Source of the DNA: a virus
Virus record (IMG/VR): IMGVR_UViG_3300030105_002245
Location: 1 to 36,082 of that record
Direction: 5' to 3' (one strand)
Length of the DNA stretch: 36,082 nucleotides
The notes beneath the pieces were generated by a model, which was not told where the DNA came from, made no database searches, and saw nothing but the letters and a program-made list of their open reading frames with translations. Shown here piece after piece: positions 1 through 36,082 of the stretch (position 1 is the stretch's first letter; each line of letters begins with the position of its first letter). A program made the position numbers and the translations under genes.

Positions 1-1041
1 GCGCAACTTCTCCCAGCTGACAATCGCCATTGTCTCTTCAGACTCTAATGAGTGCTTGCCATTGTACGAGTATGAAACTCCTTGCTGACGAGCGACCTGC
101 TGAAATCTGTTGAGCATGTACTTTGACCGAGCCATGCACAACCACGTTTTCTCGCCAGAGAAGTCAATCTCTTGTTCATCAGAAATGTGCTCAACACTAC
201 CGTTGTCTGTGCGTGGCGACCAAGGCTTTTTGTACCGACTCTTTATTCTGTTAACTATGCCGAGAGCAATTTTGTGAACTGATCTTGGTATCCGGTAACT
301 CTGAGGGAGGATCAGCCGATCACCTTTTAAGCTCAGAAACTTCTGGACATCAGCACCAGCCCATCCAAAAATTGCTTGGTCATCATCGCCAGCTATGTAA
401 ACTTCTTTCGCACTGGCGGCGGCAAGTATTGCCATCTTGTATTGCAACGAGCTTAAATCTTGCGCCTCATCAAAAATGCAGATGTCGATGGGCAGTTCTG
501 TCTCGTAACGCTCCAACATGTCCGTAAAATCTAGCAGGCCATTTTCTTTTTTGTAACGGCGCAAAGATGCATCGTATTGTTTCACTGCATGAAGGGTCAG
601 GTCATTCACTGCAGTCATATTATATTGCTGCTCAAGAGAACGTAAGCCAACTCTTGCCAGAGACTCAATTCGTGAACATTTATCGCCCAATCCATCGCCC
701 GTGTGAATGCCTAAGTTCTCGTCGTAAATTCCTTTAAATTCTACGCCGAGAGCTTTGCCCAATTTGCGATAATGTGAATTGGTCATCACCTCATCTCTTT
801 GCAAGCCCAGCTCTTTAAATGCGAGGCTGTGCAAAGTTCTGAAGTATGGAAACCTTTTTTCATCAAAACCAAACTGGACCATTGCACGCTCTTGAGCTTC
901 ACTTGCAGCCTTGCGAGTAAAAGCTAGATAAGCAATGCGCTCTGGTGGAACGCCCCGAGCTATCGCGCTCTCAACTATGTTTAAAAGGGTTGTCGTCTTT
1001 CCTGTCCCCGGCGGCCCCAGTATTATCTGAACGAACCTCAT
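1..1041 (-). CDS. UvrD/Rep-type superfamily 1 DNA helicase, partial (C-terminus beyond window edge)
   Basis: The gene is read from the sequence and is open at window position 1. The start at 1041 follows the leader AAGAAAGGAAATAAAC. Superfamily 1 helicase motifs appear in order in 347 visible residues: Walker A GPPGTGKT (9-16), motif Ia AFTRKA (40-45), LLDFTDML (169-176), Walker B FDEAQDLS (190-197), motif III GDDDQAIFGWAGA (218-230) and motif IV QSYRIP (247-252). Motifs V and VI should lie off the edge. Family members are ATP-driven 3'-5' DNA helicases. Next to a primase gene, a role in phage DNA replication or recombination is likely. It overlaps the preceding gene by 71 bp, so the two are probably co-transcribed from the divergent region near 4.7-5.0 kb. 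Confidence 0.93.
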   Translation of the reverse strand, partial: MRFVQIILGPPGTGKTTTLLNIVESAIARGVPPERIAYLAFTRKAASEAQERAMVQFGFDEKRFPYFRTLHSLAFKELGLQRDEVMTNSHYRKLGKALGVEFKGIYDENLGIHTGDGLGDKCSRIESLARVGLRSLEQQYNMTAVNDLTLHAVKQYDASLRRYKKENGLLDFTDMLERYETELPIDICIFDEAQDLSSLQYKMAILAAASAKEVYIAGDDDQAIFGWAGADVQKFLSLKGDRLILPQSYRIPRSVHKIALGIVNRIKSRYKKPWSPRTDNGSVEHISDEQEIDFSGEKTWLCMARSKYMLNRFQQVARQQGVSYSYNGKHSLESEETMAIVSWEKLR

Positions 1042-1255
1042 GTTTATTTCCTTTCTTAACTTCATTCCCATCAAGAATATAATCTATCTGGGTGATCATA
1101 TATTCTGCGTTACAAAATTGCTCTGGGGTAAAGGTGCAGCTCTCTAAATGACTAGCCATCATCTTAAAAAGTTTCTCTAAATTTTTCGCAGTCATTCCGT
1201 CTGTTCTTTTTTTAATCAGGTCATGTCTTTCTTGGTGTTCTTCAAGAGATGCCAT
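971..1255 (-). CDS. Small hypothetical protein between primase and helicase
   Basis: This 94-residue ORF starts at 1255 behind AGCGAGGATCAAT, a fair ribosome site, and its end overlaps the helicase start by 71 bp. The N-terminal half (SLEEHQERHDLIKKR) is charged and looks helical. The middle carries two cysteines (SCTFTPEQFCNAEY) and the last third is polar and probably disordered. I recognise no family. It sits 12 bp after the primase gene in the same operon, so a replication-associated accessory role is possible but is only an inference from context. Confidence 0.7.
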   Translation of the reverse strand: MASLEEHQERHDLIKKRTDGMTAKNLEKLFKMMASHLESCTFTPEQFCNAEYMITQIDYILDGNEVKKGNKHEVRSDNTGAAGDRKDDNPFKHS

Positions 1256-1267
1256 ATTGATCCTCGC

Positions 1268-2812
1268 TTAAAATTCATCCGTCACTGAGCTTGGGATTTC
1301 CAGATCATCATCATCATCATAGAACTGAGGTGCTGGAACAGACCAAACTTTAACTGGTTTTGATTTAATGCGAAAGGTTTTCCGATCACCACCTGAGCTT
1401 CTGAGCCAAGACCAAACTTGGTGCTGAGAGTGATAACGAAAGCGGCGAGCCTCAAGATATATGAAAAGATCCTCTGAGCGGAAAAATACTTTTGTCTCAT
1501 CAGGGTCATGCCAAGGCTTACCATTCATGATCTCATCACGATGACGAGCTTGAACCTTCCCAGTTAAGAAGCTGTCGAGCATTTTCTCGAACTGGCCTTG
1601 TGGGCTGGCATCATCAGGGTCTTGTATAATCTCGACACTTTCCAAGAGGCTGTTTATTGATTGCTCCCACTTTGGCCCCGGCATTGTTGCTGGGCACTTG
1701 TTAAGCTTTTCAACGCATAGCTTTTGAAGTTGGCGTTGGTCAAGAAGCTGTTGAGTTGTGACCTCTATGCGCTCACCGCCAATCTCGATGTACCAGCGCA
1801 CAGATTGTCGGTTCTCAGTTTCATACTTTGTGATTGAACTAATTTCGATGGCTTGGCCATTGCCACCTCCATTGCCACCGACACCAAACTCTCTTTTTAT
1901 GCACTTACTTTTTTCACAGTAGTTGCAGATTGGTGTTTGCTTGCAGGTGTAGGCGTAGTCCTTTTTACTGACAGATTTTACGAGGCTGTTTACTTCCCCC
2001 GATGGCAAAGGATCATCAAGGCTGTCGTAGTTAAAACGCATGAGATCTTCTTGCCAGTCGTCAGGGTTCTTTTTGCGATAGTAGACGCCCACATTAAATA
2101 GAGAAATATTTCGTCCACCTTCAGGAAATCCCATTGTCATAATGTGTTGCAGACAAGGTGGCCCATCAGAAAATTGATCAACTAAATTAGGCTGGAGATT
2201 TTCAAGCTCCTCGTAATTGGTTCGCTTCTTTTCTGCAAAATCTAAAAACTGCTCGAGGTTTAACTTCTTGCCATTGTGAATTGCATGACGCTCTGTCTTG
2301 TCGCCATCCCAGTAGCAAAGATTTATCCAGTTGCCCCGGTCAAGATCATTAGCACGAGAGATCTGCTTGGGGAAAATTTCAACGCCACCATAACCAAGGC
2401 CAGCTGCAAATTCATTCAGCTTGCTAACCATGTCCACGGCGGCAATCGCAGGTTCACAAAAAAGATAAAGGTGTGCGCCACCAGATTTGCTTCGGCACAT
2501 GACTAAGGGCGTGTCTCGAATTTTCTCCTCAAGCGAGTCGAGAGTTTCCTTCAGCTTAACTTCCCCACGAATATCAATATCAATCACGCCAAAATTGCAG
2601 CTGTTGTCATCCTTCAACATTATTATGCCAAGGATGTATTCGCCACCACTCAGGTGATTTTGAAAGTGCTCTTCCTTTGCTGGCTCGCTGACTGTGACTG
2701 CCCGGCCAGACATCTTGCCATCTGCCTCTCGCTTTTGAACACGATATTGGCCATGGGCTTGTTGGTAGCCTTGAAATAAATTCATAAAACGAGCCACTGT
2801 ATTTCGCTTCAT
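1268..2812 (-). CDS. Archaeo-eukaryotic-type (AEP/TOTE-like) DNA primase with C-terminal cysteine cluster
   Basis: This 514-residue protein starts at 2812 behind TTAGAAAGGAATTTAC. The AEP catalytic pattern is visible: hydrophobic-D-x-D at VIDID (D78, D80), the SKSGGAH motif ending in H114, and VEIFPKQ (144-150), a probable third acidic motif, followed by GNWINLCYW (160-168). A helical region after residue 215 resembles the primase C-terminal region. It ends in a cysteine cluster (C290, C296, C299, C304; spacing Cx5Cx2Cx4C) that could bind zinc or an iron-sulfur cluster. The family synthesises primers, and some members also polymerise DNA. It shares an operon with a UvrD-like helicase, so it is probably the phage replication primase. 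The tail after residue 310 starts glycine-rich and is unassigned. Confidence 0.85.
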   Translation of the reverse strand: MKRNTVARFMNLFQGYQQAHGQYRVQKREADGKMSGRAVTVSEPAKEEHFQNHLSGGEYILGIIMLKDDNSCNFGVIDIDIRGEVKLKETLDSLEEKIRDTPLVMCRSKSGGAHLYLFCEPAIAAVDMVSKLNEFAAGLGYGGVEIFPKQISRANDLDRGNWINLCYWDGDKTERHAIHNGKKLNLEQFLDFAEKKRTNYEELENLQPNLVDQFSDGPPCLQHIMTMGFPEGGRNISLFNVGVYYRKKNPDDWQEDLMRFNYDSLDDPLPSGEVNSLVKSVSKKDYAYTCKQTPICNYCEKSKCIKREFGVGGNGGGNGQAIEISSITKYETENRQSVRWYIEIGGERIEVTTQQLLDQRQLQKLCVEKLNKCPATMPGPKWEQSINSLLESVEIIQDPDDASPQGQFEKMLDSFLTGKVQARHRDEIMNGKPWHDPDETKVFFRSEDLFIYLEARRFRYHSQHQVWSWLRSSGGDRKTFRIKSKPVKVWSVPAPQFYDDDDDLEIPSSVTDEF

Positions 2813-2838
2813 GTAAATTCCTTTCTAATAGTCTGGTT

Positions 2839-2873
2839 GGGGGAGAGCTGGAGTATGAATCTGACTCTCCCCC
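2839..2873. other. Intercistronic 9-bp stem-loop upstream of the primase gene
   Basis: GGGGGAGAG (2839-2847) pairs perfectly with CTCTCCCCC (2865-2873) across a 17-base loop. No T-run follows on either strand, so it is not a standard intrinsic terminator. It lies between the stop of the 2912-3697 gene and the primase start. It could be an RNA-processing or mRNA-stability element that separates expression of the two genes. The stem resembles the one at 22183-22207 after the capsid gene. Confidence 0.6.
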
Positions 2874-2911
2874 TAGATGGATGAAATATCAAATGTAGGG
2901 GGGGAAGATAT

Positions 2912-3697
2912 TTACATCACATCATCTTCTTGTGCCTCTGGAGAGACACGAACTTCACCAGACGCCAACTGAGACTTAAAGTCTCGGGCGGCAAGATAAA
3001 TATCTTTGCCCTGTGGATGGTTAGCTATGATGCCACCAGACGTAGCATCATGAAGCATTTTAACAGACCAACCAAACCAGCTGCCCTGATCATTTTCCTC
3101 AGGGACTGTCGTCAGCTGGTAAGAAGTCCAGAACATTGCTGGGTTTATCCGCTTACCACCTGCATCAATCATCAGGCGATTAATGATTGAGTTCCACTGC
3201 CTAGCTCTTTTCAGCTGGCTCTTTGCCATGCTTAGCATCGCAGGGCTGAAGCCATCATCATCAATCATGAATACAAAGTACTCACCCGTGGGCACAATCT
3301 CATTGCCCTCATCTGTAAGGTACTCACCTTTGCCGCCACGAGTGCAACGCTCAAGGCAAGAAGAATCAGAGCCGTGGTCAGCAACCAAGCCACCCCGGTC
3401 AGGCTTCCACTCAATATGTGCCCGACGATAGCTGATAGGCACGACAGTAATTCCCTTCTCACCATCGATGGCCTTTGCGCCTACGTTGTCGAGAATGAAC
3501 CCCGGCTCAGCACCTTCAACATATGACCCATCACGCTTATTCACCTGCGAGGACATTTGCTGTAAAATACTTAGGCGAGGGATCATTAAGTCTTCACGAC
3601 CCATGCCCTCTTGCCCAGCACCAGCATCCTCCAAGAAAATGCTGTCATCAAAATCCGCAAGTGCGGTGCTCTTCTTCATTGCTACATTTTTAGCCAT
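2912..3697 (-). CDS. Conserved phage protein of the replication block, possible ssDNA-binding or recombination factor
   Basis: The 261-residue product starts at 3697 behind ATAAGGAGAAGTTAAA. It has an acidic N-terminus, a conserved-looking core (REDLMIPRLSILQQMSSQ, then GITVVPISYRRAHIEW) and an acidic C-terminal tail ending EAQEDDVM. Acidic C-terminal tails are typical of phage single-strand DNA-binding proteins, and the gene sits directly upstream of the primase gene in the same operon, which is the only functional hint. I recognise the core from other phage genomes but not a named fold. The function is inferred from context. Confidence 0.8.
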   Translation of the reverse strand: MAKNVAMKKSTALADFDDSIFLEDAGAGQEGMGREDLMIPRLSILQQMSSQVNKRDGSYVEGAEPGFILDNVGAKAIDGEKGITVVPISYRRAHIEWKPDRGGLVADHGSDSSCLERCTRGGKGEYLTDEGNEIVPTGEYFVFMIDDDGFSPAMLSMAKSQLKRARQWNSIINRLMIDAGGKRINPAMFWTSYQLTTVPEENDQGSWFGWSVKMLHDATSGGIIANHPQGKDIYLAARDFKSQLASGEVRVSPEAQEDDVM

Positions 3698-3698
3698 T

Positions 3699-4292
3699 TT
3701 AACTTCTCCTTATGTTAGCTCTACGTCCCGCATAGATGCGGAACATTTCCATTGGGACTTGCTTACCTTCACTCATGCGTTCTTTAATGAATGAATTTAA
3801 AGTTTGTGGGTGAACACCCGTAGCTCGCTTGTAATAAATCTGACGCTCACGCAGCTCTTCAGCGAAGGCAGTGCAAGCATCATCTTCATCACGACCAAAC
3901 TGAACCTCAACATTGCTTTTGATTAAGTCGCCAGCTCCTTCTGCTCGCAACCAATCGAAACATTGTTGCTGAAGCATCGCCAGCTCTGCCTTTTTAGATT
4001 CGTCCTTGGCCTTTTCAATTGCGCCTTGGGACGGGACAGAAGCTACGATTACATCTTTGACTGAAACCTTTGCGCCATTGCTCAGGGTAAAGTCTCTGAT
4101 GTTCAGTTCTTGCATCAAGTCGGGCAAGTCCTGTTCAGCTAACATTTTGAGATCCTGCTTCTTTTGCTTCGATAACTCATCAAGACGATTAATCTCGTTT
4201 TCTAATTCGAGCATCCTCTGAGCCATGTCGGCGACCGCACCAATTTCATTGGACGATGGTGCAACGTCCTCAAGCAGATCGATTTTCTCCAT
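3699..4292 (-). CDS. Conserved phage protein with N-terminal coiled coil
   Basis: The ORF can start at 4298 (MKMEK) or 4292 (MEK). The ribosome site AGAAAGGTAAATGAAG fits 4292 better, giving about 197 residues. Residues about 20-60 are a charged helical segment that looks like a coiled coil. It is followed by a small conserved-looking motif (IRDFTLSNGAKVSVKD), and the C-terminus is basic (RIYAGRRANIRRS). The gap to the next gene is one base, so translation is probably coupled. No enzyme motif is visible. Its place in the leftward early operon suggests a DNA-metabolism accessory role. Confidence 0.8.
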   Translation of the reverse strand: MEKIDLLEDVAPSSNEIGAVADMAQRMLELENEINRLDELSKQKKQDLKMLAEQDLPDLMQELNIRDFTLSNGAKVSVKDVIVASVPSQGAIEKAKDESKKAELAMLQQQCFDWLRAEGAGDLIKSNVEVQFGRDEDDACTAFAEELRERQIYYKRATGVHPQTLNSFIKERMSEGKQVPMEMFRIYAGRRANIRRS

Positions 4293-4659
4293 CTTCATTT
4301 ACCTTTCTAAATTCGAGAGCGACTGGCATGTACCAACCTTTACGTCGATCACGCTCGCCCTCCTCGAAGTTGCGCTCCCACCTCAGGACACGCACGATTG
4401 GTGACTGCTCACTGGCTATGGAACACGCAACCATAACAGCGATTGGGTCACCGCCTCCCGGCCAGAGAAGATAATCCTCTGGACCGAAATTTCTCATAAT
4501 ACGTCTTGCCTTTTGAATGCTTGGCCCCGGTAAAAACTGGGGCTTGTCATTTTCCTCGAAGATAATTTCGAGAGAACCATAACGTGAAGCATCACTAAGG
4601 TCAGGACACCAACCAAATTTATTTTTGATCGGTCGATTGACTACATAAACTTTTGGCAT
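4270..4659 (-). CDS. Conserved hypothetical phage early protein (first gene of the leftward operon)
   Basis: I chose the ATG at 4659 (MPKVYVVNRPI), because GAGAAAGGATAGAAAG lies just upstream; the longer ORF would need a TTG at 4677. The 129-residue protein contains a conserved-looking block (GPEDYLLWPGGGDPIAVMVA) and a segment (VRVLRWERNFEEGER...GWYMPV) that I recall from other phage genomes without an assigned role. It is the first gene after the divergent control region and overlaps the next gene by 23 bp. The function is unknown. Confidence 0.8.
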   Translation of the reverse strand: MPKVYVVNRPIKNKFGWCPDLSDASRYGSLEIIFEENDKPQFLPGPSIQKARRIMRNFGPEDYLLWPGGGDPIAVMVACSIASEQSPIVRVLRWERNFEEGERDRRKGWYMPVALEFRKVNEDGENRSA

Positions 4660-4737
4660 CTTTCTATCCTTTCTCAACGGCCAACAACTATGCCTGATAA
4701 AAACTCATATGAAAAGAAAAATTTTTCAGAGAAGCAG

Positions 4738-4877
4738 GTGTTACCGCGAAACCAGTCTTTTTGGTAAAGTTGTTTTGATACCCGTACTGGTGAAAACGCC
4801 TTGTTTCTACTATAGGAGAAAATTCAAAGAAAAAAATAAAAAAAATAAAACGCGATATTGCGGTTTCGCGGTAACAC
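4738..4877. repeat. Perfect 16-bp inverted repeat flanking an A-rich tract
   Basis: GTGTTACCGCGAAACC at 4738-4753 is the exact reverse complement of GGTTTCGCGGTAACAC at 4862-4877. The 108 bases between them include the A-rich run at 4825-4850. A perfect 16-base match in a short non-coding region is very unlikely by chance and suggests paired binding sites for a dimeric or looping protein, or an origin element. Confidence 0.85.
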
Positions 4878-4963
4878 TTACGCTGTAAGCGTTGGTAGCA
4901 AAGGGTTAGAGGGCGATCCCAAAGTGACATGGGTAACGGGACTGTAACCCAGTGTCCGGTAAC
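4871..4963 (+). repeat. Repeated GTAAC boxes (iteron- or operator-like)
   Basis: GTAAC occurs on the plus strand at 4871-4875, 4933-4937, 4944-4948 and 4959-4963, mostly preceded by G or GG. It also occurs on the minus strand inside the left arm of the 16-bp inverted repeat (4744-4740). The last three are spaced 11 and 15 bases apart. The clustering suggests a protein-binding array, but the box is short. Confidence 0.45.
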
Positions 4964-4972
4964 TTTTCTTGT

Positions 4973-4995
4973 AAGTACTTGATATCCTTGGATAT
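4973..4995. promoter_or_regulatory. Two adjacent palindromes just upstream of the rightward promoter
   Basis: AAGTACTT (4973-4980) is a perfect 8-bp palindrome. One base later comes ATATCC-TT-GGATAT (4982-4995), a perfect 6-bp inverted repeat followed by a T-run. They end 16 bases before the putative -35 box, so an operator or activator site is plausible. The second one plus its T-run could also be a weak terminator. Confidence 0.45.
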
Positions 4996-5011
4996 TTTTT
5001 TTAAAAATAAC

Positions 5012-5040
5012 TTGCTCTTCGTATTGGTCTTTAGTACACT
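5012..5040 (+). promoter_or_regulatory. Putative sigma70-type promoter for the rightward early genes
   Basis: TTGCTC (5012-5017) and TACACT (5035-5040) are separated by exactly 17 bases and lie 42 bases upstream of the first rightward start codon at 5083. The match to TTGACA/TATAAT is partial, but position and spacing fit. Confidence 0.5.
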
Positions 5041-5082
5041 ATCTTTGTTAGCGAGTTGCTAACTTTTAGAAAGGAAATGAAG

Positions 5083-5424
5083 ATGAAAAATTTTGTAGCC
5101 AAGCGTTCAGCTCCCAACACCCCCACATGGGATTTATATTATGACGACACCCTCGTCGGGTTTATGTCCTCTTTTCCCGGTGAAGGTCCGATGGCAACTG
5201 TTCGTTTATATCAAGGATCTGTTGACGCTACTTCGGTGGAAGCCACAACCCTTCACAAGTGCTTATGGTTGGCTCGTGCAGCTTACGAAGATTTACGCTA
5301 CGAGAACGAAGCTCAGGAAGAGTACATCGAAGACGAAGACGGCGAGCTTGCATATATGCGTCACGTTGAGAACAAATCAGAAGAGTGGGCCATGCGTGAC
5401 GATATGCAAGAGCCTGTGTGGTAA
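5083..5424 (+). CDS. Small acidic early protein, unknown function
   Basis: The start at 5083 (MKNFVAKRSAP) follows TTTAGAAAGGAAATGAAG; an in-frame ATG at 5077 is too close to the ribosome site. The 113-residue product has an N-terminal beta-rich half (TWDLYYDDTLVGFMSS) and a strongly acidic helical C-terminal half (NEAQEEYIEDEDGELAY). It is the first gene downstream of the rightward promoter and is followed by a strong hairpin. Small acidic early phage proteins often act on host machinery, but no family is recognised here. Confidence 0.75.
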   Translation: MKNFVAKRSAPNTPTWDLYYDDTLVGFMSSFPGEGPMATVRLYQGSVDATSVEATTLHKCLWLARAAYEDLRYENEAQEEYIEDEDGELAYMRHVENKSEEWAMRDDMQEPVW

Positions 5425-5435
5425 TACAAAATGTT

Positions 5436-5460
5436 GGGAGGGCTTCGGCCCTCCCTTATT
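5436..5460 (+). terminator. Intrinsic terminator with UUCG tetraloop
   Basis: GGGAGGGC (5436-5443), loop TTCG (5444-5447) and GCCCTCCC (5448-5455) form a perfect 8-bp stem followed by TTATTT. It lies 11 bases after the stop at 5424 and 21 bases before the next start. It may attenuate rather than stop the transcript, since the following genes have no obvious own promoter. Confidence 0.85.
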
Positions 5461-5476
5461 TAGAAAGGAAATGAAA

Positions 5477-5671
5477 ATGAGCCAGTTAACAAAATACACT
5501 GATTGGGCCTGCATTCAAAACACCGCAGACTTAGAGTTCGCCTTGGCAGACATTAAGGCTTGCTGGGCTGCGAACCCAGAGTTTGAAGCGGGGGAAACAA
5601 ATTACTCCAAAAAACTTTGGGCAGAACGCGATGCTATCATCACAGAACTTCAATCTCGCGGAGGCAAGTAA
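5477..5671 (+). CDS. Small early protein, 64 residues, unknown function
   Basis: The start at 5477 (MSQLTKYTDW) follows TTTAGAAAGGAAATGAAA, the same leader as the 5083 gene. The protein is helical and has a block reading NTADLEFALADIKACWAANP, with a charged C-terminus. No family is recognised. The stop is one base before the next start, so translation is probably coupled. The same ORF is open upstream to 5141, but that part overlaps the previous gene in another frame and lacks a ribosome site. Confidence 0.7.
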   Translation: MSQLTKYTDWACIQNTADLEFALADIKACWAANPEFEAGETNYSKKLWAERDAIITELQSRGGK

Positions 5672-5672
5672 T

Positions 5673-6062
5673 ATGAAATTTCATGTAATGGCAAACAAGA
5701 CATATCGCTTTGAGCTGACTGTGGAGCGTGAGTATGAAGTTGACGTTACCAAGAAGGCGGTGGTCGGTGCAGGGCTTTGCGCTAATGTTGAAGATGGCGA
5801 CCCTACTGCTTGGTACGATTATGCTGAAGACTATTTACGAGAAAAAGGATTAGAAGAATTTATGGACAATAGGAAGGTCTGGTCATACGAAAATAATACC
5901 CTATGTCATGAAGAGACTGAGCGGCTGGAGGTTACTGGGATTTTGAAACAGCACATTGATAAGGCAATTGAAGAGGAGGAGCCACCTTGTTCAGATGAAG
6001 AAGGGGTTGGTCTTGATGTCCAAGAAGTTGATTGCAGTATCGAAAGCGTTGAACCGCAGTAA
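5673..6062 (+). CDS. Acidic early protein, unknown function
   Basis: I chose the ATG at 5673 (MKFHVMANKTYRF) because CGGAGGCAAGTAAT lies directly upstream. The 129-residue protein starts with a beta-type segment (YRFELTVEREYEVDV) and has a very acidic C-terminus (EEEEPPCSDEEGVGLDV). It is the last gene of the rightward early group and is followed by a strong terminator. No family is recognised. Confidence 0.75.
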   Translation: MKFHVMANKTYRFELTVEREYEVDVTKKAVVGAGLCANVEDGDPTAWYDYAEDYLREKGLEEFMDNRKVWSYENNTLCHEETERLEVTGILKQHIDKAIEEEEPPCSDEEGVGLDVQEVDCSIESVEPQ

Positions 6063-6101
6063 ATTTTCAACTATGGTCTGATGACTCCCTTAAAAAACTT
6101 A

Positions 6102-6141
6102 GCCCTTTGGCAGTGGATCTGCTGGGGGGCTTTCTTTTTTA
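6102..6141 (+). terminator. Strong intrinsic terminator between early and packaging genes
   Basis: AGCCCTTTGGCAG (6102-6114) and CTGCTGGGGGGCT (6120-6132) form a 13-bp stem with G-U pairs and a 5-base loop. They are followed by TTCTTTTTT (6133-6141). It lies 40 bases after the stop at 6062 and 65 bases before the terminase start, separating the early and late transcription units. Confidence 0.85.
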
Positions 6142-6206
6142 AAATTTATAAGCCATAATCGCTTACGGTTATTTCCAGTTAACCACTGCAAATCGGTTGT
6201 ATCTAT

Positions 6207-6818
6207 ATGAAAAAAGACGTTGAGATAAAGAAAAAGGGCCGTCCTCGTAAGCATCCTGAGAAAGTTGATCATGGAATTTCTGTGAAGCGGCCAGTTAATG
6301 ATGGCCCATCGCTCGATCCTCAGGCAACATCTCACCTTAAAGAGGAGCCAACTGGCTGGGATGGTCGGTTTAAATCAGTTGAGCCAATGAAGAACCAAAA
6401 GCCAGCTGGCAAAAAACGCAACTACAAATGGAACCACCCAGCAACCATAAACTGGATCATGGGTCAGGCTGACCCAGTTGGGTTCCTTGCTGCAGTTATG
6501 CAGGGCAAAGAGATATTTGCTGTTTACTCTAAAGACAGCGAAGGCATCCCAATACCAGCAGGAAAAATAGCGGCTGACCCAGACCTTCGTGTCATGGCGG
6601 CGAAAACTCTTTTAGGAAAATGCATCCCAGATTTAAAGGCAGTCGAGGTGACTGCTCAAATTGAAGAGAGAAAGGTGCTGGACATCAGCAGGTTGAATGA
6701 TGACGACCTCAACACAATTGAACGAGTACTTGAACACGCTGTCATTGACACAAATACGAGCGGAGAAGATGAGGAGATCGTTGAAGGAGTTTACCAAAGG
6801 ATCTTGGGGAGCAATTGA
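6207..6818 (+). CDS. Probable terminase small subunit with N-terminal AT-hook
   Basis: The 203-residue protein begins with a basic AT-hook-like motif (KKKGRPRKHPEK, residues 8-19), which binds the minor groove of AT-rich DNA. A central part (DPVGFLAAVMQG, then DPDLRVMAAKTLLGKCIPDLKAVEV) and the C-terminal LSRLNDDDL-type stretch match the pattern I know from phage small terminases. It sits directly upstream of, and overlaps, the large terminase. Small subunits recognise the packaging site and load the motor. No strong ribosome site precedes 6207, and no clear promoter is visible in 6142-6206. Confidence 0.72.
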   Translation: MKKDVEIKKKGRPRKHPEKVDHGISVKRPVNDGPSLDPQATSHLKEEPTGWDGRFKSVEPMKNQKPAGKKRNYKWNHPATINWIMGQADPVGFLAAVMQGKEIFAVYSKDSEGIPIPAGKIAADPDLRVMAAKTLLGKCIPDLKAVEVTAQIEERKVLDISRLNDDDLNTIERVLEHAVIDTNTSGEDEEIVEGVYQRILGSN

Positions 6819-8211
6819 ACCCGGACGCGATTTCTATGACAACTGGCACATCGATGCGATAAGTGAGCACCTTCAGGCTGTTGTCGAAGGTGACATCAAG
6901 CGATTGATAATCAACATACCTCCTCGGCACATGAAATCAATTTCCGTAGCGGTTGCACTTCCTGCTTGGACTTGGACCATCCAGCCAGAGAAACGCTTCC
7001 TCTTTGCATCTTATGCTGGGTCTCTTTCCATACGAGACTCGGTAAAGTGTCGCCGCTTAATTACCAGTGCTTGGTATCAAAGCCATTTTGGAGAAAGCTT
7101 TTCCTTGACTGGCGACCAAAACCAGAAGCAGCGTTTTGAGAACGACAAGACTGGCCAGAGGATTGCGACATCAGTTGATGGTGCGTTGACGGGGGAAGGT
7201 GGAGACATCATCGTTATTGATGATCCGCACAATGTTAGAGAGGCTGAGTCTTCGACTGTTCGAGAAGGTGTTCTTGATTGGTGGGATCAGGCAATGCAAA
7301 CCCGGCTGAATGATCCGAAGACTGGTGCCTTTGTAATAATTATGCAGCGAGTTCATGAGAATGACTTAACTGGTCATATCCTTGCGAATGCTAGCAGCGA
7401 GTGGGATCACCTTTGTCTTCCAGCTCGTTATGAAATTGGCCACCCAACACCAACCAAATCTAAATTAAATTTCACAGACCCAAGAACTAAAGAAGGTGAT
7501 CTTCTTTGGCCAGAGAGAGTTGATGATAAAACTCTTACTCGACTTGAAACCTCTCTTGGTTCATATGCCGCAGCTGGCCAGTTACAACAAAGACCAATGC
7601 CAAAAGGCGGCGGCATATTAAAGGCTGAGTGGTGGGTTCCTTGGGAGAAATCTGAGTTGCCGGACATTGAATATATCTTACAGTCTTGGGACACTGCATT
7701 TTCAACAAAAGAGAAAAGCTCATACTCAGCTCGAACAACTTGGGGAGTCTTCCGTCGCAATGGCCAAGTCAATGCGATTGTTCTTGATATGTGGTATGAC
7801 AGAGTAAGCTACCCAGAGTTGCGTCGCATTGCTCAAGAGTCATATGCTGATTTTGAACCTGACGCTGTGCTCATAGAGAAAAAGGCTTCCGGCCAAAGTT
7901 TATTGCAGGATTTGCGCATGGCTGGCATCCCAGTTCTTGCATACTCACCTGACCGAGACAAAGAGTCTCGTGCGCATGCCAGCTCAGCACTTCTCGAAGA
8001 TGGAAGAATTTGGTTCCCTTTTGATAAAAAATGGGCTAAAAATTTGATAGATATTTGTTCTGCCTTTCCTGCAGGTGACAATGACGATGTTGTTGATACT
8101 TGCACACAGGCTTGGCTACGGCTCCGCAAAGGCTGGTTTGTTACACATTCTCAGGATTATGATGACGACGATGTTGATGAGCCAAGAAGAAGGGTAAGTT
8201 TATATGGCTAG
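6769..8211 (+). CDS. terL: Terminase large subunit (DNA packaging ATPase/nuclease)
   Basis: I chose the ATG at 6769 (MRRSLKEFTK), which follows GCGGAGAAG; the open frame extends to 6697 but overlaps the small subunit more. The product is about 480 residues. Counted from this start, the packaging ATPase has the terminase P-loop variant PPRHMKS (51-57) and Walker B IIVIDDP (147-153). It has the nearby coupling region (MQRVHENDLTGHI) and a C-terminal RNase H-like nuclease with acidic positions in QSWDTAF, VLIEKKASGQ and NDDVVDTC. The enzyme pumps DNA into proheads and cuts it. Its stop overlaps the portal start by 8 bp. Confidence 0.95.
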   Translation: MRRSLKEFTKGSWGAIEPGRDFYDNWHIDAISEHLQAVVEGDIKRLIINIPPRHMKSISVAVALPAWTWTIQPEKRFLFASYAGSLSIRDSVKCRRLITSAWYQSHFGESFSLTGDQNQKQRFENDKTGQRIATSVDGALTGEGGDIIVIDDPHNVREAESSTVREGVLDWWDQAMQTRLNDPKTGAFVIIMQRVHENDLTGHILANASSEWDHLCLPARYEIGHPTPTKSKLNFTDPRTKEGDLLWPERVDDKTLTRLETSLGSYAAAGQLQQRPMPKGGGILKAEWWVPWEKSELPDIEYILQSWDTAFSTKEKSSYSARTTWGVFRRNGQVNAIVLDMWYDRVSYPELRRIAQESYADFEPDAVLIEKKASGQSLLQDLRMAGIPVLAYSPDRDKESRAHASSALLEDGRIWFPFDKKWAKNLIDICSAFPAGDNDDVVDTCTQAWLRLRKGWFVTHSQDYDDDDVDEPRRRVSLYG

Positions 8212-10618
8212 TTCCCCAATACCATTTGCAGAGGGTGCCCCGCTTGACAGCCTTAAAACTGAAGACTTTGGTGAGGATGAAGTTCTCATCGGTGATCCTG
8301 ATCTTGATATAGAGCCAGAGCAAGATTCTCAATTTGACGAAAACCTTGCAGAAGATCTTGGTGATCGAGATCTTTCAAAAAAATCAGACTCGCTTATCTC
8401 AATGTATGAGTCAGACCGTGAAGCTCGATCGCAATGGGAAAGTCGTTATAAAGCTGGCCTTAAAACTCTTGATCCTGATGGCGGTCAAGAAGAAGGCGAA
8501 GACGAACGAGCAACTCGTGGTTTAAGCGTTGTTGTTCACCCATTGATTGCTGAAGCTGCAACCCAGTTTAATGCTCGTGCTGTCGCTGAGCTTTATCCTT
8601 CCGGTGGCCCGGTCAAAACAATTATCATTGGTGACCCAGACGAAGAAACCGAAGAGCAAGCTCGCCGGGTCAAAGACTTTATGAATTACCAGATCACTCA
8701 GGAGATGCCCGAGTATTTTCCTGACCTTGATCAAATGCTTTTTTCACTGCCTCTCGTTGGCCAAGCGTTCAAAAAAGTTTGGTGGGATGCAAACTTGGAA
8801 CGTCAGTGCTCTAAGTTCGTTAAGGCTGAAGACTTCGTTGTCTCGCCAGAGAGCACAGACTTGTATACCTCGCTCAGGTACACGCATGTTATTCGCATGC
8901 CTCGTAATGATTATAATCGCTATGTTGAAGCTGGCTGGTATTTGCCGACTGAATACTCTGGCGACAGTTTTGATCCTAGCGGCGACACAACTTCTGAGAT
9001 TGAAGGTGTAAATGCAGCTGGCGACAATCAAGCTGATGAAGTCATGTCGCTTCTTGAGATGCACGTTTACGAAAATTTTGAAGATGAGGATGGCGAAGAG
9101 GATAATGTTGGGCTTCCTTACGTTGTAACCATTGACTACGACTCTCAAAAGGTCGTCAGCATTCGCCGCAACTGGCAAGAAGAAGATGAAAAGAAACTTC
9201 GCCGCGACTGGTTCGTAAGCTATAAGTTCTTGCCCGGTCTTGGCTTTTATGGCTTCGGCCTTTATCACATTATCGGTGGTCTTGGAAAAGCGGCCACAGG
9301 ATCTTTGAGAGCTTTGCTTGACTCAGCTGCATTTGCCAACATGCAAGGCGGCTTTAAATTAAAGGGTCGTGTCAGCGGTGGCGAGATTGATATCAACCCC
9401 GGCGAGTTTGTTGACCTTGATGCGACAGTTGACGATGTAAACAAGGCCATTATGCCTTTGCCATTTAAAGAGCCGTCATCAACTCTCTTTCAATTGCTCG
9501 GCCAGATAACAGATCTTGGGCGCAGATTTGCAAGCACAGCTGATCTTAATGTCGGTGACGTAAATCCCAATGCCCCAGTTGGCTCAACTGTTGCTCTTAT
9601 TGAACAAGGCTCAAAAGCATTCTCGGCCATTCATAAGCGGCTACACCATTCTCAAGGACAAGAGTTCAAACTGCTCGCAGAGCTGAATTCAGAGAACCTT
9701 CCTGAATCATTTAATTTCTCAATGTCTGGCTCAAGCTCAATAATTTATGCCAAGGACTTTGACGACCGCATTGATATTGTTCCGGTCAGTGATCCAAACA
9801 TCTTCAGCACTGCCCAGCGCATTGCCCAAGCTCAGGCCATTCTTGAGATGGCTCGCTCAGCTCCTCAGCTGCATGATGTTTACGAAGCCTATAAAAGAAT
9901 GTACGAAGCAATCCGCATCCCGAATATTGACGAGGTTCTTAAAAAGCCCAAAGAAGCTCCAAGGCTTGATCCAATTGATGAGAACATGAGCATCCTTTAC
10001 GGCAAGCCAATTCGTGCTTTTCCAGAACAGGACCATGAATCTCATATCGCCGTTCACGTTCAGTTTTTATCAGATCCTTCATTGGCTGGTAACCCCGGCG
10101 CAAAAGCCCTTCAGCCAATACTTATTGCTCACATCGCTGAGCACGTTGCACTGCTTTATCGTTCAAGGATGGAAGCCAGCATTGGAATGCCACTGCCTAA
10201 CCTCCCTGACATTCGAGACAAAGATTTTGCCCTTGAAGACATTGATCCGCAAATGGATATGCTTATCAGCCAACGTGCGGCACAAGTTGTCCAACAAGCT
10301 CCACAAATGCAAGAGATTAAAGCCCTTACGTCTATGGGCCAACAAGGTGGACAAAATCCTCTTCAATATGCTCAACAGCTTGCCCAGCTAGAGGCTGATT
10401 CGCTCAAGCTCAGAACGCAAGCAAATATCCAAGTTGATCAGGCCAAGGCTCAATCAGACATGCAAATTGATCAGGCCAAGGCCCAACAGAATATGGAAAT
10501 TGCAGCCATGAAATTGCAAGCTGACCTTGAGGCCAAAGTTAAAAAGCTAGAGGCTGACCTTCAGATTGAACGTGAGAAAAACATTATAAAAACCCAACAG
10601 GAGATAGTCGATGGCTGA
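8204..10618 (+). CDS. Portal protein, large podovirus type
   Basis: The 804-residue product follows the large terminase and is of the size of long P22-like portals. The N-terminus is acidic. The middle contains portal-like features (PLIAEAATQFNARAVAELYP at about 110-130 and DLGRRFASTADLNVGD at about 430-445). The C-terminus is a long Gln/Ala/Lys helix with repeats such as QIDQAKAQ, a likely coiled-coil barrel. Portals form the dodecameric ring at the DNA entry vertex and dock the terminase. Its stop overlaps the next start by 8 bp. Confidence 0.9.
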   Translation: MASSPIPFAEGAPLDSLKTEDFGEDEVLIGDPDLDIEPEQDSQFDENLAEDLGDRDLSKKSDSLISMYESDREARSQWESRYKAGLKTLDPDGGQEEGEDERATRGLSVVVHPLIAEAATQFNARAVAELYPSGGPVKTIIIGDPDEETEEQARRVKDFMNYQITQEMPEYFPDLDQMLFSLPLVGQAFKKVWWDANLERQCSKFVKAEDFVVSPESTDLYTSLRYTHVIRMPRNDYNRYVEAGWYLPTEYSGDSFDPSGDTTSEIEGVNAAGDNQADEVMSLLEMHVYENFEDEDGEEDNVGLPYVVTIDYDSQKVVSIRRNWQEEDEKKLRRDWFVSYKFLPGLGFYGFGLYHIIGGLGKAATGSLRALLDSAAFANMQGGFKLKGRVSGGEIDINPGEFVDLDATVDDVNKAIMPLPFKEPSSTLFQLLGQITDLGRRFASTADLNVGDVNPNAPVGSTVALIEQGSKAFSAIHKRLHHSQGQEFKLLAELNSENLPESFNFSMSGSSSIIYAKDFDDRIDIVPVSDPNIFSTAQRIAQAQAILEMARSAPQLHDVYEAYKRMYEAIRIPNIDEVLKKPKEAPRLDPIDENMSILYGKPIRAFPEQDHESHIAVHVQFLSDPSLAGNPGAKALQPILIAHIAEHVALLYRSRMEASIGMPLPNLPDIRDKDFALEDIDPQMDMLISQRAAQVVQQAPQMQEIKALTSMGQQGGQNPLQYAQQLAQLEADSLKLRTQANIQVDQAKAQSDMQIDQAKAQQNMEIAAMKLQADLEAKVKKLEADLQIEREKNIIKTQQEIVDG

Positions 10619-11234
10619 TTTAGAAGCATTTAGTGGAAGTGCAGTAGCAGAAAGAGAAATGGAAGCACTAGAAAACCCAAACAGGAATATGGCTGGCGCA
10701 GCTATTTCCCCTGATGAAATTAGGCAATCCCTTGCACAATTGCTAAAGATGGAAAGTGGCGCAGCTGTTTCAGACCAAGAGCTTGAAGCATACTTAGCTA
10801 CTCTCTCGCCAGAGGACATTGAGGCAATCATGTCAATGTCAGCTGAACGAACAACTGGCCCTTCAACTGTCGTGCCAATGGCCCCGATTAACCCCGGTGC
10901 TTTTGGTAGCCTTCCATCAGGTGCTGAGATGGACCCAGCGATGAGGGCAATGGCTAATGAACGAACAACTGGCCCAGCAATGGCTGGCCCAGCAACAATG
11001 GCTGGCCCAGCAATGGACCAAAACTCAATGATGCAATATCTTAAAATGAAGGCTGATGATATTAAGTCACGCATGGGCGGTCGCCAGCCAGAAGGCAGTG
11101 TTGATGATTACCTGAAAGCCATGTCTGGTGCAGCAATGACCCCTGAAGAATCATTTACAAAAACAATGCTTGGTGCTGAGAGTGGTGCAGCAATGACCCC
11201 TGAAGAAATGCAAATGATAAGAGGAACTAAATAA
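10611..11234 (+). CDS. Repeat-containing Met/Ala-rich protein after the portal, unknown function
   Basis: This 207-residue protein is low in complexity. An SGAA-type unit followed by a helix start (MAGAAISPDE, ESGAAVSDQE, MSGAAMTPEE, ESGAAMTPEE) occurs at about 27, 48, 171 and 190. ERTTGP occurs at 79-84 and 117-122, and MAGPA repeats follow. GAFGSLP (96-102) resembles a motif seen in several following proteins. Overlapping ATG coupling with the portal suggests a virion or assembly role. I cannot name a family. Confidence 0.8.
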   Translation: MADLEAFSGSAVAEREMEALENPNRNMAGAAISPDEIRQSLAQLLKMESGAAVSDQELEAYLATLSPEDIEAIMSMSAERTTGPSTVVPMAPINPGAFGSLPSGAEMDPAMRAMANERTTGPAMAGPATMAGPAMDQNSMMQYLKMKADDIKSRMGGRQPEGSVDDYLKAMSGAAMTPEESFTKTMLGAESGAAMTPEEMQMIRGTK

Positions 11235-11533
11235 TGGCTGAGATTAATGTTGAGAATATGGAAGACAACGCAGAGCTTTTCATGGAGAAGATGGGCTTTG
11301 CACATGACACCGAAGGGCTTGAGCTTTCTGATGACCAGCTTGTAAACTTCCTTTTGATCTGTCACCAGATGGAATATGGCATCGGTGGGGAAGAGCATGA
11401 AGAAGATGAATCTCGTGCAGATGATGATGGCATGAAAGTCAAAGTCATAAAGATGCATGGCGGCGGCGACATGAGCAGTCTCATTGATGAGATGATTGGA
11501 CATGGTGGCCCAGAAGTCAAAGAAAGATATTGA
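11234..11533 (+). CDS. Small acidic protein, unknown function
   Basis: The 99-residue product starts with a TAATG overlap with the previous gene. It is acidic and helical (EDNAELFMEKMGF, LSDDQLVNFLLICHQMEYG) with a central acidic linker (EEHEEDESRADDDG) and a C-terminal KVIKMHGGGDMSS segment. It may be a head-assembly accessory factor, judged only from its place after the portal. Confidence 0.75.
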   Translation: MAEINVENMEDNAELFMEKMGFAHDTEGLELSDDQLVNFLLICHQMEYGIGGEEHEEDESRADDDGMKVKVIKMHGGGDMSSLIDEMIGHGGPEVKERY

Positions 11534-11539
11534 TGCCTT

Positions 11540-11659
11540 ATGATGCCTTACAATAAATATTCACCAAAGCAAAAGAAGCTGGCGGCTGTTGCAGGAAACA
11601 AGAAAAAAATTACAGCGGCTGACTTTAAAAAGCTGAAGAAGAAAAAGAAGAAGGCATAG
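11540..11659 (+). CDS. Tiny Lys-rich protein (39 residues)
   Basis: The ORF reads MMPYNKYSPKQKKLAAVAG, then a poly-lysine end. A second ATG at 11543 is equally possible. The PYNKYSPKQKKLA start and ITAADFKKLKKKKKK end are familiar to me from small ORFs in other marine phage genomes, which supports it as a real gene. It may bind DNA or RNA through its lysines. Its stop overlaps the next GTG start (TAGTG). Confidence 0.7.
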   Translation: MMPYNKYSPKQKKLAAVAGNKKKITAADFKKLKKKKKKA

Positions 11660-12753
11660 TGGTTCCGATCTCAGTTATAAGAGAGGCTATTGAGGGCGGT
11701 GCAAACCTGTCAGGGGAGGCTATCGATTACTTGCAACGCACATTGCGAGGATTTGGTGCTTTAGAAAATCTCCCGGCTTCTAAAACAAAAGCAGATTTAG
11801 ATCCTGCTCAGCTGGGTGCACTAAGGCTCCCTGACTATGTTGAGAATATAGAATATAAGACAACAGATAAAGGGGTGCTTGTTCCAGAGAAGACCATTGA
11901 TATTGCTGATTTAAAGGGACGGCTTTTAACCCCTGCTTACGGAGATAGGACTTATGCTGGATCTACCCTTGATGAAATTGCCGGAGTTAAACTAGATCGC
12001 TCTGTAGACATGGAAGGTGGAAACCAATTCATGCGCAATGTTGACCCCGGAGTTTGGGCATCAGAAAAGAAAGCGATGGAGAGAAAAGCCGCAGCAATGG
12101 CAAAAATTCGTAAAGACACGGGTGAAGATCCATTGATGGTTTACACAGCTATGTCTGGACAATCTGGTGATGCATCTGACATGATGGCTGACGCTACAAT
12201 GGGAATGGTTGAGCTGAGCAAGATAGCTAAAAAATCTGCAAAAGCCTATGACGATACAATTAAAAAAATGGTAGATCCTGAGTGGCCGGGTATCTTATCT
12301 AAAGGTGCTCGTGAATATGTAAATAAAATGCCTATGACGGCTAGTCGAGAGCTTTGGCAGCAGATGGATAAAAAGATGTTCAAAGACATGGGGTTTCCTG
12401 ATGTTGGAGTAATTAGAACATCTATTACTGATCGTGAACTTCTGACAGTTCCTTCTTTCACTACAGGCAAAGGCATAAGTTCGCTCAGCTCAACCAAGAC
12501 ATTCCCCTCAAAGCACCAGACTTATAACACAGAAGTCAGAGGAGATTATTTAGGAGCACTGCCAAAGCAAGTTCCCGGCCAGCTAGTGTGGAGAGACTTC
12601 TTTAAAAACATGGCTGAAAGATTAGAAACTACAGGCAAATCCAATCCACAAAGGGCAATGCTTATGACCCCAAGCATACAGCAGAGAGTTGATGATCAAA
12701 TGATCGATGAGATCAGCCAATTTACTGAGGCTTTTGGAGGCCAAACGAAATGA
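11659..12753 (+). CDS. Conserved phage protein of the polyvalent-like module
   Basis: The 364-residue protein uses a GTG start overlapping the previous stop. The N-terminus has two motifs of the series described in the findings (FGALENLP at 32-39 and LGALRLP at 52-58), and LGALP occurs again at 298-302. The centre (DPGVWASEKKAMERK, then DPLMVYTAMSGQSGDASDMM at 158-177) is a block I recall from large polyvalent proteins of marine phages. No catalytic motif is recognised. Its 3' end overlaps the minus-strand gene at 12722-12916 by 32 bp. Confidence 0.8.
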   Translation: MVPISVIREAIEGGANLSGEAIDYLQRTLRGFGALENLPASKTKADLDPAQLGALRLPDYVENIEYKTTDKGVLVPEKTIDIADLKGRLLTPAYGDRTYAGSTLDEIAGVKLDRSVDMEGGNQFMRNVDPGVWASEKKAMERKAAAMAKIRKDTGEDPLMVYTAMSGQSGDASDMMADATMGMVELSKIAKKSAKAYDDTIKKMVDPEWPGILSKGAREYVNKMPMTASRELWQQMDKKMFKDMGFPDVGVIRTSITDRELLTVPSFTTGKGISSLSSTKTFPSKHQTYNTEVRGDYLGALPKQVPGQLVWRDFFKNMAERLETTGKSNPQRAMLMTPSIQQRVDDQMIDEISQFTEAFGGQTK

Positions 12754-12916
12754 GCCTCCTTGTTCCACTTTCATTTAGGCCCAAGGCATTGTCTAGCATA
12801 GGGTCGAGCATCTCTAGCCTATCCATAATTTCAGGGACTATTTCTGCATTTGGAGATGCGTCTAAAACTATCTCCCAAATTTCATCTAGAAGATCTTCTT
12901 TATTTGTCTCGTCCAT
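12722..12916 (-). CDS. Lone antisense small gene in the late operon (64 residues)
   Basis: The start at 12916 follows TTTTTAGAAAGGAAACACA, the same leader used by the early genes. A near-consensus promoter lies just upstream on the same strand. The product is acidic and helical (MDETNKEDLLDEIWEIVLDA, then EIMDRLEMLDPMLDNALGL). No family is recognised. Because it opposes the surrounding late genes and has its own promoter, it looks like an independently expressed accessory gene. Its 3' end overlaps the 11659-12753 gene by 32 bp. Confidence 0.7.
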   Translation of the reverse strand: MDETNKEDLLDEIWEIVLDASPNAEIVPEIMDRLEMLDPMLDNALGLNESGTRRLISFGLQKPQ

Positions 12917-12944
12917 TGTGTTTCCTTTCTAAAAATAAAGGACT

Positions 12945-12973
12945 ATTATAATCTATTTTTTAAAGGCTTGCAA
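12945..12973 (-). promoter_or_regulatory. Near-consensus sigma70 promoter for the lone minus-strand gene
   Basis: Read on the minus strand, TTGCAA (12973-12968) and TATAAT (12950-12945) are separated by 17 bases. The predicted transcription start is about 20 bases before the ATG at 12916, leaving just enough leader for the AGAAAGGAAA ribosome site. This is the best sigma70-like promoter I found in the window. Confidence 0.75.
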
Positions 12974-12976
12974 GAA

Positions 12977-13150
12977 ATGGCTGTTAAAAAGAAACCAAAG
13001 AGAGATGCCTGTTATAAAAAAGTAAAGGCTCGCTACACAAGGGGCGGCGGCACTTGGCCATCAGCTTACGGGTCAGGGGCTTTGGTTAAATGCAGAAAAG
13101 TTGGCGCAAAGAACTGGGGCAAGAAGAGTGGCAGCAAAAAGAAAAAGTAG
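12977..13150 (+). CDS. Small basic conserved phage protein
   Basis: The ATG at 12977 gives 57 residues (MAVKKKPKRDACYKKVKARY, then WPSAYGSGALVKCRKVG). This pattern, with two cysteines and a WPSAYGSGALVKCR block, is one I recognise from small proteins of marine phages and some large algal viruses. It ends in a lysine run and three stop codons in a row. The charge suggests nucleic-acid binding or virion packaging, but that is inferred. Confidence 0.8.
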   Translation: MAVKKKPKRDACYKKVKARYTRGGGTWPSAYGSGALVKCRKVGAKNWGKKSGSKKKK

Positions 13151-13373
13151 TAGTAGTGATAGCTTACGTCAGTGGTTCGGTCGCAACAAAGGCAAGGGCT
13201 GGGTTGATTGCAAGACTGGCAAGCCATGTGGACGTAAATCTAGAACCAAAACTAAGAGAGGCTATCCTGCCTGTAGGCCAACAATGTCACAGTGTAAATC
13301 AAAGGCAGCTAAATCAGCAACCAAACGCAAGACATCATCTACTCGTATAAATTGGAAAGGAAAAAAGAAATGA
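13128..13373 (+). CDS. Small basic Cys-containing conserved phage protein
   Basis: No ATG is available. A GTG at 13128 (behind AAGAAGA) gives 81 residues. The recognisable part is SLRQWFGRNKGKGWVDCKTG, then CGRK, YPACRPTMSQC and a final INWKGKKK. It belongs to the same small basic protein group as its neighbours and has cysteines that could bind zinc. It overlaps the previous gene in another frame by 23 bp. Confidence 0.72.
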   Translation: MAAKRKSSSSDSLRQWFGRNKGKGWVDCKTGKPCGRKSRTKTKRGYPACRPTMSQCKSKAAKSATKRKTSSTRINWKGKKK

Positions 13374-13513
13374 AGAAAGCTGTCGAAGCTCCCAAAGGGT
13401 TTCACTGGATGAAGTCTGGCAAAGGTTTTAAGCTAATGAAGGGGATCTATAAACCTCATACTGGCTCTGTTAAAAAAGCTTCTTTTGAAGTTCAAAAAGT
13501 CCACAAAAAATAA
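13370..13513 (+). CDS. Tiny basic protein (47 residues)
   Basis: The ATG at 13370 overlaps the previous stop (ATGA) and follows GGAAAGGAAAAAAGAA. The product reads MKKAVEAPKGFHWMKSGKGF, then KLMKGIYKPHTGSVKKASF and ends in lysines. No family name is known to me. It is tightly coupled to both neighbours (TAATG at its end), which supports translation. Confidence 0.72.
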   Translation: MKKAVEAPKGFHWMKSGKGFKLMKGIYKPHTGSVKKASFEVQKVHKK

Positions 13514-13770
13514 TGGCTAAATACCAAAATCGCAAAGTTACGCTTAACAAGCCTCGCCGGATTGCCAAAGGTGAAACCAGCCATGGCAAAAAGAAGTCCG
13601 TCGTCTACGTTATGGATGGCGACAAGGTGAAGCGTGTGACATTCGGTGATCCTAACATGCGAATAAAGAAAACTCAGTCCGGTCGCAGGAGCAACTTTCG
13701 TGCTCGTCATAACTGCGATACCCCCGGCCCAAAAACAAAGGCACGATATTGGTCGTGCAAGGCATGGTGA
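13513..13770 (+). CDS. Conserved small basic protein with FGDPNM and RARHNCDTPG motifs
   Basis: The 85-residue product contains VTFGDPNMRIKK and RSNFRARHNCDTPGPKTKAR, ending in YWSCKAW. I recognise this pair of blocks as a widespread small protein family found in tailed phages and in large DNA viruses of algae. The function is unknown. The cysteines and histidine could bind metal. It starts by a TAATG overlap with the previous gene. Confidence 0.85.
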   Translation: MAKYQNRKVTLNKPRRIAKGETSHGKKKSVVYVMDGDKVKRVTFGDPNMRIKKTQSGRRSNFRARHNCDTPGPKTKARYWSCKAW

Positions 13771-13774
13771 TATA

Positions 13775-14119
13775 ATGGACTATAATTTTGGAGCACTTCC
13801 TGATGATCCAATTCTTAATCATCACTTCAACAATCTCAACCAAAACAAATTTGTTGAAAATGATGATGGCTCAATATCAACTGTTTATACTCGACAGATA
13901 GATGTTGATGGAGTTCCGACACTCATCCCGAGTGTTTGGGATGGTGAGATATTAGGAGAGCCTGAAGCAAGAAACAGGGCACTTGAAACTGGTATAAATT
14001 GGCCCACTGCGGAAACCCATGAAATGCTGAGAAATTATGATATTGAGCTTCACAAGTATATGAAGCCTCCAGCTAATATTTACTCAGGAGTGTTGCCCAA
14101 TGCCAGCAGCTCTAAGTAA
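13775..14119 (+). CDS. Small protein with conserved phage NDDGSIST/PTVWDG-type domain
   Basis: The ATG at 13775 (MDYNFGALPDDPI) gives 114 residues. FGALP is at residues 5-9. The middle (ENDDGSISTVYTRQIDVDGV, then LIPSVWDGEIL and ALETGINWPTAETHE) matches a domain I remember as a segment of large phage proteins, without known activity. Here it stands alone. It overlaps the ADP-ribosyltransferase-like gene by 20 bp. Confidence 0.75.
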   Translation: MDYNFGALPDDPILNHHFNNLNQNKFVENDDGSISTVYTRQIDVDGVPTLIPSVWDGEILGEPEARNRALETGINWPTAETHEMLRNYDIELHKYMKPPANIYSGVLPNASSSK

Positions 14120-14726
14120 AATAGCAAAAGAAGGTGTCGAAAGTGCAGCTGACTTTTTAAAAAGTTTTAGTAAAAAAGTTTATCATGGTCAGCAAGACAC
14201 AGATACTTCGGCTGGAGTTATAAAATATGGTGACAGGGAAATCCTTGTCGAAGATGCTACAGGTGAATATGGAGGCATAAACGCATTTCAAAGTTCTGCT
14301 GATAAAGATCCGAGCACATTCCCCTCTGATTTAGGAACATGGGTTAGCGAATCAAAAGATGTCGCTGATTTTTTTGCTGGGAAAGCAGGGGCAGTTTATC
14401 CTCTTAAAATAAAACTTAACAATCCAAAGATATATGATGAATATGAAGACATGGAAGCTGATTTATTTCAATCTGACAACACTGGAGATTTTGTTGATTT
14501 TTTAAAAAGCAAAGGTCATGATGGAATAGAAATAACCAACAGCTTTACTGATATACCTCAATCAAGGACAGATTATGTTGTTTTTGATTCTCGCAATATA
14601 AGGTCTGTTAATGCACAGTTTGATCCGAGCAAAGCAGATTCAAGAAACATACTGGCATCAGTACCAGCCGCAGCACTAACTGGCTATGGCGCATTGGAGG
14701 CAATCAATGGCCAAAGCATCGATTAA
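14100..14726 (+). CDS. ADP-ribosyltransferase-like polyvalent domain protein
   Basis: The 208-residue product begins behind CAGGAGTGTTGCCCA. The typical ART layout is visible: a VYHG strand (27-30, H29 a candidate NAD-binding residue), GTWVSESKDVADFFAG (79-94), VYPLKIKLNNPKIYDE (99-114), GHDGIEI (139-145) and YVVFDSRNIRSV (159-170). This matches the ART domain of phage polyvalent proteins, which modify host proteins or nucleic acids early in infection. Whether this copy is catalytic is not shown. The C-terminus has a hydrophobic stretch (ASVPAAALTGYGALEA). Confidence 0.8.
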   Translation: MPAALSKIAKEGVESAADFLKSFSKKVYHGQQDTDTSAGVIKYGDREILVEDATGEYGGINAFQSSADKDPSTFPSDLGTWVSESKDVADFFAGKAGAVYPLKIKLNNPKIYDEYEDMEADLFQSDNTGDFVDFLKSKGHDGIEITNSFTDIPQSRTDYVVFDSRNIRSVNAQFDPSKADSRNILASVPAAALTGYGALEAINGQSID

Positions 14727-14898
14727 AAAAGTAGCCGCCGCAGAAATTCGTGCAGCCAAGAGTTTTCTTGAGCGCAGGGGAATTAAGTCTGATGAAGTCA
14801 GCCCCAAGAAATTTGCCAAAGCTGCAAAGGAACTTGATAAGGGATTTCAAGAAACGCTACAAGTCCTTGCTCGTGAGCTTTCTGGAGGCCAAGTTTAA
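14707..14898 (+). CDS. Small basic helical protein (63 residues)
   Basis: The ATG at 14707 follows TTGGAGGCAATCA. The protein (MAKASIKKVAAAEIRAAKSF, then ERRGIKSDEVSPKKFAKAAK) is a basic-acidic amphipathic helix set. It overlaps the previous gene by 20 bp, and its stop overlaps the next start (TAATG). No family is recognised. Confidence 0.7.
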   Translation: MAKASIKKVAAAEIRAAKSFLERRGIKSDEVSPKKFAKAAKELDKGFQETLQVLARELSGGQV

Positions 14899-17354
14899 TG
14901 GACTTTAATAAATTTTCAAACAACCTAAAGCAAAAGGTTCTTGAAATCCCTGAGGAGCTTCAAAAATTTGGTGCACTTCCTGTAGAAAATAATGCTCCGC
15001 CTGAATTAAATCTTAGCGGTGCACTGGAGATGCTGCCAGTACAGCAACGCAGAAACAATACGGGCTTTCCATCTGCGTACCCTGTGCCTGAGAGCACACC
15101 ATTTGCAGACTTTGGCAGGGGTATACTGGATGCGTTTAGCTACACGCCTGATCCGAATAAAACCTTTATGGAACGCTCATTTGTTCCATTAGCTGCTGAT
15201 ATGGAATCGATGATTTCTGGTTTTGATGCCAAGGGCAATAAAGTGCCTGACTCTCTGCGGATGATGTCATTGATGATGCCGGGTGGTACAGGTCTGGGTG
15301 GCAAGGCAGGGCTTGGTATTCTAGGCGCAGCTACAGGTGCAGCCCCTAAGGTTGGCAGTGCATATGCGTCACGTTTGATACCCACGTTGGAAAATATGCC
15401 ACAGGATAAGATGAGCGCAGAGCAGTTTAGTGGCTGGTTGAGCAAACAGCCTGTTGGTGCTGATGAGCTAGAGTATTCTGGAATCCTTGGCTTGCTAAAT
15501 GAAGGCGGCGATGTAACCAAGACAAGATTGCTCGATCAGGCAAGGGCTAATCCGCTTGATATACAGGATGTGGTTCTTGGTGCGCCCCCTTCATATACAT
15601 ATGATAAGAAGCGATTAGCAGCACTTGAAAACGAACATGCCAACCTTACGGAACACGCAATTGATACACCTAGTTTTGGCGAAGCTAAATATAACGAAAT
15701 GATTAAACTGATGAACATTCGTGACAAAAGCACAACACAGTCACTATATGCTTTAGCAGATGAAAAAATGAAGGCAGGACAGATAGCACAGAGACGAGGC
15801 AATAATGAACTTGCTGAGAGTTTTTTTGAAGAATACAACTTCCTTAACACAAGAGCAGAAAAGTTAGATTTAGAGGATTTGGGTGCGCTGCCTGTTCCCA
15901 CAAAGTTCTCTGATTACCAGCTCCCCGGCGGTGAAGACTACCGGGAAATGCTGCTGACGTTGCCTAAAGGCAGGCCGAAGGACGCTGCAGCGTATGATAA
16001 GCAGTTGATGGGATTTGTAGACAGGGCAGTAGCTAAATTTAAGGAAGATACTGTCGCTGGTGGGATGCTTGAAGCCGATGCGGCAGAATTAGCGCAGCGT
16101 GTTTTTGAGCCAGATAACAGAAGGGAATATTTCAGCAAGGCAGCTAAATATCTTGGTGAAGAAGATGAGATGCGAGCAGTTAGTGAAGCCTATTTTGCAA
16201 AAGCGCAGCGTCCTTCAGATTTCAAATCGGGTCACTTTGACGAACCCAATGTCCTAGCCCATGCACGATACAACACACGCACCATTGATGGTGACAAGAC
16301 GCTGTTTATTGAGGAGATACAAAGCGACTGGCATCAGAAGGGGCGTGATGTGGGGTATAAATATGACGCTACTTATAAGGCGCAAAAAACTAGGATGGCT
16401 GAATTAGAGAAAAAAGGCCCAAGTACTACGGATGCGGAACGCGCAGAATATTCAGACCTTGAAGATCTGACAACAGAATACGACCAGATGGGCAAAGTCC
16501 CAGACGCACCATACAAACGCACAGATAAATGGGCTGGGCTGACATTACAGCGCATGGTCAAGGAAGCTGTTGACAGTGGGCATGACCGCATAGCGTGGAC
16601 ATCGGGAAAGGTACAGGCAGAGCGATATGATTTGAGTCAGCAACTAGACAGTATTGATGTCTACGATGAAGGCGGCAAGCGGTTGGTAGACATTAATGAC
16701 ACTAACAATATTCACGTAATGGAAAGCCCAATAGATATTGAGACAGGATTAATCGAAAGCGGTAATTTTCAGGGCAAGTTTCTTGAAGATGTTGTTGGAA
16801 AAGAAATGTCTGAAAAAATTCTTGGATCAGTAGGAGATGTTTCATTTGCAGGTACAGACCTACAAATTGGTGGTGACGGCATGAAGGAATTTTACGACAA
16901 GATGCTAGTCAAATCCGCTAACAAGTTCGGCAAGAAATATGGTGCAAAAGCTGAAATTACAAATATGTCAAACGTCAACAATGAAGATTTACTTGTTGCC
17001 CAAAATGACCCTAGTACATACAGCCAGTACGAAAACTGGATTGAAGAAAAAGGTCTTGATTTTGATAACGAAGACATAGCGTACAGCGAAAAGTTATGGA
17101 CAGAGTTTCTTGATGATATTGCAGAAGACTCTGGATTTAAAGGTGCTGGGCAAGTCTGGTCAATGAAGATCACCCCTGAGATGAAGGCTGGCATCAGCAA
17201 AGGTGTAATGCTTGGTCAGACGGGTGCAGAAGGCAAAGTTGCTGCTGGATTATTATCGCAAGATGACGATGAACAGATGCCCAGTGATTTGCCTATGCGT
17301 GACCTGCTTGGTGGCACACTTTACACTGCGACAACACCAGACGGATTTATTTAA
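14898..17354 (+). CDS. Large polyvalent-protein-associated (LPD-type) domain protein
   Basis: This 818-residue protein is the largest of the module. The N-terminus has FGALP (24-28), GALEMLP (41-47) and a Gly/Ala/Met-rich stretch (about 120-150) that could be membrane-seeking. LGALP recurs at 328-332. The C-terminal half carries GHFDEPNVLAHARYNTRT (445-462), LFIEEIQSDWHQKGRDVGYK (469-488), DRIAWTSGKVQAERYDL and a final VWSMKITPEM. This is the known pattern of a polyvalent-protein-associated domain described by Iyer and colleagues. Such proteins are thought to enter the cell with phage DNA and counter host defence. No activity is proven here. Confidence 0.82.
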   Translation: MDFNKFSNNLKQKVLEIPEELQKFGALPVENNAPPELNLSGALEMLPVQQRRNNTGFPSAYPVPESTPFADFGRGILDAFSYTPDPNKTFMERSFVPLAADMESMISGFDAKGNKVPDSLRMMSLMMPGGTGLGGKAGLGILGAATGAAPKVGSAYASRLIPTLENMPQDKMSAEQFSGWLSKQPVGADELEYSGILGLLNEGGDVTKTRLLDQARANPLDIQDVVLGAPPSYTYDKKRLAALENEHANLTEHAIDTPSFGEAKYNEMIKLMNIRDKSTTQSLYALADEKMKAGQIAQRRGNNELAESFFEEYNFLNTRAEKLDLEDLGALPVPTKFSDYQLPGGEDYREMLLTLPKGRPKDAAAYDKQLMGFVDRAVAKFKEDTVAGGMLEADAAELAQRVFEPDNRREYFSKAAKYLGEEDEMRAVSEAYFAKAQRPSDFKSGHFDEPNVLAHARYNTRTIDGDKTLFIEEIQSDWHQKGRDVGYKYDATYKAQKTRMAELEKKGPSTTDAERAEYSDLEDLTTEYDQMGKVPDAPYKRTDKWAGLTLQRMVKEAVDSGHDRIAWTSGKVQAERYDLSQQLDSIDVYDEGGKRLVDINDTNNIHVMESPIDIETGLIESGNFQGKFLEDVVGKEMSEKILGSVGDVSFAGTDLQIGGDGMKEFYDKMLVKSANKFGKKYGAKAEITNMSNVNNEDLLVAQNDPSTYSQYENWIEEKGLDFDNEDIAYSEKLWTEFLDDIAEDSGFKGAGQVWSMKITPEMKAGISKGVMLGQTGAEGKVAAGLLSQDDDEQMPSDLPMRDLLGGTLYTATTPDGFI

Positions 17355-18343
17355 TGGCTGAAGAAATTGACTTATATCCCCAGCTGGGCGCACTTCCTGC
17401 ATTTACTGAAGATGGGCGAATTAATATTCCAACTCAGGCAGCGGCTGATGTTATTGCGAAGCAAGGATCAATGTTTTCAGCTGACCCAACATTGCAACAA
17501 AGAAACAATGCATCTGTAGCTAATTTTTTAACAGACACGCTAGGAATGGATAGCCGTAAAGCTGCTCAATTTAGTGATAAAGTTATTGGTGGCCCTCGTT
17601 CAGCGTTGCCTTTTGGAATGGGACTTGCAGACATAACTCCTATGGGCATAGCTTATGCTCTTGACGAAGCCGCTAGTGGGTATGCCAAGGCTGAAGAGCC
17701 TTTGGACTATGTGATGCCCACTGTCATGGGTGCTTTGGGAGCTGCCGAAACATTATTCTTGGGTAAATTATTAGCTACCCCACTCAAAGGATTTTTAAAA
17801 TCTCTGAGTGGAAAACTTCCTAGCCAACCTGTCGATGTTCCCAACTTGCCTATTCGCCCATCGCAGGAGAATATGAGAAATTTGCTTGACGCAAACACTT
17901 ATGGCGGCAGAATTTTGGGTGATGAAATTGTTGACATTAACACATTGTCAGGAGGCTCTTCTGTTAGCAAACGAGGGCAAGACAATGTTGTTGACATAGC
18001 TAATCAAATGAGAGGTCCGAAGGGCTATATTGAACGAATTGTAGTTGATCAAGATGGTAGCGTAATTGAGGGCGCACACAGGCTTGGCGCATTGCGGAGC
18101 CTTGGAATTAACAATGTGCCAATAACACGAATTATTGATCCAACTTCAAATATTAATTTGCCTAAAATGGGTGATGCTATAAAAAGTGTTGGCCCTATTA
18201 ATTCTGATAATGTAAATCAAATTATATCGCAAGTTGGTGACTTGCTAAGCGAGGTTGGTGGAGACGTTGGTCGAATTCGATCTGAATATGAATTTCCAAA
18301 GGGATTTGAAAAGCACTTCAATGCAGCACTTAATTCAATCTAA
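17354..18343 (+). CDS. ParB-like nuclease-domain protein of the polyvalent module
   Basis: The 329-residue product has LGALP at 11-15, a region shared with the previous protein (LQQRNNASVANFL versus VQQRRNNTGFP), and a conserved-looking segment (PRSALPFGMGLADITPMGIA) at about residue 76. From residue 225 a ParB/sulfiredoxin-type fold is visible: YIERIVVDQDGSVIEGAHRL, with EGAHRLGALRSLG as the core motif. ParB-like domains include DNases and CTPases. In polyvalent proteins they probably act on DNA. The gene starts by a TAATG overlap. Confidence 0.8.
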   Translation: MAEEIDLYPQLGALPAFTEDGRINIPTQAAADVIAKQGSMFSADPTLQQRNNASVANFLTDTLGMDSRKAAQFSDKVIGGPRSALPFGMGLADITPMGIAYALDEAASGYAKAEEPLDYVMPTVMGALGAAETLFLGKLLATPLKGFLKSLSGKLPSQPVDVPNLPIRPSQENMRNLLDANTYGGRILGDEIVDINTLSGGSSVSKRGQDNVVDIANQMRGPKGYIERIVVDQDGSVIEGAHRLGALRSLGINNVPITRIIDPTSNINLPKMGDAIKSVGPINSDNVNQIISQVGDLLSEVGGDVGRIRSEYEFPKGFEKHFNAALNSI

Positions 18344-18437
18344 AGCAAGCAGCTCAAATCTGTTAGCATTTTCTGCACCTATAGCAATTGGTGTTGGCGC
18401 ACTTTCCCAGTTACCGGAAGAGACTGGTGTTAAATAG
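18321..18437 (+). CDS. Tiny hydrophobic protein overlapping the ParB-like gene, or its frameshifted tail
   Basis: The 38-residue ORF (MQHLIQSKASSSNLLAFSAP, then IAIGVGALSQLPEETGVK) starts 23 bp inside the previous gene in the +1 frame. It has one hydrophobic segment and a GALSQLP motif. The pattern resembles the hydrophobic end of the 14100-14726 protein, so it might be the true C-terminus reached by a frameshift or an ancestral frame break. An AAAGGG lies upstream of the ATG, but the spacing is long. Confidence 0.4.
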   Translation: MQHLIQSKASSSNLLAFSAPIAIGVGALSQLPEETGVK

Positions 18438-18477
18438 ATCTTCCTTCCCATCTCTGATCTCTAAAGGAGGCAAAAAG

Positions 18478-18570
18478 ATGAAGATGTACGGCAAAAAGAA
18501 AAAGCCTATGCTTAAAAAGAAAAAGCCTATGCTTAAAAAGAAGAAGATTGTAACAAAAGGTAGTTACTAA
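18478..18570 (+). CDS. Tiny Lys-rich repeat protein (30 residues)
   Basis: A perfect AAAGGAGG ribosome site ends 7 bases before the ATG at 18478. The product is MKMYGKKKKPMLKKKKPMLK, then KKKIVTKGSY, with a tandem KKKKPML repeat. Its stop overlaps the next ATG. The composition suggests nucleic-acid binding. The strong ribosome site argues for high translation. Confidence 0.7.
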   Translation: MKMYGKKKKPMLKKKKPMLKKKKIVTKGSY

Positions 18571-18710
18571 TGGACGACAAAACAGAAAATGTTGTTGAGG
18601 TTAATGTTACTGGAGTCAGCGGAAAAATAGGAGTAAGCGATGACAGTGCCCGACCTTCTGAAGACGATAAAGGAGACTCTTCGAAATCAGAAAACGACAA
18701 TAGCGAATGA
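18570..18710 (+). CDS. Tiny acidic protein overlapping the next gene (46 residues)
   Basis: The ORF (MDDKTENVVEVNVTGVSGKI, then a Ser/Asp/Glu-rich tail) starts by a TAATG overlap with the Lys-rich gene. Its second half overlaps the 18640-18837 gene by 71 bp in a different frame. The tail looks disordered. The overlap lowers confidence, but coupled translation is plausible. Confidence 0.5.
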   Translation: MDDKTENVVEVNVTGVSGKIGVSDDSARPSEDDKGDSSKSENDNSE

Positions 18711-18837
18711 TATGGTTGAGGGTCGCATGAGCGATCTTCTAGCCTATCATAGAAACGTCGGTGTGGCAGAGGGCTTAGAGCAAGCCTGTGAGATCATCGA
18801 CGATATGTTGAAAAAACTTAATGAAGGAGACGAATAA
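18640..18837 (+). CDS. Small helical conserved phage protein (65 residues)
   Basis: The ATG at 18640 follows TAGGAGTAAGCG. The product (MTVPDLLKTIKETLRNQKTT, then YHRNVGVAEGLEQACEIIDD) is helical. I recall the type from small phage proteins near capsid genes. It ends just before the co-chaperonin gene, whose ribosome site (AAGGAGACGAA) lies inside its 3' end. Confidence 0.75.
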   Translation: MTVPDLLKTIKETLRNQKTTIANDMVEGRMSDLLAYHRNVGVAEGLEQACEIIDDMLKKLNEGDE

Positions 18838-18839
18838 TC

Positions 18840-19244
18840 ATGACTCGTCAACATGTTGATAAAATAATTGTTGATGATGAGAGCGAATCTAAAATTGGTT
18901 CTCATCAACTTCCCACCCCCATTGGCTGGAAAGTTTTAGTCCAGCCAGCTCAGGTAAAGAAAAAAACAAAAGGTGGCGTTCTGCTTCCTTCTCAGTCTCA
19001 AGATGCTGAGGAATATCTGACAGCTAACGGCACTCTGCTTTCTTTAGGGCAGCTTGCTTATCGTGATAGAGACACAGGCCAATCATGGAAAGGCCAATGG
19101 CCCAAAGCTGGTGACCATATAACTTATGGAAAATATGCTGGGCAAAAAGTTGTCATAAACGAAGTTAAACTTCTGCTGCTTAATGATGATGAGATTACAT
19201 CAATCATTCCTAAGGGCGTTAGTTTAAGCTCATACGTTAGTTAA
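18840..19244 (+). CDS. groES-like: GroES-like co-chaperonin (Cpn10)
   Basis: The 134-residue protein has the Cpn10 layout: an N-terminal strand GWKVLVQPAQ (29-38), a mobile loop VKKKTKGGVLLPS (39-51) with the GGVLLP contact site for GroEL, and a core ending in WPKAGDHITYGKYAGQKVVI (87-106) and LLLLNDDEI (111-119). It has an acidic extension of about 24 residues at the N-terminus and an insertion before WPKAG, so it is longer than bacterial GroES (about 97). Located directly before scaffold and major capsid genes, it probably pairs with host GroEL to fold capsid protein, as phage T4 Gp31 does. Confidence 0.88.
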   Translation: MTRQHVDKIIVDDESESKIGSHQLPTPIGWKVLVQPAQVKKKTKGGVLLPSQSQDAEEYLTANGTLLSLGQLAYRDRDTGQSWKGQWPKAGDHITYGKYAGQKVVINEVKLLLLNDDEITSIIPKGVSLSSYVS

Positions 19245-19254
19245 GGGGAATATT

Positions 19255-20169
19255 ATGGAAGAAGAAGAAAGCAACGAGGCTCTTGAGCAAGTTCAAAAAG
19301 AGATTGATGAAACAATTAAACAGGCTGGCAAAGAAGATTTTGAGATTGAAATTGTTGAAGATGCTCTTGAGCCAGAGCAAAAGGCTGAGGCTGAACAAGA
19401 GCCTGAGACAGAGCCTGAATATGGAGAGAAGGTCCAGCGAAGGATTAAAAAACTTGTAGATCAACGCCGAGAGGCAGAGCTGCAAGCTCGTGGATTTCAA
19501 GAGCAAACGGCACAACTTCAGTCTCGTCTTGAGCGTCTTGAAAAGGGAACTGAAAATTCTGCTCGCCATCAGGCAGAAAGTGATTTCCAGTCTCGTTATC
19601 AGGAAACACGATCTGCTCTTGCAAAGGCCGTTGAAGAAGGTGACACTGAAAACCAGCTTCAATTTACAGAGCAGTTGGCAGACATGCGTGCCGCTATTCG
19701 TATTGCTGAACTTCAAAAATCCCAAGCCGCCCAACAAGCGTCTTCGCCAACAGTTGGCAGGGCACAACAGGCGGCACAAGCTCCAGCTCCAAAAAAAGCA
19801 ATGGACTGGTGGCAGAAAAATCGTTGGTTTAATTCCTCTGGATTTGAACGAGAAACAGCTGCAGCTCGTGCAATTGATGTCCAATTAGACATTGAAGGAT
19901 TTGATAAAGATTCAGAAAATTACTACGAGGCTTTGAATAAGCGTTTACGAAATGTTTTTCCTGAGCTAAACTCGGATCGTGAACCTACTAAGGCAAGACC
20001 AAAAAGCAGATCTCCAGTAGCACCAACTGCAGGTGGGTCGTCTTATAAGGGGAACCGGGTTCGGCTCTCTAAAGATCAATTGAGAATGGCCAGAGAGCTT
20101 GGTATTACTGATGAAGCTGGTCTTAAAATTTATGAGGCCGAAGTTCGTCGGCAAAAAATATCAAACTGA
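19255..20169 (+). CDS. Probable capsid scaffold protein
   Basis: The 304-residue protein is acidic and highly charged at the N-terminus, then has a long coiled coil (about 60-125: VQRRIKKLVDQRREAELQAR and later RSALAKAVEEGDTENQLQFT). A Gln/Ala-rich linker and a basic C-terminus (RVRLSKDQLRMARELGI) follow. A basic helical C-terminus is where P22-type scaffolds contact the coat protein. The location between co-chaperonin and capsid genes and the ribosome site AAGGGGAATATT support the call. Confidence 0.82.
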   Translation: MEEEESNEALEQVQKEIDETIKQAGKEDFEIEIVEDALEPEQKAEAEQEPETEPEYGEKVQRRIKKLVDQRREAELQARGFQEQTAQLQSRLERLEKGTENSARHQAESDFQSRYQETRSALAKAVEEGDTENQLQFTEQLADMRAAIRIAELQKSQAAQQASSPTVGRAQQAAQAPAPKKAMDWWQKNRWFNSSGFERETAAARAIDVQLDIEGFDKDSENYYEALNKRLRNVFPELNSDREPTKARPKSRSPVAPTAGGSSYKGNRVRLSKDQLRMARELGITDEAGLKIYEAEVRRQKISN

Positions 20170-20190
20170 TGCCATACAGGAGATAAAATT

Positions 20191-20673
20191 ATGTCTAAAA
20201 ATCGTAATGTTAGAGCAACCGAATCTAGATCTGAAGTCCGTGTTGAAGAGGCTCGTGCTGAAGCTACATGGAAACCACCCTCGCTGTTGGATGCACCGGA
20301 ATCTCGTCCCGGTATGGTTCAGCGGTGGATAGCTACCTCGATTCAGGGTAGGGAGACGCCAGATAATGTGTACAAACGTATGCGTGCTGGTTGGAATCCT
20401 CGCCCCGCAGACTCGGTGAAAGATAAGAGATACCCAACTATCAATCACGGGCAGTGGGCAGGTTCAATTGGAGTTGAAGGCATGATCCTTTGTGAGATGC
20501 CTGAAGATTCATTTGCCTCCATGAAAGACTACTATCGTGGTCGGAGTGAAGAGCAGAACGAATCAATTCCGGGTGAGCTTGATGCAATAGGAAGAAGTGG
20601 AGGGCTACCAATCCAACAGGAGCGGAGTTCTACCACAAGCCGTGGTCGGGATGTCTCGGCTATGGATGATTAA
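20191..20673 (+). CDS. Conserved phage structural-region protein, unknown function
   Basis: This 160-residue protein starts behind CAGGAGATAAAATT. A basic, polar N-terminus is followed by the conserved-looking block RPGMVQRWIATSIQGRETPD and VYKRMRAGWNPR. The C-terminus is Ser/Arg-rich and probably disordered. I recall this block from marine phages, always near the capsid gene, but I do not know its function. It may be a head-assembly or minor virion protein. Confidence 0.8.
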   Translation: MSKNRNVRATESRSEVRVEEARAEATWKPPSLLDAPESRPGMVQRWIATSIQGRETPDNVYKRMRAGWNPRPADSVKDKRYPTINHGQWAGSIGVEGMILCEMPEDSFASMKDYYRGRSEEQNESIPGELDAIGRSGGLPIQQERSSTTSRGRDVSAMDD

Positions 20674-20696
20674 CCAACTCTATGGAGTGAATAAAA

Positions 20697-21251
20697 ATGG
20701 CAAATACTGATGCTGCCTTCGGGTTCGTCCCGGTTCGCCACATGAGTGGTAATGCACCCCGTGCTAACCAATACACCATTACTTCGGAGCTTGCAGAAAA
20801 CATCTTTACAGGTGACCTCTGCATTCTTACCTCCGGTGGTGTTGTTACTCCTCACACAGCTACTGAGGTGAACAACATTGGTGTATTTGCGGGTGTATCT
20901 TATACCGCGAGTGATGGCTCTTACATTTACAGTGAATACTGGCCTACAGGTACAGCTGCTACGAATATCGTGGCTTATATCTACGATGACCCGTACACTG
21001 TATTTAAAGTCCAGTCCGCTGGCACCCCTGCTCAAACAAATGTCGGCAACTGTGCTGATGTTGTTGCAGGTGCTGGTTCAACAATAACAGGCCAATCTGG
21101 CTTTGAATTGAGTGGAACGATGGCCGCAGGAATTGCTTCCTGTAAAATCATTGCGCTTTACGAAACTCCAGACAATGCCTTCGGCGCAAATGCTGTCATG
21201 GAGGTGACCATTAATGAACACCTCTTAGGCACAAATGTCGCTGGCGTATAG
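20697..21251 (+). CDS. Probable capsid decoration or minor head protein
   Basis: The 184-residue beta-rich product begins MANTDAAFGFVPVRHMSGNA, a start I know from proteins directly upstream of or next to phage major capsid genes. It is Thr/Gly/Ala-rich and has no enzymatic motif. It fits a cement or head-stabilising protein. The gap to the major capsid gene is 12 bp, with a strong AGGAGG site. Confidence 0.72.
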   Translation: MANTDAAFGFVPVRHMSGNAPRANQYTITSELAENIFTGDLCILTSGGVVTPHTATEVNNIGVFAGVSYTASDGSYIYSEYWPTGTAATNIVAYIYDDPYTVFKVQSAGTPAQTNVGNCADVVAGAGSTITGQSGFELSGTMAAGIASCKIIALYETPDNAFGANAVMEVTINEHLLGTNVAGV

Positions 21252-21263
21252 GAGGAATGAACA

Positions 21264-22175
21264 ATGGCTATGAATAGAGCACAATTTGCAAAAATGCTCG
21301 AGCCGGGTCTTAACACCCTCTTTGGCCTCGAGTATGACAGCTACCCAGCAGAATACGTTCCGGTGTTTTCTGCCAACACCTCCCAGAAAGCGTATGAAGA
21401 AGACGTTTTGTTGGAAGGCTTTGGACTTGCTCCTGTGAAAGGAGAAGGTGCTTCGGTTTCTTATGATGCGGCATCCCAACAATGGACTGCTCGTTATCAG
21501 CATGAAACCATCGCTCTTGCTTTCTCGATTACAGAAGAAGCTGAAGAAGATGGACAGTATGGTTCCATCGCCTCTCGTTACACCAAAGCTCTCGCTCGTT
21601 CGATGTCTTCGACGAAAGAGATTAAAGCTTCAAATGTCCTTAATGATGCTTTTTCTGGCTCTGGTGTTCTTGGTGGTGACGGCAAAACCCTTTGTGCAAC
21701 TGATCACCCTTCTCGTTCGGGAAGTCAGTCAAATGCATTGGCGACTGCTGCTGATCTGTCTGAGACTTCTCTCGAGCAGATCCTTATCCAGATTGCTGAC
21801 ATGAAAGACGATCGCGGTCTCCGCATCGCCGCTCAGGGCACAATGCTGGTTATCCCAACTGCCTACACGTTTGTGGCAGAAAGGTTGCTTGAGTCTCAGC
21901 TCCGCACAGGAACTGCAGACAACGACATTAATGCGATTCGCCAAGGCGGCTATTTGCCAAAAGGCTATCATGTTATGCGTCGTCTAACCGATTCTGATTC
22001 ATTCTTCATTACTACGGATGTTCCAGATGGCCTCAAGCACTTCCAACGCTCTCCTCTTAAAAAGGGCATGGAAGGCGACTTTGAAACAGGCAATGTTCGC
22101 TACAAAGTTCGTGAGCGTTATTCTTTCGGTTTCACCGATTGGCGTGGCGTTTTCGGCACTGGTGGTGCTGCCTAA
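21264..22175 (+). CDS. Major capsid protein (HK97-fold, Mu gpT-like group)
   Basis: The 303-residue protein follows the scaffold and decoration genes behind AGGAGGAATGAACA. It contains an N-terminal arm, the block SYDAASQQWTARYQHETIAL (about 76-95), a conserved capsid core (LCATDHPSRSGSQSNALATA) and a C-terminal domain ending RYKVRERYSFGFTDWRGVFG. These match the major head protein group related to Mu gpT that I know from phages. A strong terminator follows, as expected for an abundant product. Confidence 0.9.
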   Translation: MAMNRAQFAKMLEPGLNTLFGLEYDSYPAEYVPVFSANTSQKAYEEDVLLEGFGLAPVKGEGASVSYDAASQQWTARYQHETIALAFSITEEAEEDGQYGSIASRYTKALARSMSSTKEIKASNVLNDAFSGSGVLGGDGKTLCATDHPSRSGSQSNALATAADLSETSLEQILIQIADMKDDRGLRIAAQGTMLVIPTAYTFVAERLLESQLRTGTADNDINAIRQGGYLPKGYHVMRRLTDSDSFFITTDVPDGLKHFQRSPLKKGMEGDFETGNVRYKVRERYSFGFTDWRGVFGTGGAA

Positions 22176-22182
22176 TAATTGT

Positions 22183-22214
22183 GGGGAGAGGGGTTTTCTC
22201 TCTCCCCATTTTAT
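22183..22214 (+). terminator. Intrinsic terminator after the major capsid gene
   Basis: GGGGAGAG (22183-22190) pairs with CTCTCCCC (22200-22207) around a 9-base loop and is followed by ATTTTAT. It starts 8 bases after the capsid stop. The T-run is short, so partial read-through into the following tail genes is likely. Confidence 0.8.
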
Positions 22215-22255
22215 CCTGACAGCTTCGGCTGACTTAACCCAGACAGGAGATTGAA

Positions 22256-23377
22256 ATGGGTACTACAACTTTTAGCGGCCCAGTCCGTTCCGAGAATAAT
22301 TTTGACATAGTAAGCAAAGAAGCAGCCACAGGGCTTATTCAAAATCGAACAGTTTATGGTGGTGGTGCCTTTGATACTCGTAGGTATTATGCCACACAGT
22401 ATTTCGACACTGGCCTTCCTAAACTTTCGAGTTATCTATCTGGTTCTGAAACTAAAGACTTTGGAAGCATTGCTGATGGCAATGAGTTAACTGAAGATGT
22501 AGCAGTTGTTGGTGCAGTATTTGGTGATTTTGCTGTCGCATCAATGAGCATCGATGTACTTGATCTTATGATTACAGCTTCAGTTACTGCAGCAAATGTT
22601 GTTACAGTAGTAGTTGCAAACAACACTGGCGGCTCAATTGACCTTGGCTCAGGAACTCTTTTTGCAAGAGCAATTCCTAAAGCCTTTATGCCAAATAATG
22701 GGGCTGACCCTCACTTCATGGGCATTGGCACAAGCTTAACTTCTGCCCTTATTACTCGAAATGCAACACGAGGCGGCATTATTGCAACAACAGCTGGTGC
22801 TGATCAAGACCAAGCAATTATTTGCCCGAACAGCGGAACTGCTGAAACTTATTGGGCAGACACTTTATGGGGAACTGAAAACAAGCTTGATTGGGAATGT
22901 TCAATTAGCCTTCCAGCTATTGATAACCAAAAAGTTTGGGCTGGCCTCAAGTTGACCAATGATCAGCTTGTCGCAACAGACGCTAACCAAGCATACTTTA
23001 AATTTCAGACAGATGCCACAAACTCTGAGGTTTTCACTGATTTTACTGTATGGCATTTTGTACACAGCATTGGTGGCACTGATTTCATTAGTGCATTGCC
23101 AATTACAGTTGAAGCTGAAACAGAATATCATTTCCGAATTCAGATCAATGCTGCTCGTGAAGCGGCGATCTTTGTGAATGGTGTTCAGTACGATGTAACA
23201 ACCACTTCTGGCTCCACAGGGGGAACTGCTGTTGCATCAGGCACAACAAGGACGACTGCATTGACAAATAATGTAGACTTCATTCCTTTCATCGGTATTG
23301 AAGCTGGTGCTGGTGCAGCTGAGGCTCTTAATGTTCATTATACGACAATTAGTCGTGAAATTTTTGAAAGCTCTTAA
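22256..23377 (+). CDS. Virion surface protein with lectin/jelly-roll-like C-terminal half
   Basis: The 373-residue product starts behind CAGGAGATTGAA. The N-terminus contains IQNRTVYGGGAFDTRRYYAT. The second half (TYWADTLWGTENKLDWECSI, then KVWAGLKLTND and TVEAETEYHFRIQINAAREA) has the strand pattern of a concanavalin/laminin-G-like sandwich. This fits a head fibre or decoration protein that binds a surface glycan. I infer the role from placement after the capsid gene and from fold impressions; no family name is certain. Confidence 0.65.
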   Translation: MGTTTFSGPVRSENNFDIVSKEAATGLIQNRTVYGGGAFDTRRYYATQYFDTGLPKLSSYLSGSETKDFGSIADGNELTEDVAVVGAVFGDFAVASMSIDVLDLMITASVTAANVVTVVVANNTGGSIDLGSGTLFARAIPKAFMPNNGADPHFMGIGTSLTSALITRNATRGGIIATTAGADQDQAIICPNSGTAETYWADTLWGTENKLDWECSISLPAIDNQKVWAGLKLTNDQLVATDANQAYFKFQTDATNSEVFTDFTVWHFVHSIGGTDFISALPITVEAETEYHFRIQINAAREAAIFVNGVQYDVTTTSGSTGGTAVASGTTRTTALTNNVDFIPFIGIEAGAGAAEALNVHYTTISREIFESS

Positions 23378-23390
23378 TATTGTAATTGTC

Positions 23391-23410
23391 GCAGGGGCTT
23401 CGGCCCCTGC
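23391..23410 (+). other. Intercistronic 8-bp hairpin with UUCG loop
   Basis: GCAGGGGC (23391-23398), TTCG and GCCCCTGC (23403-23410) form a perfect stem with a stable tetraloop, but only TTC follows. The ribosome site of the next gene (AAAAGGAG) begins five bases later. It is more likely an RNA-stability or processing element, or a weak terminator. Confidence 0.7.
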
Positions 23411-23428
23411 TTCAAAAGGAGTAAGCTA

Positions 23429-23842
23429 GTGGCTGATTTAAAAAAAGTAGTAAAAATTATAGACAACCCAAGAGAGTGTGTTTTCTCTTTTCAGTATCAG
23501 TATGTAGATACAGGCGATGAAAGCGCAGTTAATAAAATTGATGTGTCTGGCTTAGAAAAAAGCGCGAATGGTGATAGTTGCAGTGGAGTTAGAATTGCTG
23601 AGTGTTGGTGGGTAATCAAAGGCATGACAACAGAAATTCTTGCTGATGCTGATACAGATATAATAGTTTTACACCTTGATGAAAATCAATCCGGTTATCA
23701 AGATTTTTCTGTATTCGGCGGCTTGCCAACAACTTCTTCTTATGGAGCAAACGGAACTGGTGATGTCGACTTCACGACAACAGGTGCTGGTGCTGCTGGC
23801 GATGCTTACCAGATTGTTATTCGGGCAATTAAGCAATATTAG
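23429..23842 (+). CDS. Small virion-region protein, unknown function
   Basis: GTG at 23429 follows AAAAGGAGTAAGCTA. The 137-residue protein is beta-rich (VVKIIDNPRECVFSFQYQYV, then CWWVIKGMTTEILADADTDI) and Gly/Thr-rich near the end. It may be a neck or tail accessory protein. I recognise no family. Its stop overlaps the ribosome site of the next gene. Confidence 0.7.
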   Translation: MADLKKVVKIIDNPRECVFSFQYQYVDTGDESAVNKIDVSGLEKSANGDSCSGVRIAECWWVIKGMTTEILADADTDIIVLHLDENQSGYQDFSVFGGLPTTSSYGANGTGDVDFTTTGAGAAGDAYQIVIRAIKQY

Positions 23843-23851
23843 GAGAGCTTG

Positions 23852-24535
23852 ATGGCAACTTCAGGAACAGTAGCATTCAGGCTAGATGTTGAGCAGATAA
23901 TCTCTGAAGCATATGAGCGTTGCGGAATTGACAATGAAACTCGCACAGGATATCAGGCGGTATCTGCCAGAAGAAGTTTAAATCTACTATTTAGCGAGTT
24001 TGCTAACAGGGGAATAAACTACTGGTCTGTCAAAACCGACACACTAAATTTGGTTAATGGGCAGACAACTCCTTATACTTTGCCAGAAGGCACAATTGAT
24101 CTTATTGACGTTGTTATTCGGGACACTTCAGGCGGTAGCACAACAGACACTTCTGTTGAGAGAATAAGTATTGCTGATTATAACCAGATCCCAAACAAAA
24201 CTTCGAGTGGGAAGCCAAGCCAGTACATGCTTGATAAACAATACACCCCAGAAATTTATGTTTGGCAGATCCCTGACAGTACCAATTACAGTCTTGTTTA
24301 CTGGTCAATAAATCAACTCGAGGATATTAGTGCGAGCAATCAAGAGGCAGATGTGCCATATCGTTGGTCGGATTGCATATGCTCAGGGCTTGCTAGCAAG
24401 CTCGCAATGAAATTTGCTCCAGATCGTTTTCAGCTTCTTGATCAAGTTTACGAGAAGTCTTTTGAATTCGCGTCAATTACAGACAATGATGGGGTGACAA
24501 TGAGAGTACGGCCAACAGGAATGAGTCTTTATTAA
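23852..24535 (+). CDS. Probable head-tail adaptor (gp4-like) protein
   Basis: The ATG at 23852 follows AGGAGAGCTTG, immediately after the previous stop. The 227-residue protein contains EQIISEAYERCGID, ARRSLNLLFSEFANRGINYW and PYTLPEGTIDLIDVVIRD, then a YRWSDCICSGLASKLAMKFA helix near the end. This layout matches short-tailed phage neck adaptors that bind the portal ring. The call rests on pattern memory and position between head and tail genes. Confidence 0.72.
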   Translation: MATSGTVAFRLDVEQIISEAYERCGIDNETRTGYQAVSARRSLNLLFSEFANRGINYWSVKTDTLNLVNGQTTPYTLPEGTIDLIDVVIRDTSGGSTTDTSVERISIADYNQIPNKTSSGKPSQYMLDKQYTPEIYVWQIPDSTNYSLVYWSINQLEDISASNQEADVPYRWSDCICSGLASKLAMKFAPDRFQLLDQVYEKSFEFASITDNDGVTMRVRPTGMSLY

Positions 24536-25155
24536 TGGCAGCCCGTCGCGCAACTGGGAAAAAATCTCAGGCTATAAGTGATCAGTCTGGGTTTAAAGTT
24601 CCTTATCCATCCCTCAAGACAACTTGGGAGGGGTATCGTGTTGAGCCTGAAGAGTGGGAGCCAAAACACCCACAACTAACACCTGCTAAAAATGTCATTG
24701 ATGCAACAGCTCTTTTCCAGCCCCGTCCTGACAATGACGAAGAAGTAACTGCTTTTTATGTTGGGTTTAATTATGACATTTTCGCAGACCGCAGAACAAT
24801 TCCAAATATGCCCCACGGCGTTGGAAGCGTAGCTTCTCTTAATTTTACAAATTTTCAGACTGGCCCTGAAGCAACTGGAGTTGCTGGCACAGGCAACACT
24901 GGAATTGAAGGATTTGCTGTTGAGGTTACTGGGGTGTCGGGCAATGGCAGCACAGGTGCTGTTGGCGTTGAGGCTCTTGAAGTTTCTATCTCTGAAGCCG
25001 GAGTTGCTGGCACAGGTTCTGTTGGTGCTGAAGTTCCTGAAGCGTCAATTACCGAAGCTGGAGTTGCTGGCACAGGTGCTGTTGGAAATGAAAGTATTTC
25101 TATTACTGGTTGGGGCCAATCAACATGGGGCAGTGGCGTTTGGGGTGATGAGTAA
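24535..25155 (+). CDS. Neck/tail structural protein with GVAGTG repeats and WG-rich end
   Basis: The 206-residue protein begins by a TAATG overlap. The N-terminal 110 residues (FKVPYPSLKTTWEGYRVEPE, then EPKHPQLTPAKN) are a conserved-looking head or tail block. Residues about 114-189 are four imperfect repeats with GVAGTG- or GVSGNG-type starts. The end is GWGQSTWGSGVWGDE. Repeats of this kind often form extended fibres. Confidence 0.72.
   Translation: MAARRATGKKSQAISDQSGFKVPYPSLKTTWEGYRVEPEEWEPKHPQLTPAKNVIDATALFQPRPDNDEEVTAFYVGFNYDIFADRRTIPNMPHGVGSVASLNFTNFQTGPEATGVAGTGNTGIEGFAVEVTGVSGNGSTGAVGVEALEVSISEAGVAGTGSVGAEVPEASITEAGVAGTGAVGNESISITGWGQSTWGSGVWGDE
24877..25101 (+). repeat. In-frame VAGTG repeats (four units of about 20 residues)
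   Basis: Four consecutive units begin GVAGTGNTG, GVSGNGSTG, GVAGTGSVG and GVAGTGAVG (from about residues 115, 133, 156 and 176 of the host gene) and carry E-rich joins such as ISEAG and ITEAG. Spacing is about 18-23 residues. The nucleotide copies share GGAGTTGCTGGCACAGG. Confidence 0.75.
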
Positions 25156-25778
25156 TGAATTACACAACATTAGTTAGCAACATACAAAGCTTTATGGAAG
25201 ATGACGGCACAGAATTTGTTGCGGCAATTCCAACAATAATAACCCAAGCTGAAGAAATGATATTTCAAAGGCTGCCTAATCTTCCATGCTTTAGATCTTT
25301 ATCAACTGGAAATTTAGTCCAAGGAACCGTCGATTATACAGTAGCCAATGCTAGAATGATTAGGCAGGTTTCAATTACAGTTTTAAATATTCAGTCTTAT
25401 CTTAATCACCGAGTTGATTCTTATCTAAGAGACTACTGGCCCAACTCAACTCTTCAGGGAACTCCTGAGATGTATAGCACAAAAAATGCTACACCATCAG
25501 GAACTATAATAACTTTGGCACCAACACCATCTGCCGCAATACCATTTCAAGTAGATTTTATTGCACCAGAAACAGGCTTATCTTCTGGAAATGCAAATAG
25601 TTGGGTTGGAGACCATGCAGATAATGTTTTACTTTCTGCTTGTCTTTATGAAAGTTCTGCTTTCTTAAAAGCACCAGAGACGTTAAATTTATACAAAGGG
25701 CAGTTTGACGAGGCCATCCAGCTATTTCAGCAGGAAATGGCAAGAGACTATACGGCCGAATACAATGGAGGTATCTAA
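25155..25778 (+). CDS. Probable tail adaptor/tubular-type neck protein
   Basis: This 207-residue protein starts by a TAATG overlap. It has the helical N-terminal pattern MNYTTLVSNIQSFMEDDGTE with TIITQAEEMIFQRLPNL and a C-terminal helix NVLLSACLYESSAFL. I recognise this layout from phage adaptor proteins joining portal and tail. Length and position next to the 23852 gene fit. Confidence 0.72.
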   Translation: MNYTTLVSNIQSFMEDDGTEFVAAIPTIITQAEEMIFQRLPNLPCFRSLSTGNLVQGTVDYTVANARMIRQVSITVLNIQSYLNHRVDSYLRDYWPNSTLQGTPEMYSTKNATPSGTIITLAPTPSAAIPFQVDFIAPETGLSSGNANSWVGDHADNVLLSACLYESSAFLKAPETLNLYKGQFDEAIQLFQQEMARDYTAEYNGGI

Positions 25779-26206
25779 TGGCGATTTCACAAGCGATGTG
25801 CACCCAGTTTAAAAGAGATGTTATGCTTGGGCTGCATGATTTAGACAGCGACACAATAAAAATTGCACTTTTTACAAGCTCTGCTTCTTTAGGCGCAGGA
25901 ACAACTGTTTATGCAAGTAGTGGGATTAACGAGGTTGCGAATGGCAATGGCTACACAACTGGTGGTGAAACTCTTGCAAGTGCCTCTGTTATCACAAACG
26001 GCACTAGTGGTTGTTTTGACTCAAATGATCCAACTTGGACCTCGGCAACATTTACTGCTCGAGGGGCAATGATTTATAACGATACTGAAAGTGATTTGGC
26101 AATTGCTATTCTAGATTTCGGTGGTGATTTTACTGTTGCTGGCGGTACATTTAAAATAATTTTCCCAGCACAAACAGCGTCAAATGCAATAATTAGAATT
26201 GATTGA
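25778..26206 (+). CDS. Conserved virion structural protein, tail/fibre region
   Basis: The 142-residue product starts behind GGAGGTATCTA. It begins MAISQAMCTQFKRDVMLGLH with DSDTIKIALFTSSASLGAG following. The start, a short helix and then a beta-rich fold, is a pattern I know from small structural genes of many phages, often next to tail fibres. Exact role unknown. Confidence 0.75.
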   Translation: MAISQAMCTQFKRDVMLGLHDLDSDTIKIALFTSSASLGAGTTVYASSGINEVANGNGYTTGGETLASASVITNGTSGCFDSNDPTWTSATFTARGAMIYNDTESDLAIAILDFGGDFTVAGGTFKIIFPAQTASNAIIRID

Positions 26207-26216
26207 GGTTTAGGCG

Positions 26217-27371
26217 ATGGCTAGTACATATGTAAATAACCTCCGTCTGGAGGAGATGGCAAACGGGGAAAACTCTGGAACTTGGGGCACAAAAACTAAT
26301 GTCAATCTAGAGCTAATTGGCCAATCCACTGCTTTTGGCACAAGAGCAATCGCTGATGCCTCCACTGACAATATAACAATTGGAGATGGGGTGGCTGATG
26401 CAGACAGGTGTTTAGGTTTAAAATTAACTGGCGGCGGTCAAGCATGCACAGTTACTCTTCTTCCAAACACAAGCTCAAAAACTTGGTTCATGTATAATGC
26501 AACAAGTTACACGCTGACGTTTACTTGTGGCAGTGGTGCAAATGTTGCAATTCCTGCAGGGCAAACAAAAGTGATTGCAACGGATGGCCTCGGTGGTGGC
26601 GGTGTTGTTCATGATTTGCTGACAGCTGTTTCTACAGCTGGAGACTTAAATGTCGCTGGAGACATAATAACTGCTAGTACTTTGCAAGCCACAGGCGACA
26701 CTGCTGCTGGTGATGACGCTGCTATCGGCTACACCGCCGCCGAAGGATTGATTCTTACAGGCCAAGGCTCTACCAACGACGTTACAATTAAGAACGATGC
26801 TGACGCTGATGTTTTAGAGATCCCAACGGGAACGGTTAATGTTGATGTGGTTGGTGATATAACGGCAGGAGCAACTTTAAATGCCGCCGGAGACACCGCT
26901 GCCGGAGACGATGCTGCAATAGGTTACACCACCGCCGAAGGCCTTATTCTTACAGGGCAAGGCTCTACTAATGATGTGACCATCAAAAACGATGCTGACG
27001 CTGACGTTATAGAAATTCCCACTGGAACGGTTAATGTTACCTTTGCTGGAGATATTACCCTTGCCGGAGATGTCACCACTGCATCAAATGCTGATGTAGA
27101 CATCAACCCGAACGGCACAGGAAATGTTGTTTTAAAAACTGATTTAGTCAGTGTTGGTGGCGGTTCTGAGGTTGGACATGTTTCGAGTAATGGCTCACAA
27201 GACATGAAGATCAGCTCTAACTCTGGTACAAATTCTGGCACAATTATAATTACAGATGCTGCGAATGGAGCCATTACTCTTGCTCCAAATGGAACAGGCA
27301 TAGTTGACGTTCAAGGCTCAATGAACTCGTCAATTTCAACTACGGGCAAATCATTGGTATTTGGATTTTAA
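26217..27371 (+). CDS. Tail fibre protein with internal tandem repeat
   Basis: The 384-residue protein starts MASTYVNNLRLEEMANGENS with GTWGTKTNVNLELI, a familiar start for phage tail-fibre-like proteins. A 65-residue repeat unit occurs twice (cores 160-209 and 225-274, GDTAAGDDAAIGYT to TVNV). The C-terminal half is Gly/Asn/Asp-rich with ADVDINPNGTGNVVLKT, typical of fibre beta-helices. It ends KSLVFGF. It is probably a distal host-contact element. Confidence 0.78.
   Translation: MASTYVNNLRLEEMANGENSGTWGTKTNVNLELIGQSTAFGTRAIADASTDNITIGDGVADADRCLGLKLTGGGQACTVTLLPNTSSKTWFMYNATSYTLTFTCGSGANVAIPAGQTKVIATDGLGGGGVVHDLLTAVSTAGDLNVAGDIITASTLQATGDTAAGDDAAIGYTAAEGLILTGQGSTNDVTIKNDADADVLEIPTGTVNVDVVGDITAGATLNAAGDTAAGDDAAIGYTTAEGLILTGQGSTNDVTIKNDADADVIEIPTGTVNVTFAGDITLAGDVTTASNADVDINPNGTGNVVLKTDLVSVGGGSEVGHVSSNGSQDMKISSNSGTNSGTIIITDAANGAITLAPNGTGIVDVQGSMNSSISTTGKSLVFGF
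26694..27038 (+). repeat. Tandem coding repeat in the tail fibre (195-bp period)
   Basis: Cores 26694-26843 and 26889-27038 encode 50 residues each with only two amino-acid differences (A174/T239, L200/I265). By hand count, 24 of the 50 codons differ synonymously. Confidence 0.85.
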
Positions 27372-27383
27372 AAGGAAAAAATT

Positions 27384-27713
27384 ATGGCAAGTGAAATTCT
27401 TTCATACTCTTTAACGGCTGGTGTGTCTAATAGCGAAAGTGTACTTATCAACGGCGTAAATGGACACACTTATACGATCATTTCTGTTATCGTCACAGAG
27501 ACGGCGGCTGCGGCAGAAACTTTTGATCTTTACATTGATGAAAATGGTGGCGGCACAGATTTTGAATTGCTTTCAGACCAAGCTCTGGGGGCGAATGAAA
27601 CTTTTGTTTTGAACGATAGGTTTGTGATAACAGATACGGATCATTTATGTATTGCAACTGCAAACAGTGCAAATGTTGATGTGGTTGTTAGCTTCTTAGA
27701 TCAGACGAGGTAG
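27384..27713 (+). CDS. Small beta-rich virion protein, paralogous in pattern to the 32842 gene
   Basis: The 109-residue protein starts behind AAAAGGAAAAAATT. It is a beta-sandwich-like sequence (GVNGHTYTIISVIVTETAAA, then ETFDLYIDENGGG and ATANSANVDVVVSFLDQTR). The layout of strands and the TAAAAETF-type motif parallels the 107-residue protein at 32842-33165. A tail or fibre accessory protein is likely. Confidence 0.7.
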   Translation: MASEILSYSLTAGVSNSESVLINGVNGHTYTIISVIVTETAAAAETFDLYIDENGGGTDFELLSDQALGANETFVLNDRFVITDTDHLCIATANSANVDVVVSFLDQTR

Positions 27714-27718
27714 GTAAA

Positions 27719-28258
27719 ATGACAGGTATTATTGGAAACAACCCCACACGCGAGAGTGGTTTAGTAATTCCAGCCTCTGGTGGCGGTAAGTTATTGGCGA
27801 TTTATTATGACACTATCGGCCAAAGGCAGGTAACCACCAGCTACACCCCAGTCGATGTAACCAATTTAGCGATTACTCTCACACCTGCCTCGGCTGACAG
27901 CAAGTTCCTAATTCACTCTGATTTAAAGGGTGGTAGTGATAGCTACACTCTAAACAGCTTAATTGTAAGAACAATTTCTGGAGGCTCTGCGGCCTTCATC
28001 GGTCTAGGCGATACAACCGGCAAATCCAATAGTTTTGGAACGGGTGGTAGTTCGATGTATGCCAATTTGAATGAGGGGAACCCCGGCTGTGTGCAGACCT
28101 TCCTCGATAGCCCAGACACAACAAGTGAAATTGTCTATAAAATGCAAATGAAGACTGGTCAAGGTGGAAATTCCTGTGCGCTTCACACCAAGGCTTCAGA
28201 CGTTGCTGGTAATAGTGTGACCAATTCCAGCCTAACCATTTATGAAATAGGAGCTTAA
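27719..28258 (+). CDS. Probable tail fibre tip / receptor-region protein
   Basis: The 179-residue product starts behind GAGGTAGGTAAA. It contains the phage fibre pattern QRQVTTSYTPVDVTNLAITL with TPASADSKFLIHSDLKGG and ends LTIYEIGA. Similar beta-sandwich tails occur in phage fibre and tip proteins. The position between fibre and assembly-chaperone genes supports this. No cysteines or enzyme motif stand out. Confidence 0.65.
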   Translation: MTGIIGNNPTRESGLVIPASGGGKLLAIYYDTIGQRQVTTSYTPVDVTNLAITLTPASADSKFLIHSDLKGGSDSYTLNSLIVRTISGGSAAFIGLGDTTGKSNSFGTGGSSMYANLNEGNPGCVQTFLDSPDTTSEIVYKMQMKTGQGGNSCALHTKASDVAGNSVTNSSLTIYEIGA

Positions 28259-28260
28259 CG

Positions 28261-28605
28261 ATGGCTATTTTTAATCAGGAGAATATCCATCTTGCATTTC
28301 AGCATTTGCTGCCTTTATCAGAATATCACCTGTTCTCAGATGATTACAGTGACGTGGAATGGATGGATAGTCGAACTCAGCCAACTAAAGCCGCAGTGAA
28401 TACAGCTATACCTTTGGCGATTGCGGCTGAGAAGTGGATAGAGGTTAGAGCAGAAAGAGACAAAAAATTATCTGCATCCGACTGGATGGCTTTGCCAGAT
28501 AGTCCAGCTATCTCAGATTCGTGGGCAGAGTATCGCCAAGCGTTGCGGAATGTTGGGAATCAGTCTGACCCAGAAAACATTACTTGGCCCACAGAACCTA
28601 GTTAG
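28261..28605 (+). CDS. Tail assembly chaperone-like protein (Phage_tail_APC pattern)
   Basis: The 114-residue protein starts behind ATAGGAGCTTAACG. The C-terminal half has WIEVRAERDKKLSASDWMAL, PDSPAISDSWAEYRQALRNV and ITWPTEPS. This RxxRDxxLxxSDW ... WxxYRQALR ... WP pattern is the signature of phage tail (fibre) assembly chaperones. These help fibres fold or attach and are not usually in the virion. Confidence 0.82.
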   Translation: MAIFNQENIHLAFQHLLPLSEYHLFSDDYSDVEWMDSRTQPTKAAVNTAIPLAIAAEKWIEVRAERDKKLSASDWMALPDSPAISDSWAEYRQALRNVGNQSDPENITWPTEPS

Positions 28606-28612
28606 GTGACTA

Positions 28613-28777
28613 ATGACTAAAGTCAAAGATGTAGAGTCTAAATTAAATACACACGAAGCTGTTTGCGCTGAACGATGGAAAGAAACCATTGAGCGCATAA
28701 AACGCCTCGAGCTAGTGATGCTCACCGCCGCTGGTTCTCTTATTCTGATGATGGCAGGGATGCTCTGGAAAATATAA
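28613..28777 (+). CDS. XhlA-like small membrane protein of the lysis cassette
   Basis: This 54-residue ORF begins MTKVKDVESKLNTHEAVCAE with a helical segment (KETIERIKRLELVML) and ends in a single hydrophobic helix (TAAGSLILMMAGMLWKI, 38-54). The order, charged helix then C-terminal membrane anchor, matches XhlA-type haemolysin/holin helpers. It sits right before the peptidoglycan hydrolase gene, which supports a role in lysis. Confidence 0.72.
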   Translation: MTKVKDVESKLNTHEAVCAERWKETIERIKRLELVMLTAAGSLILMMAGMLWKI

Positions 28778-28781
28778 ACAA

Positions 28782-29162
28782 ATGCTGTACGACCATTATG
28801 AAGAGGCTGCATATGATTGGATTTGGGGACCATATTTTAAGCCTGAAGAGATTGCTTGCAAAGGCACTAATGAGTTGCTGGTCAATCCTAATGGACTTCA
28901 TGTTCTGGTTAGAGCGAGGATTTTGGCAGATAAGGCGTTCAAGATTAATAGCGCATATAGGTCAAGGCTTCACAACGCTAAAGTCGGCGGCGCACCATTG
29001 TCAGCGCATCGTAGCGGGATTGCTTTCGACATCTCACTTAGAGGACATGACCGGAAGCAACTTTTACAACAGTGTAAGCAAGCGGGATTTAAAAGTTTTG
29101 GAAAGTACAAGAGTTTCCTCCACGTTGACACACGCCCCGGAAGAACTTGGGGAAAATGGTAA
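28782..29162 (+). CDS. Endolysin, M15A-type zinc peptidase
   Basis: The 126-residue protein carries the M15 family pattern: INSAYRSRLHNAKVGG (55-70), then SAHRSGIAFDI (74-84) with H76 and D83, and FLHVD (112-116) with H114. These are the zinc ligands. Family members cleave peptide cross-links in peptidoglycan; this one is likely the phage endolysin. It has no signal peptide, so a holin is needed; the neighbouring membrane proteins could serve. The ribosome site is weak (GGAAAATATAAACA). Confidence 0.88.
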   Translation: MLYDHYEEAAYDWIWGPYFKPEEIACKGTNELLVNPNGLHVLVRARILADKAFKINSAYRSRLHNAKVGGAPLSAHRSGIAFDISLRGHDRKQLLQQCKQAGFKSFGKYKSFLHVDTRPGRTWGKW

Positions 29163-29173
29163 AGGATTAAAAA

Positions 29174-29632
29174 ATGTTTGGAATGATCTCATCTGTGCTA
29201 ACTGGTGGCGCAACTGGTTTAATTGGCAGTCTCTTAACAAAAGGTATAGGAATATTCGAGGCTGGTCAGAAAAGGAAGGATCGGCAGCTAGAGTACGAAC
29301 AAGAGTTGAAGCTGCTCGACAGACAGGCTGCTCTGAAGACAGCTGAGACTGAAAACGAATTAGCTATTGTTAATGCCGAGACAGCCGCCAGTCTTCGAGA
29401 AGCATCCTATTCGCACGACACTTCGATGGGCAAGCCCCATCGTTGGGTGGTGGATGTTCTGCGTCTGGTGCGCCCTGTCCTGACCGCAGGTTTAATGATT
29501 ATGGTATTTGTAATTTATATGACTACAAACGATTTTGCCATGAAAGCTGGTATTATAGAGAGCGTTTTATTCGTTTTTTCATCCAGCACTACTTGGTGGT
29601 TTGGCGATAGAAGTTTGCAGAGCAAGAAGTAG
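29174..29632 (+). CDS. Putative holin-type membrane protein
   Basis: The 152-residue product has a hydrophobic glycine-rich N-terminus (MFGMISSVLTGGATGLIGSL), a central charged helix, and two hydrophobic C-terminal segments (VRPVLTAGLMIMVFVIYMTT, then IIESVLFVFSSSTTWWFG). The pattern resembles the three-segment holin group with a WWFGDRS ending. It directly follows the endolysin. The alternative is a virion or membrane accessory protein. Confidence 0.65.
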   Translation: MFGMISSVLTGGATGLIGSLLTKGIGIFEAGQKRKDRQLEYEQELKLLDRQAALKTAETENELAIVNAETAASLREASYSHDTSMGKPHRWVVDVLRLVRPVLTAGLMIMVFVIYMTTNDFAMKAGIIESVLFVFSSSTTWWFGDRSLQSKK

Positions 29633-29641
29633 GTAAAATGT

Positions 29642-30124
29642 ATGGACCCAATTACCATAGGAGCAGGTCTTCTTGCGGCAAAACGCTTGTTAGAAGCGGC
29701 GTCTGAACTCAAAGACGTTGCTAGTGCGCTCGATAACATATTTAGCCTTACCAAAAAGGCAGAAAAAGCTAAGAAAGCAGCCGTTGCGGGTGATTCAAGT
29801 TACAAGTCTGTCATTGCAGATGTGGTAACTGAAAGAAATAATAAACAACTGCTGATCAATTTGTCAATTTCCGTGGATGACAAGTTCGGCTTTGGAACTT
29901 GGTCAGCTATTGAGGAAGAACATGAGCGGCGTATCGCCGTTGAAGAAGAGAACAAAGTAAAAGTAGCAAAGGACTTGAAGGCAAAAAAGAAGGCTGACAA
30001 GGAGTTTTATGACAAGGTTCTGTACTGGTTAGGAGAGTTTGGAAAGTTGCTTCTAGTTATGGCTATAAGCGGAGGTGCTGGATATGCAATCTGGATTAAC
30101 AGATGCGTATCGGGGAATTGCTGA
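29642..30124 (+). CDS. Membrane-anchored coiled-coil protein of the lysis region
   Basis: The 160-residue protein has a hydrophobic start (MDPITIGAGLLAAKRLL), a Lys/Ala-rich helix, a middle with ISVDDKFGFGTWSAIEEEHE and Glu/Lys-rich helices, and a C-terminal hydrophobic helix (FGKLLLVMAISGGAGYAIWI) ending in two cysteines (RCVSGNC). It follows the putative holin. A membrane-anchored lysis or spanin-like role is possible, but no family is recognised. Confidence 0.65.
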   Translation: MDPITIGAGLLAAKRLLEAASELKDVASALDNIFSLTKKAEKAKKAAVAGDSSYKSVIADVVTERNNKQLLINLSISVDDKFGFGTWSAIEEEHERRIAVEEENKVKVAKDLKAKKKADKEFYDKVLYWLGEFGKLLLVMAISGGAGYAIWINRCVSGNC

Positions 30125-30356
30125 CATGTCAAATTATTCTGTTGGCGTGTTTAACAAAGCTGTGAGGGAGAAGATCCGATCTGGAGAAGACTGGCATAAT
30201 GAGATGGGTATCTCAGCGGAGTTTGAAAATGTTTTGTATTACGACATTGTAAATGCAGCTTCTATAGAAGAAGTTGAGCGGCGAGTGGAGAAGCAATTTC
30301 CAAAAAAATTAGGGTATGTTTTAGATTTTGTGCGCTTGATACCGAAGGAGGATTAA
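30084..30356 (+). CDS. Small helical protein of the lysis region
   Basis: The ATG at 30084 follows GGAGGTGCTGGAT and gives 90 residues, overlapping the previous gene by 41 bp; an ATG at 30126 just after the previous stop is an alternative. The product contains MSNYSVGVFNKAVREKIRSG and EEVERRVEKQFPKKLGYVLD. I see no transmembrane segment and no known motif. Confidence 0.7.
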   Translation: MQSGLTDAYRGIADMSNYSVGVFNKAVREKIRSGEDWHNEMGISAEFENVLYYDIVNAASIEEVERRVEKQFPKKLGYVLDFVRLIPKED

Positions 30357-30357
30357 A

Positions 30358-30708
30358 ATGGAGCTGACAACCTCACATGGGATTCAACTAGTTATTTTGC
30401 TCGCTGGAGTGGCAGGAGGATATGCTGTAGTTAAGTCAAACCTTAGCAGAGTTATGTCTGACCTTGCGGCGTTCCATAAAGCCCACGATGCATACAGGTC
30501 GAAATTTGATGACAGGCTTGATGCTGCTGAATCTGAAAGATCAGTAATCACGGCTCGAGTTAGCACTTTGGCCTCTATAAACTCTGTAGATAATTTAGCA
30601 GACTTAAACTCACGCCTTGCCCGTTTAGAAATGGGCCAAGAAATATTGTTTAAAGACATGGACAGGCAAAAATCACTTCACAGCGGGAAGCACCCTAAGC
30701 AGGATTAG
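30358..30708 (+). CDS. Membrane-anchored coiled-coil protein, possible inner-membrane spanin
   Basis: This 116-residue protein starts behind CGAAGGAGGATTAAA. It has one N-terminal transmembrane helix (GIQLVILLAGVAGGYAVV, 8-25) followed by a coiled-coil-like stretch (about 30-105) and a polar tail. That is the layout of i-spanins, which disrupt the outer membrane with a lipoprotein partner. I find no clear lipoprotein partner, so the spanin call is tentative. Confidence 0.6.
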   Translation: MELTTSHGIQLVILLAGVAGGYAVVKSNLSRVMSDLAAFHKAHDAYRSKFDDRLDAAESERSVITARVSTLASINSVDNLADLNSRLARLEMGQEILFKDMDRQKSLHSGKHPKQD

Positions 30709-30712
30709 AAAA

Positions 30713-30808
30713 ATGCCCGTATTGATAATTGGCTTTCCTAGCCTTTTAAAATTAAGTAAAATAATAAAGCAACCGAGCGCACCAAGGATTTTTAATAATG
30801 CCACTTAA
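30713..30808 (+). CDS. Possible micro-protein (31 residues)
   Basis: An ATG at 30713 behind GCAGGATTAGAAAA opens a 31-codon frame (MPVLIIGFPSLLKLSKIIKQ, then a short tail) overlapping the next gene by 11 bp. The N-terminal half is hydrophobic. It may be spurious, since the space is otherwise just the leader of the 30798 gene. Confidence 0.25.
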   Translation: MPVLIIGFPSLLKLSKIIKQPSAPRIFNNAT

Positions 30809-32681
30809 TGTTGTTCAAATGAGTCCGGGGATTGTTAAAGACATAACAGAATATTCTGCTGGGAAAAATGGCCCTTTCTGGGTAGATGGCAATAATGTTC
30901 GTTTTAAAAACGGCTATGCAACAAAGATTGGTGGCTGGAAAAATGAAGCTATATTTGCTTTAGATGCCTCAGGCAACATAGACACAGGCACAGCAACTGC
31001 ACTTACTGGTGCTCCACGGAAAATTCTTTTTTGGAGAGGGATAACTAGCGGCGAAGATTTTCTTTCTGTTGGCACACATAATCACCTTTATATAATAAAC
31101 AACAATGGCCTTTACGATATAACTCCGACAATAACAACAGCAAGCCTAACTAACCCATTCACAACTGCTAGTGGAAGTGCTGTAGTAACTGTTGCTGACA
31201 CAAGTCACGGTCAACAAGATGGCGATTTTGTTGCATTCACAGGAGCCTCAGCAGTAAACAACGTAGCCGCAAATACACTTAATCGTAAAGCTGGCTATCA
31301 AATAACTTTTGTGAATGCGAACAGCTATAAAATTACCACTCCAGACACTGCTAATGGATCTGGGGCTGGGGGTGGAAGTGTAACGGCTCTTTATCTTGTC
31401 GGGGTAGATGAAGAGCTAGGAACTCAAACTGCAGCTCCAGCTCTTGGCTGGGGATCGGGTGGCTGGGGAGAGAGTACTTGGGGCACCCCTAGAACAAGTG
31501 GGACAACAGGTGTTGTTATAGAGCAAACAAATTGGGCACTTTCTCTTTGGGGAGAGGACTTAGTTGCTTCTGTTCGGAATGGCCAAATATATTACTGGGA
31601 TGCATCTGAGGGCTATGACAGGGCAGTCCTTGCCTCAAGCCTTACCGGGGCTTCTGATGTTCCCACTGTAAACCGAGTAACAATTGTTTCTTTTCCTGAC
31701 AGGCATCTTGTCTCTGGCGGTTGTAATTTACTAGGAACCACGACAATTGACCCAATGCTTGTGCGCTGGTCAGACCAAGAAAATCCTGTTGATTGGACGC
31801 CAAGGGTTACAAACACAGCTGGCGACCAGCGGCTTGAGCTTGGAACTAAAATTGTTGCAATGATCCCAACTAGAGAAGAAATTTTTATATCGACTGACGA
31901 GGCTGTCTATGGAATGGCTTTTGTTGGGCCGCCTTTTGTGTTCTCCTTCCGGCTCGTAGGTGCAAACTGCGGAACTATTGGCATAAACACTATGATGAAT
32001 GTTGATGGTGATGTTTACTGGATGGGGAAGTCAGACTTCTTCCTTTACAATGGCTCTGTTCAAGAGATCCCTTGCCCAGTTCAATTTTTTGTTTTTGGAA
32101 GAATGAACAAAGATCAATTTGATAAAAACTTTGCAGCTCACAATAAAGAGTTTAACGAGGTTTCTTGGTTTTATGTCAGCACAGACGCTGTTGGTGCAAA
32201 CCCAGAGCCAGACTCTTACGTTACTTATAATTACCGAGACAAGGCATGGTCTATCGGGACAATCGATAGAAATTGTTGGTTTGATTCGTTTGGCTTTCGC
32301 AAAGTGCCATTTGCATTCTCAGCTAATGGTCTTCTGTACAACCATGAGGTCGGCGCAGACGACGATGGCTCTGCCCTGTCTGCATTTATAACAAGCTCAC
32401 CTATGGAGATCTCTCCCACCGGAAATGACATCATGCTTGTTGATAAAATAATCCCAGATGTGGAGATCTCTGGGTCGTTGAGATGCACTGTTTTTTCTAA
32501 AAAATATCCAAACGACAGCACAATAACAAAAGGTCCGTTTACTCTTTCACAGAACACAGCTAAAATAAGTATGAGGTCTCGTGGGCGTCAAATGAGCTTA
32601 AAGCTAGAGAGCACAGGCACAGGAGACGCTTGGTTGCTTGGTGACTTCAGGGTGAATACCCGTCAGGATGGAATGAGATGA
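30798..32681 (+). CDS. Tail nozzle/stabilisation-type protein (large beta-rich tail protein)
   Basis: The 627-residue protein starts behind CAAGGATTTTTAATA. It begins VVQMSPGIVKDITEYSAGKN with PFWVDGNNVRFKNGYATKIG, a start I know from short-tailed phage tail (P22 gp10-like) proteins. The rest is beta-rich with Trp/Gly blocks (ALGWGSGGWGESTWGTP) and propeller-like repeats (RWSDQENPVDWTPRVTNTAG, then MIPTREEIFISTDEAVY). Proteins of this type close the portal channel and form the tail nozzle. Confidence 0.82.
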   Translation: MPLNVVQMSPGIVKDITEYSAGKNGPFWVDGNNVRFKNGYATKIGGWKNEAIFALDASGNIDTGTATALTGAPRKILFWRGITSGEDFLSVGTHNHLYIINNNGLYDITPTITTASLTNPFTTASGSAVVTVADTSHGQQDGDFVAFTGASAVNNVAANTLNRKAGYQITFVNANSYKITTPDTANGSGAGGGSVTALYLVGVDEELGTQTAAPALGWGSGGWGESTWGTPRTSGTTGVVIEQTNWALSLWGEDLVASVRNGQIYYWDASEGYDRAVLASSLTGASDVPTVNRVTIVSFPDRHLVSGGCNLLGTTTIDPMLVRWSDQENPVDWTPRVTNTAGDQRLELGTKIVAMIPTREEIFISTDEAVYGMAFVGPPFVFSFRLVGANCGTIGINTMMNVDGDVYWMGKSDFFLYNGSVQEIPCPVQFFVFGRMNKDQFDKNFAAHNKEFNEVSWFYVSTDAVGANPEPDSYVTYNYRDKAWSIGTIDRNCWFDSFGFRKVPFAFSANGLLYNHEVGADDDGSALSAFITSSPMEISPTGNDIMLVDKIIPDVEISGSLRCTVFSKKYPNDSTITKGPFTLSQNTAKISMRSRGRQMSLKLESTGTGDAWLLGDFRVNTRQDGMR

Positions 32682-32842
32682 GTCTTTTTAGCGTAAGATT
32701 GCCGCAAGCTCCAAGCAATTGGTCAAAGGCTTGGGCTGATAGGTCATTTTCTACGATAGAGCTTTTAATGAGCCAGATAAGTGTCTCTGCTGAGGAGAAT
32801 TCAAAACAAACCTCTGAGCGACAAGGCTGGTTTTTAGGTTAA
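32678..32842 (+). CDS. Small protein between tail genes (54 residues)
   Basis: Start ATG at 32678 overlaps the previous stop (ATGA), and its stop overlaps the next ATG (TAATG). The product is MSLFSVRLPQAPSNWSKAWA, then a short helix and WFLG. Coupling on both sides supports it as real. Function unknown. Confidence 0.7.
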   Translation: MSLFSVRLPQAPSNWSKAWADRSFSTIELLMSQISVSAEENSKQTSERQGWFLG

Positions 32843-33165
32843 TGGCAAACGACTTTAAAAATGAAAAGGTTGATTTAACAACAACTAACGCCACAGTTCT
32901 TTATACAGCACCTGCGGCTAAAACTGCGGTGTTCAAGTCAATCCTCGTTTCAGAAGATACCGGAAATGCAGATACAATAACAGTTACAATTACAAATGCG
33001 GCGGCGGCAGTTTTTAGCCTTTTTAAAATAAAAGCTGTTGCGGCAAATACAACCATTGAGCTTTTAACACAGCCACTAGTTGTTGAGACTGGCGAAATAA
33101 TTAAATTAACAGCTGCGACAGCCAACAGACTTCATGTTGTTGCAAGTTACATGGAGATAAGTTGA
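32842..33165 (+). CDS. Small beta-rich virion protein
   Basis: The 107-residue product (LYTAPAAKTAVFKSILVSED, then TIELLTQPLVVETGEIIKLT) has the TAPA-x-KT-x-V-x-KSI pattern I know from phage small structural proteins near tail genes. It resembles the 27384-27713 protein in size and strand layout. It may be a tail or fibre accessory. Confidence 0.75.
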   Translation: MANDFKNEKVDLTTTNATVLYTAPAAKTAVFKSILVSEDTGNADTITVTITNAAAAVFSLFKIKAVAANTTIELLTQPLVVETGEIIKLTAATANRLHVVASYMEIS

Positions 33166-34526
33166 TGGCAGATATTGCTCCAAATAGCGGTGCACTTTCC
33201 CTCCTTGGTGGTGCGCTCGACAATAATGAAGAGCCAGATCCTATTGCTCTTTATCAGCTTCAGGTTCAATCACCAGAGATCGGTGGTGGCCAAAAATTGC
33301 AGGATGTTTATGGAACATCTTCAATGCCTGTTTTTGAGTGGGTGAAGTCAATTCAAACAGGAGAGCGAACTTATAACCCGGCTGACTCGTTTGACCAGCA
33401 AAGAGCTGAGGAGTATCGGCAACTTCAACAAATCAACCCAGAGCTTCCTAAAATTCCGGGCATCGGTGATATTGCAAAAGGACTTGCCGCACCAATTGGA
33501 GGCTTTGTTGCTGAAAAAATTGCAACAGCTGCTCTTGATCCCCTTGTTGGAAAAGGGGTTGAAAATGTTCTCAGTGCGTCTGGCAAGGCAATTCTTCCAA
33601 ATTTTGCAAAGGGCAGCACCACAGCTCTCCCAAGCCAAATTATTAGAGATGCAAATTCAGAATTTTTTTCTGCGATTAACTCATCATCTCTAACGCCAGA
33701 AATGAACCTTGGCAATAATGTTAGGTTTATTCCTGATCTTGCTAACCAACAAGCCGCAGTAGCAAGTGGACAAGAAGCCCTTTTCAATACATTAGCTGCA
33801 GATCCAATCGCAATTGCAAAACGACTTGGCAATCAAAATGTTTACACTAATACGGCTTTAAACAAAGCAGGTGGCTATAGTGGATCTGGAAGTGTTGTCA
33901 GTGCTAGTAATGTAAAAGATCTCGCCGGAGATAATACATATTTGTCCGGTGTTTCCGATGGTCTTTTCGGCCCACAATCAATGCAGACAACTTGGGGTCC
34001 AGCAGCTACTAATGCAGTTGTTCAATTTGGCATTAATGTTTTGATGGGGCAAGATCCTGTTAAAGCTGCAAAAACTGCTGGTGCTTCAGCTATCGGTGGA
34101 GCTATCGGAGCAGCTGTAACAGGGGGAAGCCCGATTGGTGCTATGATAGGAAGCGCAATAGGCGGTAGCATCGGTGGCAGGGTTATTTGCAACGAACTTC
34201 AACGTCAGGGCTTAATGACCAGAGAACAAGTTCTTCTAGACTATCGATTTACTCGTGATTATTTAACTCCAGCCCATGTCAATGGATACCACTACTGGGC
34301 AATTCACGTTGTCCGTCAGCTTCGCAAAGGCAAGAGAGTTACGCTGTGGAAACATATTGCAACTCATCGTTCAAATGAGATTGCTTATATTTATGGCAAG
34401 AGAGAAAAGCCCGACTACCTCGGTAAAGTATATCGCTATGCGACAGAGCCGCTCTGTTGGGTTATCGGTAAATTGAAAAATAAAGAGTCAGACTGGTCTG
34501 TGCTCTATAAACCTAAGGAGATTTAA
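33165..34526 (+). CDS. Internal virion/ejection protein with glycine-zipper segment
   Basis: The ATG at 33165 overlaps the previous stop (TGATG) behind ATGGAGATAAGT, giving 453 residues. The body is Ala/Asn/Gln-rich. Around residues 302-342 lies a glycine zipper (AIGGAIGAAVTGGSPIGAMI and GSAIGGSIGG) that could insert into membranes. A conserved C-terminal domain follows (CNELQRQGLMTREQVLLDYR, then NGYHYWAIHVVRQLRKGKRV). This combination fits a protein ejected with DNA that forms a channel. No lytic active site is seen. Confidence 0.75.
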   Translation: MADIAPNSGALSLLGGALDNNEEPDPIALYQLQVQSPEIGGGQKLQDVYGTSSMPVFEWVKSIQTGERTYNPADSFDQQRAEEYRQLQQINPELPKIPGIGDIAKGLAAPIGGFVAEKIATAALDPLVGKGVENVLSASGKAILPNFAKGSTTALPSQIIRDANSEFFSAINSSSLTPEMNLGNNVRFIPDLANQQAAVASGQEALFNTLAADPIAIAKRLGNQNVYTNTALNKAGGYSGSGSVVSASNVKDLAGDNTYLSGVSDGLFGPQSMQTTWGPAATNAVVQFGINVLMGQDPVKAAKTAGASAIGGAIGAAVTGGSPIGAMIGSAIGGSIGGRVICNELQRQGLMTREQVLLDYRFTRDYLTPAHVNGYHYWAIHVVRQLRKGKRVTLWKHIATHRSNEIAYIYGKREKPDYLGKVYRYATEPLCWVIGKLKNKESDWSVLYKPKEI

Positions 34527-34527
34527 T

Positions 34528-34839
34528 ATGGCTGAACCAATGATGATGAATGGCGCAACTGATAGTCCACTTTCTATGCTTTCTGCAGAAGCTCGTGAAG
34601 GCATGATGCGGCCATCTGAAGAGATTAAGGCAGTGTTGCTTGCTCGCCTTGGAAACATGGCTCCTGAAGAGCTGAGCATGCTTGATCAAGCAATAACCCC
34701 GGCTGTTGCTCAAGTTCTTGTAAGGCTACTGCCAGAGTTGCGTGAGATTGTTGAGCAAGTTGGTGCTCAGGAAAGTGCTCCAGAGCAGGAGGCTCCTATG
34801 CAGGGTGGTGAGCAGATGGGTGCTTTGAGTGGAATGTAA
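34528..34839 (+). CDS. Small Met/Glu/Gln-rich protein, unknown function
   Basis: The 103-residue product starts behind AAGGAGATTTAAT. It is helical and rich in Met, Glu and Ala (EEIKAVLLARLGNMAPEELS), with a Gln/Glu-rich tail ending MGALSGM. It may act as a virion accessory or chaperone. Position between two ejection-type genes suggests an internal head protein. Confidence 0.7.
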   Translation: MAEPMMMNGATDSPLSMLSAEAREGMMRPSEEIKAVLLARLGNMAPEELSMLDQAITPAVAQVLVRLLPELREIVEQVGAQESAPEQEAPMQGGEQMGALSGM

Positions 34840-35282
34840 TGGAGATAAGATGGGCAAGCCCGTTTGAGATCTCTACTATTGTTGCGTTACTTGTAACTAT
34901 GCATGAAGAGGCTGAGATTAAATTGACACCAGTGAACACAGAGAAAACATTCTCTCAGGTTAATGAGATCATTCACCGAGGGATTTGCCTTGTTGCTGTT
35001 GATGATGGAGAAATTGTCGGCACAATTGGTGGCAAGCAAATTAAAGACTGGTGGTCTGATAAAACTCATGTTGGTGATTATTGGTTCTATGTCTCGAAAG
35101 ATAAAAGAGCAAGCCGGGCGGCTTTGATGCTTGTAAAAGAGTTTATATCAACATCAAAGAAATTTTTTCCTCTAGATAAAATCAGGCTTGCGCATATATT
35201 TTCTGGAGATGGTTTGCGGAAAGATAAATTTTTTGAACGCCTAGGCTTGAAAAAAGCTGGCACTGTATTTTTGGAGGTATAA
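34839..35282 (+). CDS. GNAT-family N-acetyltransferase
   Basis: The 147-residue protein starts by a TAATG overlap. The GNAT pattern is visible: an N-terminal strand (MEIRWASPFEISTIVALL), the CLVAVDDGEIVGTIGGKQI beta hairpin (49-67), WFYVSKDKRASRAALMLVKE (residues 82-101, the acetyl-CoA-binding region) and KFFERLGLKKAGTVFLEV at the end, the canonical C-terminal strand. It transfers an acetyl group from acetyl-CoA to an unknown substrate. Confidence 0.85.
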   Translation: MEIRWASPFEISTIVALLVTMHEEAEIKLTPVNTEKTFSQVNEIIHRGICLVAVDDGEIVGTIGGKQIKDWWSDKTHVGDYWFYVSKDKRASRAALMLVKEFISTSKKFFPLDKIRLAHIFSGDGLRKDKFFERLGLKKAGTVFLEV

Positions 35283-36082
35283 ATGGGATCAGCTTGCACA
35301 TCTGGCGTACAAGAGCTGCCACAATCATCAGAGGTTATTTCTGAGACAGAGATCCCAGCATGGGTTTCCGCTGGTGGCCGGGAAATTTACGAGCAAGCTC
35401 GTGAGCTTTCAAGATCAGAGTTCCCCGGCTACACCGCTCCTCGGATAACAACTTACGATAGTGTCTCCGGTGAGGGCCAGTCAAAACTTTCAGAAGCTGA
35501 GCAGATGGGAACAGGAATCCTAACTGATGAAGCTCGCTCGTTTGAGCCTTATATCTCTGAGGCGGCGAGCCAAATTAGATCTCTAGATCCAACCTACTCT
35601 GGAATGTCGTCTGAAGAGCTTATTGGTGCGCCTCAAGATGTCGGTACTTTTAACATGGAGTCGGCACAGCCTTTCCTTGATATTTACCAGCAAGCCTCTG
35701 ACCCAGCAGTTAGGGAGCTTGAACGCCAAATTGAGCAAGAGAGGATTTCTCAAGATGCTCAGGCGGTGCAGCGTGGTGCTTTTGGTGGCTCTAGGCAGGG
35801 GATCGTTGATACGTTGACAGCTACCGAGGGTGCTGCTCGCCTTGCTGATTTAAGGCAAAGGGCAACACAAGAAGGGCTGCAGTTCGCTTCAAACCAATAT
35901 AATCAAGATCGTGCCACAAGGCTAACGCAAGCAGAATCAGATCGCACAGCTCGTTTTGGTGCTGAAGATGCTGCTCGTGGCAGGTATGATCTAGAGCAGT
36001 CTGCAGGTTTACGAAGAGGACAGGCTCTACAGGGCTTTGCGCCACTTGTCCAAGGTCTGCAAGAACAAGCCGCTGGCGGCAT
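35283..36082 (+). CDS. Large internal virion/ejection-type protein, partial (runs off window end)
   Basis: The start at 35283 follows TTTTTGGAGGTATAA, and the frame is open to the end. The visible 266 residues are helical and rich in Gln, Ala, Arg and Glu (ERQIEQERISQDAQAVQRGA, then FGGSRQGIVDTL). Such long helical proteins with AFGGSRQ-type motifs are common internal ejection proteins in podoviruses and marine phages. The sequence MGSACTSG at the start is not a clear lipobox. The remainder is beyond the window. Confidence 0.75.
   Translation, partial: MGSACTSGVQELPQSSEVISETEIPAWVSAGGREIYEQARELSRSEFPGYTAPRITTYDSVSGEGQSKLSEAEQMGTGILTDEARSFEPYISEAASQIRSLDPTYSGMSSEELIGAPQDVGTFNMESAQPFLDIYQQASDPAVRELERQIEQERISQDAQAVQRGAFGGSRQGIVDTLTATEGAARLADLRQRATQEGLQFASNQYNQDRATRLTQAESDRTARFGAEDAARGRYDLEQSAGLRRGQALQGFAPLVQGLQEQAAGG

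Follow-up and report, generated by a model that had tools for sequence, protein, structure and literature searches.

In bacteriophage T4, diverse internal proteins that interact with the host have in common only a conserved capsid-targeting sequence (CTS), which directs them into the head precursor (PMC3012670). Encapsulins attach their cargo to an HK97-fold shell through short hGSL peptides (PMC7925596, PMC10960027), and the cargo pocket uses an N-terminal helix that is missing in most phage capsids (PMC8346489). Polyvalent-type proteins are predicted or known head passengers that enter the cell (PMC5512222). A short loading signal has been described for T4, and how most phages select the effectors that they package is an open question. 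A preliminary description of the phage sequence considered here had reported a short motif recurring in neighbouring proteins as one found in no described system, which is too strong a statement given the T4 CTS (PMC3012670) and the encapsulin hGSL peptides (PMC7925596, PMC10960027). No relevant publication on a GAL motif in the cargo of phages came up in literature searches, and the motif itself was, as far as the searched literature shows, previously unremarked.

The window, i.e. the whole stretch of DNA that was analysed, is the complete IMG/VR record IMGVR_UViG_3300030105_002245 of 36,082 bases. The portal protein encoded by it was found to be 73% identical to those of Roseobacter phages CRP-901 and CRP-902, members of an abundant marine genus (PMC10149686); identity to the portal proteins of Pelagibacter phages HTVC023P/027P, phage DSL-LC04 and Caulobacter phages is about 35-45%. 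The terminase gene is followed by the portal gene (8204) and the accessory gene block, after which come genes for a GroES-like protein (18840), a probable scaffold (19255) and an HK97-fold capsid protein (21264), and the tail and ejection genes (Table 1).

Each of the motif copies listed in the preliminary description was found where it had been reported. The pattern GALx0-2LP occurs 9 times in the 49 ORFs of the window, against a mean of 0.29 and a maximum of 3 in 2000 shuffles of these proteins, and [FL]GALP occurs 5 times (shuffle mean 0.027, maximum 1). The constant core that had been assumed was revised to Phi-G-A-L; the P further downstream belongs only to the less strict consensus x-N-[LIV]-P. 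Two copies that had been set aside as looser variants, GYGALEA in gene 14100 and MGALSGM in gene 34528, are among the strongest and match conserved C-terminal tags of relatives; the C-terminus encoded by gene 14100 has the same layout as those of CRP-901 gp66/gp68 and their relatives. In gene 11659, similarity to other phages begins only from residue 69. LGALP at residues 298-302 of the same protein was aligned with GDYVGGLP in the untagged homologue L218 and with GEYVADVP in L219, and because of this alignment it probably represents domain residues and not a tag; the original list therefore combined real tags with at least one coincidence. The product of gene 17354, in which homology to a CRP-3 protein starts at residue 44, downstream of LGALP, includes two further hGAL sequences (residues 125 and 244) in or adjoining domains. 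The ORF at 18321-18437 is putative, lies in the +1 frame and spans the end of gene 17354. The copy in gene 10611 is degenerate, and hGAL was found in 39 of 51 (FAM2) and 7 of 8 (FAM12) portal-adjacent proteins of relatives.

Table 1. Coordinates of the motif copies, module borders, capsid-related genes and candidate partner genes in the window
Feature	Coordinates	Strand	Basis or comment
Portal protein, left border of cargo module	8204..10618	+	phrog_1216 portal
Degenerate copy GAFGSLP, gene 10611 residues 96-102	10896..10916	+	Portal-adjacent family
Small conserved protein, candidate tag receptor/adaptor (lead only)	11234..11533	+	15/15 tagged modules, 0/13 untagged
Tag FGALENLP, gene 11659 residues 32-39	11752..11775	+	N-terminal part, outside domain common to other phages
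Tag LGALRLP, gene 11659 residues 52-58	11812..11832	+	
LGALP, gene 11659 residues 298-302, probably not a tag	12550..12564	+	Conserved domain part
Tag FGALP, residues 5-9 of gene 13775-14119	13787..13801	+	N-terminal insertion relative to CRP-738 homologue
C-terminal tag YGALEAIN, residues 196-203 of gene 14100-14726	14685..14708	+	After hydrophobic stretch
70-aa strongly conserved protein within cargo module, candidate receptor/adaptor (lead only)	14686..14898	+	15/15 vs 0/13
Tag FGALP, residues 24-28 of gene 14898-17354	14967..14981	+	N-terminal extension
Tag SGALEMLP, gene 14898 residues 40-47	15015..15038	+	Same N-terminal extension as FGALP 24-28
Tag LGALP, gene 14898 residues 328-332	15879..15893	+	Inter-domain insert
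Tag LGALP, residues 11-15 of gene 17354-18343	17384..17398	+	
C-terminal-type tag VGALSQLP, ORF 18321-18437	18393..18416	+	After hydrophobic stretch; layout like relatives' C-termini
65-aa conserved protein, candidate receptor/adaptor (lead only)	18640..18837	+	15/15 vs 0/13 by tblastn
GroES-like co-chaperonin, right module border	18840..19244	+	PF00166, E 5.9e-13
Probable scaffolding protein	19255..20169	+	Position before capsid gene and composition; phrog_28737 (unknown function)
Major capsid protein, HK97 fold (Mu gpT/phage_capsid_4)	21264..22175	+	Profile matches and structure model
Loose N-terminal copy GALSLLGGALDN, gene 33162-34526 (tape-measure/internal virion-like)	33189..33224	+	
C-terminal tag MGALSGM, residues 97-103 of gene 34528-34839	34816..34836	+	

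Relatives were gathered by searches with the portal, the capsid protein and the 33162 product (100 related loci), and the ORFs between portal and capsid genes, termed the module, were compared with all other ORFs after dereplication at 60% identity. In the dereplicated set, the module ORFs (68.7k residues) contained 123 copies of [FYLIVM]GAL and the other ORFs (133k residues) contained 19, a count that lies within the permutation range and shows no enrichment. The five other orders of G, A and L occurred 6-9 times each in the module, and 300 shuffles gave a mean of 10 and a maximum of 20. When a downstream P (x0-3) was included, 47 copies were counted, against 0-5 for the permutations. An unbiased k-mer search of the module placed GAL at the top of the 3-mers, FGAL at the top of the 4-mers, and GAL..L and GAL.N at the top of the gapped patterns, and the positional profile gave the consensus [FMYLVI]-G-A-L-[PGS]-N-[LIV]-P; hGSL was counted 24 times in the module, compared with 123 for hGAL. 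The hGAL carriers fall into 24 of 113 homology families, which are mutually non-homologous (permutations 4-7; shuffles 6.3, maximum 12), and exact hGAL is present in 76 of the 163 module proteins of at least 150 aa, about half being without it. Chance or composition can be dismissed given the permutation and shuffle controls and the conservation of the C-terminal copy in all homologues of 34528, even though G, A and L are abundant in the carriers and some copies, such as that at residues 298-302 of 11659, are ordinary.

Copies were concentrated towards the ends of the proteins. Of the 105 copies in complete carriers, 45 lie in the first 60 residues, where 28.7 were expected, and 30 lie in the last 30 residues, where 12.9 were expected. 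A further count by place gave 56 copies in the first 60 aa, 28 in the last 40 aa and 39 internal ones. Examples of N-terminal tags are MNQFGALPKE, MHYGALPKK and MGIFGALDNLG, and C-terminal tags are often preceded by a hydrophobic stretch, as in VLSVPFGGVGYGALNTIPEEDGT and LFSIPFIGGVGYGALQNVGEDDGEGGS and, in the window, LASVPAAALTGYGALEAINGQSID. The motif was found to be encoded by 38 different DNA 9-mers, therefore selection acts at the protein level; DNA-level repeats were rejected on this codon diversity.

Two carriers are encoded outside the module, in the tail and ejection gene cluster. The small protein 34528 provides the clearest case: MGAL was present at the C-terminus of all 39 homologues that were found, and in an alignment of 24 sequences M-G-A-L-x-x-M is invariant and lies behind an unalignable linker. 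A predicted model of moderate quality has helices to residue 82, followed by a disordered tail containing the motif. Homologues of 33162 carry looser versions near the N-terminus, namely VGALTGLP, YGALP, LG[AV]LP or LGGL.

Conservation in homologous modules was borne out, the motif recurring, with 190 copies in 98.7k residues, in those of phages counted as close on a portal identity of 65% or more or a capsid identity of 77% or more. However, no copy was found in the 12,237 aa of the modules of more distant cousins (HTVC023P, DSL-LC04 and Caulobacter type), the capsids of which are about 60% identical, where about 23 would be expected at the rate of the close group, although the comparison is not gene-by-gene as cousin modules are smaller and differ in gene content. 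The cousins share the architecture of capsid, scaffold and portal but their module genes lack the tag, hence the capsid fold alone provides no explanation. A scan of a wider collection using TTTGGNGCNYTNNNNAAYATHCC (FGALxNIP) gave 74 contigs with essentially chance matches, and at that sensitivity no further phage group with clustered motifs was detected.

For two tagged proteins, the segments missing from homologues in other phages are precisely those that hold the tag, and on these alignments the tag is modular. The L008 homologue of gene 14898 (57% identical) is without the N-terminal extension holding FGALP and SGALEMLP, and the rest aligns, apart from the insert holding LGALPVP (LGALP 328-332), which is also missing; L007 retains this last copy, and the region is unaligned in L223 and L219. 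L008 gave no match to the portal, capsid or scaffold markers of the window. For gene 13775, the homologue in Roseobacter phage CRP-738, a phage absent from the matches to the portal of the window, starts with MDPILEHHF where the window protein starts with MDYNFGALPDDPILNHHF. Scans of viral contigs for relatives of 13775 and 17354 found none. Taken with the statistics above, the view that Phi-G-A-L is a selected, modular and lineage-specific protein motif is well supported.

The carriers include proteins with an ART-PolyVal domain (3) or a PBECR5 nuclease domain (2), a ParB-like domain in 17354 and a polyvalent-like region in 14898, and their genes neighbour those for portal and terminase. The domain of 13775 also occurs in Aeromonas and Proteus phages, where it forms the N-terminal part of P22-like DNA-transfer proteins. 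The reading preferred here, to which a probability of roughly 0.6 is given, is that in CRP-901-like phages the short linear motif Phi-G-A-L(-x-N-[LIV]-P) mediates docking and serves as an address tag for virion loading, on the principle of the T4 CTS and the encapsulin cargo peptides but with a different motif. Interchangeable accessory proteins of polyvalent effector or ejection type, encoded between portal and capsid genes, would carry one or more tags, as would a few core proteins, namely the portal-adjacent 10611 family, 34528 and the N-terminus of 33162, and the tags would be placed in linkers or flexible termini. As the head assembles, the tag would bind one conserved partner, carriers would be enclosed in the head through this binding, and they would be released with the DNA at infection. 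What stands of the original suggestion of a tag for head targeting or ejection is a selected, modular motif confined to one lineage; gene context is the basis for proposing that it targets the virion, and the loading, partner and ejection steps are likewise proposals.

Possible partners are the scaffold (19255), the inner face of the capsid protein (21264) and the small proteins 11234, 14686 and 18640. The last three were detected in all 15 tagged modules compared and in none of the 13 untagged ones, a split that is a single phylogenetic one and in which diverged homologues may have been missed; cousins have similar-sized genes directly before GroES, at the place of 18640. The best PDB matches to a model of the capsid protein include the Thermotoga maritima and Myxococcus xanthus encapsulins, with TM scores of about 0.5 or less, no better than those of phage capsids, hence the fold match is compatible with an encapsulin-like role and not discriminating. 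The capsid profile gave no match to PDB chains by sequence, and the 24 positions that differ between capsid proteins of close and cousin phages do not indicate a pocket. More tentatively, any Phi-G-A-L protein might be bound by a dedicated receptor, perhaps 11234, 14686 or 18640, and loaded into the head in plug-and-play fashion, as a counterpart of the encapsulin peptides, with other phage lineages using tags of their own; this extension is possible and was judged appreciably less probable than the address tag as such.

The best-placed rival, although unlikely, is that the motif docks for another purpose, i.e. passage through portal and tail at ejection, self-association of cargo inside the particle, or, once injected, recognition of a host protein. 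The location of 34528 and 33162 beyond the head module is in keeping with this, as is the fact that the motif is not tied to the capsid fold as such, and binding on the host or ejection side would produce identical sequence statistics. However, if the motif bound a host protein, early proteins that are not part of the virion should have it as well, and ORFs outside the module are not enriched (19 hGAL in 133k aa).

Cleavage by a head maturation protease, also put forward in the preliminary description, is improbable. Prohead proteases cleave several internal proteins in T4-like and giant phages, and many copies of the motif lie at termini or between domains. However, a scan of ten structural and module genes revealed no recognisable head maturation protease, and a cut in 34528 or at many of the other C-terminal copies would release just a few residues. 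Where the capsid protein matches protease-capsid fusions, it does so just in their capsid part (phrog_4523, 485-643 of 644; phrog_133, 383-663 of 668).

Descent of the copies from one long polyvalent protein, or from spreading DNA repeats, is very unlikely. Carriers are adjacent and some share domains with very long proteins (a 7 kb gene in L223; CRP-3 gp36, 1,292 aa), but the motif is missing from the long homologues, and the 24 non-homologous families, the unrelated flanks, the varied positions, the 38 DNA codings and the homologues without tagged segments disfavour the ancestral protein proposed earlier.

If the address tag loads virions, anonymous accessory genes of abundant marine phages would become a predictable list of packaged and injected proteins. 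It would possibly also offer a new route for loading foreign proteins into phage heads, and would bear on the origin of encapsulin cargo peptides.

Compared with the T4 CTS, the tag has in common that one short sequence is found on otherwise diverse proteins (PMC3012670). However, the motif here is Phi-G-A-L-x-N-[LIV]-P, it is found at either end and in linkers, in several copies, and the phages form a small marine lineage of podovirus-like type. The T4 CTS is N-terminal, whereas the present motif is so only in part; the T4 sequence acts through the scaffolding core and is then cut off by the prohead protease, and no such enzyme was recognised here among the head genes. Polyvalent proteins resemble the carriers in holding ART-PolyVal, PBECR5 and ParB-like domains in a phage with portal and terminase genes, whereas the part of that source considered here predicts packaging and names no common loading tag (PMC5512222), and many of the carriers are small single-domain proteins or core proteins. 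The encapsulin family 1 peptides (GSLxIGSLK, LTVGSLRR, TVGSL) likewise present hydrophobic-G-small-L on flexible C- or N-terminal ends of cargo (PMC7925596, PMC10960027, PMC8346489), and the present motif is also short, conserved, enriched at termini and carried by unrelated proteins (24 families). Their core is GSL followed by a basic residue, whereas A is preferred here, no basic residue follows and positions +4 to +7 are P/G/S, N, L/I/V and P, and cousin phages with the same capsid type are without the tag. Both systems have an HK97-fold shell, and by analogy the tag might bind the phage capsid.

The alanine codon of the GAL motif, which recurs in otherwise unrelated portal-to-capsid proteins, was almost never GCC in the CRP-901-like loci, because both GGCGCC and GGTGCC are avoided in these phages. 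Across all CRP-901-like loci, GGCGCC was strongly avoided, with 30 occurrences observed against 234 expected from a Markov estimate, and GGTGCC was avoided less (123 observed, 255 expected on the same basis). The depletion looks like restriction-site avoidance.

A tag of the C-terminal type, AFSAPIAIGVGALSQLPEETGVK, was found to be coded in the +1 frame immediately beyond the end of the ParB-like tag carrier: either it belongs to a small gene of its own, or a frameshift or sequencing error accounts for its frame. The short ORF ahead of the scaffold cluster has provisional matches in all close relatives, its sequence being of low complexity; its lysine-rich product is possibly a DNA-condensing peptide.

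Features in the window and in L219
Feature	Sequence	Coordinates	Position
Region holding the C-terminal-type tag	AFSAPIAIGVGALSQLPEETGVK	window 18255-18437	+1 frame, versus gene 17354-18343
Short lysine-rich ORF	KKKKPMLKKKKPMLKKKK	window 18388-18570	ahead of scaffold cluster
Two unrelated cargo proteins		L219 (MW202675.1) 6168-8711 and 8753-11449	

Between gene 22256 and position 34839 the window is almost the same as contig IMGVR_UViG_3300029266_000575 (L093), which continues beyond the window's right end; there the next large protein carries NFALGALKGVPYETR near the C-terminus, a sequence kept in relatives.

In L219, a cousin phage, two unrelated cargo proteins end in KALALTRSFTKR and RALSLTSRYTARH, and KRALDMVSGYQ also occurs near the N-terminus of one of them; this lineage may have a recurrent tag of its own, different from GAL.

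The domain found in gene 13775-14119, a tag carrier with an N-terminal FGALP, is shared with DNA-transfer (ejection) proteins of the P22-like type, where it lies at the N-terminus; these proteins come from Aeromonas phage 4_4512 and Proteus phage vB_BPM-V3.
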